From Xestospongia bergquistia (taxonomy: Eukaryota; Porifera; Demospongiae; Haplosclerida; Petrosiidae), in the NCBI GenBank assembly GCA_963965975.1, contig OZ014421.1:1617001-1681000 (forward strand): a DNA stretch of 64,000 bases, in the 5' to 3' direction. Positions 1 to 64,000 of the stretch are shown here, piece by piece. How positions within the stretch are numbered: the stretch's first letter is position 1; the number at the start of each line of letters is the position of its first letter. A program made the position numbers and the translations under genes. The notes under the pieces are model-generated. The model was given only the letters and a program-made list of their open reading frames with translations. It made no database searches and was not told where the DNA came from.

Positions 1-1
1 A

Positions 2-3000
2 GGTTTTGGCCTTGTTCTTGAAAATGTTTTTGATGTGTTAATTGCCAATTCGTCATTTGCAAAAAATCAACCACTTAAGACATGTACTGATTGTTTAGGT
101 GGTAATGCATACATTCTGTATTATGACCAACGCACTAATAAAACACAGTACAATTTTTCTATTATACAATCAAATTTCACATTTGGATTAAATCGTAAAG
201 GCTGTACCAGGGAGAAAGGCTACTATATCATTCAATCTAGTGGAGGGCTTAGTGTATACTTATTGTCTACACAATCATACAAGATACAGTTTATAATTGA
301 AAGTGTTGTGTTCTACAATAACATTGCTAACGTTGGGGCAAACTTCCTATTCTTTGCTAACAACACTGGTCTCTATTCTTTAGTAATGAACAACACTATT
401 AGTACTTATGGCAAAGCATTGATATTTAGCACAGATAACTATGAATGTACTTCTGGAGCAGGTATGACTTTGCTACAGGTATACACACCCAGCAATGAAT
501 CTGAGATAATTGTTGAAAATTGTATTTTTGCACACAATTTTGCTCAAGATTTTGGAGGAGGTGTAGCAATTGGTTTGTTAGCCACTGCTGGTAATATTGA
601 GTTTAAAAATTGTACTATATACAACAATACAGCATACTATGGATCAGGTATGGGTCTGTATGGATTTTCTTCTGTACTGCTAACTTTTAAGTTTGCAGAC
701 ATTTCATTTAATTCCAATAAAGTACCCAAAAAGGTTGATACATTTCAATCAGCTTTATTATTAGTATATATTGAAAATGTTATATTTGAACAAATTGATG
801 TTAGTAATCATGACACTACTGGTTTATTGAGTTATAATAGTCAGTTAACATTTAATAAAAATGCCAACTTTGTAAACAATTCAGGGATTTTAGGTGGTGG
901 TATGGCTTTATATGATTCATCTCATTTAATACTAAAAGAACAAACAAACATATCATTTGTCAATAATTATGCTAGTGAATCAGGTGGAGGAATCTTTGTA
1001 TCAGAAACATTCATAGCTCGTGACTTTCCCACTTTTTGTTTCTTTAGATTTGAACACGATCACAGCACTAATGCAAAATTATATTTTCTTAATAATAAAG
1101 CCAAAATATCAGGTGATGTCCTATATGGTGGTAATGTGGATTATTGTATAAATGGACACGAATTTCTCAACATTTTAATTACTCCCAACAGACAGGACTA
1201 TCAGTAGTGTCATCAGATCCCATTGAAGTATGCTTTTGTGAACAAAATATACCTAATTGCTCTGTTACTAACATTAATATAACTGCAATGCCTGGTATTA
1301 ATGTCAATATATCACTAGCTACTGTTGGCTCGAGAAATGGTTTAACCAAAGGTGTGATAAAACTGACAGGCTTGGATAGTTCATTCAAAGTACAAACTGT
1401 CAACACTAGACTAAATTCAAATTGTACTGATGTTACATTTAGTGCAACAGCAAATAGTACAACGAATACAGTACAAGTCTATGTAACACTCGAGAAGTCT
1501 TTTTTACATTTATATGATCCTTTAGGTAAATTGATTGAAGTTACTTTTCAGTCCTGTCCAATTGCTTTTCCATTAGATATTACGAATAATGCTTGTGCTT
1601 GTATATCTGAATTAGAGAAAACACCAACAATAAGATGTGATGTCAATACTCAAACTATAACTAGACATGGTGAAATGTGGATTGGTTATAATAATGACAA
1701 TGATTGTGTTATTGTTCATCCAAATTGCCCCTTTGATTATTGTAGTGACAATAATGTTAGTTTTACATTTAACATGACAGAGGAACAATGTCTTAACAAT
1801 CGATCTGGACTACTTTGTGGGCAATGTCATGAAGGACTTAGTCTCATGGTAGGTTCCAATCAATGTGGACAATGTACTAATAACTACATAGCTCTTATCA
1901 TTCCATTTGCTTTAGTTGGTATAGCACTGGTAGCTGTCATCATAGCTTTAAACTTAACTGTGTCTGTTGGTACAATCAATGGACTTATATTTTATGCTAA
2001 TGTTGTCAAAATATATGAACACATTTTTTTTCCTAATGGTCCTGTAAATTTTTTTAGTCTTTTTATTTCCTGGGTTAATCTAGATTTGGGTATTGAGACT
2101 TGTTTTATTAATAGTATGGGTTCATGTAGTAAAGTATGGTTGCAGTTTATCTTTCCAGGCTATGTTTGGTTTCTACTAATATTTATCATAATATTATCAC
2201 GATATTCCAGTAAAGTGGTTCGACTTGTGGGAAGACAAGCAATTCCAGTATTAGCAACTATGATACTACTATCATACACCAAACTGATACGCACTGTCTT
2301 CCAGGTCCTTCACCACATTAATATTCAGTGTATTGATAAAAGATTTTTAAAATTCTACTTATTAAGGTGGTATATTGATGCTACTGTAGAATATCTGAAA
2401 GGTTGTCATCTACCATTGTTCCTGTTCTCACTGGCTGTACTCATTTTACTAATTGTTCCATACACTTTCTACCTTCTTACTATACCATTATTTGAAGGAC
2501 CTTTATCAAACCACATGTTCTGCTGCCAAAAGTTGTCAACATATATGAAGCCTTTCTCTGATGCATATGGAGGTCCATATAAGGACAAGTGTCGTTTTTG
2601 GACTGGATTTTTACTATTAGTTCGTGTTGTCTTAGCACTTATTGTATCCCTAGATATTGATATTGGTGTTAGCTTGGATATGTTGACATCTATTTTAGTT
2701 GTTATTATCTTTATGTATTTTCCTTTGAAGGGAATATATCAAAAGCTTCCCTTGGTCTGTCTGGAGGTTTTCTTCATTCTTAACCTTATTTTATTGTCTT
2801 CTATAAATAAACAAACCTTTACTAATTCAAAAGTAGAACTATCAACCAAAATTTTGGTATCACTAGCTTTTGTAGTTTTTTGTTGTATTTTGTTCTATCA
2901 CATGTGGGATCGATTTATAAAGTCATATTTCCAAGAGCACATCAGAAAGATGTTTAAAGCACGATCTAATATTCTACCCAATGATGATAACAAAATAGAT

Positions 3001-3102
3001 CTCCAGCCGATATCATCATCAGCTGTTATCACATATTCATTAGTGCCAGAGTTACGTGAATCTCTACTTAATGATGAATACAACATTTCTTTTATGAAAT
3101 GA
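2..3102 (+). pseudogene. Beta-helix/multi-TM receptor-like gene, subfamily I copy 1 (5' end outside window, one frameshift)
   Basis: The reading frame is open from base 2, so the 5' end lies outside the window; no start codon is visible. The product matches the 39571..43137 gene almost residue for residue: beta-helix repeats (Asn-rich, with motifs such as CTIYNNTAYYGSG), a Cys-rich stalk with NRSGLLCGQC, then 8-9 hydrophobic segments and a tail ending NISFMK. The frame breaks at the T-run 1173..1176, which has four T where the paralogue has five, so the two halves are read as 2..1207 and 1144..3102. It is either a recent pseudogene or a homopolymer sequencing error, since both halves are otherwise undamaged. 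The role is unknown; a cell-surface receptor or adhesion function is inferred from architecture. Confidence 0.8.
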
Positions 3103-3803
3103 ACACGAAAATGTATTTTAGTAGACATATTAATTGTCTTATTAATACATGTACATTATATAGTATTAAATAGAGTTTGATTTTAGATATGATTATATTT
3201 ATACATGTAGTTTTCTGAGTGTGTATCAACATTTAATGATTATTAGTTTTCATTCACTGATTGGTAATTGCTATTTATATTTTTGTAATTAAAAGATATT
3301 TTATCAATAAGAGTTTTATAAAAATCAACAAATATATTGTCAATGATATTTTAAAAACATAGTAGTTAAGAATAAATTATATTGGTAATCAATTATTATA
3401 TATCACAATAAAATTTTATTGATTGATTTACCAATATATGGTTATACAAGTTGCCTGAGTCAAGCTTTTTTTGATGTAAAAATATCAACATTACACTGCT
3501 TTCATTGCTAATGTAATATGATAATATTAAGGACTGTTTATGCAACCAACATTTAGAACTAATAATGATTTTTTATTCATATTATGTATAGACGAATAAA
3601 AGATAACACTCGGGAATAGATCAAATTGATTTAGCAGTCATGTAATCCAAGCTGCCATCATATTTTTTAAAAGTATAAAGGTCACACTTCTTATTGTACT
3701 CACCTAGTGAATGCTTATCACAACAAGTACAAGACACATTCAATATAATGATATGATTAATAAATAACCTTTCCATTTGATTTTAAAATATAATATTAAT
3801 GTA
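3103..3803 (+). other. Noncoding 3' flank of copy 1, duplicated at 43138..43837
   Basis: AT-rich DNA without an open frame of note. It aligns nearly base for base with the flank of the 39571 gene, so the duplication of subfamily I extends well past the stop codon. Confidence 0.7.
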
Positions 3804-3923
3804 GATGCAGTAGTTCCTTTAATATGTCCTGGATCCCCTGCTTTAATATGTGAAACTAGTTCAGTGACTGTGGTATCAGTAGTAATGAGACGAGAATCAC
3901 TACTGCATTATGATGATGACTAA
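3804..3923 (+). pseudogene. Relic C-terminal tail of a subfamily II beta-helix/TM gene
   Basis: Forty codons ending in TAA translate to a tail like that of the subfamily II genes (PGSPALICETSSVTVVSVVM, then an acidic end), with a few changes such as LLHYDDD. Nothing before it is homologous to the rest of subfamily II. It is therefore a stranded 3' end that marks where subfamily I sequence replaced a subfamily II gene. The same relic lies at 43838..43957. Confidence 0.8.
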
Positions 3924-4502
3924 TGCTTGATTTCTTACCATATAATACAATTATTTTAATTCTAGCTCATAAAACTAATTATGTTTGATTTATATAACCT
4001 TATATTTGATATGTAGTTAATAGCAATAGCAGTATGTAATGTAAATTATAATATCATAGAAGTGTGTTATTATGTACTACTAAATATACTGTTACTACTG
4101 TTATATTTGTTATTTACTATTAATAATATAAAGGTATATTTTATATTATAACTAACTCTTATTGTTATAAGTACTAGTACTATCTAGAGACATATCAATT
4201 GACAGTACAGTTACAACTAGTGTACTGGTCACTTCATATTCTTCACTACATATTGTGTAATATCATAAAAAAGTGTGACAACGTATTAATTAGCATTGCA
4301 GTATTACTTTTATTAATGAGTACTAACAAGAACCCACAGGCTCGAATAGGAGGAATAACTTTTTATTCAAGACATCTTTGTAAGAGGTTGTTTACTTTTC
4401 CGGAAGTATACGGAAACGTTATGAAATTTGTATGGAAATAATAATGAAGAAAAATATGTGTTCCGTATACTTACAAAGCAACGTGGAAGTTGAAAGCATG
4501 GG
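3924..4502 (+). repeat. Conserved post-gene block, with GTATACGGAA inverted repeat
   Basis: This block follows every full family 1 gene (also at about 10944, 43958, 49972 and 55978). It holds a conserved stretch around 4201-4235. Here and at 44449, 50467 and 56469 it also holds an inverted repeat: GTATACGGAA (4406..4415) against GTTCCGTATAC (4460..4470), with a spacer of about 45 bases. No gene is seen. It is part of the duplicated unit and useful for defining copy boundaries. Confidence 0.6.
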
Positions 4503-4596
4503 ATGACTGAAGAACCAGCTGCTAAGAAATTTAAACTTGATGAAGGAAATTCTGTACTAGAACAAGACAGTAATATAATTCATGTCATGACACAGA
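4503..4596 (+). CDS. Candidate orphan first exon (31 codons plus one base)
   Basis: The sequence starts ATG and encodes a short acidic/basic peptide (MTEEPAAKKFKLDEGN...). It stops at a GTATGT splice-donor consensus. A second copy at 56566..56659 has exactly the same length with about seven amino-acid changes and no indel, which suggests a past coding role. Two further copies at about 44566 and 50582 are interrupted by a retroelement. A conserved downstream block begins after an acceptor-like CAG at 4979..4981, but its reading frame differs between copies, so the second exon is not established. The product is not recognised. Confidence 0.35.
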
Positions 4597-5340
4597 GTAT
4601 GTAATAATATTATTTTATTTTCTCCATATTTTCATATTCTGTGACTAAATCCTTTGAAAGACTGACTGTGAAATACAGTCTTTGTTTTTCAAAGTGTAAG
4701 TTAATGTCATATATTTCTAGTTGATATTCATTTCCTTTTTATTTCTATTGGATCATTGGACATCAGGATCAAGGCTAAAGATATTGATCTATTTCAAAGA
4801 GTCTGGGTTGTAAGTTAACAGCATACATTATTAGTTTATATTAACTCATAATAAGTTTAAAGATAGTATATGACAGTTACTAATTGATACTTAAATTAGC
4901 CTTCACCATTATACCAGTGGATATATTGACATGTAAAAAACCAAAGTCTTAAGTAAACAAGGTTATAATTGTTCTTAACAGGAATGTTGTCCCTTGAAGA
5001 GACTACATTTTCACTACTGGAAAGTTGGCAGAAAATGCACGCATGTGTCAGTTGTGGGTGTTGCATGCTATAACCACACCCTCTAAGGATTAAAGCCACA
5101 CCCACATATGCAGATGTATGTATTGATGTATAATTATTGATGTTATTGCAATGGAGTTGGATCATTGTAAAGAAGTGGCTAAATTCAGCAATGTTTTCAT
5201 AGGAAGGGATATATTATATATTCATGACAACTTTGATCAATGAATGGGTGGAGTTAAAATTCATACAAAATAATTACTGTCTCTGTACTTAGCCATGCTA
5301 TTCCCAATATCTTTATCAGGTCTGACTTTAACTACAGAAT
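4597..5340 (+). other. Noncoding, with a block conserved at 56861..57000
   Basis: No sound ORF. The stretch 4982..5145 aligns with 56861..57000, including CCACACCC-rich sequence, but with frame-breaking indels, so it is probably not coding. Confidence 0.5.
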
Positions 5341-5344
5341 GAGA

Positions 5345-5665
5345 GTAGACACCCTCTATATTAGAATACTTGTGCTAGTCCCATGCTAATATTTCAGTGT
5401 ATTATACAACCTCTATATTAAGGACACATGTTCTAGTCCATACTAATACTTTAGTGTATTATGCAACCTCTTAATAGAGGACACTTGTTTTAGTCCCATA
5501 CTAATACTTTAGCGTATTTTGCAACCTCTATATTAATGACACTTGTTCTAGTCCCATACTAATACTTTAGCATATTATACAACCTCTATATTGATGACAC
5601 TTGTTCTAGTCCCATGCTAATGCTTTAGTGTATTATAGAACCTCTACTTTAAGAACACCTCTAGA
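5345..5665 (+). repeat. Minisatellite, about five units of 58 bp
   Basis: The motif around CAACCTCTATATTA and CTAGTCCCATACTAAT recurs at about 5406, 5463, 5520, 5579 and 5637 with a period near 58 bases. Units differ by a few substitutions. No coding potential. Confidence 0.85.
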
Positions 5666-6010
5666 CTATAGTTCTTCTACATGAGATAGCAAGGGAAACA
5701 GATGATGAGGTATAAAATAGTGTTTGTGGTCTATTTGATAATGGATATGGTTTTTAGTTATTGGACTGAGAAAAGTTTGAAGTGGTATGTGGTGGTGTAG
5801 TAGTTGAGAGTAATTGATATACTGGAAGACAATACGGCACCAGCAACAATCTTATTTTAGAGATATCACACAGACAGTAAAGGTATATCACACTGTAGGG
5901 GACACTTGAGAACCTTGGACACTCCTTAGTATAGAGGTGTTCTTAAAGTAGAGATTCTATAATACACTAAATCATTAGCATGGGACTAGAACAAGTATCA
6001 CAAATATAGA
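5590..6010. repeat. Long inverted repeat ending the minisatellite
   Basis: The last minisatellite unit (5590..5675) reappears in reverse complement at about 5925..6005, including the CTACTTTAAGAACACCTCTA stretch. The arms flank about 250 bases of unique sequence. This looks like a non-autonomous foldback or MITE-like element. No transposase is present. Confidence 0.65.
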
Positions 6011-7339
6011 AGGTATCCCTTTAAGGAATCTTGGCTATTAAGAGCATCAGTAAATGTATTTCCTTCAACGCATAATCTGGGAATGTCCCTGAGCAACAAA
6101 TAAAATTTGGCTTAGAAAAAGTTTACTTAGATTTTTGGTCAAAGTAAGATGATTGGTCCACCCACTAATCATGCCCAATCTAGGTTAGTACTTGTTGACT
6201 AGAGCCCACTTTCAAGTATTTTTAACCCTTTTATGACTCTCATATTACTTGAGCTCCATTTTTGAACAATGGATTATTACATAATGTATTTAAACTAGGA
6301 ACTCCACCATTAGTAATCTAAAGCTAATAAAATTGAAAGAGTAAGTACAGCTAAACCCCTTTCATATAAATTTTAATTAAGTTAGTGATTTTTATCATCA
6401 TTGTTATTATTTAATATTACTGACTTTTTTATCAGAAATTATTTGATCCTATTTGTTGCCAATTGGAAGTCACAGTTTCAAGGGAAACAAAGAGACAAAC
6501 GAGCTGTTTTATAATAATTATTTTATTATTATATTACTTTATAATTGTAATAATGTTATTGTTATAATGTTCATTATTATTATTGATTGTTTATTAATAT
6601 TATTTATTACAAAGACATTATATTTAATTGTATTTTAAAATAAAAATGATATGACCAGTAACGTAATTAGAATGTCACACATTAGTTACCATGACAACAA
6701 GTGTCAAATAAACTTTATTATTGGGTCTCATAAATCAGTCCTTCATACTTTAAATAACAAGTGAGTATCCTGTCTTATAATTCTATGTAACATGTATATG
6801 AGTTGTCACTATTGTGTCTATTGTGTTTATTGCAGTACTGTATAGGTAGCCCCTCCCATAACTTCTGATGACACTTGAATTTAATCTCTACTACTGGTAG
6901 TGCTACTAATGTATCTCTTATAACAGTAAATGATTGATATATAATGACTGACTGACACCATTTATTGTGGACTTACAAGGACAAACCCATTCACTATATA
7001 GCTAATATATATTTACAAAATTAGACCACACAAATGGTGTCATAATAACAGAAATTTAATTTGTGGTTATTAGAATTCTTATGAAAAGTATCATAATTAT
7101 TGTAATAGTAGACTATACATTGATATGTTTTGAAGGTATTCTTCTAATATGACCACTAACCATAAAGTTATGATAATAACACCAATTTCTTATAGATGCT
7201 ATAGTAACATCTTGTAAGTTAGAAATGGTGGTCTAGAATTAGAATAGTTCACTTACATCCGTTTTATACCAAACTATATGAATTACTATGGTATTCACAA
7301 GAAGTGATATCAATTAATTAACATACATTATTCCTATCT
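6011..7339 (+). other. Upstream region of the 7446 gene
   Basis: AT-rich; 6500..6650 is simple ATT-rich sequence. From about 6660 onward it aligns with the 5' flanks of the 46384, 52391 and 60074 genes, including a shared block near 6856..6930 that contains an ACTAC-TG-GTAGT dyad. No gene was found. Confidence 0.5.
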
Positions 7340-7346
7340 TATAAAA
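7340..7346 (+). promoter_or_regulatory. TATA box of the 7446 gene
   Basis: TATAAAA sits 106 bases before the ATG. The same motif lies 104 bases before the ATG in three paralogues (46280, 52287, 59970), within an otherwise drifting flank. Confidence 0.65.
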
Positions 7347-7445
7347 AGGCTTCGGTTATACAACTTATTTATCTTCTTTGTTCTTCAGTTTGACATTAAT
7401 TCTCTATTGTTCTTCTGATCTTTCACTATTGAATTTGCTGTCATC

Positions 7446-10400
7446 ATGAGCTGGTGTCATATCTATTATATAACATCAGTTATACTGTATATCTACAGTG
7501 GATATGTTATTGCTTTTGAGTATTATGTCTCTGCAGCTCCTAATGGAGTACCTTGTCCTCGTACTCACCTACCTTGTCACAAACTCTCCCACTATACTGA
7601 TGACTATACATCTTACTTCACTGATGACACAATTTTTTACTTCCTAGAGGGAACTCATATTCTACAAGATACATTGGAGATCAGTGGTGTAAGTAATATA
7701 ACTCTACAGGGACTGGGTCATATAGAACAAGGCTTTCATGAGACAGTTATGCAATCTACCTCAATAATAAGGTTAAATGGTTACAACAGTAGTTATATAC
7801 TATTTACTTATAGCACAGATATTGTATTGAAATTGTTAACAATAGCAAACTATGGATTTAATTTAAATTCAAATTTTATTGATAGCTTAATCTTTGGTGA
7901 GATCAATAATGTCACATTGGAATGGGTATCAGTCCAGAATGGTTCTGGTAAAGGACTCGTTATTTTCAATGCTTTTGATGTGTTGATCACTAATTGCAAT
8001 TTTGCTAATAATGGATATCCTAATAGTGTTGTAGCCAATGCACATATTTCCTATGATGACCAGACTAAAAGAATGTCCAGAATTAATATTGTGAAATCGA
8101 ATTTTACACTGGGCTTTGGAACTGGCTTGATTTTGTTATATCATATTAATAACGAAATTGAAGTTGAGGTAATCATTGAAAATAGTGAGTTTTCACATAA
8201 TAATGGTCAGTATGCAGGAGGAGTGTACATTATACTCAATTCTGGAAGTGGTAGTATTGCATTTAGTAATTGTACTATATACAACAATTCCTATTGGAAT
8301 GAAGGAGGAGGAGGAGTTTACATTTATTTGCAAAATGGAAATGGTAGTATTGAGTTTAGTAATAGCACTATATACAACAATACTGCTCAGAATGGAGGAG
8401 GAGTGTACATTTATTTATATAATGGAAGTGGTAGTATTGAGTTTAGTAACTGCAATATTTATAACAATACTGCATACTATGGATCAGGAGTGTTCATTAT
8501 TACTTTGCTTTCTGCTTCAAAGGTCAGGGTTTTTTTTACAAATGTTTCATTTCATTTCAATAAAGTATCAAAGATGCTTAACAAATATCAATCTGCTATG
8601 TTACTTATGAATATTGAAAATGTTCTTTTGGACCAAATTGATATTAGTAACCATAACACAAGTGGTTTAGTGAGTATCAATAGCCCAATAATGTTTGATG
8701 GACATAGTACATTTGTAAACAATTCTGGCATTTATGGTGGAGGCATTGCTTTATATGGACTCTCCCAAATATTGCTAAATCAGAACACAAACATATCATT
8801 TGCCAATAATCATGCTAGTGAGTCAGGTGGTGGAATCTTTGTATCAAAAGTTGTTAGTACCATTGACCATACATTTTGTACCTTTAACATTTTTTCTTAT
8901 TATAATAATGGTTTTAAGCCAATGTTATATTTTGTCAACAACACAGCTGATATATCTGGTGATGTATTGTATGGAGGTGAAATATCTGATTGTGTGAACT
9001 TTGACTTTGATCACCAATTTCATTATCCTCAACAAACAGGTCTATCAGTAGTGTCATCAAATCCTATCCAAGTGTGTTTTTGTGAATCAAACATACAAAA
9101 TTGCTCTATTACAAACTTCAATATAACTGCAATACCTGGAATTAATGTCAATATATCACTAGCTACTGTTGGTAATAAAGATGGCTTAACAAAGGGTGTA
9201 ATAAAATTGACAACATTCGATAATTCATCATCTACTGTACAAACTGACAATACTAGACTAAATGCAACTTGTATCAATGTAACCTTCAAGATAACAGCAA
9301 ACCCTTCATTGAACACATCAAAAGTCTATGTAACACTTGAAGGTTTACTCAATGGACTTTCACCTGATGACTATGCTAAAGACATTGAAGTTAGCATTGA
9401 GTCTTGTCCAATTGGGTTTCCATTACTAAATGATGCTTGCAGTTGTAGAGCTGAATTAAATACATCTTCAATAACTTGTGATATTAACACTCAAATTATA
9501 ACTAGAAATGGTGATATGTGGATTGGTTATAAAAATGACTCAGACTGTCTTATTGTTTATCCTCTTTGCCCCTTTGATTACTGCAACAATGGAAAAATTT
9601 ATTTTAACATCACCTCTCCTGATCCTCAGTGTCTTTACAATCGATCTGGCATACTCTGTGGACAATGTAGTGATGGTCTTAGTCTCATGTTAGGTTCGAA
9701 TTATTGTGGACAATGTACTAATAACTACATAGCTCTTATCATTCCATTTGCTGTGGCTGGTATAGCACTGGTAGCTTTTATCATTACTTTGAACTTAACT
9801 GTGTCTGTGGGTACAATCAATGGACTTATATTCTATGCTAATGTTGTCAAAATATATGACCCCATCTTCTTTCCCAATGGTCCTGTGAAAGTTCTTAGTC
9901 AATTTATTTCCTGGCTCAATCTTGATCTGGGTATTGAGACTTGTTTCTTTGATGGTATGGATTCTTGCAGTAAGATGTGGCTACAGTTTATCTTTCCAGG
10001 CTATGTTTGGTTTCTACTAATACTCATTATAATATCATCACAATATTCCAGCAAAGTGGTTCGACTTGTGGGTTCACATGCAGTTCCAGTACTAGCCACT
10101 ATGATCCTTCTCTCTTATACCAAACTGATACGTACTGTCTTCCAAGCCCTTTATTTTGTCAATATTCAGTGTAATGGTAATAATAATGTGACATTATTGA
10201 GGTGGTATATTGATGCTAATGTCCAATATGTAGGAGGTTATTGTCATCTACCATTGTTCCTGTTCTCACTGGCTGTACTCATTTTACTTATTATTCCATA
10301 CACCTTCTACCTTCTTACTATACCATTATTTGAAGGACCTCTATCAAAATACATGCGTTGCTGCCAAAAGTATATGAAGCCTTTCTTTGATGCATATGGA

Positions 10401-10943
10401 GGTCCATATAAGGACAAGTGTCGTTTTTGGACTGGATTTTTACTACTTGTTCGTGTTGTCTTAGCACTAGTTGTGTCTCTAGATACTAAGACTACTATAA
10501 GTTTGGATGTGTTAACATCTCTCTTATTTGTTATGATATCAATGTACTTCCTTTTGACAGGAATATATCGACATTTACCTTTGGCTTGTCTAGAGATGTC
10601 CTTTTTTCTTAATCTCATGATTATAGCTTATGTGAATGCACAAACCTACAAAACATCAAATTCAAGGCAAGTGTTAAGTGTTGCTTTAGTATCAGTATCA
10701 TTTATAGTATTCTGTGGTATTATCTTCTATCATGTTTGGGATCATCTGTCTAAATCTTGTTTGAAACGACCATTTGCAAAAATCAAGAGGGCATTTAAGA
10801 AACCTCCACCAAATCCTATTACTGAAGAAGCAGAAGTTCCTTTAATGTGTCCTGGATCCCCTGCTTTAATATGTGAAACTAGTTCAGTGACTGTAGTATC
10901 AGTAGTAATGAGACGAGAATCACTACTGGATGATGATGACTAA
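7446..10943 (+). CDS. Intact beta-helix/multi-TM receptor-like protein, subfamily II (1165 aa)
   Basis: A single uninterrupted exon. The start is the ATG of MSWCHIYYITSV, shared by five paralogues and followed by a hydrophobic signal peptide (about residues 1-24). Residues about 70-530 form Asn/Gly/Ser-rich repeats of parallel beta-helix (PbH1/Pmp-like) type. They include about three 29-residue units of the GGGVYIYLYNGSGSIEFSN kind near residues 255-345, and many N-glycosylation sequons. A Cys-rich stalk follows (CPFDYC..., NRSGILCGQC, CGQC; about 700-758). Hydrophobic segments lie near 761, 786, 845, 880, 935, 995, 1024, 1046 and 1077. The tail ends RRESLLDDDD. It is probably an extracellular-facing plasma-membrane protein; ligand and signalling are unknown. 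Its promoter and post-gene block match other copies, which supports an active gene. Confidence 0.9.
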   Translation: MSWCHIYYITSVILYIYSGYVIAFEYYVSAAPNGVPCPRTHLPCHKLSHYTDDYTSYFTDDTIFYFLEGTHILQDTLEISGVSNITLQGLGHIEQGFHETVMQSTSIIRLNGYNSSYILFTYSTDIVLKLLTIANYGFNLNSNFIDSLIFGEINNVTLEWVSVQNGSGKGLVIFNAFDVLITNCNFANNGYPNSVVANAHISYDDQTKRMSRINIVKSNFTLGFGTGLILLYHINNEIEVEVIIENSEFSHNNGQYAGGVYIILNSGSGSIAFSNCTIYNNSYWNEGGGGVYIYLQNGNGSIEFSNSTIYNNTAQNGGGVYIYLYNGSGSIEFSNCNIYNNTAYYGSGVFIITLLSASKVRVFFTNVSFHFNKVSKMLNKYQSAMLLMNIENVLLDQIDISNHNTSGLVSINSPIMFDGHSTFVNNSGIYGGGIALYGLSQILLNQNTNISFANNHASESGGGIFVSKVVSTIDHTFCTFNIFSYYNNGFKPMLYFVNNTADISGDVLYGGEISDCVNFDFDHQFHYPQQTGLSVVSSNPIQVCFCESNIQNCSITNFNITAIPGINVNISLATVGNKDGLTKGVIKLTTFDNSSSTVQTDNTRLNATCINVTFKITANPSLNTSKVYVTLEGLLNGLSPDDYAKDIEVSIESCPIGFPLLNDACSCRAELNTSSITCDINTQIITRNGDMWIGYKNDSDCLIVYPLCPFDYCNNGKIYFNITSPDPQCLYNRSGILCGQCSDGLSLMLGSNYCGQCTNNYIALIIPFAVAGIALVAFIITLNLTVSVGTINGLIFYANVVKIYDPIFFPNGPVKVLSQFISWLNLDLGIETCFFDGMDSCSKMWLQFIFPGYVWFLLILIIISSQYSSKVVRLVGSHAVPVLATMILLSYTKLIRTVFQALYFVNIQCNGNNNVTLLRWYIDANVQYVGGYCHLPLFLFSLAVLILLIIPYTFYLLTIPLFEGPLSKYMRCCQKYMKPFFDAYGGPYKDKCRFWTGFLLLVRVVLALVVSLDTKTTISLDVLTSLLFVMISMYFLLTGIYRHLPLACLEMSFFLNLMIIAYVNAQTYKTSNSRQVLSVALVSVSFIVFCGIIFYHVWDHLSKSCLKRPFAKIKRAFKKPPPNPITEEAEVPLMCPGSPALICETSSVTVVSVVMRRESLLDDDD

Positions 10944-12005
10944 TGATTGATTTCTTGAAATATAATACAATTGTTTGAATTCTATCTTATAAAACTGATT
11001 TATATAACCTTACTTTTGATATGTAGTTAACAGTATTAGCTTTATGCAATGTAAATTATGTACTACTAAACTTACTGTTCATTTTTGTTACTGCTGTTGT
11101 TTTTGTTATTGAGTATTAATTAAATGTACATTTTATATTATAACTAATTTATACTGTTATAAGTACAAGTACTATCTAGTGACATATCAGTTGACAGTAC
11201 AGTTACAACTAGTGTACTGGTCACCTCATACTCTACATAATATGTACTATCTTAGAAAGTGTGACAATGTTTATTAGCTTTGGGGTATTATTTTTATTAA
11301 TGAGTATTAACAAGAGCCCACAGGCTCACAAAGGAGGAAGGAGTGTATGACTATGTATTGTAGGATTGAGGAAAAACATCTTTTGTAAACGACCATATAA
11401 ATAAATGTGTAATTACATTCATAGAGAATTTGTCAGTAACATTCCAATAAAATATTTTAATTAAAATACTCCAATGATAACAATCTTGTCTTTACCTTTT
11501 AACAGCAACTGGACCTTTCAAAAATGACTTTGCTTTGTTATATTCAATGTCATGCTGCTATTATGATCAATGACGTACATATCATGGTGGTGGGTGGATG
11601 TGACAAATATATTTAAATTCTTGGGAAAGGACACATGCTTTATATTAGTACAAAGAATATGACAACAATTTGTCTTCAGTTTTTAGAAATGTATGTATAT
11701 CAAAATTTCAACAAAAATTGAATGGAAATCCTCAAATCATAACTCTAAAATACAATTTTATGTGATTGTTATTCCACTCATTTTTTATTAAAATGTTGCC
11801 TTGGGTAATTATGTAACTTTCATTTGTAAACCCATTCATGTGAAAGCCAACTTGAGTAACCTACTCTTGTGGAAATATTCCTATCAAAACATTTCAATAA
11901 AATATTTCAATTAAAATACTCCAATAATAACAATCTTGTCTATACCTGCTTAAAATCAACTGGACCTTTCAAAAATGACTTTGGTTTGTTGTGTTCTGTG
12001 TTAGA
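10944..12005 (+). other. Intergenic: post-gene block, then a duplicated Kelch-upstream segment
   Basis: The first ~400 bases match the family 1 post-gene block. The segment around 11440..11540 is repeated at about 11880..11985 (shared ACTGGACCTTTCAAAAATGA) directly before the Kelch gene, a direct repeat of about 100 bases. A Kelch exon scrap lies between them. Confidence 0.55.
11545..11613 (+). pseudogene. Kelch-repeat exon scrap
   Basis: About 70 bases match the start of Kelch exon 13907..14239 (CAATGTCATGCTGCTATTATG and the following VVGG-coding region) but with no usable exon borders. A leftover of the local duplication. Confidence 0.6.
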
Positions 12006-14329
12006 ATGGCTGCAACCAGTCCAGGTATGACTGAATATTTTAATCAGTTATCCAATTGCTATTGTGTGTTAGGTTATTATGTACCTAAAAAGAGGTCAAG
12101 TCACTCCACACATATAGTAGGTGACTACCTCTACATGTGGGGTGGTGATATAGATGGTCTCCCTATAGCACATGATACCGAATACAAACAGAGGATGACC
12201 TCTGTTATTGAGGTATTTCACTTAACATCTGGTATGTGGGAACAACAACCTACCAATGGGAAACCTCCATTGGGTGTTTGGGGCTATGCATCTACAGTTA
12301 TTGGTAAAAGGATCTACTACTTTGGAGGGTATTGCAGTCATGACAATTGTCGTCATAATAGTCTCAACTCATTAACAACTGACTCACTTACTTGGAGTGA
12401 GCTGTTTCCTACAAATTCAAATATGGGTCCGATGATGAAATCATCTAGTGAAATGATACCTCTTAAATTCAATGATGAGGATAATCTACTGGTTTTTGGT
12501 GGCATTGGTATACGTCCTGCGTTTCCACAACTTGGTGCTCAATATAGTGATAAGGGAATAATAGGTAGATATGTTCGAACCAATGAACACCACTACTATC
12601 AGTTATCCAGTGGTAAGAAGATTAATATATCATCATATTAATATACTTATACATCAAGTACTATTTTATTACCACTTGTATTTCAGGTAATTGGATTGTA
12701 CCAGATATAATTGGAAAAGGGCCACCTCCTTGTTATATCTTCACTCTCACAAAACTACCTAACAATAGAGCTATGTTATTTGGTGGTTTAACTCCTAATG
12801 GTCCTGATAACACAGTGTTTATAGCAAAATGTATGAAGACTGCAGTGGTGAGTACAATATGTAATAAGTTGAAATATTTAGTAATTGTATAATATTATGG
12901 ACAAATTATGTTTGTTGTTTTGAAATTGTTAAACAACATGAAGTTATATTGGAATGTCATTACAAATAACAAATATTAGGAACTATTTACTAATGACTTA
13001 ATGATCTCATCGTACATTACTTTAGTCAATTTAGAGTTTATGGAGATAAAAAAATGTTTTTATCGACAAAGTTTGTTTGGTATTAGTAGTATTAGTAACA
13101 GAGATAATCATCTTTACAATTGTAGTAATAGATGTAACAATTGTTAGTTTGTCTGATCAAATGTAGTATGACCAAATATGGTAAAAGTATTTGTACATTC
13201 ACTGAATGTGCTAACCATATGTCATGTCATGACAATCACTCTATCTACATGTATGTAAAGTACTTCCTCATTATATCTGCTAAACATTAATGGTAGCAAT
13301 CATTAATGAGTTATGTCACAGTCAATAAATTTATAAATGTAAACCATTTATCTCTGTTAATGCAACAAATATTTAATCATGTTTTTCTGTACATCAATGA
13401 TAGTGCTTTTTTTATCATTTCCTGTTTATAGTTCAAATAACAACATTAGTTTATATGATATTTTATTAAAATAAGAATATGCTAATATACTAATCAGTCA
13501 CAACCCAGTCTGTTAAATTATCAAACAAAACACTTGTAGTTTGAGAAATTCCATTAATAGTTGATGTTACCATCATGCAGGTAATACTAAAACTTACAAC
13601 TGGAACTTTGCTTGAAACTCTTGTAAAACCTTGAAATATTGTTTACTAGTTAATATACTTTGTTTTTTAGCTATAGCAGAAGACTCAGAATAATTCTAGA
13701 AGCTTTAATTATTCATAATTTTATATTTAAATGATGCCATTGATTATAAGACACCCTCTAATAGTAAGTGTTTCTGTTATTGATTGATAGTGATACAGAT
13801 ATTGCAGCTATTATTCAAAAAAACTAGTTTACTAAAAGCATACAAACTAATAAAATTACTACTACATTAAATGTGAATGATGTTAACTTGACTATTACAT
13901 ACCCAGCATTGGCAGATGTTTTGTCAACCACTTCAAAAGCCAATGAATTGGCCTCAGTGTACACAATGTCATGCTGCTATTATGATTGATGACGTACATA
14001 TCATTGTGGTGGGTGGACGTGACAAATACTCTAGTAATATTGTTGATAGCTGGTTATTTAACAGTGATACGACAACATGGAAGAAGATAAATAATCCACT
14101 TCCCATATCAGTGAATTGGCCTCAGAAAAGATGGCATCATGCTGCCACTCTAATCAGTGACCTAAATGTGATGGTGGTTGTTGGATCTGTTATACCTGAC
14201 AGCTGGTTATTTAACATTGGTACAAAGACATGGACAAAGTTTAGTTACTTATTAGTCATAATTCAGATATTAAAGACTGTACATAAGCACTTATGTTCAT
14301 GTTTAAAGTCAGTTCATACAAAGTTATAG
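12006..14329 (+). CDS. Kelch-repeat protein, truncated paralogue (about 380 aa)
   Basis: Inferred exons are 12006..12024 (MAATSPG start), 12073..12612, 12687..12847 and 13907..14329. The first intron (48 bases) has no stop and could be retained. Kelch blades are visible as HSTHIVGDYLYMWGG, YASTVIGKRIYYFGG, NNRAMLFGG and VHIIVVGG. The last exon holds two tandem Kelch repeats where paralogues have one (333 against 177-180 bases), an internal duplication. Its splice donor, GTTAGT in paralogues, reads TTTAGT at 14240, so the frame runs on for 29 codons to a stop. The coiled coil and kinase of the paralogues are missing. It may be a secreted-free propeller scaffold or a decaying gene; the phases of all other junctions agree, so the gene model itself is well supported. 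Confidence 0.7.
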
Positions 14330-14586
14330 TCTATTACTAGAGTACATATATCCACTGATGTTACAAGTATAATGACTAGTTTTGTTGTAATATCATAACA
14401 TCATTATTATTAAGTTTTTAAAATAGTTTTTTTGATGTATTTGATTATTTTATAGTCATAATTCAGGTTTTAAAGACTGTACATAAGCACTTATGTTCAT
14501 GTTTATATTTTTATTTGATATTTTACAAGTATAATGAATAGTTTTGTTGTAATATCATAACATCATTATTATAATATCATATGTTT
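14330..14586 (+). other. Noncoding remnant of a Kelch-gene intron
   Basis: The region matches the intron that precedes the fifth exon in the 19.5 kb gene, with a short internal duplication (TCATAATTCAG... at about 14257 and 14457). The fifth exon itself is absent. Confidence 0.5.
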
Positions 14587-14801
14587 CCTGATTTGCAAAA
14601 GAGACCACTTCTGTCAAAACATTTGTGACCTGATTCGTGAAAAATAAATTGTTCAAACATCCCCAAAAAACAGTTTTGTATACATACAGTTATTATATAT
14701 GCATAACTATTCTATATATATACAAAACTGTTTTTAGTATATTTTATCACCAATCAGGTCACAAATGTTTTGACAGAAATGGTACCTTTTTGAAAATCAG
14801 G
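14587..14801. mobile_element. Hairpin MITE-like element (about 215 bp)
   Basis: The two halves are near-perfect inverted repeats: CTGTCAAAACATTTGTGACC on the left against GGTCACAAATGTTTTGACAG on the right, extending inward to a pair of AACAGTTTTGTATA-type arms. There is no ORF. It sits where the Kelch gene lost its last exons. Confidence 0.7.
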
Positions 14802-14937
14802 TCACATACATATTAACAATATAAAATATAATGTTATTTATATACTATATGGTGGATATCTTAATGTACAGATGTCTATATTAGGATGATAGTGACCTGG
14901 TCCTGGAGTAGATTCTGTTGTTAAAGATAATGCTGAC

Positions 14938-15054
14938 TTGATCTTTTCTTGTGAGATGGTAAATGTGATATAGTGTAAGAAGGAGAAGATGTCAGTGTAA
15001 TATTAGTGACCTCTAGTGTGTTATAACTGTTAGGAGCTGGTTGAATAGTTGAGC
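14938..15054 (-). pseudogene. ODF3-like (SHIPPO repeat) exon, duplicated copy
   Basis: On the minus strand a 117-base exon lies between an acceptor (TAG) and a GTCAGC donor. It encodes STIQPAPNSYNTLEV... followed by a PSYTISHLPSH segment, the Pro-Tyr pattern of SHIPPO repeats in outer dense fibre 3-like proteins. It lies on the wrong side of the terminal exon (15315..15378), so the gene order is scrambled. The same arrangement occurs at 23735..23851. Confidence 0.5.
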
Positions 15055-15314
15055 CTATTAGAAGATACAAGATCATATTTAAATGGAACATCTCTATAAT
15101 GAACACTATGGAAGTCTAGTGTGGCAGTCTGAACCTTAAGCCACATACTTAATGTTTAAGGTTTAGGGATAGGATCAGTATTCAAATATGGTGGTCTCAG
15201 ACTGTCACACTGTACTTCTTTAGGACAATGTCATTAGTAGAAGTGTGTCCTCAATATAAAGGTCACTAAAGTATTACTAGTATGGGCCTAGAACAAGAGT
15301 CCTAAACTTCAGAC

Positions 15315-15378
15315 TTATAATTTATTCCAATTTTTATTACCAAGAGGTGGAGTTGTTTTAATTCTCATAGAATAAGAT
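15315..15378 (-). pseudogene. ODF3-like terminal exon fragment
   Basis: The minus strand encodes SYSMRIKTTPPLGNKNWNKL and a stop, the C-terminus of the 33274..33707 gene. It is cut at 15378 and joined to a + strand coiled-coil fragment through a few shared bases (GATAG). Confidence 0.6.
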
Positions 15379-15480
15379 AGAGAAAGAGCTCTTCAAGAGG
15401 ACCTTCAAACAAAAGAAAGACAACTACATCGGGAGCTTCAAGAGAAACAACAAACACAATGTGATAAATTAAACACAATC
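15376..15480 (+). pseudogene. Coiled-coil exon fragment
   Basis: Reads RERALQEDLQTKERQLHREL and then a short Gln-rich end. This matches the coiled coil at 25986..26330. It begins abruptly inside a unit with no acceptor of its own, so it is a rearrangement product that may once have linked the Kelch gene to the TM/death-domain exons downstream. Confidence 0.55.
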
Positions 15481-16153
15481 CTCAATATAATATTACTATT
15501 ATAAACACTAAATCAAATAGGTTACTAGTATGTTATAGGTTGTATGGATTGCTTCATTTTATAAGTGACAAGATCAAATGAATTCATAGAATATTAATTA
15601 TTGCAGGAATCTTATTTTTTCTAAAGAGTACAACTACATGTTAGATGATTTTAAATTTTATTTTATTTTATTTAAAAATGCTTGGACTATGTAAGATGTT
15701 ATAATGTTTCAGACAGTTAGTAGTTTATTCCTATAATTATGAAGTTATATTTAACTATTTGCCTTTTAACCATAATAACATCTTAACAAGTGATTTTCTA
15801 GTCATTGGTAGTATTTGTTTAAAACTTTGCTGAAATATTAACATTTCTTTCATTACTTAGAATTGTATTATGTTTTTATATTATTCAGATTCAGAACAAT
15901 CTAAAAATGAAAGCAAAGAACAAAAGAGCTCAGTAAATTTACACCTGGATTTGGGATTGATAAAAATGGTCTATAATAATAATAGTATATGATTATTGTA
16001 TTAGATTATATCCTGTAATGATTATTTACTATCATGTGCAGCATGTAACCTTCCTCTAATATTAAATACTACAATATTTTAACATTATAGCATTTATATA
16101 TATGTGTGTGTTGTAAACTCTACAAAATATTATGGTTATTTTTTCTATTATAG
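15481..16153 (+). other. Intronic/intergenic
   Basis: AT-rich. At about 16040..16080 it contains a short block (CNLPLILNTTIF) that ends the coiled-coil frame in the second unit (26318..26360). No other feature seen. Confidence 0.4.
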
Positions 16154-17257
16154 TGTCAACTAAATTTATTTTTCCCATTTTAATTGTCATATCCCTTGTA
16201 GCAATAAGTATCTATAATAGTAAGTTATCTATAAATCTAATACTATGATACAAAATATTATACTACATATTGTAAGTTATCAGGATCATTCATAATAATA
16301 TATTATGTGCAAAATGTCTCTTTTAACTTTTAACATGAAGTTATACATTCATCTCTAAAAGTTAATGTTTTCTGTGATATGTATGTTCCTAAACAATAAC
16401 CATATTATATCATCCATGTATATTGTACCAGTAAGGATATTATTTTTTACATTAAAACATGTATTATACTATAATGTTTATTACACACACATTTCTTGAT
16501 AACATTGGCATTAATATAAGTGTTTTTGTTGAAGTCACATTTTTCTGTCTTCCAGGGACTATAAATGATAACAATGTGAAAGAAGTTAAAAAAAGTGAGT
16601 TCATGATAAATGTATTATTTAAATTGTTGTTTTAACTTAAGCATTAATTATGTTAAATGTAAATTTATTAGATGTGATAGTTTTGACATCATACATTTGG
16701 TGTTCACTGTATTGCTTAGTGAAAGTGTTTTTCAGTATAATTATTGTCCTATTATCTGATGTTGTACAAAAATCAGACCCTTCTAGTGAAGTTGTGTAAC
16801 ATAATCCTTATCTAAATGAATACCATATAAGGTATTAGGAAGTTTTTTTGAAGGCCTATAACAATAGGCGCCAATTGTAATTTAAAGTAACATTCTTTTT
16901 ACAATTTGTTTCACATACTTCTATAAAGGAATAATATTTTCAATGGACAAAATGGACAATCCATCAGAGCACTCTTCTTGTCATCAAATAAAGAGCCATA
17001 ATGAAGTTGTTCTGGTGCTTAAAGATAAGATATCAAGCCCAAAGATATTTGCATCATGTCTGAACGTGTCTAAGGTTGAAGCTGATATTGCTCACAAAGA
17101 CATCCATTGTGTAAATGAAGTTCTAATAGAGATTCTAAAATCATGGTATGAAAGTCATGAAGAAGATCCTTGTTGGGAATACATAGTTAAAGCATTAAAA
17201 TGTGTAGGTGAAAATCATTTGGCTAATGATGTTTATAAAATATGTTGTCTAGACTAG
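16154..17257 (+). CDS. Transmembrane helix plus death-domain protein, 3' exons
   Basis: Three phase-compatible exons: 16154..16219, 16556..16594 and 16929..17257. The first encodes a membrane helix (STKFIFPILIVISLVAISIY), the second a short basic linker, and the third a death-domain-like fold of about 80 residues. The latter shows the family hallmarks: a Trp in SWYESHEEDPCWEYIVKAL and the VGENHLANDVY helix. Death domains mediate homotypic assembly in apoptosis and innate immunity. The 5' part is uncertain: by analogy with 24781..26360 it should be Kelch repeats plus coiled coil, but here only a fragment (15376..15480) is left. These exons are intact, unlike the copy at 26434..27532. The assignment to the death-domain superfamily rests on pattern only. 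Confidence 0.6.
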
Positions 17258-17950
17258 TTTTTTTACTTCTTATTTTGTTTGTGATTTATATTGTTATAGG
17301 ACACATGATAATAATTTTTTGTTTTTTTTTATTATAGTTATTATAATATTGTTGAATTCATACTATTTTGTATGACAAAATGTGTAATAGTATCATTAGT
17401 ATAAAAGACAATTTTTTTGAAATGCACCAATCTGATTTTATTATACAGTTTAGCTAAATTGTAAACTGTAATTTAAACACTTGCATGTGCTTGAGAAATT
17501 CATTTAAGATATAGTAATGCTCAATCTTTTTATGAATTTAGTTGGCTTTTTTTAACTTTTGAATATCAACGTTCATCAAATAAAGCACATTATTACATAA
17601 CTATATAAACTAATACATATATTCATAACCAAATTTTTAATTGAACACTAGCTGGGATAATTTGACCAGAAACGTTTAAAAATTATGTTATATTTTGAAG
17701 GTAGAGTTAAAAGGTTTATGTTCTCTTTGCGGCCCTTGACCAAACAATGTTGGGACTTGATCTTGAACCATTCCAGTGATTAGAAAGAAATGTGTCAATG
17801 TTGTGGATATCAGTGATAATTGAATCTATAAAAATTGCAGACAAAAATAATGTTAATAGAAAAAATTAACATTAGAAGTAATTGTTTTGTTATGTATGTC
17901 ATAATAAAATGTAGATATTAATTTACTAAATATAATATATTCTTTCTTAG
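17258..17950 (+). other. Intergenic
   Basis: AT-rich; matches 27533..28218 of the second tandem unit. No ORF or RNA gene recognised. Confidence 0.5.
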
Positions 17951-18116
17951 TGAATTAGGTCGTATTAAAACATTAGATACTGAACAATTATATTAGAGAG
18001 ATTTCAATATTGAAGGAAGTTCAACATCCTAATGTTGTGATGTAAGTGAAAGTGTCTATTGTGAAGTGAATGGAATGTGATTTACTTACACTAATAGAAT
18101 GACTAGAAATAATGTC

Positions 18117-18118
<2 letters not shown>

Positions 18119-18153
<35 letters not shown>
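18119..18153 (+). repeat. (CT)n microsatellite acting as polypyrimidine tract
   Basis: About 17 CT units lie directly before the CAG acceptor of the second CDK-like exon. In the other copy this tract has expanded and eaten into the exon. Confidence 0.9.
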
Positions 18154-18156
<3 letters not shown>

Positions 18157-18690
18157 CAGACTTGAGGAGATAATTCATCAAGATTCCAAGTTCTATCTTG
18201 TTTTTGAATTCATGAGTATGGATTTAAAGAAATATCTTGACACTATTTCATCTGGACAGTATATTGATCCAGTATTATTAAAGGTAATGATCACAGTAAT
18301 AGTGGATACATGGTTTGATAAATGGATACATGGATTGACAAATAGATAGATGGATCAATAGATAAATGTATTAATGGACAAACATATAAATGATTATATG
18401 GATGTATAGATAGGTGACCAATCAACAATGACCATACATTATATTAGTTATATTTATTGTAAATGTTCTATTGTTAATAATATTATTAACTGCATTATTT
18501 CTTATATTAATAGAGTTATACTTACAAGAACCTTAAAGGTACAGTTTTCTGTCATTGTCGACGTATTATTCATCGTGACTTAAAACCACAAAATCTGTTA
18601 ATTGATGCTAAAGGAGCTATTAAACTGGCCAACTTTGGACTTGGACGAGCCTTTGGTATACCATTTCGTGCATATACCCATGAGGTATCA

Positions 18691-18754
<64 letters not shown>
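18691..18754 (+). repeat. (CT)n(CA)n compound microsatellite
   Basis: Ten CT units followed by about twenty CA units inside a CDK-like intron. Confidence 0.95.
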
Positions 18755-18755
<1 letters not shown>

Positions 18756-19503
18756 ACCCACTTTAAAATTACACAGGTAGTAACACTGTGGTACAGGGCC
18801 CCTGAAGTCTTACTTGGTTCAGCACGATATTCTTGTCCCATTAATGTATGGAGTATAGCTTGTATATTTGCTGAAATGTCTAATAAAAAACCTCTGTTTC
18901 AAGGAGACTCTGAAATTGATCAACTCTTCCGAATTTTCAGGTTTATCAAACAGATTTTATAAACTGGTTTAATTAGTTCCACTGTAGGATTTTGGGTACA
19001 CCTAATGATACAACATGTCCTAATGTAACTGAACTACCAAATTTTAAACCAAATTTCCCTAAATAAATTGGAAAGACAATTAAACAAGTTTGTCCTCGAC
19101 TTGATGCAGCAGGTTGTGACCTGTTAATGGTAAGTTATTGTTCAATGATCCTTTTTAATTCTAGTGTCTTTAATATCAGCAAATGTTGGTTTATAATCCT
19201 GGGAAGAGAATGTCAGCAAAGACTGCTATGCAACATCCTTATTTCATTGATTTAGACAAGTCAGGTCTACCTGATACAGTACAGTCTTAAGAACATATTA
19301 TAACATTAATATTTTATGTATCATTAACTGTATACTGTATTAACACACACTAATACATCTGAATGGAATAAATTATAATAAATAAAATAACTTGTATAGT
19401 CTAAGATTACTTGTTTTATGATGGAACTTGTAAGTAGAGAGTTGTCCTCAATTATAATAACTGAGAACACATTATTAAGGGCGTGTCTATTTTGAAAGAA
19501 AAG

Positions 19504-22500
19504 CTGGCTACGTCTAGATCAGGTTTGACTACATTATTATAATAGTTATCTATTGTTATGTGTGTGTGTGTGTCATGTTCTACAGATTATTATGTACCTA
19601 CAAAGAGGTCTCATCACTCCACACATATAGTGGGTGACTACCTCTACATGTGGGGTGGTGGTATAGATGGTCTCCCTAAGGTACATGATAATGAAGTCAA
19701 ACAGAAGATGACCTCTGTTATTGAGGTATTTCACTTACTAACTGGTAGATGGGAACAACGACCTACCAATGGAAAACCTCCACTGGGTGTCTATGGCTAT
19801 GCCTCAACTGTTATCAGTAACAGGATCTACTATTTTGGAGGCTATTGTAATCATGACCAGTGTCGTTACAATAGTCTCAACTCATTAATAACAGATTCAC
19901 TTACATGGAATGAACTGTTCCCAACTAATCCAAGTACAGGTCCAATGATGAAGTCATACTGTGGGATGATATCACTTACATTCAATAAAGTTGATTATCT
20001 ACTGGTAGTTGGTGGATATGGTCCACGTCCTACCTCTCCACAATCTTGTGCTCAGTATAGTGATAAGGGAACATTTGGTGGTAATGTTCGTACTAATGAA
20101 CACCACTATTATCAGTTATCGACTGGTAAGAAGATCAGTATATCATGTTATTAATACATTATATATCAAGTACAATTTTATAACTGTTTGTATTTCAGGT
20201 CAGTGGATAATACCAGAAATTACTGGAGAATGTCCACCTCCTTGTAGTAACTTCACTCTTACATCACTACCTAATAACAGAGCTCTGTTATTTGGTGGTT
20301 ACACTCCTAATGGTCCTATTAACACTGTGTATATTGCTCAGTGTACAAAGACTGCAGTGGTGAGTACAATATGTATTAAGTTAAAGTATTTAGTTATTGT
20401 ATAATATTGTGTAGTAATCAAGTTTAAAGTTTGATATTATTAAATGAACTAAATTTATAGTATATAATGTCTTTATATTATTATTAGGAACTGTTTTATT
20501 AATAAACAAGTGATTTATTGTTTGTTAATATTTCTTTAATCAACTTAGAGGTTATATTGATAACTGAAACATTCCTTTAGTCAACTATATAGTGATACCA
20601 TATTTCATTGACTAAATGTCACTCTTGAATAGTAGCCTCCCTTTTTGTATATCAGTGAAATTGATGATGAGCTTGAATAAATGATACAATGACTGCTTTA
20701 GAAAATTGTCTATTGATAATTTATAATTGATTATTAATATTAATATTATGTATATAATAATATTTATAATATTATATTAATTAATATTAAGTTGTTCTGT
20801 TAAGTGAAAAACACACAAAAAATATAATTTTTATTTTTTAAAAATGTTTATTCAGTCAGGAAATAACTGTAGTTTTATAAAGTCCTTAAAACAAATGAGT
20901 TCACAATGAGGTAATATTTGTTTAAAATTTTTGTCAAAGCTTGATCTATCATTTACTAACTGATACACAAAGTTTAAAGCTATTGTTTATCAGGAATGTT
21001 CAGAATCACTTCTAACTCTAGAAACTTTAATAATTCACAATTATATTTTAAATAGTGACCTCAAACAGTAAATTTCCCTATTGTTGTTCAATATTAAAAT
21101 AGATGTCCCAGGTCTTATTAAAGGAAATATTGTAACTAAATTAAAATCCACATAAACTATAAAATGAACAATATTCTTAAACATTTCCCAGTATACAGTA
21201 TTAATTACTGCTATGTTAATTGTATAATATGTTAACTTGAATATTATCTACCCAGCACTGGGAGAAGATAAGTGAACCACTTCACGAATCAGTGAATTGG
21301 CCTAAGAGGAGAGATTGTCATGCTACCACTATTATCAGTGACCTACATGTGATGATGGTGGGTGGACATTATGGATTCGTCAGTATTGCTGACAGCTGGT
21401 TATTTAACATTGATACAAGGACATGGACAAAGGTTAGTTACTAGTTATCATGTGACCTAACACTAACACAAAGTGAGTTAATGTCTATGATCTACAGTAT
21501 GAGGAGATATAATAAAGTGTGACTATTTGAACTTTGACCTCTAAAAATAACCCTCATCTATAGAAAATTTCTAATTAATAATAGTTATTGTTTTTATGAC
21601 CTGGTTTTATACCTGTAGTCCTGACACTATAGTATGTTAACATTTATGATAGTACACTGTAAAAAGTTATTATTATAAAAATTATTTGGTTATACAGGTT
21701 GCAATTACAAACTTATTTTTGTTAGAAAAGTAAACATAATACTGTTTTCATTACTAATGTCCTACTATGTATGTAGCTACATAACCATTAATTACATAAT
21801 ACATTAGTAATCAAAGTAGTATTAAGGTTACTTTTTATATATGCAACCCACATAACCATCTATTGGTTAAATTAACTAATCAATTTTTACAGTGTATAGT
21901 CTATTGATATATCTGATTTGTTTATAGTTATAATTCACTTATTAAAGACTGTACATAAGTACTTATGTTCATGTTTTAAAGTATTGTAACATGTCAACTC
22001 TACCAGTTCATACAAAGTTATAGTCTGTTACTAGAGTACATGTATCCACTGATGTTACATGTATAATGACTAGTTTTGTAGTAATATCATAACATCATTA
22101 TTATAATGTCATATGGTACACTATATTCCATCTTATAGCTCAATATACCAGTCTCAGTGACTAAGGGATGGGGCCACTCCCTCTCATTATGGAATGTGTC
22201 ACCTGCCACTGTATGGGTAATACAATTTGGAGGATTTGAAAATTTTGATAAACTTAATGATACTACAGTGATAGAACTTAGTAAGTACTGTCTATTGATG
22301 ATAGTATTTGTTATATAGTACACACACACATTATCATTATTATCACAGTATGATATAGGAGTATTGACACAGTAACTGTTTATATTACAAACTAGTCTCA
22401 TAACTCAATACTATTGTAACATACCATATCTCTCACTGTAGTATGTAATGATGACCAGTGGACTGTAGGAGATGACCTGACATCTACTGAAGAATATCAA

Positions 22501-23331
22501 CTTAAGCTAATACGACAACTTAAAGTTACCAACAAAGAGCTACAACAACAAGTTCAACAGTTACAAGAACAGTCTCTCTGGGTTGTGATGAAGGAGGAGA
22601 TTAAGATGACTGACGAAGTTCTTGGGAAAGGAGGTTGGGGAGAAGTCAAGGTGGCCAAATTTCGTGGCCTTAGAGTAGCTGCCAAATGTCTTCATGAAGT
22701 TATCATGTCACCATATAACATATCAGTTTTTACACGAGAAATGGAGATTGCTGCTCGAGTACGTCATCCCAATCTCCTTCAGTTCATAGGAGCCACTCGA
22801 GTGGGTACTCCTATCATCCTCTCAGAATTAATGCCAACTAGTCTTCGCAAAGAGCTAGAAGCTGGTCCTCTACCCTATCCTGCTATTCTGACTATCAGTC
22901 AAGATATAGCCTGTGGTCTCAACTATCTCCACCTCTATAATCCAGACCCTATACTACATAGAGATGTCAGCACTGCTAATGTTCTGTTACTGCCAATTGA
23001 TGGTGGGTGGAGAGCCAAGGTATCAGACTATGGTTCAGCTAATCTTCAACCAATGATTGGTCATACAGTCAATCCAGGTAATCCAATTTATTCTGCTCCA
23101 GAAGCTGGTGTTCCAAAAGACCATTCTCCTGCAATGGATGTTTACAGTTATGGTGTTGTCTTGATTGAAATGATGATCTGTCGTATTCCTGAGGTAGCTC
23201 AGAGACAACTTCATATTAACAGTATTAGACGACCAATGTTTAAAGCTCTTATTGGACGATGTTTGAAGGAGAATCGTAGAGAACGTCCGACAATGTCAGA
23301 GATCATAACAGACTTCAATGAAACCATTTAA
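19504..23331 (+). CDS. Kelch / coiled-coil / TKL-type protein kinase (about 642 aa)
   Basis: Exons with matching phases: 19504..19522, 19586..20125, 20199..20359, 21256..21432, 22139..22280 and 22442..23331 (1929 bases in frame). Residues 1-345 contain five or six Kelch blades (HSTHIVGDYLYMWGG, RIYYFGGYC, YLLVVGG, RALLFGG, HVMMVGG, VWVIQFGG). A short coiled coil (TNKELQQQVQQLQEQ) follows, then a kinase domain from about residue 402. All catalytic motifs are present: GKGGWGEV loop, VAAKCL Lys, HRDVSTANVLL, DYG for DFG and APE. It is probably an active cytoplasmic Ser/Thr or dual-specificity TKL kinase whose propeller recruits partners. Odd point: the first exon begins CTG where paralogues have ATG (a four-base loss, GCAT), and no in-frame ATG lies upstream before a stop. 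Translation may start at CTG or further in. Confidence 0.85.
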
Positions 23332-23734
23332 TTGTATACAATAATATAATGTGTGTTATAATTTAGTAGTGAGGTTATTATAATAGTTAGTTTAGTTATT
23401 GTACTATGTGTGATCATTATAATAATATTACCATATATGGACATTTTGCAGAGAAGAGAATGTTTGAATTATTAACTAACATTTCTGCCCTTTCACTTAG
23501 AGAAGGCAATGCTAGACTATATATATAGAGAGAGTGTTCATAGAGAAAGTTTTATCTCAAAAGTTAGTATTATTGACTGACATACAGTTATATTAACAAT
23601 ATAAAATATAATATTATTTATATACTATATGCTGGACTTCTTAATGTACAGATGTCTACATTAGGATGATAGTGAGCTGGTCCTGGAGTAGATTCTGTTA
23701 AATAGAACATTAATATTATAGTTGTTAAACTGAC
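23332..23734 (+). other. 3' flank of the Kelch-kinase gene
   Basis: AT-rich, no gene seen; the part near 23590..23700 matches 14810..14930. Confidence 0.5.
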
Positions 23735-23851
23735 TTGATCTTCTGTTGTGAGATGGTAAATGTGATATAGTGTAAGAAGGATAAGATGTCAGTGTAATAT
23801 TAGTGGCCTCTAGTGTGTTATAACTGTTAGGAGCTGGTTGAATAGTTGAGC
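23735..23851 (-). pseudogene. ODF3-like (SHIPPO repeat) exon, second duplicated copy
   Basis: A 117-base minus-strand exon between a TAG acceptor and a GTCAGT donor. It encodes STIQPAPNSYNTLEATN and then SYPSYTISHLPSHNRRSS. It has the same length and borders as 14938..15054 and again lies beyond the terminal exon (24112..24228), so it is out of order. Confidence 0.5.
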
Positions 23852-23914
23852 CTATTAGAAGATATAAGATCATACTTAAATGGAACATCTCTATAATGGA
23901 CACTATAGAAGTCT

Positions 23915-24010
23915 AGTGTGACAGTCTGAACCTTAAGCCACATACTTAATGTTTAAGGTTTAGTGATAAGATCAGTATTAAAATATGGTGATCTCAGACT
24001 GTCACACTGT
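23915..24010. repeat. Inverted repeat, AGTGTGACAGTCTGA arms
   Basis: AGTGTGACAGTCTGA is matched by TCAGACTGTCACACT about 60 bases later, with a smaller CCTTAA..TTAAGG hairpin next to the first arm. Related copies lie at 15117..15215 and about 33100..33175 (one arm lost). MITE-like or regulatory; unknown. Confidence 0.55.
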
Positions 24011-24111
24011 GTTTCTTTAGGACAATGTCATTAGTAGAGGTGTCTCCTCAATATAAAGGTCATTAAAGTATTATTAGTATGGGCCTAGAACAAATGTCCT
24101 GAACTTCAGAC

Positions 24112-24228
24112 TTATAATTTATTCCAATTTTTATTACCAAGAGGTAGAGTTGTTTTAATTCTCATAGAATAAGATGGTGCTGTCCTTGTAGTTAAAGATT
24201 GACGTCCAATTATATGAGCTATATTATA
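24112..24228 (-). pseudogene. ODF3-like terminal exon fragment
   Basis: The minus strand encodes HIIGRQSLTTRTAPSYSM, then RIKTTLPLGNKNWNKL and a stop. It is a copy of the last exon at 33274..33408 and loses homology near 24228 in an AT repeat. Confidence 0.65.
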
Positions 24229-24780
24229 TTAATATATATATTAATATTAATATATATATAATAATAATAGATATAATATTATATTAATTAATATTAAGTT
24301 GTTCTGTCTTTAAGTGAAAAACACAAAAAATAATTTTTATTTTTTGAAAATGTTTATTCAGTCAGGAAATAACTGTAGTTTCATAAAGTCCTTAAACAAA
24401 TGAGTTCACAATGAGGTAATGTTTGTTTAAAATTTCTGTCAAAGCTTGATCTATCATTTACTAACTGATATACAAAGTTTAAAGCTATTGTTTTTCTCAG
24501 GAATGTTCAGAAAATACTTCTAATTCTAGCAACTTTAATGATTCGTAATTATATTTTAAATACTGTCCTTGATTAGGTAATGTTCTCAAATAGTAAATTT
24601 CTCTGTTGCTGTTCAATATTGAAATAAATGTCCTAGGTTTTATTGAAGGAAATATAGTATTTAAATTAAAATCAACATAAACTATAAAATGAACAGTATT
24701 CTTAAACATTTCCCAGTAATACAGTATTAATTACTGCTATGTTAATTGTATAATATGTTAACTTGAATATTATCTACCCA
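24229..24780 (+). other. Kelch-gene intron copy
   Basis: Matches the intron before the fourth exon in the 19.5 kb and 29.2 kb genes (20740..21255, 30180..30714). The upstream Kelch exons are absent, so the pseudogene begins inside an intron. Confidence 0.55.
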
Positions 24781-25548
24781 GTACTGGGAGAAGGTAAGTG
24801 AACCACTTCACAAATCAGTGAATTGGCCTCAAAGTAGATGTGATCATGCTACAACTGTTACAGTGACCAACATGTGATGATAGTGGGTGGATATCCTACT
24901 ATATTGCTGACAGCTGGTTATTGATACAAAGACATGGACAAAGGTTAGTTACTAGTTATCATGTGACCTAACACTAACACAAAGTGAGTTAATGTCTACG
25001 ATCTACAATATGAGGAGATATAATAAAGTGTGACTATTTGAACTTTGACCTCTGAAAATAACCCTCATCTATAGAAAATTTATAATTAATAATAGTTATT
25101 GTTTTTATGACCTGGTTTTATACCTGTAGTCCTGACACTATAGTATGTTAACATTTATGATAGTATAGTCTATTGATATATCTGATTTGTTTATAGTTAT
25201 AATTCAGTTATTAAAGACTGTACATAAGTACTTATGTTCATGCTTTAAAGTATTGTAACATGTCAACTCTACCAGTTCATACAAAGTTATAGTCTGTTAC
25301 TAGAGTACATGTATCCACTGATGTTACATGTATAATGACTAGTTTTGTAGTAATATCATAACATCATTATTATAATGTCATATAGTACACTATATTCCAT
25401 CTTATAGCTCAATATACCAGAGTCAGTGACTAAGAGATGGAGCCACTCCCTCTCATTATGGAATGTGTTACCTACCACTATATGGGTAGTACAATTTGGA
25501 AGATTCTATGGTGGTAAACTCAATGATACTACAGTGATGAACTTAGTA
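24781..25548 (+). pseudogene. Kelch exon remnants of a Kelch/coiled-coil/death-domain gene
   Basis: Two exon remnants: about 24781..24940 (YWEKVSEPLHKSVNWPQ...) and 25408..25548 (LNIPESVTKRWSHSLSLW...). The first has lost one base near 24860 and seven bases near 24920. The second has lost one base in the GTGATAGAACTTA stretch. Donors and acceptors are kept, so decay is recent. The first three exons of a full Kelch gene are missing. Confidence 0.75.
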
Positions 25549-25582
25549 AGTACTGTCTATTGATAATAGTATTTGTTATTAT

Positions 25583-25585
<3 letters not shown>

Positions 25586-25614
<29 letters not shown>
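25586..25614 (+). repeat. (CA)n microsatellite
   Basis: About fourteen CA units within an intron; the homologous site at 22321 has only four or five. Confidence 0.9.
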
Positions 25615-25615
<1 letters not shown>

Positions 25616-25725
25616 TATCAGTATTATCACAGTATGATATAGGAGTATTGACACATTAACTGTTTATAGTACAAACTAGTCTCATAACTCAATACTATTA
25701 TAACATACTATATCTCTCACTGTAG

Positions 25726-26360
25726 TATGTAATGATGACCAGTGGACTGTAGGAGATATAATAACTAACCTGACATCTACTGAAGAATATCAACTTAAGC
25801 TACAACAGAAGAGACATGGACAACCTCAACTTATTGTCCAATCTCCTACACATCTTAAACCTTCATCTTCATCACATCAAGAGTCACAAGAGAAAGATAG
25901 AGAAATTCAATGTTTAACACGACAACTTGAAGTTACCAACAAAGAGCTACAAGATACCAAACAACAGCAGATAGATATGACAAGAGCTCTTCAAGAGGAC
26001 CTTCAAACAAAAGAAACGCAACTACAGCAATTTGTTATATACTCACAACAAACTCATGCTACACTCCAACAACAGCTACAAGATAGTAAAGATAGAGAAA
26101 GAGCTCTTCAAGGGGACCTTCAAACAAAAGAAACGCAACTACAGCAATTTCTTATAGACTCACAACAAACTCAAGCTACACTCCAACAACAGCTACAAGA
26201 TAGTAAAGATAGAGAAAGAGCTCTTCAAGGGGACCTTCAAACAAAAGAAAGACAACTACAGCAACTACATCAAGAACTTCAAGAGAATCAACAAACACAA
26301 TGTGAGAAATTAGAGGCAGCATGCAACCTCCCTCTAATATTAAATACTACAATATTTTAA
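25726..26360 (+). pseudogene. Coiled-coil exon with 39-residue tandem repeats
   Basis: This exon is open from the acceptor at 25725 to a TAA at 26358..26360. It starts like the kinase paralogues (ICNDDQWTVGD) and becomes a Gln/Glu/Lys coiled coil. Residue blocks starting ALQEDLQTKETQLQQF repeat with a period of 39 residues (units at 25986..26102 and 26103..26219, then a partial unit). The heptad-rich pattern suggests oligomerisation. The frame is intact, but the exons on both sides are damaged, so it is classed with the pseudogene. Confidence 0.7.
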
Positions 26361-26433
26361 CATTATAACATTTATATATATGTGTGTGTGTTGTAAACTC
26401 TACAAATTATTATGGTTATTTTTTCTATTATAG

Positions 26434-27532
26434 TGCCAACTAAATTATTTTTCCCATTTTAATTGTCATTTCCCTTGTAGCAATAAGTACATATAATGGT
26501 AAGTTATCTATAAACCTAATACTATGATACATAATATATACTTCATATTGTAAGTTATCAGGATCATTCATAATAATTTATTATGTGTAAAATGTCTCTT
26601 TTAACTTTTAACATGAAGTTATGCATTCATCTCTAAAAGTTAATGTTTTCTGTGATCTGTATGTTCCTAAACAATAACCATATTATATCATCCATATATA
26701 TTGTACCAGTAAGGATATTATTTTTTACATTAAAACATGTATTACACTATAATGTTTATTACACACACATTTCTTGATAACATTGGCATTAATATAAGTG
26801 TTTTTGTTGAAGTCACATTATTCTGTCTTCCAGGGACTGTAAATGATAACAATGTGAAAGAAGTTTAAAAAAGTGAGTTCATGATAAATGTATTATTTAA
26901 ATTGTTGTTTTAAGTTAAGCATTAATTATGTTAAATGTAAATTTATTAGATGTGATAATTTTGACATTTGGTGTTCACTGTATTGCTTAGTGAAAGTGTT
27001 TTCAGTATAATTATTGTCCTATTATCTGATGTTGTGCAAAAATCAGACCCTTCTAGTCAAGTTGTGTAACATAATCGTTATCTAAATGAATACCATATAA
27101 GGTATTAGGAAGTTTTTTTGAAGGCCTATAACAAGAGGCGCCAATTGTAATTTAAAGTAACATTCTTTTTACAATTTGTTTTCACACACTTCTATAAAGG
27201 AATAATATTTTCAATGGACAAAATGGACAATCCATCATAGCACTCTTCTTGTCATCAAATAAAGAGCCATAATGAAGTTGTTCTGGTGCTTAAAGATAAG
27301 ATATCGAGCCCAAAGATATCTGCATCATGTCTGAACATGTCTAAGGTTGAAGCTGATGTTGCTCACAAAGACAACCATCGTGTAAATGAAGTTCTAATAG
27401 ATATTCTGAAATCATGGTATGAAAGTCATGTTGAAGATCCTTGTTGGGAATACATAGTTAAAGCATTAAAATGTGTAGGTGAAAATCATTTGGCTAATGA
27501 TGTTTATAAAATATGTTGCCTAGACTATTTTT
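26434..27532 (+). pseudogene. Transmembrane/death-domain exons, decayed copy
   Basis: Paralogous to 16154..17257. Exon remnants lie at about 26434..26500, 26834..26872 and 27200..27532. Lesions: one T lost in the membrane-helix exon (AAATTATTT against AAATTTATTT); a TAA in the linker exon (GTT TAA); TAG replacing Glu near 27237; and the normal stop lost (TAG to TAT), so the frame from 27286 runs to 27609. The death-domain body (SWYESHVEDPCWEYIVKAL, VGENHLANDVY) is still well conserved. Confidence 0.75.
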
Positions 27533-28219
27533 TTACTTCTTATTTTGTTTGTGATTTATTTTGTTATAGGACACATGATAATAATTTTTTGTTTTTTTTT
27601 ATATTATAGTTATTATAATATTGTTGGATTCATACTATTTTGTATGACAAAATGTGTAATGGTATCATTTGTATAAAAGACAATTTTTTGAAATGCACCA
27701 ATCTGATTTCATTACACAGTTTAGCTAAATTGTAAACTGTAATTTAAACACTTACATGTGCTTGAGAAATTCACTTAAGATATAGTAATGCTCATTCTTT
27801 TTATGAATTTAGTTTGCTCTTTTTAACTTTTGAATACCAACGTTCATTAAATAAAGCACATTATTACATAACTATATAAACTAATACATATATTCATAAC
27901 CTAATGTTTAATGGAACACTAGCTGGGATAATTTGACCAGAAACGTTTAAAAAATTATGTTATATTTTGAATGTAAAGTTAAAAGGTATGTTCTCTTTGT
28001 GGTCCTTGACCAAACAATGTTGGGACTTGATCTTGAACCATTCCAGTGATTAGAAAGAAATGTGTCAATGTTGTGGATATCAGTGATAATTGAATCTATA
28101 AAAATTGCAGACAAAAATAATGTTAATACAAAAATTAACATTAGAAGTAATTGTTTTGTTATGTATGTCATAATAAAATGTAGATATTAGTTTACTAAAT
28201 ATAATATATTCTTTCTTAG
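27533..28219 (+). other. Intergenic copy of 17258..17950
   Basis: High similarity to the first unit; no gene recognised. Around 27700..27800 a piece is repeated at 28730..28790. Confidence 0.5.
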
Positions 28220-28385
28220 TGAATTAGGTTGTATTAAAACAATAGATACTGAACAATTATATTAGAGAGATTTTGATATTGAAGGAAGTTCAACATCCTA
28301 ATATTGAGATGTAAGTGAAAGTGTCTATTGTGAAGTGAATGGAATGTGATTTACTTACACTAATAGAATGACTAGAAATAATGTC

Positions 28386-28457
<72 letters not shown>

Positions 28458-29035
28458 GGATTTAAAGAAATATCTTGATACTATTCTATCTGGACAATAT
28501 ATTGATCCAGTATTATTAAAGGTAATGATCACAGTAATAATGGATACATGGTTTGATAGATGGATACATGGATTGACAAATGGATAGATGGATCAATAGA
28601 TCAAATGTATTAATGGACAAATATATAAATGAATGGATAAATGAAAGTACATACAGATGACCAATCTACAATGACCATACATTATAGTAGTTATATTTAT
28701 TGTAAATGTTCTATTGTTAATAATAATGTAAATTAAACACTTGTATGTGCTTGAGAAATTCACTTAAGATAATTATAGTAATAATCATTAAACCAAATTT
28801 CCCTAAATGGATTGGAAAGACAATAAAACAAGTTTGTCCTCAACTTGATGTAGCAGGTTGTGACCTGTTAATGGGGAGTTATTGTTCAATGATCCTTTTT
28901 AATTCTAGTTGTTCTTAATATCAGCAAATGTTGGTTTATAATCCTGGGAAGAGAATGTCAGCAAGGACTGCTATGCAACATCTTTATTTCAGTGATTTAG
29001 AGAAGTCAGGTCTACCTGATACAGTACAGTCTTAA
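28220..29035 (+). pseudogene. CDK1-like kinase pseudogene, copy B (deleted)
   Basis: Remnants: 28220..28310 (first block), 28451..28521 ([19 protein letters not shown] part), 28790..28873 (KPNFPKWIGKTIKQVCP) and 28925..29035 ([19 protein letters not shown]). The HRD, DFG and APE exons are deleted. The donor after 28873 reads GGGAGT instead of GTAAGT. Unlike copy A it keeps Trp in FPKWIG. Confidence 0.85.
28388..28451 (+). repeat. Expanded (CT)n microsatellite
   Basis: About 32 CT units. It runs straight into the truncated CDK-like exon; the acceptor and about 50 bases of exon found in copy A are gone. Confidence 0.95.
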
Positions 29036-29226
29036 GAACATATTATAACATTAATATTTTATGTATCATTAACTGTATACTGTATTAACACACACTAATA
29101 CATCTGAATGGAATAACTTATAATAAATAAAATAACTTGTATAGTCTAAGATTAGGAAGGAACTTGTAAGTATTCAATTAAAATAACTGAAGGCTCATTA
29201 TTGAGGGCGTGTCTATTTTGAAAGCT
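29036..29226 (+). promoter_or_regulatory. Upstream region of the Kelch-kinase gene
   Basis: About 190 bases between the CDK-like stop and the Kelch start, shared with 19291..19503. The promoter must be short or overlap the CDK-like remnant. No clear TATA box. Confidence 0.35.
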
Positions 29227-32200
29227 ATGTCTAGATCAGGTTTGACTACATTATTATAATAGATATCTATTGTTATGTGTGTGTGTGTCATGTTCTACAG
29301 ATTATTATGTACCTACAAAGAGGTTTGGTCACTCCACACATATAGTGGGTGACTACCTCTACATGTGGGGTGGTGCTATAGATGGTCTCCCTAAGGTACA
29401 TGATAATGAAGTCAAACAGAGGATGACCTCTGTTATTGAGGTATTTCATTTACCAATTGGTAGATGGGAACATCGACCTACTAATGGAAAACCTCCACTG
29501 GGTGTCTTGGGCTATGCATCAACTGTTATCAGTAAAAGGATCTACTATTTTGGAGGCTATTGTAATCATGATCAGTCTCGTTACAATAGTCTCAACTCAT
29601 TAATAACAGATTCACTTAGATGGAATGAACTGTTCCCAATTAATCCAAGTATGGGTCCAATGATGAAGTCACACTGTGGAATGATATCACTTGCATTCAA
29701 TAAAGTAGTGGATTATCTACTGGTAGTTGGTGGATATGGTCCACATCCTACCTCTCCACAACCTGGTGCTCAGTATAGTGATGTTTATGGCGATGATGTT
29801 CGTACTAATGAACACCACTATTATCAGTTATCCAGTGGTAAGAAGATCAATATATATCATGTTATCAATACATTATATATCAATTACAATTTTATAACTG
29901 TTTGAATTTCAGGTCAGTGGATAGTACCAGAAATTACTGGAGAATGTCCACCTCCTTGTTATTCCTTCACTCTTACATCACTACCTAATAACAGAGTTCT
30001 GTTATTTGGTGGTAGTACTCCTAATGGTTATAATAACACTGTGTATATTGCTCAGTGTACAAAGACTGCAGTGGTGAGTACAATATGTATTAAGTTAAAG
30101 TATTTAGTTACTGTATCAGTGAAATTGATGATGAGCTTGAATAAATGATACAATGACTGCTTAACAAAATTGTCTATTGATAATTTATAATTGATTATTA
30201 ATATTAATATTATATATATAATAATAATATGTATAATATTATATTAATTAATATTAAGTTGTTCTGTTAAGTGAAAAACACAAAAAAAGATAATTTTTTA
30301 AAAATGTTTATTCTGTCAGGAAATAACTGTAGTTTCATAAAGTCCTTAAACAAATGAGTTCACAATGAGGTAATATTTGTTTAAAATTTCTGTCAATGCT
30401 TGATCTATCATTTACTAACTGATACACAAAGTTTAAAGCTATTGTTTATCAGGAATGTTCAGAATCACTTCTAACTCTAGAAACTTTAATAATTCACAAT
30501 TATATTTTAAATAGTGACCTCAAATAGTAATTTTCCCTATTGTTGTTCAATGTTATAATAGATGTCCCAGGTCTTATTAAAGGAAATATTGTAACTAAAT
30601 TAAAATCCACATAAAATATAAAATGAAGAATATTCTTAAACATTTCCCAGTATACAGTATTAATTACTGCTATGTTAATTGTATAATATGTTAACTAGAA
30701 TATTATCTACCCAGCACTGGGAGAGGATAAGTGAACCACTTCACAAATCAGTAAATTGGCCTAAGAGTAGATTGGGTCATGCTACCATTGTTATCAGTGA
30801 CCTACATGTGATGATGATAGGTGGAATGGATAAATCATTAAAATGTATTGCTGACAGCTGGTTATTTAACATTGATACAAAGACATGGACAAAGGTTAGT
30901 TACTGGTTATCATGCGACCTAACACTACCACAAAGTGAGTTAATGTCTATGATCTACAATATGAGGAGATATAATAAAGTGTGACTATTTGAACTTTGAC
31001 CTCTGAAAATAACTCTCATCTATAGAAAATTTCTAATTAATAATAGTTATTGTTTTTATGACCTGGTTTTATACCTGTAGTCCTGACACTATAGTATGTT
31101 AACATTTATGATAGTATAGTCTATTGATATATCTGATTTGTTTATAGTTATAATTCAGTTATTAAAGACTGTATATAAGTACTTATGTTCATGTTTTAAA
31201 GTATTGTAACATGTCAAGTCTACCAGTTCATACAAAGTTATAGTCTGTTACTAGAGTACATGTATCCACTGATGTTACATGTATAATGACTAGTTTTGTA
31301 GTAATATGATAACATCATTATTATAATGTCATATAGTACACTATATTCCATCTTATAGCTCAATATACCAGAGTCAGTGACTATGAGATGGGACCAATCC
31401 CTCTCGTTATGGAATGAGTCACCTACCACTGTATGGGTAATACAATTTGGAGGATATTGTAATGGTAAACTCAATGATACTACAGTGATAGAACTTAGTA
31501 AGTACTGTCTATTGATGATAGTATTTGTTATATAGTACACACACACATTATCAGTATTATCACAGTATGATATAAGAGTATTGACACATTAACTGTTTAT
31601 ATTACAAACTAGTCTCAAAACTCAATACTATTGTAACATACTATATCTCTCACTGTAGTATGTAATGATGACCAGTGGACTGTAGGAGATGTAATAACTA
31701 ACCTGACATCTACTGAAGAATATCAACTTAAGCTACAACAGAAGAGACATGGACGACCTCAACTTACTGTCCAATCTCCTACACATCTTCAACCTTCATC
31801 TTCATTACATCAAGATTTACAAGAGAAAGATAGAGAAATTCAACTTTTAACACGACAACTTGAAGTTACCAACAAAGAGCTACAAGATACCAAACAACAG
31901 CAGATAGATATGACAAGAGCTCTTCAAGAGGACCTTCAAACAAAAGAAAGACAACTATATTAACTACATCAAGAACTTCAAGAGAAACAACAAACTCAAT
32001 CTTATCTTGAACGTGAGCACAGAAATAGAGAAAGGTTACTTCAACAACAACTACAAGATCAAGAAGAGAGAAAAAGACGACAGTTACAGGATAGTCAAGA
32101 GAGAGAAAGAGTACTACGTCAAGAGTGTGATAATCTTCACCGAGAACATGATGATTATCGTCAACAATGTGACAATATTGAACAAGATCTTCGTCAACAA

Positions 32201-33043
32201 CTCCAAGAGTCAACCACTGCTCTTCAACAAAGACAACATACTATAGCCACTCTTCAACAACAAGTTCAACAGTTACAACAACAGTCTCACTGGGTACTGA
32301 GGAAGGAGGAGATTGAGATGACTGAGGAGATTCTTGGCAAAGGAGGTTGGGGAGAAGTCAAGGTGGCTAAATTTCGTGGCCTCAGAGTGGCTGCCAAATG
32401 TCTTCATGAAGTTATCCTGTCACCATATAACATATCAGTTTTTACACGAGAAATGGAGATTGCTGCTCGAGTACGTCATCCTAATGTCCTTCAGTTCATA
32501 GGAGCCACTAAAGTGGGTAGTCCTATCATCCTCTCTGAACTAATGCCAACTAGTCTTCGCAAAGAGCTAGAAGCTGGTCCTCTACCCTATCCTGCTGCTC
32601 TGACTATCAGTCAAGATATAGCCTGTGGTCTCAACTATCTCCACCTCTTTAAACCAGACCCTATACTACATAGAGATGTCAGCACTGCTAATGTCCTTCT
32701 TCAGCCAATTAGTGGTGGGTGGAGAGCCAAGGTATCAGACTATGGTTCAGCTAATCTTCAACCAATGATTGGTCATACAGTCCATCCAGGTAATCCAGTT
32801 TATTCTGCTCCAGAAGCTGGTGTACCAAGAGACCATTCTCCTGCAATGGATGTTTACAGTTATGGTGTTGTCTTAATTGAAATGATGATCTGTCGTATTC
32901 CTGAGGTAGCTCAGAGACAACTTCATATTAACAGTATTAGACGACCAACGTTTAAAGCTCTTATTGAGCGATGTTTAAAAGAGAATCGTAGAGAACGTCC
33001 GATAATGTCAGAGATCCTAACAGACTTCAATGAAACCATTTAA
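29227..33043 (+). CDS. Kelch / long coiled-coil / TKL-type kinase with an in-frame stop
   Basis: Exons: 29227..29239 (ATG, MSRS), 29301..29837, 29913..30073, 30715..30894, 31359..31497 and 31659..33043; phases agree throughout (805 codons). The Kelch blades match the 19.5 kb gene. The coiled coil is far longer here (about 195 residues, Gln/Glu/Arg-rich). The kinase retains GKGGWGEV, VAAKCL, HRDVSTANVLL, DYG and APE. A TAA at 31961..31963 lies in the coiled coil, where the 26.2 kb paralogue reads CAA (TATTAA against CAGCAA). As read, the protein would end at 444 residues, before the kinase. Either this is a recent null allele, or the kinase is made separately, or the region is spliced around. 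The undamaged kinase frame argues for recent change. Confidence 0.8.
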
Positions 33044-33099
33044 TAGTATACAATAATATAGTGTGTTTTATAATTTTAGTAGTAAGGTTATTATAATAG

Positions 33100-33273
33100 C
33101 CACATACTTAATGTTTAAGGTTTAGTGATAGGATCAGTATTAAAATATGGTGATCTCAGACTGTCACACTGTACTTCTTTAGGACAATGTCATTAGTAGA
33201 GGTGTGTCCTCAATATAAAGGTCATTAAAGTATTACTAGTATGGACCTAGAACAAGTGTCCTGAACTTCAGAC
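33100..33273 (+). other. Shared Kelch-downstream block
   Basis: Matches 23935..24111 and 15140..15314; contains one arm of the TCAGACTGTCACACT inverted repeat. Noncoding. Confidence 0.5.
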
Positions 33274-33707
33274 TTATAATTTTTTCCTATTTTTATTACC
33301 AAGAGGTAGAGTTGTTTTAATTCTCATAGAATAAGATGGTGCTGTCCTTGTAGTTAAAGATTGACGTCCAATTATATGAGGTATATTATAGGAACATGGA
33401 GTAGTATTCTAAAATTTTATAAAAATATAAACAAAATTATATAAAAATTACTTGTTCCTTGTCCTGATTAGTTTGATAAATCCATAAATTTGTGGTCGTA
33501 ATTGGAGGGGGTTTACCTGTTACCATGACAACATTATCAATTTAAACATAGTAATAAAGGACATACTGTTAATATGATGGGTTGATATCCAACATAATGG
33601 ACCTTTACTATTTAAAGAAGATGGTCGGACATCATAGGTACAGAGGGAAGGTGTCGCTATTTGTTCCAGAGAAAGAGGTGGCCGTGAGACCAAGCATTGT
33701 CTTAAAC
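33274..33707 (-). CDS. ODF3-like SHIPPO-repeat protein, last three exons
   Basis: Minus-strand exons with good splice sites and matching phases: 33707..33567, 33516..33452 and 33408..33274 (stop). The peptide includes SLCTYDVRPSSLNSKGP, TTTNLWIYQTNQ and TRTAPSYSMRIKTTLPLG, a spaced Pro-x-x-Tyr pattern as in outer dense fibre 3/STPG-type proteins of sperm tails and cilia. Splice borders are GTATGT and GTAATT donors with TTTCAG, AACAG and TTTTAG acceptors. Upstream exons were not found in the next 2 kb. Tail-to-tail with the Kelch-kinase gene, 230 bases apart. The family call is moderate; the exon structure is firmer. Confidence 0.6.
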
Positions 33708-34090
33708 CTGAAATTATAATCCTCTTAAGACTTTTAGCCAGAACTAGCCTTGTGAGGTCATCCCCTTGAGAGACTAAGATAGAACTACATGTGTTAGCAA
33801 TAATTTCCCGCCACTCATGGTTACTTAACCGTTTTATTAATGGACAAGATCTAGGTCAGTGAATAAATTAAATAAACTTGTACATATTCAATAAAGTTTT
33901 AACCTATTTATTAGAACAAGCTATATCAATAATTAGTTCCACCCACCAGACATTACTAATTAATTATTCATAATACTGTTAACAGGTAAGGACTCATTAC
34001 TTGTTCACATCAGCCTATATCATTCTTTTTTAAAACTGTTTGAAAAGTGCATTTATGCATATTGAATATGGTTTGTCCTCTTTATTAGAT
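33708..34090. repeat. Duplicated block, copy 1 of 2
   Basis: From about 33740 (GAACTAGCCTTGTGAGGTCA) to 34090 (CCTCTTTATTAGAT) the sequence recurs at 36445..36755 in the same orientation with small indels. No coding frame. Probably a non-autonomous element or a segmental duplication. Confidence 0.7.
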
Positions 34091-35094
34091 CAACAGAGAA
34101 CACCAGAGAGGAACAGTTGAGTCCTGTAGGAAAGAAGAGAGAGGAAAAATTTATTTAAAAATTCAAAAATCAATTGACAAAAATTATAAAAATTAACAAA
34201 AGAAAAACAGATAAAAAACAAAAAAGAAAAGAAACAGATAAAGATGACATAACTAAAATAAAAAAGATGATCCAGCGACGAGAGGTTATCCAACGATGAG
34301 ATGACTTGATCCAACGAAGTACAAGATGATCCAACGATGAGGCGAATCGTAGAGAACATAGAGGAAGAAAGAGAGAGTTATTTGTAACAACTGCTGAATA
34401 GATGTGAGATGGATGGATGGAGAGATAACTCACCTTATAATAAAGTATGGAAAATGGAGTACTTTTATAATATCAAGAAATCTCGTCATGCTTCAAATTG
34501 ACAACCAGTCAACACAAGCTTGTGCCAAAATTGGCGAGAAAAAAACTGCACGCGTGATCAACATTAATTGATTTTTAATTGATTTGATTAACAACTAATT
34601 GAAATCTTCAAAATGTACAAGTATTTTGTTAGTAGAAAGAAATAGAGTTTTAAAGCAATGTCTATATACAATAAAAGATATAATATATTCTATCAGAAAC
34701 TTCCAAACTAAACAGTTTAGCAGTATCAGCTTTTTCTATAACAATATGTGTGTGTATATTATGAATTAGTGAAAGTAGTATAGATATGAAGGAGACAGCT
34801 ATTGATGTTCAGATGGCTGAAAAGATAAACTAGACACAATATTATCACACCAATTGTATTATTTGTACTTACCTACAACAATAAAATTGAAGTCGTTTGA
34901 ATTCTGATTTTTCCACCCTTATCAGAAGCTGCTGCCTTCATTCTGCTATATATTATGAACCTTTCTGTACAAGTGAGGTTATCACAATAAAAGAGAGGGA
35001 AATGTAATTTAAAACCAGAACATAATTAGCTACTTTTAAACCTGCTCATCTTCATATTAAAATTACAATTTGTCTTTCTTTCTTTATAAGCAAA
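34091..35094. other. A-rich noncoding stretch
   Basis: 34140..34420 is A/G-rich on the + strand, with imperfect repeats of GATGATCCAACGATGAG; any reading frame is short and low-complexity. The rest is AT-rich. Some minus-strand acceptor/donor pairs occur near 34820 and 34880..34970 but the peptides are too short to call. Confidence 0.4.
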
Positions 35095-35490
35095 TTACAT
35101 GTACATGTACATCTACCTAGGTACATGTATATATGGTAATATTGATATGCAAGGTACCCTCCATAAGTACATGTATATGTAATATGGTATGAAAACTACC
35201 CTCAATAGCTATTGAGAATAGCCCAATACCATTATTGCCATATTAAATGTATATGTGCACCTACTGAGGCTAGTTTCCATACTGTATGGCATATACATGT
35301 ACATGTACACCTATTGAGGATAGCTTGTATACTATCATTACCAGATTACATATATATGTATATCTATTGATGATAGCCCCATACCATTATTACCATATTA
35401 CATTTACAAGTATATCTACTTATTTAGGGTAGCTTCCATCCCTTTATTACCATATAATATGTATATGTATATATACCTATTGAGGTTTGT
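35095..35490. repeat. Degenerate minisatellite, period about 65-70 bp
   Basis: Blocks of CTATTGAGGATAGC, ACCATTATTACCATAT and TACATGTATATGTA recur five or six times with drift. No coding potential. Confidence 0.7.
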
Positions 35491-35715
35491 TTCAAATGTA
35501 GATACTTTCTCTTGAAATTCTTTTTTATTTCTTAGAGAACTCTACAGCATTTTGATATAATTTTTGTATTTTAGTATAGTGATGTATGTGAGATAGAAAA
35601 ATAACCTGAAAAGATTAGAATGATAGTTCTGAACCATGAAAATCAAATAATGAAATTTATAGAACCAGAATGAAACATGGGAATGAATCTATTACTAGAA
35701 ACACACTTACCATAC

Positions 35716-35887
35716 CTTGTGTTGGTCATTTTTCATGGTAGCATATTTCACTAACTGGTTCTCTAATGCTGTGATATAATCTTTACATTCTACGAGTTCT
35801 TGGTGCCCAGGACTGAGTCTTTAGCTTCTAGAACAGAATATAATTTTTCCATTGTCTCTTTTAGTTCTGTTAGTCTCTTGTCATAGG
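35716..35887 (-). pseudogene. Coiled-coil protein exon with a frameshift
   Basis: A minus-strand exon between a CAG acceptor and a GTATGG donor. It encodes YDKRLTELKETMEKLYSVLE and, after a one-base shift near 35820, HQELVECKDYITALENQLVK. The pattern is an amphipathic coiled coil; the family is not recognised. The shift means either a pseudogene or an error. A small exon-like block at 36380..36432 may belong to the same gene. Confidence 0.45.
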
Positions 35888-35923
35888 CTGGGTTAAATGA
35901 AAGCTAAATGGACAAATGTAATG

Positions 35924-35995
35924 TTGAATGGATGTATAGTATGTTAATGGATGTATGGTATGTTGAATGGATGTATATGATAAATGGATTCATAC
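35924..35995. repeat. Short tandem repeat (about 22-bp units)
   Basis: GAATGGATGTATAGTATGTT-type units repeated three to four times. Confidence 0.75.
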
Positions 35996-36379
35996 TAGAA
36001 CATAACAACTGATGAAATGGATTAAGATTTTAACCACACCCACCAAAGTTACGACTTCTAATGGCTACTTTTCACTTTCATATTCTTTTAATTTTCCTTT
36101 TAATAATTTGACATGCCCCTCCCATTGTGCAGAGACTCATTCTAAATTAGTTTGAAAACATTTGTTCTCCCCTTACTAAGCAATAACATCAACTTCAGAT
36201 GATCCCCACAGAAATGAACACAGCAAGATCATGTGATCAGATCTTGACAAACTATAACTACCCACTCACATAATGAGAGAAGTACAAGGTATATATATTA
36301 ACTACATGTATTGTGTACATGTACATGTATAGTTGATAAGAATATTAAAATAGCAACAAAGACACCAATATAACTATAC

Positions 36380-36432
36380 CTGTATATCAGTTTCTGAAAA
36401 CCAGCATTACCAGTAGTTGCTACAGATGTATT
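36380..36432 (-). CDS. Possible small exon
   Basis: Minus-strand 53-base open segment (NTSVATTGNAGFQKLIY) between an AAGCAG acceptor and a GTATAG donor. Supported only by splice signals and an open frame. Confidence 0.2.
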
Positions 36433-36444
36433 CTGCTTTGCAGA

Positions 36445-36755
36445 ACTAGCCTTGTGAGGTCATCCCTTGAGAGACTAAGAACTACATGTGATAGCAATAA
36501 TTTCCTGCCAGTCATTGTTACTTTACCGTTTTATTTTGAATGGACAAGATCTAGGTCAGTGAATAAATTAAATAAACTTACAACAAGCTGCATCAATAAT
36601 TAGCTCCACCCACCAGATATTACTAATTAATTATTCATGAACTGTTAACAGGCAAGTACTCATTACTTGTTTACATCTGCCTATATCATTCTTCTAAAAA
36701 CTGTTTGAAAAGTGCATTTATGCATATTGAATAAGGTTTTTCCTCTTTATTAGAT
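36445..36755. repeat. Duplicated block, copy 2 of 2
   Basis: Same-orientation copy of 33740..34090; similarity stops abruptly after CCTCTTTATTAGAT in both. Confidence 0.7.
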
Positions 36756-37765
36756 ATTAACTGCTTGGAAATGGAGCACAGAATTTTGAGGTTCTTTTGT
36801 AACTTTTGTTAACACATATATGATTGTATCTCCTAAAACAAAAATGATGATATACCAAATATAATAAAATTCCTTACTCAGCATGACTATAGTTATGTTT
36901 TTGTGTGCGAAAATACCTACCCCAATGACAATTTGAATAAGGTTTCTAAGACATTTAAAGAGCATTACCGCATATACTTTCATCAAGGAAGATGGCTTAA
37001 AGCAAAAGATTCTCGTAGCGTTTCCTCTAGTCCACTTGATGTGTCACCACAACCATTATCACTGGCTATTTAACCAAATTCTACTGAAAGGAATATAATT
37101 AGTGAAGAGATTGTTACTTTTGTGCCAGATGATGAAGGTATATAAGTTCCAACTGACAGTGAGCCTCAGTACACTATTGCTACTACTTAAGCAACATGAC
37201 TATAGACTTCATGATAACTGCTATAGTTACTTTATATATCAATTGTAGAGTCTTGCTAGTTAACTATTTTTTAAATGTAAATTCATCTTATATGCCTCCA
37301 GTAGATATTTTTGTTCGCAGAAACTGAATATTGGAAAGAAAATGATATGGATTACTTTCAAACTCACTACTTGGGTTCTGAGGAAGCACCACCTCTAACC
37401 AAAGGATTTAATAATGATAAAATTGATTTTGGAAGAGGAAGCTACTGTGTGGTGGATTGTTCTTTTTACATGTTTTTCAAACTCCTCATAAAGTGCCTGC
37501 ATGAACAATGGAATGGCTTTTAAAATTTTTGGGAGTCTAATTTGCTTTTTAGGTAAATTTGCTGACACTATAAAATGGCTAGCATCACATTTACCGAACA
37601 TTAATTACTTCAAAGCAAAATATTTACAAGAACAAATTGTACAGGCAGAAATCCAATTTTTGTGATCATGTGTTAACATCCCAACAAGATCAGGAAGAAC
37701 AATTAATTTTTACCAATTACATTGGCTTTCTCCAAGTCTATGTCTATTTCGACTGTTTCCTTTGA
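36756..37765. other. Unassigned, possibly old mobile-element debris
   Basis: Short frames with several stops. On the + strand, 37000..37190 gives Ser/Pro/Glu-rich peptides broken by three stops, and 37311..37523 is open but unrecognised. It borders the copia fragment and may be part of the same decayed element. Confidence 0.3.
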
Positions 37766-38004
37766 TTAGACAGCTTCTGTGTAACCAAAATCTGTTTCAT
37801 TGAATGTTACATTTCTTCGTATGATAACTTTTGATGTTTTCTCAACAAGTAACCTGTATCCTTTGATCTCTTTACTATAGCCAACATAGTGTAGTTTATC
37901 AGATTTCTTGTCCAACTTTCGTCGTTGAGCAGCTGGTACATGAGCAAATGCTATACACCCAAACACGTTTAGGAGGCTGAGTTTTGGCTTCAGACGCGCA
38001 ATCT
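37766..38004 (-). mobile_element. Ty1/copia retrotransposon Pol fragment
   Basis: The minus strand encodes KPKLSLLNVFGCIAFAHVP, then RRKLDKKSDKLHYVGYS and KGYRLL...VIIRRNVTFNE. This is the stretch that follows the integrase core in copia Pol proteins (VFGC...VGY...KGYR). No LTR, protease or reverse transcriptase is seen nearby. Confidence 0.8.
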
Positions 38005-39570
38005 GTCGCTAAGTTTTAAATAATATGAACAGACTACAAGAGAGGGAGAGGAGGGGACAATGTAACTTGGAAGTACAAACGATCACAACAGAAAAGAACC
38101 AAAAATAGATATAGCTTATGATAGGACAACAAAAAAAGGTGCCCAAGAACTCAAAACTCATTAAACACCTAACTTAATTACATAAACAATAATCAACACG
38201 TACAGATGTACTTATTACACAACTGCCAAATTACATATATAGAGAGTCATCTAAAAGTTAAAAATATAAATTATTACATTACAATAACATACATACTGGA
38301 CTTTAAAACATTTGAGGAATATCGAGAGAGACTATTATTGCAAACAAGATCACACTATTTCAGTGAAGCATTCTTCACATAATAGCAATTACTCACTTCC
38401 ACAGTCAAGTCTATACACTCAATCTCAATCTCAGCCATTACAGCTTTGACTTTGCTCAACTACTTACTGAATCAACAGCTCATACACTTCAATCAATGAC
38501 CTCAGAAATAATATTACTGCATACAGTGGAACACATTGACCACATTGAAAAGATGACTACCCTATAGTCTGTATCCTAAGAGATACTATATTTCAAGTGA
38601 TAGTTATGACAATGACATCATTAATACTAGTTACTTCAACATGTATCATCATTGGCTAATATATATAGTTGTTCTTGCATAATCTGTTTGATATGTTCTA
38701 TAAAGTTAAATATGGCAAAGTGCCTGTTAGGTAAGAAATCACTATCATGTAGTGAGACGAGACAGTCTCCATTGTTTTTAAGAAGTAAACCTGTACATTT
38801 TGGATAATTCTATGAAACAACTACTGAGTTTTGTAAGTAGCTATATAGAATGAAAATTAGTTTGGAGTAATTAAGAGTTATTCCTAGCAGATGTTGACTA
38901 AAGTACTCATTTCCATTATAAATGGCTACTCGAGTATATTATAACGAGTTAATGACTTAGTCAGCGAGCTTTCATTTTTAGTGACTCATATTTTAAACAT
39001 CAAGCATACACACGCAAATCATATAACGCCAAGCTTGTGGGCGGTTTATGCATGAGGCTAACAAGTAGTAATTACTTATCGTGGTACATAGATTATTATT
39101 ATTATATAATGTACTATCATAACTATCACATGAACTTGTATGATCTACTGTTTGTGTGACTTTTGTTCACAGTATTGTGCTGCTAGCAGGTTTACTCAAG
39201 GCTATGTAACACCAAAAAAATAAAAAAGTCATTGATCTGACTCCATGCTTCATACGTTACTGCATCTTAATCCAGAAATAATGACATCTAAAAGATGTAA
39301 CAAATTCACGTTTGACTCTTGTTTGGTTTTGCAAAATATGAAGTATACTTTAATGAGAATAAATAAGTTAATTGAAAACCGCTTCCTATGAATAATCAAA
39401 TATTCATAGTTGAGCGGCGCGCTTCACGCGCTTGAGTTTCTCAGTGACCCTGGCTACTAGTTGTCTATCTCTTTTCACAAGTAAGGTATGTATCATTACT
39501 ATTTTGATTTCATTTCCAATGTACTTACGTTTTGTTGTATGAAACCTTAAGATCACAAAATATCGCCATC
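38005..39570. promoter_or_regulatory. Upstream region of the 39571 gene, different from other copies
   Basis: No gene seen. Unlike the subfamily II copies it has no TATAAAA at about -104 and no similarity to the shared 5' flank. At about 39411..39445 there is a CpG-rich palindromic patch (GGCGCGCTTCACGCGC), unusual in this AT-rich DNA. A GTATGT at about 39486 and a TTAAG just before the coding start would allow a 5' UTR intron. Confidence 0.35.
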
Positions 39571-42500
39571 ATGAGCTGGTGTCATATCTATTATATAACA
39601 TCAGTTATACTGTATATCTACAGTACGTGTGTTACTGCTTCTGAGTATTATGTCTCTGCAGGAGCGCCTTGTCCTTCTACTAATGCACCTTGTCACAATC
39701 TTTCCTACTATACTGCTAATTATAAATCTTACTTCACTAGTGATACAATCTTCTACTTTCAAGAGGGAACTCACACTCTACATGGTACATTGAAGATCAG
39801 CAATGTAAGTAATATAACACTAAAGGGACTGGGTCATATAGAGCAAAGTTTTCACGAGAAAGTTCTGCAATCTACTTCAGTTATAATGTGCAGTAACAAC
39901 ATCAACACAGGTATAAAATTTAGTAGTAGCAGAGATGTTGTACTAAAATCATTAACAATAGCAAATTGTGGAGTGTTTGACAGTTTATTACAAATAAATA
40001 TTAGCTTGCTCTTTGTGGACATCAATATTGTCAGGCTAGAATGGGTATCAGTCCAGAATGGTTCAGGTTTTGGCCTTGTTCTTGAAAATGTTTTTGATGT
40101 GTTAATTGCCAATTCGTCATTTGCAAAAAATCAACCACTTAAGACATGTACTGATTGTTTAGGTGGTAATGCATACATTCTGTATTATGACCAACCCACT
40201 AATAAAACACAGTACAATTTTTCTATTATACAATCAAATTTCACATTTGGATTAAATCGTAAAGGCTGTACCAGGGAGAAAGGCTACTATATCATTCAAT
40301 CTAGTGGAGGGCTTAGTGTATACTTATTGTCTACACAATCATACAAGATACAGTTTATAATTGAAAGTGTTGTGTTCTACAATAACATTGCTAATGTTGG
40401 AGCAAACTTCCTATTCTTTGCTAACAACACTGGTCTCTATTCTTTAGTAATGAACAACACTATTAGTACTTATGGCAAAGCATTGATATTTAGCACAGAT
40501 AACTATGAATGTACTTCTGGAGCAGGTATGACTTTGCTACAGGTATACACACCCAGCAATGAATCTGAGATAATTGTTGAAAATTGTATTTTTGCACACA
40601 ATTTTGCTCAAGATTTTGGAGGAGGTGTAGCAATTGGTTTGTTAGCCACTGCTGGTAATATTGAGTTTAAAAATTGTACTATATACAACAATACAGCATA
40701 CTATGGATCAGGTATGGGTCTGTATGGATTTTCTTCTGTACTGCTAACTTTTAAGTTCGCAGACATTTCATTTAATTCCAATAAAGTACCCAAAAAGGTT
40801 GATACATTACAATCAGCTTTATTATTAGTATATATTGAAAATGTTATATTTGAACAAATTGATGTTAGTAATCATGACACTACTGGTTTATTGAGTTATA
40901 ATAGTCAGTTAACATTTAATAAAAATGCTAACTTTGTAAACAATTCAGGGATTTTAGGTGGTGGTATGGCTTTATATGATTCATCTCATTTAATACTAAA
41001 AGAACAAACAAACATATCATTTGTCAATAATTATGCTAGTGAATCAGGTGGAGGAATCTTTGTATCAGAAACATTCATAGCTCGTGATTTTCCCACTTTT
41101 TGTTTTTTTCAACTTGAACATGAGTACGACACTACTGCAAAATTATATTTTCTTAATAATAAAGCCAAAATATCAGGTGATGTCCTTTATGGTGGTAATG
41201 TGGATTATTGCTTAAATGGACACGAATTTCTCAACATTTTTAATTACTCCCAACAGACAGGACTATCAGTAGTGTCATCAGATCCCATTGAAGTATGCTT
41301 TTGTGAACAAAATATACCTAATTGCTCTGTTACTAACTTCAATATAACTGCAATGCCTGGTATTAATGTCAATATATCACTAGCTACTGTTGGCTCGAGA
41401 AATGGTTTAACCAAAGGTGTGATAGAACTGACAGGCTTGGATAGTTCATTCAAAGTACAAACTGTCAACACTAGACTAAATTCAAATTGTACTGATGTTA
41501 CATTTAGTGCAACAGCAAATAGTTTAACGAATACAGTACAAGTCTATGTAACACTTGAGAAGTCTTTTTTACCTTTATATGATCCTTTAGGTAAAGTTAT
41601 TGAAGTTACTTTTCAGTCCTGTCCAATTGCTTTTCCATTAGATATTACGAATAATGCTTGTGCTTGTATATCTGAATTAGAGAAAACACCAACAATAACA
41701 TGTGATGTCAACACTCAAACTATAACTAGACATGGTGAAATGTGGATTGGTTATAATAATGACAATGATTGTCTTATTGTTCATGCAAATTGCCCCTTTG
41801 ATTATTGTAGTGACAATAACGTTAGTTTTACATTTAACATGACAGAGGAACAATGTCTTAACAATCGAAATGGACTACTGTGTGGGCGATGTGATGAAGG
41901 ACTTAGTCTCATGTTAGGTTCCAATCAATGTGGACAATGTACTAATAACTACATAGCTCTTATCATTCCATTTGCTTTAGCTGGTATAGCACTGGTAGCT
42001 GTCATCATTGCTTTAAACTTAACTGTGTCTGTGGGTACAATCAATGGACTTATATTCTATGCTAATGTTGTCAAAATATATGAACATATTTTTTTTCCTA
42101 GTGGACCTGTAAATTTTTTTAGTCTTTTTATTTCCTGGGTTAATCTAGATTTGGGTATTGAGACTTGTTTTATTAATGGTATGGGTTCATGTAGTAAAGT
42201 ATGGTTGCAGTTTTTCTTTCCAGGCTATGTTTGGTTTCTACTAATATTTATCATAATATTATCACGATATTCCAATAAAGTTGTTCGACTTGTGGGAAGA
42301 CAAGCAATTCCAGTTTTAGCAACTATGATACTACTATCATACACCAAACTGATACGCGCTGTCTTCCAGGTCATTCACCACATTAATATTCAGTGTATTG
42401 ATAAAAGATTTATCAAATTCTACTTATTAAGGTGGTATATTGATGCTACAGTAGAATATCTGAAAGGTTGTCATCTACCATTGTTCCTGTTCTCACTGGC

Positions 42501-43137
42501 TGTACTCATTTTACTAATTGTTCCATACACTTTCTACCTTCTTACTATACCATTATTTGAAGGACCTTTATCAAATCACATGTTCTGCTGCCAAAAGTTG
42601 TCAACATATATGAAGCCTTTCTCTGATGCATATGGAGGTCCATATAAGGACAAGTGTCGTTTTTGGACTGGATTTTTACTATTAGTTCGTGTTGTCTTAG
42701 CACTGGTTGTATCCCTAGATATTGATATTGCTGTTAGCTTGGATATGTTAACATCTATTTTAGTTGTTATTATCTTTATGTATTTTCCTTTGAGGGGAAT
42801 ATATCAAAAGCTTCCCTTGGTCTGTCTGGAGATTTTCTTTATTCTTAACCTTATTTTATTGTCTTCTATAAATAAACAAACCAAAATTTTGGTATCACTA
42901 GCTTTTGTAGTTTTCTGTTGTATTTTGTTCTATCACATGTGGGATCGATTTCTAAAGTCATATTTACAAGACCACATCAGAAAGATTTTTAAAACACGAT
43001 CTAATATTCTACCCAATGATGATAACAAAATAGATCTCCAGCCGATATCATCATCAGCTGATATGACATATTCATTAGTGCCAGAGTTACGTGAACCTCT
43101 GCTTGATGATGAAAACAACATTTCTTTTATGAAATGA
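39571..43137 (+). CDS. Intact beta-helix/multi-TM receptor-like protein, subfamily I (1188 aa)
   Basis: Single exon. The ATG at 39571 is chosen because MSWCHIYYITSV is the conserved start; an in-frame ATG-less extension back to 39532 is not conserved. A signal peptide is followed by a beta-helix ectodomain rich in NNS/NNT sequons. It has only one CTIYNNTAYYGSG-type unit, but a subfamily-specific insert (TCTDCLGGNAY and a Cys-containing loop). The Cys-rich stalk (NRNGLLCGRC, CGQC), 8-9 membrane segments and tail LREPLLDDENNISFMK follow. It differs from copy 1 (2..3102) at only a handful of residues and lacks a short stretch (about a dozen codons) before the last membrane segment. Role unknown; a surface receptor is inferred. 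Confidence 0.9.
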   Translation: MSWCHIYYITSVILYIYSTCVTASEYYVSAGAPCPSTNAPCHNLSYYTANYKSYFTSDTIFYFQEGTHTLHGTLKISNVSNITLKGLGHIEQSFHEKVLQSTSVIMCSNNINTGIKFSSSRDVVLKSLTIANCGVFDSLLQINISLLFVDINIVRLEWVSVQNGSGFGLVLENVFDVLIANSSFAKNQPLKTCTDCLGGNAYILYYDQPTNKTQYNFSIIQSNFTFGLNRKGCTREKGYYIIQSSGGLSVYLLSTQSYKIQFIIESVVFYNNIANVGANFLFFANNTGLYSLVMNNTISTYGKALIFSTDNYECTSGAGMTLLQVYTPSNESEIIVENCIFAHNFAQDFGGGVAIGLLATAGNIEFKNCTIYNNTAYYGSGMGLYGFSSVLLTFKFADISFNSNKVPKKVDTLQSALLLVYIENVIFEQIDVSNHDTTGLLSYNSQLTFNKNANFVNNSGILGGGMALYDSSHLILKEQTNISFVNNYASESGGGIFVSETFIARDFPTFCFFQLEHEYDTTAKLYFLNNKAKISGDVLYGGNVDYCLNGHEFLNIFNYSQQTGLSVVSSDPIEVCFCEQNIPNCSVTNFNITAMPGINVNISLATVGSRNGLTKGVIELTGLDSSFKVQTVNTRLNSNCTDVTFSATANSLTNTVQVYVTLEKSFLPLYDPLGKVIEVTFQSCPIAFPLDITNNACACISELEKTPTITCDVNTQTITRHGEMWIGYNNDNDCLIVHANCPFDYCSDNNVSFTFNMTEEQCLNNRNGLLCGRCDEGLSLMLGSNQCGQCTNNYIALIIPFALAGIALVAVIIALNLTVSVGTINGLIFYANVVKIYEHIFFPSGPVNFFSLFISWVNLDLGIETCFINGMGSCSKVWLQFFFPGYVWFLLIFIIILSRYSNKVVRLVGRQAIPVLATMILLSYTKLIRAVFQVIHHINIQCIDKRFIKFYLLRWYIDATVEYLKGCHLPLFLFSLAVLILLIVPYTFYLLTIPLFEGPLSNHMFCCQKLSTYMKPFSDAYGGPYKDKCRFWTGFLLLVRVVLALVVSLDIDIAVSLDMLTSILVVIIFMYFPLRGIYQKLPLVCLEIFFILNLILLSSINKQTKILVSLAFVVFCCILFYHMWDRFLKSYLQDHIRKIFKTRSNILPNDDNKIDLQPISSSADMTYSLVPELREPLLDDENNISFMK

Positions 43138-43837
43138 ACATGAAAATGTATTTTAGTAGACATATTAATTGTCTTATTAATACATGTACATTGTATAGTA
43201 TTAAATAGAGTTTGATTTTAGATATGGTTATGTTTATACATGTAGTTTGCTGAGTGTGTATTAACATTTAATGATTATTACTTTTCATTCACTGATTGGT
43301 AATTGCTATTTATATTTTTGTAATTAAAAGATGTTTTATCAATAAGAGTTTTATAAAAATCAACAAATATATTGTCAATGATATTTTAAAAACATATTAG
43401 TTAAGAATAAATTATATTGGTAATCAATTATTATATATCATTATAAAATTTTATTGATTGATTTACCAATATATGGTTATACAAGTTGCCTGAGTCAAGC
43501 TTTCTTTGATGTAAAAATATCAACATTACACAGCTTTCATTGCTAATGTAATATGACAATATTAAGGACTGTTTATGGAATCAACATTTAGAACTAATAA
43601 TGATTTTGTTATTCATATTATGTATAGACGAATAAAAAATAACATTCGGGAATAGATCAAATTGTTTTAGCAGTCATGTAATCTAAGCTGCCATCATATT
43701 TTTTAAAAGTGTAAAGGTGACTTCTTATTGTACTCACCTAGTGAAGGCTTATCACAACAAGTACAAGACACATTCAATATAATGATATGATTAATAAATA
43801 ACCTTTCCATTTGATTTTGAAATATAATATTAATGTA
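43138..43837 (+). other. 3' flank of the 39571 gene
   Basis: Near-identical to 3103..3803. No ORF. Confidence 0.6.
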
Positions 43838-43957
43838 GATGCAGAAGTTCCTTTAATGAATCCTATATCCCTTACTTTAATATGTGAAACTAGGTCAGTG
43901 ACTGTAGTATCAGTAGTAATGAGACGAGAATCACTACTGGATGATGAAGATGACTAA
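43838..43957 (+). pseudogene. Relic C-terminal tail of a subfamily II gene
   Basis: Forty codons: DAEVPLMNPISLTLICETRS, then VTVVSVVMRRESLLDDEDD and stop. It matches the tail of the 46384 gene with a few changes and has no upstream coding sequence of its own. Same position and length as 3804..3923. Confidence 0.8.
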
Positions 43958-44448
43958 TGCTAATATATAATACAATTGTTTGAATTCTACTCATAAAACT
44001 GATTTTGTTTGATTTATGCAACCTTATCTTTGATATGTAGTTAACAGTATTGGCAGTTTGCAATGTAAATTATAACATCATGGAAGTGTGTTGTTACATA
44101 CTACTAAACATGATATTGCTATTGTTATTATTGTTATTTAGTATTAATTATAAAGGTACATTTTACATTATAACTAACTCTTATACTGTTATAAGTACAA
44201 ATACTATCTAGTGACATATCAGTTGACAGTACAGTTACAACTAGTGTACTGGTCACCTTATACTCTACTCTACATAATATATATGTTATCATAAAAAAGT
44301 GTGGCTATGTATTAATTAGCATTGCAGTATTACTTTCATTAATGAATATTAACAGGAGCCTACAGACTCAAAAGGAGGAATGAGTGTACAACATTTTATT
44401 GCAGATATCATCTTTTGTAAATTGCCACAACCGTTTGGTTTTCCGGAA

Positions 44449-44510
44449 GTATACGGAAACATTATGAAATTATGAAAATAATAATGAAGAAAAAAATGTG
44501 TTCCGTATAC
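44449..44510. repeat. GTATACGGAA inverted repeat
   Basis: GTATACGGAA near 44449 pairs with GTTCCGTATAC at 44500..44510; same structure at 4406, 50467 and 56469. Confidence 0.6.
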
Positions 44511-44580
44511 ATGCTAAGGAACGTGAAAGCTATAAACAGTTTGGGATGATTGAAGAACCAGATGCTAAGAAACTTAAACT

Positions 44581-45312
44581 AACTCTACATCAGCTGCATC
44601 GACTATTGCCAAATTACGAGACATCTTTGCTACATTTGGTCTCCCGGAGCAAATTGTGTCAGATAATGGTTCCGGCTTTACTAGTGTAGAGTTCCAGCAA
44701 TTTTTAGCGGCCAATAGAATAAAAAATGTCCTCACATCGCCATACCACCCATCGTCCAATGGACTAGCTGAGAGAGCAGTACAGACATTCAAGAATGCAG
44801 TAACAAAGTTAGATGGCCCAATGGAAGTGAGACTCAGTAAGTTCTTATTTAAATATTGTATTACCCCTCAGACAACAACAGGACTCTCTCCAGCTCAACT
44901 TTTGATGGGGAGGAGGTTGAGGACTCATTTGGATCTATTTCACCCGGATACAGCTGTGCGAATGAATGACAAGCAGGAGAAAAGTATTCCAGGAAGAGCA
45001 CCGAGACAATTTGAAGTTGGAGAAAAGGTATATGCCAAGAATTTCCATGGACCGAAATGGATTACAGGGAGGATAGTTAAAGTTACAGGACCTGTGCCAT
45101 ACCAGATTGAAACAGATGAAGGATTACTCTTACGAAGACATGTAGACCAACTGAGAAGACAATATGCAGATGAAACAAGTGAGTCAGACACCCAATTACC
45201 CTCATGCGTGGATGATGAGTGGGTTGGACAAGATGGGTTCTCCGGTAATTTCCCAACGCCTGTAATCCTCGGACGTCCTATCCCCTCAACTGATGGAACA
45301 GCTCCTATCTGA
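44581..45312 (+). mobile_element. Ty3/gypsy integrase fragment (unit A)
   Basis: The frame starts inside the integrase core (TSAASTIAKLRDIFATFGLP), includes the SDNGSGF Asp and the HPSSNGLAERAVQ Glu of the DDE triad, and continues into the C-terminal GPKWITGRIVKVTGP fold. The first catalytic Asp, reverse transcriptase and gag are missing. A TGA at 45310 replaces the CGA of unit B, cutting the last 21 residues. Sequence before 44581 is the orphan exon (AAACTTAAACT), so the 5' truncation point is exact. Confidence 0.9.
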
Positions 45313-45367
45313 CATTCCACCCGGTCTCGTCCACCAGTTGACAGATATTCATCCTCACGTTACACTT

Positions 45368-45616
45368 AAAGGGGGAGGAGTGTGGTATCTCAATAACTCT
45401 TGATAATCTTAACTTAATATTCTTTTCATGCTAATATAATTATGCTAATATGTTATGGTTTTGTATGTGTGAAACCACGTGTAGAACTTCTAGAATATTC
45501 TATGGATCTCCACATATAAACGTGTGTACATGTGTTTTCTGTAACTTATTACTGTTCGTCAATACTTTCATTTATCAATCAGTTGTTTATATTTGAAGGT
45601 GTACTAGATCACTACA
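45368..45616 (+). mobile_element. Polypurine tract and 3' LTR (unit A)
   Basis: AAAGGGGGAGGAG (45368..45380) is a typical plus-strand primer. The LTR runs 45381..45616 (236 bases, TGTGG...CTACA) with an internal CATATAAACG TATA-like motif. Beyond it the family 1 promoter flank resumes at ACCAGTTCATTTC. Confidence 0.8.
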
Positions 45617-46383
45617 ACCAGTTCATTTCAAACACATCTGTTCTTAAAGAAAATAATGACATGTTAGTTACCATGGCAACAGTGTTTCATGAACTTTAAT
45701 TCTTAGGTCTCATAAACCAGTAACTTTTTCTTTACAAAATAAGTGAGCGTCCTGTCTTATAATTCTAACATAATATGTATGTATGCAATGTAACATGTAT
45801 ATGACCTATTGTTATTGTATTTAATATCTACTGATCACATCAGGTTACTTCTGTATTGTGTAGTTAACCTTTCCCATAACTTCTGATGACACTAATCTCT
45901 ACTACTGGTAGTGCTACTAATGTATCTCTTAAAAATATAATAGTAAATGATTGAGATATAGTGACTGACTAACACCATTTATTGTGGACTTTTGAAGATA
46001 AGCACCTTTCACTATATAGCTAATATAAGTTGTAAAATTACTAGATCACACAAATGATGTCATAGTTGCAGTAGCTTAATTTGTGGTTACTAGAATTCTT
46101 ATAAAATTATCACAACTACTAATAGATAAGCTTTGAAGGTTTTCTTCAAACATAACCAATAACCACAGAGTTATGATTACTAACACCTTGTAAGTTATAT
46201 CCTTCCAGTTTATACCAAAGGATATGAATTACTATGATATTTACAAGTATGGTGATGTGAGCTTACAGTATTTCTATCTTATAAAAGGCCGCATTATACA
46301 AATTATTTATCTTGCTTGTTCATCATTTTGACATTAACTCTCTATTGTTCATCTAATCTTTCACTGTCAAGTCTGCAGTCATC
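45617..46383 (+). promoter_or_regulatory. Promoter flank of the 46384 gene
   Basis: Shared with 51633..52390 and, more distantly, with 6660..7445 and 59400..60073. It includes the CTACTACTGGTAGTGCTACT block, a TGATGTCA CRE-like site near 46057 and the TATA box at 46280. Confidence 0.55.
46280..46286 (+). promoter_or_regulatory. TATA box of the 46384 gene
   Basis: TATAAAA, 104 bases before the ATG, in the conserved CTTATAAAAGGC setting. Confidence 0.65.
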
Positions 46384-49300
46384 ATGAGCTGGTGTCATAT
46401 CTATTATATAACATCAGTTATACTGTATATCTACAGTGGATATGTTACTGCTTCTGAGTATTATGTCTCTGCAGCTCCTAATGGAGAATCTTGTCCTCAT
46501 ACTCACCTACTTTGTCACAACCTCTCCTACTATACTGATAATTATTCATCATACTTCACTGATGATGCAATCTTTTACTTCCTAGAGGGAACTCATATTC
46601 TACAAGATACATTGGAGATCAGTGGTGTAAGTAATATAACTCTACAGGGACTGGGTCATATAGAACAAGGCTTTCATGAGACAGTTATGCAATCTACCTC
46701 AATAATAAGGTTAAATGGTTACAACAGTAGTTATATACAATTTACTTTTAGCACAGATGTTGTATTGAAATCGTTAACAATAGCAAACTATGGATTTAAT
46801 TTAAATTCAAGTGATATTCATAGCTTAGTCTTTGCTGACACCAATAATGTCACATTGGAATGGTTATCAGTCCAGAATGGTTCTGGTAATGGACTTATTC
46901 TTGACAATGCTTTTGATGTGTTAATCACTAATTCCACATTTGCTAATAATAGAAATCCTTACATTTATGTAGCCAATGTGGTAATTTATTATAGTGAGCA
47001 GGCTAAAAGACTCTCCAGAATTAATATTGTGAAATCAAATTTTACATTGGCATTAGGAAGTGGCATGACGTTGGTGTATCATGTTGATAATGAAATTAAT
47101 GTTGAGGTAATTATTGAAAAAAGTTGTTTTTCAAATAATAATGGTCAAACTGTAGGAGGAATCCTCATCATTTTCAATAATGGAAGTGGTAGTATTAAGT
47201 TTACCAATTGCACTATATACAACAATATTGCTGCTAATTGGGGAGGAGGAGTGTCTATTTTTTTAGAAAATGGAAATGGAATTATTGAGTTTAGTAATTG
47301 CATTATATACAACAATACTGCTCCATATGGAGGAGGAGTTTACATTTCTTTCCAAAATGGAAATGGTAGTATTGAGTTTAGCAATACCACAGTATACAAC
47401 AATATTGCTCAGTATGGAGGAGGAGTGTACAGTTATTTATATAATGGAAGTGGTAATATTGAATTTAGTACCTGCAATATTTATAACAATACTGCATACT
47501 ATGGATCAGGACTGTTCATTATTGCCTTGCAATCTACTTCAAAGTTTAGGATTTTTTTTACAAATGCTTCATTTCGTTTCAATAAAGTATCAAAGAAGCT
47601 TAATAAATATCAATCTAGTGTGTCAATTATGAACATTGAAAATGTTATTTTTGATCAAATTGATATTAGTAATCATAACACAACTGGTTTAGTGAGTATC
47701 AATAGTCCAATAATGTTTGATGGACATAGTACATTTGTAAACAATTCTGGCATTTATGGTGGAGGTATTGCTTTATATGGATTCTCCCAATTATTACTAA
47801 AGGAGAACACAAACATATCATTTGTCAATAATCATGCTAGTGAGTCAGGTGGAGGAATCTTTGTGTCACAAGTTGTTTATAGCTTTGACGTAACATTTTG
47901 TACCTTTATTAATCTTTCTTATTATAATAATGGTTCTAAGGCAATGTTATATTTTGTCAATAATACAGCTAATATATCTGGTGATGTATTGTATGGAGGT
48001 GAAATCATTAAATGCATGAACTTTGACTTTGATCACCAATTTCATTACCCTCAACAAACAGGTCTATCAAAAGTGTCATCAAATCCTATCCAAGTGTGTT
48101 TTTGTGAATCAAACATACAAAATTGCTCTATTACAAACTTCAATATAACTGCAATACCTGGAATTAATGTCAATATATCACTAGCTACTGTTGGTAATAA
48201 AGATGGCTTAACAAAAGGTATGATCAAATTGACAACATTTGATAATTCATCATCTACTGTACAAACAGAGAATACTAGACTAAATGCAACTTGTACCAAT
48301 GTAACCTTCAAGATAACAGCAAACCCTTTATTGAACACATCGTATATCATTGTAACACTTGAAGACTTACTCAGTGGACTTTCACCTGATGACTATGCTA
48401 AACTCATTGAAGTTAACATTGAGTCCTGTCCAATTGGGTTTCCATTACTAAATGATGCTTGCAGTTGTAGAGCTGAATTAAATACATCTTCAATAACTTG
48501 TGATATTAACACTCAAATTATAACTAGAGATGGTGATGTGTGGATTGGTTATAAAAATGATTCAGACTGTCTTATTGTTTATCCACACTGCCCCTTTGAT
48601 TACTGCAATGATGGAAATATTTATTTTAAAATGAACTTTCCTGATCCACAATGTCTTAACAATCGATCTGGCATACTCTGTGGACAATGTAGTAATGGCC
48701 TTAGTCTCATGTTAGGTTCCAATCAATGTGGACAATGTACTAATACCTACATAGCTCTTATCATTCCATTTGCTTTTGCTGGTATAGCACTGATAGCTTT
48801 TATCATTACTTTAAACTTAACTGTGTCTGTGGGTACAATCAATGGACTTATATTCTATGCTAATGTTGTCAAAATATATGAACCCATCTTCTTTCCCAAT
48901 GGTTCTGTGAATGTTCTTAGTCAATTTATTTCCTGGATCAATCTTGATCTGGGTATTGAGACTTGTTTCTTTGATGGTATGGATTCTTGCAGTAAGGCAT
49001 GGCTACAGTTTATCTTTCCAGGCTATGTTTGGTTTTTACTAATATTTCTTGTAATATCATCACAATATTCCAGCAAAATTGTTCGACTTGTGGGTTCACA
49101 TGCAGTTCCAGTACTAGCCACTATGATCCTTCTCTCTTATACCAAACTGATACGTACTGTCTTCCAAGCCCTTTATTTCATCAATATTCAGTGTAATGGT
49201 AATAATAATGTCACATTATTGAGGTGGTATATTGATGCTAATGTCCAATATGTAGGAGGTTATTGTCATCTACCATTGTTCCTGTTCTCACTGGCTGTAC

Positions 49301-49971
49301 TCATTTTACTTATTATTCCATACACCTTCTACCTTCTTACTATACCATTATTTGAAGGACCTTTATCAAAATACATGCGTTGCTGCCAAAAGTATATGAA
49401 ACCTTTCTTTGATGCATATGGAGGTCCATATAAGGACAAGTGTCGTTTTTGGACTGGATTTTTACTATTTGTTCGTGTTGTCTTAGCACTAGTTGTGTCT
49501 CTAGATATTGAGACTACTATACGTTTGGATGTCTTAACATCTCTGTTATTTGTTATTATATCAATGTACTTCCTTTTGACAGGAATATATCGACATTTAC
49601 TATTGGCTTGTCTAGAGATGTCTTTTTTTCTTAATCTCATGATTATAGCTTATGTGAATGCACAAACCTACAAAACATCAAATTCAAGGCAACTGTTAAG
49701 TGTTGTTTTAGTATCAGTATCATTTATAGTATTCTGTGGTATTATCTTCTATCATGTTTGGGATTATCTGTCTAAATCTTGTTTGAAACGACCGTTTGCA
49801 AAAATTAGGAGTGTATTTACGAAGCCTCCACCAGATCCTATAATAACTGAAGATGCAGAAGTTCCTTTAATGTGTCCTGGATCCCCTGCTTTAATATGTG
49901 AAACTAGTTCAGTGACTGTGGTATCAGTAGTAATGAGACGAGAATCACTACTGGATGATGAAGATGACTAA
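46384..49971 (+). CDS. Intact beta-helix/multi-TM receptor-like protein, subfamily II (1195 aa)
   Basis: Single exon from the conserved MSWCHIYYITSV start. The architecture is as in the 7446 gene, but with about five 29-residue GGGVYI/GSIEFSN-type units (residues about 256-376), two more than the 7446 gene. That accounts for most of the extra length. The stalk Cys pattern, NRSGILCGQC, the multi-TM domain with GPYKDKCRFWTGFLL and the tail RRESLLDDEDD are all kept. The T-run in the ectodomain near 47551 has the full eight T. It is probably functional; its twin at 52391 is frameshifted. Ligand unknown. Confidence 0.9.
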   Translation: MSWCHIYYITSVILYIYSGYVTASEYYVSAAPNGESCPHTHLLCHNLSYYTDNYSSYFTDDAIFYFLEGTHILQDTLEISGVSNITLQGLGHIEQGFHETVMQSTSIIRLNGYNSSYIQFTFSTDVVLKSLTIANYGFNLNSSDIHSLVFADTNNVTLEWLSVQNGSGNGLILDNAFDVLITNSTFANNRNPYIYVANVVIYYSEQAKRLSRINIVKSNFTLALGSGMTLVYHVDNEINVEVIIEKSCFSNNNGQTVGGILIIFNNGSGSIKFTNCTIYNNIAANWGGGVSIFLENGNGIIEFSNCIIYNNTAPYGGGVYISFQNGNGSIEFSNTTVYNNIAQYGGGVYSYLYNGSGNIEFSTCNIYNNTAYYGSGLFIIALQSTSKFRIFFTNASFRFNKVSKKLNKYQSSVSIMNIENVIFDQIDISNHNTTGLVSINSPIMFDGHSTFVNNSGIYGGGIALYGFSQLLLKENTNISFVNNHASESGGGIFVSQVVYSFDVTFCTFINLSYYNNGSKAMLYFVNNTANISGDVLYGGEIIKCMNFDFDHQFHYPQQTGLSKVSSNPIQVCFCESNIQNCSITNFNITAIPGINVNISLATVGNKDGLTKGMIKLTTFDNSSSTVQTENTRLNATCTNVTFKITANPLLNTSYIIVTLEDLLSGLSPDDYAKLIEVNIESCPIGFPLLNDACSCRAELNTSSITCDINTQIITRDGDVWIGYKNDSDCLIVYPHCPFDYCNDGNIYFKMNFPDPQCLNNRSGILCGQCSNGLSLMLGSNQCGQCTNTYIALIIPFAFAGIALIAFIITLNLTVSVGTINGLIFYANVVKIYEPIFFPNGSVNVLSQFISWINLDLGIETCFFDGMDSCSKAWLQFIFPGYVWFLLIFLVISSQYSSKIVRLVGSHAVPVLATMILLSYTKLIRTVFQALYFINIQCNGNNNVTLLRWYIDANVQYVGGYCHLPLFLFSLAVLILLIIPYTFYLLTIPLFEGPLSKYMRCCQKYMKPFFDAYGGPYKDKCRFWTGFLLFVRVVLALVVSLDIETTIRLDVLTSLLFVIISMYFLLTGIYRHLLLACLEMSFFLNLMIIAYVNAQTYKTSNSRQLLSVVLVSVSFIVFCGIIFYHVWDYLSKSCLKRPFAKIRSVFTKPPPDPIITEDAEVPLMCPGSPALICETSSVTVVSVVMRRESLLDDEDD

Positions 49972-50596
49972 TGCTAACATATAATACAATTGTTTGAATT
50001 CTACTCATAAAACTGATTTTGTTTGATTTATGCAACCTTATTTTTGGTATGTAGCTAACAGTATTAGCAGTTTGTAATGTAAATTATAACATCATGGAAG
50101 TGTGTTATTACATACTACTAAACATAATATTGCTATTGTTATTTTTGTTATTTAGTATTAATTATAAAGGTACATTTTACATTATAACTAACTCTTATAC
50201 TGTTATAAGTACAAATACTATCTAGTGACATATCAGTTGACAGTACAGTTACAACTAGTGTACTGGTCATCTTATACTCTACTCTAAATAATATATATGT
50301 TATCATAAAAAAGTGTGGCTATGTATTAATTAGCATTGCAGTATTACTTTCATTAATGAATATTAACAGGAGCCTACAGACTCAAAAGGAGGAATGAGTG
50401 TACAACTTTTTATTGCAGATATCATCTTTTGTAAATTGCCACAAACGTTTGCTTTTCCGAAAGTATACGGAAACATTATGAAATTAGTATGAAAAAAATA
50501 ATGAAGAAAAAATGTGTTCCGTATACATGCTAAGGAACGTGAAAGCTATAAACAGTTTGGGATGATTGAAGAACCAGATGCTAAGAAACTTAAACT

Positions 50597-51385
50597 AACT
50601 CTACATCAGCTGCATCGACTATTGCCAAATTACGAGACATCTTTGCTACATTTGGTCTCCCAGAGCAAATTGTGTCAGATAATGGTTCCGGCTTTACTAG
50701 TGTAGAGTTCCAGCAATTTTTAGCGGCCAATGGAATAAAACAAGTCCTCACATCGCCATACCACCCATCGTCCAATGGACTAGCTGAGAGAGCAGTACAG
50801 ACATTCAAGAATGCAGTAACAAAGTTAGATGGCCCAATGGAAGTGAGACTCAGTAAGTTCTTATTTAAATATTGTATTACCCCTCAGACAACAACAGGAC
50901 TCTCTCCAGCTCAACTTTTGATAGGGAGGAGGTTGAGGACTCATTTGGATCTACTTCACCCGGATACAGCTGTGCGAATGAATGACAAGCAGGAGAAAAG
51001 TATTCCAGGAAGAGCACCGAGACAATTTGAAGTTGGAGAAAAGGTATATGCCAAGAATTTCCATGGACCGAAATGGATTACAGGGAGGATAGTTAAAGTT
51101 ACAGGACCTGTGTCATACCAGATTGAAACAGATGAAGGATTACTCTTACGAAGACATGTAGACCGACTGAGAAGACAATATGCAGATGAAACAAGTGAGT
51201 CAGACACCCAATTACCCTCATGCATGGATGATGAGTGGGTTGGACAAGATGGGTTCTCCGGTAATTTCCCAACGCCTGTAATCCTCGGACGTCCTATCCC
51301 CTCAACTGATGGAACAGCTCCTATCCGACATTCCACCCGGTCTCGTCCACCAGTTGACAGATATTCACCCTCACGTTACACTTAA
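50597..51385 (+). mobile_element. Ty3/gypsy integrase fragment (unit B)
   Basis: As in unit A, but the frame is open to the natural stop at 51383 (ends RSRPPVDRYSPSRYT). It keeps SDNGSGF and LAERAVQ. 5' truncated at the same base within the orphan exon. Confidence 0.9.
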
Positions 51386-51632
51386 AGGGGGAGGAGTGTG
51401 GTATCTCAATAACTCTTGATAATCTTAACTTAATATTCTTTTCATGCTAATATAATTATGCTAATATGTTATGGTTTTGTGGGTGTGAAACCACGTGTAG
51501 AACTTCTAGAATATTCTATGGATTTCCACATATAAACGTGTGTACATGTGTTTTCTGTAACTTATTACTGTTCGTCAGTACTTTCATTTATCAATCAGTT
51601 GTTTATATTTGAAGGTGTACTAGATCACTACA
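51384..51632 (+). mobile_element. Polypurine tract and 3' LTR (unit B)
   Basis: The tract at 51384..51396 is followed by a 236-base LTR (51397..51632), same ends as in unit A. Confidence 0.8.
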
Positions 51633-52390
51633 ACCAGTTCATTTCAAACACATCTGTTCTTAAAGAAAATAATGACATGTTAGTTACCATGGCAACAGTG
51701 TTACATGAACTTTAATTCTTAGGTCTCATAAACCAGTAACTTTTTCTTTACAAAATAAGTGAGCGTCCTGTCTTATAATTCTAACATAATATGTATGTAT
51801 GCAATGTAACATGTATATGACCTATTGTTATTGTATCTAATATCTACTGATCACATCAGGTTACTACGGTATTGTGTAGTTAACCTTTCCCATAACTTCT
51901 GATGACACTAATCTCTACTACTGGTAGTGCTACTAATGTATCTCTTAAAAATATAATAGTAAATGATTGAGATATAGTGACTGACTAACACCATTTATTG
52001 TGGACTTTTGAAGATAAGCACCTTTCACTATATAGCTAATATAAGTTGTAAAATTACTAGATCACACAAATGATGTCATAGTTGCAGTAGCTTAATTAGT
52101 GGTTACTAGAATTCTTATAAAATTATCACAACTACTAATAGATAAGCTTTGAAGGTTTTCTTCAAACATAACCAATAACCACAGAGTTATGATTACTAAC
52201 ACCTTGTCCTTCCAGTTTATACCAAAGGATATGAATTACTATGATATTTACAAGTATGGTGATGTGAGCTTACAGTATTTCTATCTTATAAAAGGCCGCA
52301 GTATACAAATTATTTATCTTGCTTGTTCATCATTTTGACATTAACTCTCTATTGTTCATCTAATCTTTCACTGTCAAGTCTGCAGTCATC
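51633..52390 (+). promoter_or_regulatory. Promoter flank of the 52391 gene, with TATA box at 52287
   Basis: Near-identical to 45617..46383 apart from a nine-base loss near 52208. TATAAAA at 52287..52293 lies 104 bases before the ATG. Confidence 0.6.
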
Positions 52391-55300
52391 ATGAGCTGGT
52401 GTCATATCTATTATATAACATCAGTTATACTGTATATCTACAGTGGATATGTTACTGCTTCTGAGTATTATGTCTCTGCAGCTCCTAATGGAGAATCTTG
52501 TCCTCATACTCACCTACTTTGTCACAACCTCTCCTACTATACTGATAATTATTCATCATACTTCACTGATGATGCAATCTTTTACTTCCTAGAGGGAACT
52601 CATATTCTACAAGATACATTGGAGATCAGTGGTGTAAGTAATATAACTCTACAGGGACTGGGTCATATAGAACAAGGCTTCCATGAGACAGTTATGCAAT
52701 CTACCTCAATAATAAGGTTAAATGGTCACAACAGTAGTAATATACAATTTACTTTTAGCACAGATGTTGTATTGAAATCGTTAACAATAGCAAACTATGG
52801 ATTTAATTTAAATTCAAGTGATATTGATAGCTTAGTCTTTGGTGACACCAATAATGTCACATTGGAATGGTTATCAGTCCAGAATGGTTCTGGTAATGGA
52901 CTTATTCTTGACAATGCTTTTGATGTGTTAATCACTAATTCCACATTTGCTAATAATAGAAATCCTTACATTTATGTAGCCAATGTGGTAATTTATTATA
53001 GTGAGCAGGCTAAAAGACTCTCCAGAATTAATATTGTGAAATCAAATTTTACATTGGCATTAGGAAGTGGCATGACGTTGGTGTATCATGTTGATAATGA
53101 AATTAATGTTGAGGTAATTATTGAAAAAAGTTGTTTTTCAAATAATAATGGTCAAACTGTAGGAGGAATCCTCATCAATTTCAATAATGGAAGTGGTAGT
53201 ATTAAGTTTACCAATTGCACTATATACAACAATATTGCTACTAATTGGGGAGGAGGAGTGTCTATTTTTTTAGAAAATGGAAATGGAATTATTGAGTTTA
53301 GTAATTGCATTATATACAACAATACTGCTCCATATGGAGGAGGAGTTTACATTTCTTTCCAAAATGGAAATGGTAGTATTGAGTTTAGCAATACCACAGT
53401 ATACAACAATATTGCTCAGTACGGAGGAGGAGTGTACAGTTATTTATATAATGGAAGTGGTAATATTGAATTTAGTACCTGCAATATTTATAACAATACT
53501 GCATACTATGGATCAGGACTGTTCATTATTGCCTTGCAATCTACTTCAAAGTTTAGGATTTTTTTACAAATGCTTCATTTCGTTTCAATAAAGTATCAAA
53601 GAAGCTTAATAAATATCAATCTAGTGTGTCAATTATGAACATTGAAAATGTTATTTTTGATCAAATTGATATTAGTAATCATAACACAACTGGTTTAGTG
53701 AGTATCAATAGTCCAATAATGTTTGATGGACATAGTACATTTGTAAACAATTCTGGCATTTATGGTGGAGGTATTGCTTTATATGGATTCTCCCAATTAT
53801 TACTAAAGGAGAACACAAACATATCATTTGTCAATAATCATGCTAGTGAGTCAGGTGGAGGAATCTTTGTGTCACAAGTTGTTAATAGCTTTGACGTAAA
53901 ATTTTGTACCTTTATTAATCTTTCTTATTATAATAATGGTTCTAAGGCAATGTTATATTTTGTCAATAATACAGCTAATATATCTGGTGATGTATTGTAC
54001 GGAGGTGAAATCATTAAATGCATGAACTTCGACTTTGATCACCAATTTCATTACCCTCAACAAACAGGTCTATCAAAAGTGTCATCAAATCCTATCCAAG
54101 TGTGTTTTTGTGAATCAAACATACAAAATTGCTCTATTGCAAACTTCAATATAACTGCAATACCTGGAATTAATGTCAATATATCACTAGCTACTGTTGG
54201 TAATAAAGATGGCTTAACAAAAGGTATGATCAAATTGACAACATTTGATAATTCATCATCTACTGTACAAACAGAGAATACTAGACTAAATGCATCTTGT
54301 ACAAATCTAACCTTCAAGATAACAGCAAACCCTTCATTGAACACATCGTATATCATTGTAACACTTGAAGACTTACTCAGTGGACTTTCACCTGATGACT
54401 ATGCTAAAGTTATTGAAGTTAGCATTGAGTCCTGTCCAATTGGGTTTCCATTACTAAATGATGCTTGCAGTTGTAGAGCTGAATTAAATACATCTTCAAT
54501 AACTTGTGATATTAACACTCAAATTATAACTAGAGATGGTGATGTGTGGATTGGTTATAAAAATGATTCAGACTGTCTTATTGTTTATCCACACTGCCCC
54601 TTTGATTACTGCAATGATGGAAATATTTATTTTAAAATGAACTTTCCTGATCCACAGTGTCTTTACAATCGATCTGGCATACTCTGTGGACAATGTAGTG
54701 ATGGCCTTAGTCTCATGTTAGGTTCCAATCAATGTGGACAATGTACTAATAACTACATAGCTCTTATCATTCCATTTGCTTTTGCTGGTATAGCACTGGT
54801 AGCATTTATCATTACTTTGAACTTAACTGTGTCTGTGGGTACAATCAATGGACTTATATTCTATGCTAATGTTGTCAAAATATATGAACCCATCTTCTTT
54901 CCCAATGGTTCTGTGAATGTTCTTAGTCAATTTATTTCCTGGATCAATCTTGATCTGGGTATTGAGACTTGTTTCTTTGATGGTATGGATTCTTGCAGTA
55001 AGGCATGGCTACAGTTTATCTTTCCAGGCTATGTTTGGTTTTTACTAATATTTCTTGTAATATCATCACAATATTCCAGCAAAATTGTTCGACTTGTGGG
55101 TTCACATGCAGTTCCAGTACTAGCCACTATGATCCTTCTCTCTTATACCAAACTGATACGTACTGTCTTCCAAGCCCTTTATTTTGTCAATATTCAGTGT
55201 AATGGTAATAATAATGTGACATTATTGAGGTGGTATATTGATGCTAATATCCAATATGTAGGAGGTTATTGTCATCTACCATTGTTCCTGTTCTCACTGG

Positions 55301-55977
55301 CTGTACTCATTTTACTTATTATTCCATACACCTTCTACCTTCTTACTATACCATTATTTGAAGGACCCTTATCAAAATACATGTGTTACTGCCAAAAGTA
55401 TATGAAACCTTTCTTTGATGCATATGGAGGTCCATATAAGGACAAGTGTCGTTTTTGGACTGGATTTTTACTACTTGTTCGTGTTGTCTTAGCACTGGTT
55501 GTGTCTCTAGATATTGAGACTACTATAAGTTTGGATGTCTTAACATCTCTCTTATTTGTTATTATATCAATGTACTTCCTTTTGACAGGAATATATCGAC
55601 ATTTACTATTGGCTTGTCTAGAGATGTCTTTTTTTCTTAATCTCATGATTATAGCTTATGTGAATGCACAAACCTACAAAACATCAAATTCAAGGCAACT
55701 GTTAAGTGTTGTTTTAGTATCAGTATCATTTATAGTATTCTGTGGTATTATCTTCTATCATGTTTGGGATCATCTGTCTAAATCTTGTTTGAAACGACCG
55801 TTTGCAAAAATTAGGAGTGTATTTACGAAGCCTCCTCCAGATCCTATAATAACTGAAGATGCAGAAGTTCCTTTAATGTGTCCTGGATCCCCTGCTTTAA
55901 TATGTGAAACTAGTTCAGTGACTGTGGTATCAGTAGTAATGAGACAAGAATCACTACTGGATGATGATGATGACTAA
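52391..55977 (+). pseudogene. Beta-helix/multi-TM receptor-like gene, subfamily II, one-base frameshift
   Basis: Almost identical to the 46384 gene. The T-run at 53559..53565 has seven T where the 7446, 46384 and 60074 copies have eight, so the frame shifts about residue 390. The N-terminal frame ends at 53638 and the C-terminal frame is open to 55977. All other features (signal peptide, five beta-helix units, stalk, membrane domain, acidic tail RQESLLDDDDD) are intact. It could be a genuine young pseudogene, a programmed or slippery site, or an assembly error in a homopolymer. Confidence 0.85.
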
Positions 55978-56565
55978 TGCTAACATATAATACAATTGTT
56001 TGAATTCTACTCATAAAACTGATTTTGTTTGATTTATGCAACCTTATTTTTGGTATGTAGTTAACAGTACTAGCAGTTTGTAATGTAAATTATAACATCA
56101 TGGAAGTGTGTTATTACATACTACTAAACATAATATTGCTATTGTTATTTTTGTTATTTAGTATTAATTATAAAGGTACATTTTACATTATAACTAACTC
56201 TTATACTGTTATAAGTACAAATACTATCTAGTGACATATCAGTTGACAGTACAGTTACAACTAGTGTACTGGTCACCTTATACTCTACTCTACATAATAT
56301 ATATGTTATCATAAAAAAGTGTGGCTATGTATTAATTAGCATTGCAGTATTACTTTCATTAATGAATATTAACAGGAGCCTACAGACTCAAAAGGAGGAA
56401 TGAGTGTACAACTTTTTATTGCAGATATCATCTTTTGTAAATTGCCACAACCGTTTGCTTTTCCGGAAGTATACGGAAACATTATGAAATTATGAAAATA
56501 ATAATGAAGGAAAAAATGTGTTCCGTATACATGCTAAGGAACGTGAAAGTTATAAACAGTTTGGG
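55978..56565 (+). other. Post-gene block after the 52391 gene
   Basis: Same block as at 43958 and 49972, including the GTATACGGAA inverted repeat (about 56469..56530), but with no retroelement after it. Confidence 0.6.
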
Positions 56566-56659
56566 ATGATTGAAGAACCAGATGCTAAGAAACTTAAACT
56601 TGATGAAGCAAATTCTGAGCTAGAAGAAGACAGTAATATAATTCATGTCACGACACAAA
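56566..56659 (+). CDS. Candidate orphan first exon, uninterrupted copy
   Basis: ATG to a GTATGT donor, 94 bases, encoding MIEEPDAKKLKLDEANSELE and then EDSNIIHVTTQ. Same length as 4503..4596. It shows what the retroelement split at 44580 and 50596. Product not recognised. Confidence 0.35.
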
Positions 56660-57356
56660 GTATGTAAAAATAATTTATTTTTATTTTATTTTTATTCTGT
56701 GACTAAATCTTTAAAAGACTGTCTTGACAGAAGTTGTTTGAAAGAAGCCGTTGTTTTCAAAGTCTAAAGTGTAAGTTAACAGCAAACATTACTAGTTTAC
56801 ATTAATTTACATCATTACTCTTAATTTCCTTTTTATTTCTATAACATCATTGGATGTCAGGAATGTTCTTCCTTAAAAAAACCAAATTTCACTACTGGAA
56901 GGTTGGAAAAAAACACACATGTGACAGTTGTAGGTGTTGCATGCTATGACCACACCCTGTAAGGATTAAAGCCACACCCACATATGCAGGCTTTGAAGTC
57001 AAAACTTAAGAATTGGTTTACATTACAAAATCACTTGAATTTTTTTAAGGAGTTAGCTATATAGGTCATTGTTAAGTGACAGTAGTACTACTGCTCTCAA
57101 ATGTTGCATTACATTTTAGAAAATGCTCTAATAATTCCCTTTCTTTTACTGGTACATGTACATATAAATTAATGAGCCTTTTTAATTTTTGTCACACTTT
57201 CAAAACCTTTCAAAGCACAATAAATTGCTCTAATTAACAGGGAGCTATATAGCTGACTTCCAAAAATTCAAGTAATTTCGTTATTAATGATTTTTGGCCA
57301 TTTCTTTAATTCAGACCATGGAGTATATCGTTCATGGTCTTGGGTCACTGAATTAG
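56660..57356 (+). other. Noncoding
   Basis: 56861..57000 matches 4982..5145. The rest is AT-rich with no ORF. Confidence 0.5.
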
Positions 57357-58096
57357 TTTCACATGCAGTTCCAGTACTAGCCACTATGATCCTTCTCTCT
57401 TATACCAAACTGATACGTACTGTCTTCCAAGCCCTTTATTTTGTCAATATTCAGTGTAATGGTAATAATAATGTCACATTTTTGAGGTGGTACATTGATG
57501 CTAATGTCCAATATGTAGGAGGTTATTGTTATTTACAATTGTTCCTGTTCTCACTGGTTGTACTCATTTTACTGATTGTTCCATACACCTTCTACCTCCT
57601 TACTATATCAATATTTGAAGGACATGTGTTGCTGCCAAAAGTATATGAGACCCTTCATTGGTACATATGAAGGTTTATATAAGTCACAGTCAATTTTTGG
57701 CTGTTTTTTTACTACTTGTTCATGTTGTGTTAGCACTGATTATGTCTCTAGATACCGAGGTTACTATAAGTTTGGATGTGTTAACATCTCCTTTATTTCT
57801 TATTTTATCAATGTACTTCCTTTTGAGAGGACTATATCGACATTAACCTTTGGCTTGTGTAGAGATGTCCTTTTTTCTGAATCTCAAGTTCATGGCTTAT
57901 TTGAATGCACAAATCTACAAAACATCAAAGTAAAGGCAAGTGTTAAGTGTTTCTTTATATTAGTAATGATAGTATTTGTAGTATTCTGTTGTATTGTTCT
58001 CTATCATGTCTGGGATACCTTGTCTAAATCTTTTTTAAAGCAACCATTTGCAAAAATTATGAGAATATTCAATAAAATATCCACCAATTATATTTA
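57357..58096 (+). pseudogene. Isolated C-terminal membrane-domain fragment, subfamily II
   Basis: Homology to subfamily II begins abruptly at TTCACATGCAGTTCC, the codons for SHAVPVL, and runs through LLSYTKLIRTVFQALYFVN and FLFSLVVLILLIVPYTFYLL to the last membrane segment. There are at least three frameshifts, a stop at 57844 and many substitutions, so it is older than the other damaged copies. No start codon, ectodomain or stalk. Confidence 0.85.
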
Positions 58097-58242
58097 AAAA
58101 TAATACAGTAATTACCAGTTCATTTCAAATAACTATTCTTAAAGAAAATAATGCACATTAGTTAGTATGGGAACAAATGTTACACGAACTTTAATTATTA
58201 TGTCTCATGAACCACTCCCTTTTTCTTTACAAAATAATGGAG
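58097..58242 (+). other. Promoter-flank remnant
   Basis: ACCAGTTCATTTCAAA begins the same flank that follows the LTRs at 45617 and 51633. Here no retroelement intervenes. Confidence 0.5.
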
Positions 58243-58725
58243 TGTCTAGTCTTATAATTTTAACATAATATTTGTATAATAGAATATGTATATCAGTTGT
58301 CACTATCGTTTGTAATATCTGCTAATTTTGTCAGGTTACTTCAGTATTGTGTAGTTAGCTCTTCCCATTACTTCTGATGACACTTTTGACTTTAATCATT
58401 ACTACTGGTAGTGGTACTAATGTACTTCTTAAAAATATACAAGTAAATGATTGATATATAGTGACTGACTAACACCATTTATTGTGGACTTACAAGGACA
58501 AACCCATCCACTATATAGCTAATATTATAGTTACAAAATTAGACCACACAAATGATGTCATAATTGCAGTAACTTAATTTGTGGTTACTAGAATTCTTAT
58601 GAAATTATCAAAGCCACTAGTAGACTACTGATGGTTTAGTTGATATGTTTTGAAGGTTTTCTTTTAACATAACCATTAACCATAGAGTTATGATAGCAAC
58701 AATTTCTGATAAATTCTATTTCATA
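58243..58725 (+). repeat. Promoter-flank direct repeat, copy 1
   Basis: About 480 bases recur at 59378..59855 in the same orientation. Copy 1 has no gene after it. Confidence 0.8.
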
Positions 58726-59377
58726 TGATTCTAATAATAGGTATTACTTATTAACTCTCATTCTCTTTATTTTTACTGATGTATTTAGAACACTGAGATT
58801 CTATATTTCAGAAAAAATATTATGCTACAATAATTCAAATGGTCTTTTGTCAATATAACTAATCTAGTTCTTTCTCGTGTTGGAGGCTGTTTATGTTGTT
58901 CTGATACTGGAAGAGGTAGTTATGGTGTGAGAGCTGGGAGGTAGACACTCTAATAAAGACGATGATATGTCTTGTCTTTGTTCATGGGGAATAACAAAAC
59001 AAATCGTAAAAACATGAGTTACTTTATACTTCTAAAGTTATTTATTGTTTATTAAGTACTAGTTAAATTAAGAACTGGCTAAATTTACTATTTACGGATT
59101 TTTAACCAATTCTGAATGAAAATTAAGCAATGATATAAATTTTATATTAAATTTTAGTAGTTTTTTGACTTTGTTTATAACAAAATTGGAATGGCTAGGA
59201 CTCTCATAGAATTTTAATCAAAAGTACTTAATGTATTTAGTTACACTTTATCACTGTGTCGTACTAGTTGTGGAAGTCTAGACTTAAGAGTTAAATAAAT
59301 GACACACCCACATATTGACAGTCTTTTCACATGTACCTTTCATTATTGGTAAAGTCATCTTTATCATCTCTCTTAAA
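58726..59377 (+). other. Spacer between promoter-flank repeats
   Basis: AT-rich, no gene recognised. Confidence 0.4.
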
Positions 59378-59855
59378 GTCTAGTCTTATAATTTTAACAT
59401 AATATTTGTATAATGGAATATGTATATCAGTTGTCACTATCGTTTCTAATATCTGCTAATCATGTCAGGTTACTTCAGTATTGTGTAGTTAGCTCTTCCC
59501 ATAACTTCTGATGACTTTTTTGACTTTAATCATTACTACTGGTAGTGGTACTAATGTACTTCTTAAAAATATACAAGTAAACGATTGATATAGTGACTGA
59601 CTAACACCATTTATTGTGGACTTACAAGGACAAACCCATTCACTATAATTATAGCTAATATTATAGTTACAAAATTAGACCACACAAATTATGTCATAAT
59701 TGCAGTAACTTAATTTGTGGTTACTAGAATTCTTATGAAATTATCGAAGCCACTAGTAGACTACTGATGGTTTAGTTGATATGTTTTGAAGGTTTTCTTT
59801 TAACATAACCATTAACCATAGAGTTATGATAGCAACTATTTCTGATAGATTCTAC
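59378..59855 (+). repeat. Promoter-flank direct repeat, copy 2
   Basis: Leads directly into the promoter of the 60074 gene. Confidence 0.8.
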
Positions 59856-59969
59856 AGTAATATCATGTAAGTTACAAATTGGTTACCTAGAATAGTTCAC
59901 TTACATCAGTTTTACTATATAAAGTATGGTATTCACAAGTAGTGATGTCATCATACAATATTTTCAGCT

Positions 59970-59976
59970 TATAAAG
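59970..59976 (+). promoter_or_regulatory. TATA box of the 60074 gene
   Basis: TATAAAG in the CTTATAAAGGC setting, 104 bases before the ATG. Confidence 0.6.
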
Positions 59977-60073
59977 GCTGCAGTAATACAACTTAATTAT
60001 CTTGTTTGGTTATCAGTTTGATATTAATTCTCTATTGTTCATCTAATCCTTCACTATTGAATTTGCTGTCATC

Positions 60074-62697
60074 ATGAGCTGGTGTCATATTTATTATATA
60101 ACATCAGTTATACTGTATATCTACAGTGGATATGTTACTGCTTCTGAGTATTATATCTCTGCAGCTCCTAATGGAGTACCTTGTCCTCGTACTCACCTAC
60201 TTTGTCACAACCTCTCCTACTATACTGATAATTATTCGTCATACTTCACTGATGATGCAATCTTTTACTTCCTAGAGGGAACTCATATTCTACAAGATAC
60301 ATTGGAGATCAGTGATGTAAGTAATATAACTTTACAGGGACTGGGTCATATAGAACAAGGCTTCCATGAGACAGTTATGCAATTTACCTCAGTAATAAGG
60401 TGTAGCAGTTACAACAGAATTGGTATACAATTTACTAGCAGCAGAGATGTTGTATTGAAATCATTAACAATAGCAAATTGTGGATGGTTAAGTGGGTATA
60501 CAAAGTATGTATGTGCTAGCTTACTCTTTCTCAATACCAATAATGTTACATTGGAATGGTTATCAGTCCAGAATAGTTCTGGTAATGGACTTGTTCTTTT
60601 CAATGCTTTTGATGTGTTAATCACTAATTCCACATTTGCTAATAATAGAAATCCTAACATTTATGTAGCCAATGCGTTAATTTATTATAGTGAGCAGGCT
60701 AAAAGACTGTCCAGAATTAATATTGTGAAATCAAATTTTACATTGGCATTAGGAAGTGGCATGATGTTGGTGTATCATGTTGATAATGAAATTAATGTTG
60801 AGGTAATCATTGAAAAAGGTTTTTTTCAAATAATAATGGAGGAATCCTCATCAATTTCAATTGTGGAAGTGGTAGTATTGAGTTTACCAATTACACTATA
60901 CACAACAATATTGCTGCTAATTGGGGAGAAGTGACCATTTATTTCGAATATGGAAATGGTATTATTGAGTTTAGTAATTGCATTATATACAACAATACTG
61001 CTCTGTATGGAGGAGGAGTGTACAGTTATTTATATAATGGAAGTGGTAGTATTGAGCTTAGTAACTACAATATTTATAACAATACTGCATACTATGGATC
61101 AGGAGTGTTCATTGTTACTTTACTATCTGCTTCAAAGGTTAGGGTTTTTTTTACAAATGTTTCATTTCATTTCAATAAAGTATCAAAGATGCTGGACAAA
61201 TATCAATCTGCTATGTTACTTATGAATATTGAAAATGTTCTTTTGGACCAAATTGATATTAGTAATCATAACACAAGTGGTTTAGTGAGTATCAATAGCC
61301 CAATAATGTTTGATGGACATAGTGCATTCGTAAACAATTCTGGCATTTATGGTGGAGGCATTGCTTTATATGGACTCTCCCAAACATTGTTAAATCAGAA
61401 CACAAACATATCATTTGTCAATAATCATGCTAGTGAGTCAGGTGGTGGAATCTTTGTATTAAAAGTTGTTAATAGCATTGCCTTAGTATTTTGTACCTTT
61501 AATAATCTTTCTTATTATAATAATGATTTTAAGGCAATGTTATATTTCATCAACAATACAGCTGATATATCTGGTGATGTATTGTATGGAGGTGAAATAT
61601 CTAATTGTGTGAACTTTGACTTTGATCACCAATTTCATTACCCTCAACAAACAGGTCTATCAGTAGTGTCATCAAATCCTATCCAAGTGTGTTTTTGTGA
61701 ATCAAACGTACAAAATTGCTCTATTACAAACTTCAATATAACTGCTATGCCTGGAATTAATGTCAATATATCACTAGCTACTGTTGGTAATAAAGATGGC
61801 TTAACAAAGGGTGTAATAAAATTGACAACATCAGATAATTCATCATCTACTGTACAAACTGACAATACTAGACTAAATGCAACTTGTACCAATGTAACCT
61901 TCAAGATAACAGCAAACCCTTCATTGAACACATCAAAAGTCTATGTAACACTTGAAGGTTTACTCAGTGGACTTTCACCTGATGACTATGCTAAAGACAT
62001 TGAAGTTAGCATTGAGTCCTGTCCAATTGGGTTTCCATTACTAAATGATGCTTGCAGTTGTAGACCTGAATTAAATACATCTTCAATAACTTGTGATATT
62101 AACACTCAAATTATAACTAGAAATGGTGATATGTGGATTGGTTATAAAAATGACTCAGACTGTCTTATTGTTTATCCTCTTTGCCCCTTTGATTACTGCA
62201 ATGATGGAAAAATTTATTTTAAAATGACCTCTACTGATCCACAATGTCTTTACAATCGATCTGGCATACTCTGTGGACAATGTAGTGATGGCCTTAGTCT
62301 CATATTAGGATCCAATCAATGTGGACAATGTACTAATAACTACATAGCTCTTATCATTACATTTGCTCTTGCTGGTATAGCACTGGTAGCTTTTATCATT
62401 GCATTAAACTTAACTGTGTCTGTGGGTACAATCAATGGACTTATATTCTATGCTAATGTTGTCAAAATATATGAACCTATCTTCTTTCCCAATGGTCCTG
62501 TGAAAGTTCTTAGTTAATTTATTTCCTGGTTTAATCTTGATCTGGGTATTGAGACTTGTTTCTTTGATGGTATGGATTCTTGCAGTAAGACGTGGCTACA
62601 GTTTATCTTTCCAGGCTATGCTTGGTTTCTATTAATATTTCTTGTAATATCATCACAATATTCTAGCAAAGTGGTTCAACTTGTGGGTTCACATGCA
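60074..62697 (+). pseudogene. Beta-helix/multi-TM gene, subfamily II, frameshifted, nonsense-mutated and truncated
   Basis: The start MSWCHIYYITSV and signal peptide are intact. One base is missing near 60818..60830 (GGTTTTTTTC against AGTTGTTTTTC), shifting the frame; it resumes around 60840 and stays open to a TAA at 62515..62517 that replaces CAA (Gln in SQFISW). Beyond it the frame is again homologous until 62697 (GSHA), where the gene is cut and Kelch-gene 5' sequence begins. The second half of the membrane domain and the tail are missing. Only about three beta-helix units are present. Confidence 0.9.
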
Positions 62698-62766
62698 GAG
62701 TTGTCCTCAATTAAAATAACTGAGAGCTCATTATTAAGGGCGTGTCTATTTTGAAAGAAAAGCTGC
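62698..62766 (+). promoter_or_regulatory. Upstream segment of the Kelch gene, fused to the truncated receptor gene
   Basis: Starts GAGTTGTCCTCAATT, matching 19439 onward and 29166 onward. Only about 70 bases of original 5' flank remain before the ATG, so normal expression is doubtful. Confidence 0.6.
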
Positions 62767-63622
62767 ATGGCTACGTCGAGATCAGGTTTGACTACATTAT
62801 TATAATAATTATCTATTGTTATGTGTGTGTGTGTGTCATGTTCTACAGATTATCATGTACCTACAAAGAGGTCTGATCACTCCACACATATAGTGGGTGA
62901 CTACCTCTACATGTGGGGTGGTAATGTAGATGGTCTTCCTGAGGTACATGACAATGAAGTCAAACATAGGATGACCTCTGTTATTGAGATACTTCACTTA
63001 TCAACTGGTAGATGGGAACAACGACCTACTAATGGAAAACCTCCACTAGGTGTCTATAATTATGCCTCCACTGTTATCAGTAACAGGATCTACTATTTTG
63101 GAGGCTATTGTAATCATGGCCAGTGTCGTCACAATAGTGTCAACTCATTAATAACACATTCACTTACATGGAATGAACTGTTCACAACTAATCCAAGTAC
63201 GGGTCCAATGATGAAGTCAAGCTGTAGGATGATATCTCTTACATTCAATAAAGTGAATTATCTACTGGTAGTTGGTGGTATTGGTCCACGTCCTACCTCT
63301 CCACAACCTGGTGCTCGAGCTCAGTATAGTGATGTTTATGGTGATAATGTTCGTACTAATGAACACCACTATTATCAGTTATCCAGTGGTAAGAAGATCA
63401 ATATATCATGTTATTAATACATTATATATCAAGTACAATTTTATAACTGTTTGTATTGCAGGTCAGTGGATAATACCAGAAATTACTGGAGAATGTCCAC
63501 CTCCTTGTGATGGCTTCACTTTTACATCACTACCAAATAACAGAGCTCTGTTATTTGGTGGTTATACACCTAATGGTCCTATTAACACTGTGTATATTGC
63601 TCAGTGTACAAAGACTGCAGTG
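62767..63622 (+). CDS. Kelch-repeat protein gene, 5' part (continues beyond the window)
   Basis: Exons 62767..62785 (MATSRS), 62849..63388 and 63462..63622, all phase-compatible; after 63622 the window holds only intron, matching 20360 onward. Kelch blades: HSTHIVGDYLYMWGG, NRIYYFGGYC, YLLVVGG and RALLFGG. It keeps the ATG that the 19504 gene has lost. The C-terminal part (kinase or death domain) cannot be seen. Confidence 0.8.
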
Positions 63623-64000
63623 GTGAGTACAATATGTATTAAGTTAAAGTATTTAGTTACTGTATAATATTGTGGAGTAATCATGTTTAAAATTTGATAT
63701 TATTAAATGAACTAAATTTATAGTATATAATGTCTTTATATTATTATTAGGAACTGTTTTATTAATAAACAAGTGATTTATTGTTTGTTAATATTTCTTT
63801 AATCAACTTAGAGGTTATATTGATAACTTAACTTCTAACTCTAGAAACTTAAACTTAATAATTCACAATTATATTTTAAATAGTGACCTCAAATAGTAAA
63901 TTTCCCTATTGTTGTTCAATATTAAAATAGATGTCCCAGGTCTTATTAAAGGAAATATTGTAACTAAATTAAAATTCACATAAGCTATAAAATAAACAAT
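63623..64000 (+). other. Intron of the Kelch gene
   Basis: Matches 20360..21180 with an internal deletion of about 300 bases near 63830. The next exon would lie just past the end of the window. Confidence 0.6.

Follow-up and report, generated by a model that had tools for sequence, protein, structure and literature searches.

The window, a stretch of 64,000 nucleotides corresponding to positions 1617001-1681000 of contig 11 in a genome of 146 Mb in 21 contigs, carries members of a modular Kelch-coil family with three swapped ends, which most likely serves to recognise microbes, or damaged or foreign self, inside the cell, a reading to which we give a probability of roughly 0.6. In this family, a six-blade Kelch propeller is followed by a glutamine-rich coiled coil and then by one of three ends, namely a TKL kinase, a canonical death domain, or a membrane helix with a divergent death domain (DD'), and recombination or conversion between related genes has repeatedly swapped these ends at the coil. 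Both the architecture and the exchange of ends are evident at the level of gene sequence.

The window and the genome-wide repertoire

Four Kelch genes or units (A, B, C and D) lie between 11979 and 33043 of the window, and a further Kelch gene, E, begins near its right edge (Table 1), the following kinase exon being found at contig position 1682365. Genes B and D have Kelch exons 1-4 followed by a single exon that holds both the coil and the kinase, and gene D has an in-frame TAA at 31961, inside the coil. The kinase domain is matched by Pfam at 9.8e-30, and its nearest solved relatives are TAK1 and plant CTR1, which we take to be members of TKL; the lysine, HRD and D-Y-G motifs can be read in it, and catalysis is putative.

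Table 1. Kelch genes and units of the window (positions counted from its first letter)
Feature	Position	Strand	Remarks
Unit A, start exon	12006-12024	+	ATG; border by eye
Unit A, Kelch exon 1	12073-12612	+	Pfam Kelch_KLHDC2 7.1e-17 on exon-1 frame; borders by eye
Unit A, Kelch exon 2	12687-12847	+	borders by eye
Unit A, Kelch exon 3, two tandem copies	13907..14245	+	matches 13910-14086 and 14078-14239; usual splice donor altered
Unit A, coiled-coil exon, terminal remnant	15380..15460	+	joined to sequence otherwise found behind kinase genes
Unit A, hydrophobic-helix exon, 66 nt, phase 1-1	16154..16219	+	AG/GT borders
Unit A, linker exon, 13 codons (39 nt), phase 1-1	16556..16594	+	AG/GT borders
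Unit A, divergent death-domain exon (window-type DD')	16929..17257	+	predicted fold; no Pfam Death match
Gene B, Kelch-coil-TKL kinase	19586..23331	+	Kelch exons 19586-20125, 20199-20359, 21256-21432, 22139-22280; coil+kinase exon 22442-23331
Unit C, Kelch exon 3 (broken), exon 4 (frame lost at end), coil exon 25726-26301	24782..26301	+	similarity to gene D
Unit C, membrane-helix exon (frame lost), linker exon (stop), DD' exon 27200-27528 (stop at 27238)	26434..27528	+	similarity to unit A
Gene D, Kelch-coil-TKL kinase	29301..33043	+	Kelch exons 29301-29837, 29913-30073, 30715-30894, 31359-31497; coil+kinase exon 31659-33043
Gene E, beginning of a further Kelch gene	62848..64000	+	same as L010; leaves the window at its right edge

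Segment 24239-26024, in unit C, is 91% identical to 30196-31957 of kinase gene D, a stretch covering Kelch exons 3-4 with their introns and the first part of the coil, and from 26316 onwards unit C is 95.6% identical to 16038-17699, in unit A. The final coil match between C and D ends at 26301 in the former and 32000 in the latter; since 26301 is the last base ahead of a GT splice donor, the break falls on an exon edge, and the kinase genes read straight on where unit C has this donor. An earlier note on this DNA had placed the divergence at about 26303 against 32002, in agreement with these positions. It had also held the Kelch exons and the start of the coil to be common to kinase and death-domain units, which stands for exons 3-4 and the coil start but not for exons 1-2, to which unit C has no match, the part shared in the window being the second half of the Kelch domain only. 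Likewise, the death-domain unit does continue into a helix exon and a predicted death fold, as had been claimed, but units A and C are both damaged, a decay absent from that note. In unit C, four stops lie within the match to Kelch exon 3, exon 4 ends 2 nt shorter than in its relatives, and the membrane exon is 1 nt shorter. In unit A, similarity matching picked up nothing of Kelch exon 4 and, of the coil, its terminal portion alone (15139-15378 matches 33098-33337, and 15367-15471 matches 26200-26312), and the three tail exons have AG/GT borders and phase 1 throughout. Both death-domain units of the window thus look decayed.

Flanking the Kelch genes of the window are repeated copies of a protein of about 1,200 residues, with several segments in its second half that are hydrophobic by eye (2..3102, 7419..10943, 39508..43137, 46357..49971, 52364..55977 and 60047..62517); the copies at 46357 and 52364 are near-identical in appearance, the latter being split across two frames. 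Near-identical reading frames at 44578..45312 and 50594..51385 resemble retroelement integrase ends by eye, and DNA common to 17900..19290 and 28180..29035, behind each DD' tail, holds what appears by eye to be the remnant of a cyclin-dependent-kinase-type gene, shortened in the second copy. Genome-wide, there are at least 150 matches to Pfam Death and at least 95 to NACHT, 94 of the latter above the cut-off (103 of 156 candidates scored); none of 14 control genomes rang for Death, and 11 of the 14 did for NACHT. This abundance suggests an animal with expanded immune-type families, probably a sponge and perhaps a demosponge. A NACHT cluster at 421-473 kb of contig 11 is flanked by two Kelch-kinase clusters.

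The Kelch genes are clustered in the genome, where at least 165 places match Kelch exon 1; the next same-strand element within 9 kb is a kinase in at least 105 of them, a canonical death domain in at least 34 and DD' in at least 4, with nothing listed in 15 and another Kelch exon in 7. On contig 1 there are at least 10 kinase and at least 11 death ends, and on contig 5 at least 15 and at least 19. The listing of upstream neighbours draws on all 150 Kelch rows, on 133 of 150 kinase rows (without 17 of the weaker ones), on 31 of the 150 rows for Pfam Death, and on 19 DD' places from 21 of 28 rows (two split copies merged, 7 weak rows left out). The counts of ends build on this listing, with its Death rows replaced by 68 of 76 rows of a later search (8 weak ones left out) and with Kelch rows outside the contig-11 array added from a further search (15 new); each genome search scored no more than 150 candidates.

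The Kelch propeller has repeats above the cut-off and, in the consensus, a double glycine in each of six blades. Loci of the commoner Kelch-death class contain a second coil frame as well as a death domain of Pfam grade, which in the two members scanned scored 40.8 and 37.7 bits against Pfam Death (cut-off 22.6; E 2.4e-10 and 2.3e-9). Read exon by exon, loci L016-L021, L094 and L096 of this class have an open frame for each exon, and in L022 the death frame ends at a stop within the domain. With 103 of 156 candidates scored, no NACHT match fell in any Kelch locus that was read, and none of these loci has a kinase and a death domain in one open chain, as judged from genes alone.

The same ends occur on other scaffolds, and 33 of the 68 canonical death matches have no Kelch directly upstream. 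The coil-death end is also found behind LRR repeats on contig 3 (L075 by Pfam, L074 by resemblance), where the LRR-death loci lie below 10.4 Mb with no NACHT match among the 103 of 156 candidates scored. The coil-kinase end is also found behind LRR-Roc-COR-kinase-WD40 (L080), an ankyrin exon (L084), a PARP catalytic exon with a KH-like part under its cut-off (L082) and a stretch without a Pfam match (L079); in this wider set, it is for L080 alone that a single open frame holds the parts. This frame of 1871 residues (contig 8, 7284000-7290500) reads LRR, Roc, COR, kinase and WD40 as in LRRK, then a coil and a second kinase. In L085 (contig 4, 5530800-5534800), a frame that by eye is hAT-transposase-like lies upstream of a Kelch-less coil-death tail and is a possible tail mover. 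On contig 5, Kelch-death pairs at 6786988/7325407 and 6796956/7315562 have identical exon-1 rows in opposite orientation about 0.5 Mb apart, and are either an inverted duplication or an assembly effect.

Two further pairs of genes bear on how ends are swapped. L093 (kinase) and L094 (death), which form the C1 pair, are 93-95% identical in the Kelch exons, much of the introns and the coil frame, the identity stopping at 2432/3517, close to where the coil frame finishes (2442/3524). For L095 and L096, the C5 pair, identity is 87-93% and stops inside the coil exon at 2397/4067. The window pair adds a third break point, and all three, though separate, lie in the coil exon or close to its end. On a tree of exon 1, the kinase/death/DD' label changes 17 times, where the least possible is 2 and the shuffled mean is 28.6, and for the kinase label at least 7 changes are forced by starred branches, with bootstrap not settled. 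The tree holds 77 rows representing 75 of the 165 places (40 kinase, 31 death and 4 DD', with doubles L005/L078 and L010/WIN_E). Not in the tree are the 22 places to which no end is assigned, 64 kinase places of contig 11 and 4 places on other contigs that do have an assigned end. Unit A and L012, the latter with a kinase as its next end, share 98% identity over 158 columns of the Kelch exon. If Kelch exons were converted between genes, the outcome would look just like a movement of tails, so that ends and scaffold recombine either way. A Kelch/coil scaffold with interchangeable ends, as the earlier note had it, is well supported by the break points, the counts of ends and the repeated changes of tail on the tree.

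Selection and a putative variable pocket

In stop-free copies of contig 11, median dN/dS is 0.38 for Kelch exon 1, 0.35 for the kinase and 0.42 for DD' (14, 10 and 11 copies). Unique changes in stop-free copies of DD' comprise 27 nonsynonymous and 13 synonymous ones (p 0.034), and against the contig-1 copy L013 the dN/dS of DD', again in stop-free copies, is 0.21 for L001 and 0.26 for unit A. These values indicate that the ends have been kept, though not strictly.

Per-site entropy across exons 1-4, in both the C11 and the C1/C5 group, is often highest at the residue following the double glycine of each blade, and also often at the two residues preceding the start of the next strand, where the first residue is H, Y or F, or G in the case of the third blade. 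The 18 sites defined by this rule, which was chosen after the top-entropy sites had been seen, have a mean entropy of 1.66 vs. 0.47 in C11 and 2.07 vs. 0.72 in C1/C5 (0 of 20000 permutations in each), although they are not uniformly high, with ranks of 1-106 of 335 and 2-118 of 345. At the nine pocket sites of exon 1, the nonsynonymous rate relative to the global synonymous rate is 1.39 and 1.42, against 0.41 and 0.44 elsewhere; with the local synonymous rate, which is raised by the sharing-out of multiple changes, the ratio is 0.70 and 0.75. The C11 entropy data comprise 19 exon-1 rows, including the doubles L005/L078 and L010/WIN_E, and 11-19 matches for each of exons 2-4, and the rate analysis of exon 1 comprises 18 C11 rows and 46 others, including one double, rows with more than one stop being left out; the far rows L023, L037, L039, L041, L042 and L073 are left out of the entropy, permutation and rate analyses.

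Among the residues with which KEAP1 holds its ligand are Tyr334, Ser363, Arg415, Arg483, Tyr525, Ser555, Tyr572 and Ser602 (PMC6891428). KEAP1, KLHDC2/KLHDC3 and LZTR1 have a Kelch propeller in common with the present family, whose variable sites probably correspond to these KEAP1 ligand positions; unlike them, the present genes have a coil and a kinase or death end, and no BTB part was matched in L001. The listed KEAP1 residues presumably follow either the double glycine of a blade or its R. The variability of the pocket, the best evidence that the sequences offer, supports a propeller that would be a diversifying binding part.

It is also conceivable, though unlikely, that the propeller binds self peptides in the manner of KLHDC2/KLHDC3, in ordinary signalling or allorecognition and not in defence, the multiplicity and the swaps being due to tandem duplication and gene conversion only. 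The nearest solved sequences to the Kelch domain are dynein heavy chain, then KLHDC3 and KLHDC2, of which the last two bind degrons, and both the clustering of the genes and a Kelch dN/dS below 1 would suit such a role; however, pocket-equivalent variability in two groups is not favoured by a fixed self target, and ends of the death-domain and TAK1-like sort accord with signalling in defence. We prefer a role in recognising microbes, or damaged or foreign self, with allorecognition or degron-type binding as less likely alternatives.

The divergent death domain and its open copy

An open version of the gene with helix and DD' is L001 (contig 11, 1424370-1429154), about 190 kb ahead of the window start, where Kelch, coil, helix, linker and DD' follow one another and eight exons, bordered by AG/GT, make up a single open frame of 635 residues. 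Its Kelch part scores 123.1 bits in Pfam (cut-off 50), with no match outside it at E up to 0.001, and its start is tentative because the start-exon motif has CTG where L003, L008 and L010 have ATG. The heptad signal of the coil is equalled by 20 of 5000 shuffles, and the helix, with a mean hydropathy of 2.3 over 19 residues, is the sole strongly hydrophobic stretch (next best elsewhere 1.2). No signal peptide was seen, and the start exons of unit A, gene D, L003, L008 and L010 are short and polar; a membrane-receptor topology is a candidate only for the version with helix and DD'. The 66-nt helix exon could be skipped without a change of frame, and a membrane helix is seen only with the window-type tail, there being no match in the commoner Kelch-death loci L016-L022 by similarity, which another short helix exon could escape.

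On contig 11 there are 12 full-length matches to DD', including unit C with its stop, and two further broken copies, and three relatives lie on contig 1 at 2.3 Mb. Modelling predicts a six-helix death fold for DD', the outcome whose absence the earlier note had said would tell against its proposal. DD' is not linked to the death family by Pfam, which gives no Death match, or by profile comparison; its best phmmer match is the Fas death domain at E 0.0036, which becomes 0.31 when the alignment is used. Against a profile of nine canonical death domains from the genome it scores 6.2 bits, where the best of 200 DD' shuffles reaches 4.3, and of seven divergent domains compared with the canonical death profile, L090, DD' and L013 beat all shuffles, L087 falls among them and the other three are not among the matches listed. 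This score lends weak support to a link between DD' and the death family.

A first AlphaFold model of DD' was too poor, and the fold searches with it are not used as support: the first five Foldseek rows were Fas-FADD or FADD complexes (E 0.29-0.81), and a second aligner ranked a designed protein and spidroin domains first. The second AlphaFold model was compared by the second aligner only. On contig 1, L013 (2282693-2292692) has two frames upstream of its DD' relative (70%), a separate hydrophobic one and one reminiscent of a CARD, the latter without a Pfam match; a donor gene of the order CARD-helix-DD' is a guess. In L091 (contig 8, 6578000-6578600), a hydrophobic stretch is followed in one frame by a divergent death-like domain, in the order of the window tail.

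The helix and death exons could instead be alternative last exons of an upstream kinase gene, exon 4 (phase 1) being spliced either to the coil and kinase or to helix, linker and death exons (all phase 1). A kinase match is the nearest listed same-strand upstream element for 10 of the 14 contig-11 DD' copies, at 2.0-4.4 kb, several DD' (L002, L003, L008 and L010) have no Kelch match between kinase and DD', and 7 of the 10 behind kinases are open; yet with a kinase gene about every 8-10 kb in the arrays this order is expected anyway, and it has been set aside as array spacing. L001 and the canonical class each come with a Kelch and a coil of their own, and a selection test on six copies behind kinases (p 0.05, stop-free copies only) is weak. 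This arrangement is improbable. That the Kelch-death fusions are dead remnants without functional meaning is hardly credible, for although units A and C have lesions, 3 of the 14 contig-11 DD' are broken in the death exon itself, L001 has no ATG where L003, L008 and L010 have one, and the L022 death frame is stopped inside the domain, this holds for the window copies and not for the family, as L016-L021, L094 and L096 are open per exon and DD' is conserved against L013 at the dN/dS given above.

Related systems and meaning

Several known systems share traits with the Kelch-coil family, for which we prefer a role in recognition. Fungal het-d/het-e, which are NLR-like incompatibility genes with WD40, have propeller repeats whose variability is focused on a few positions per blade; the present family differs in having Kelch and not WD40, no NTPase seen, several output types and an animal genome. 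In RIPK/IRAK, a TKL-type kinase and a death domain act in one pathway, whereas here they are alternatives on one scaffold, in separate genes as far as read. NLR receptors (NACHT-LRR with a death or CARD domain) are reported to be expanded in sponges (PMC12909245). Like the Kelch family, NLRs combine a large repertoire, a repeat domain for sensing and a death-fold output; in contrast, the Kelch loci read have no NACHT match (103 of 156 candidates scored), a Kelch propeller would do the sensing, and the output is C-terminal. Choanoflagellate GPCR-TKL/K and sponge GPCR-TK fusions place kinases on unrelated sensor domains, with domain swapping proposed, but have seven-helix sensors and, in the accessible text, no death-domain counterpart (PMC12716839). 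Domain shuffling in amphioxus innate immunity has produced new immune-domain combinations in large families, but that paper nowhere uses the word Kelch, and its accessible text has no matched kinase/death pair on one scaffold (PMC2575513). In a sponge study, Kelch genes and death-domain genes are listed separately among those changed by microbial molecules (PMC6208332). In open papers, where Kelch and death domain were only in part jointly required in the search, no animal Kelch-death or Kelch-TKL family was found, in keeping with the description of the system as little-described in the earlier note. The family is of the modular sensor-effector kind, already known as a type, in a Kelch-death/Kelch-TKL version not found in open papers.

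In the mechanism that we propose, the propeller would offer a variable pocket for many different ligands and the coil would gather copies, so that crowded ends would start signalling by phosphorylation or death-domain assembly; kinase-ended and death-ended partners could co-assemble through the shared coil. The favoured form would be a cytosolic sensor with a TAK1-like kinase or death-domain output. What is known of the component families suggests a role in signalling and immunity, and the variability of pocket sites, the TAK1-like kinase and the death domains fit innate-immune receptors. More tentatively, and with somewhat less than even confidence, the family may represent a hitherto undescribed early-animal system of intracellular recognition with diversifying Kelch pockets, a shared coil and exchangeable outputs (kinase, death domain or membrane-tied death domain) that also plug into LRR, LRRK-like, ankyrin and PARP-type proteins, in which mixed oligomers could freely pair sensing with output.

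Most descriptions of pattern recognition in animals involve LRR, lectin, Ig, scavenger or NACHT parts, and sponge-type animals are without adaptive immunity and can hold dense symbionts. If the reading is true, a Kelch-propeller repertoire with variability focused on the pocket and with swappable kinase or death ends would add a receptor class, module exchange would be visible in progress within one genome, and a testable recognition system would become available for sponge-type animals.
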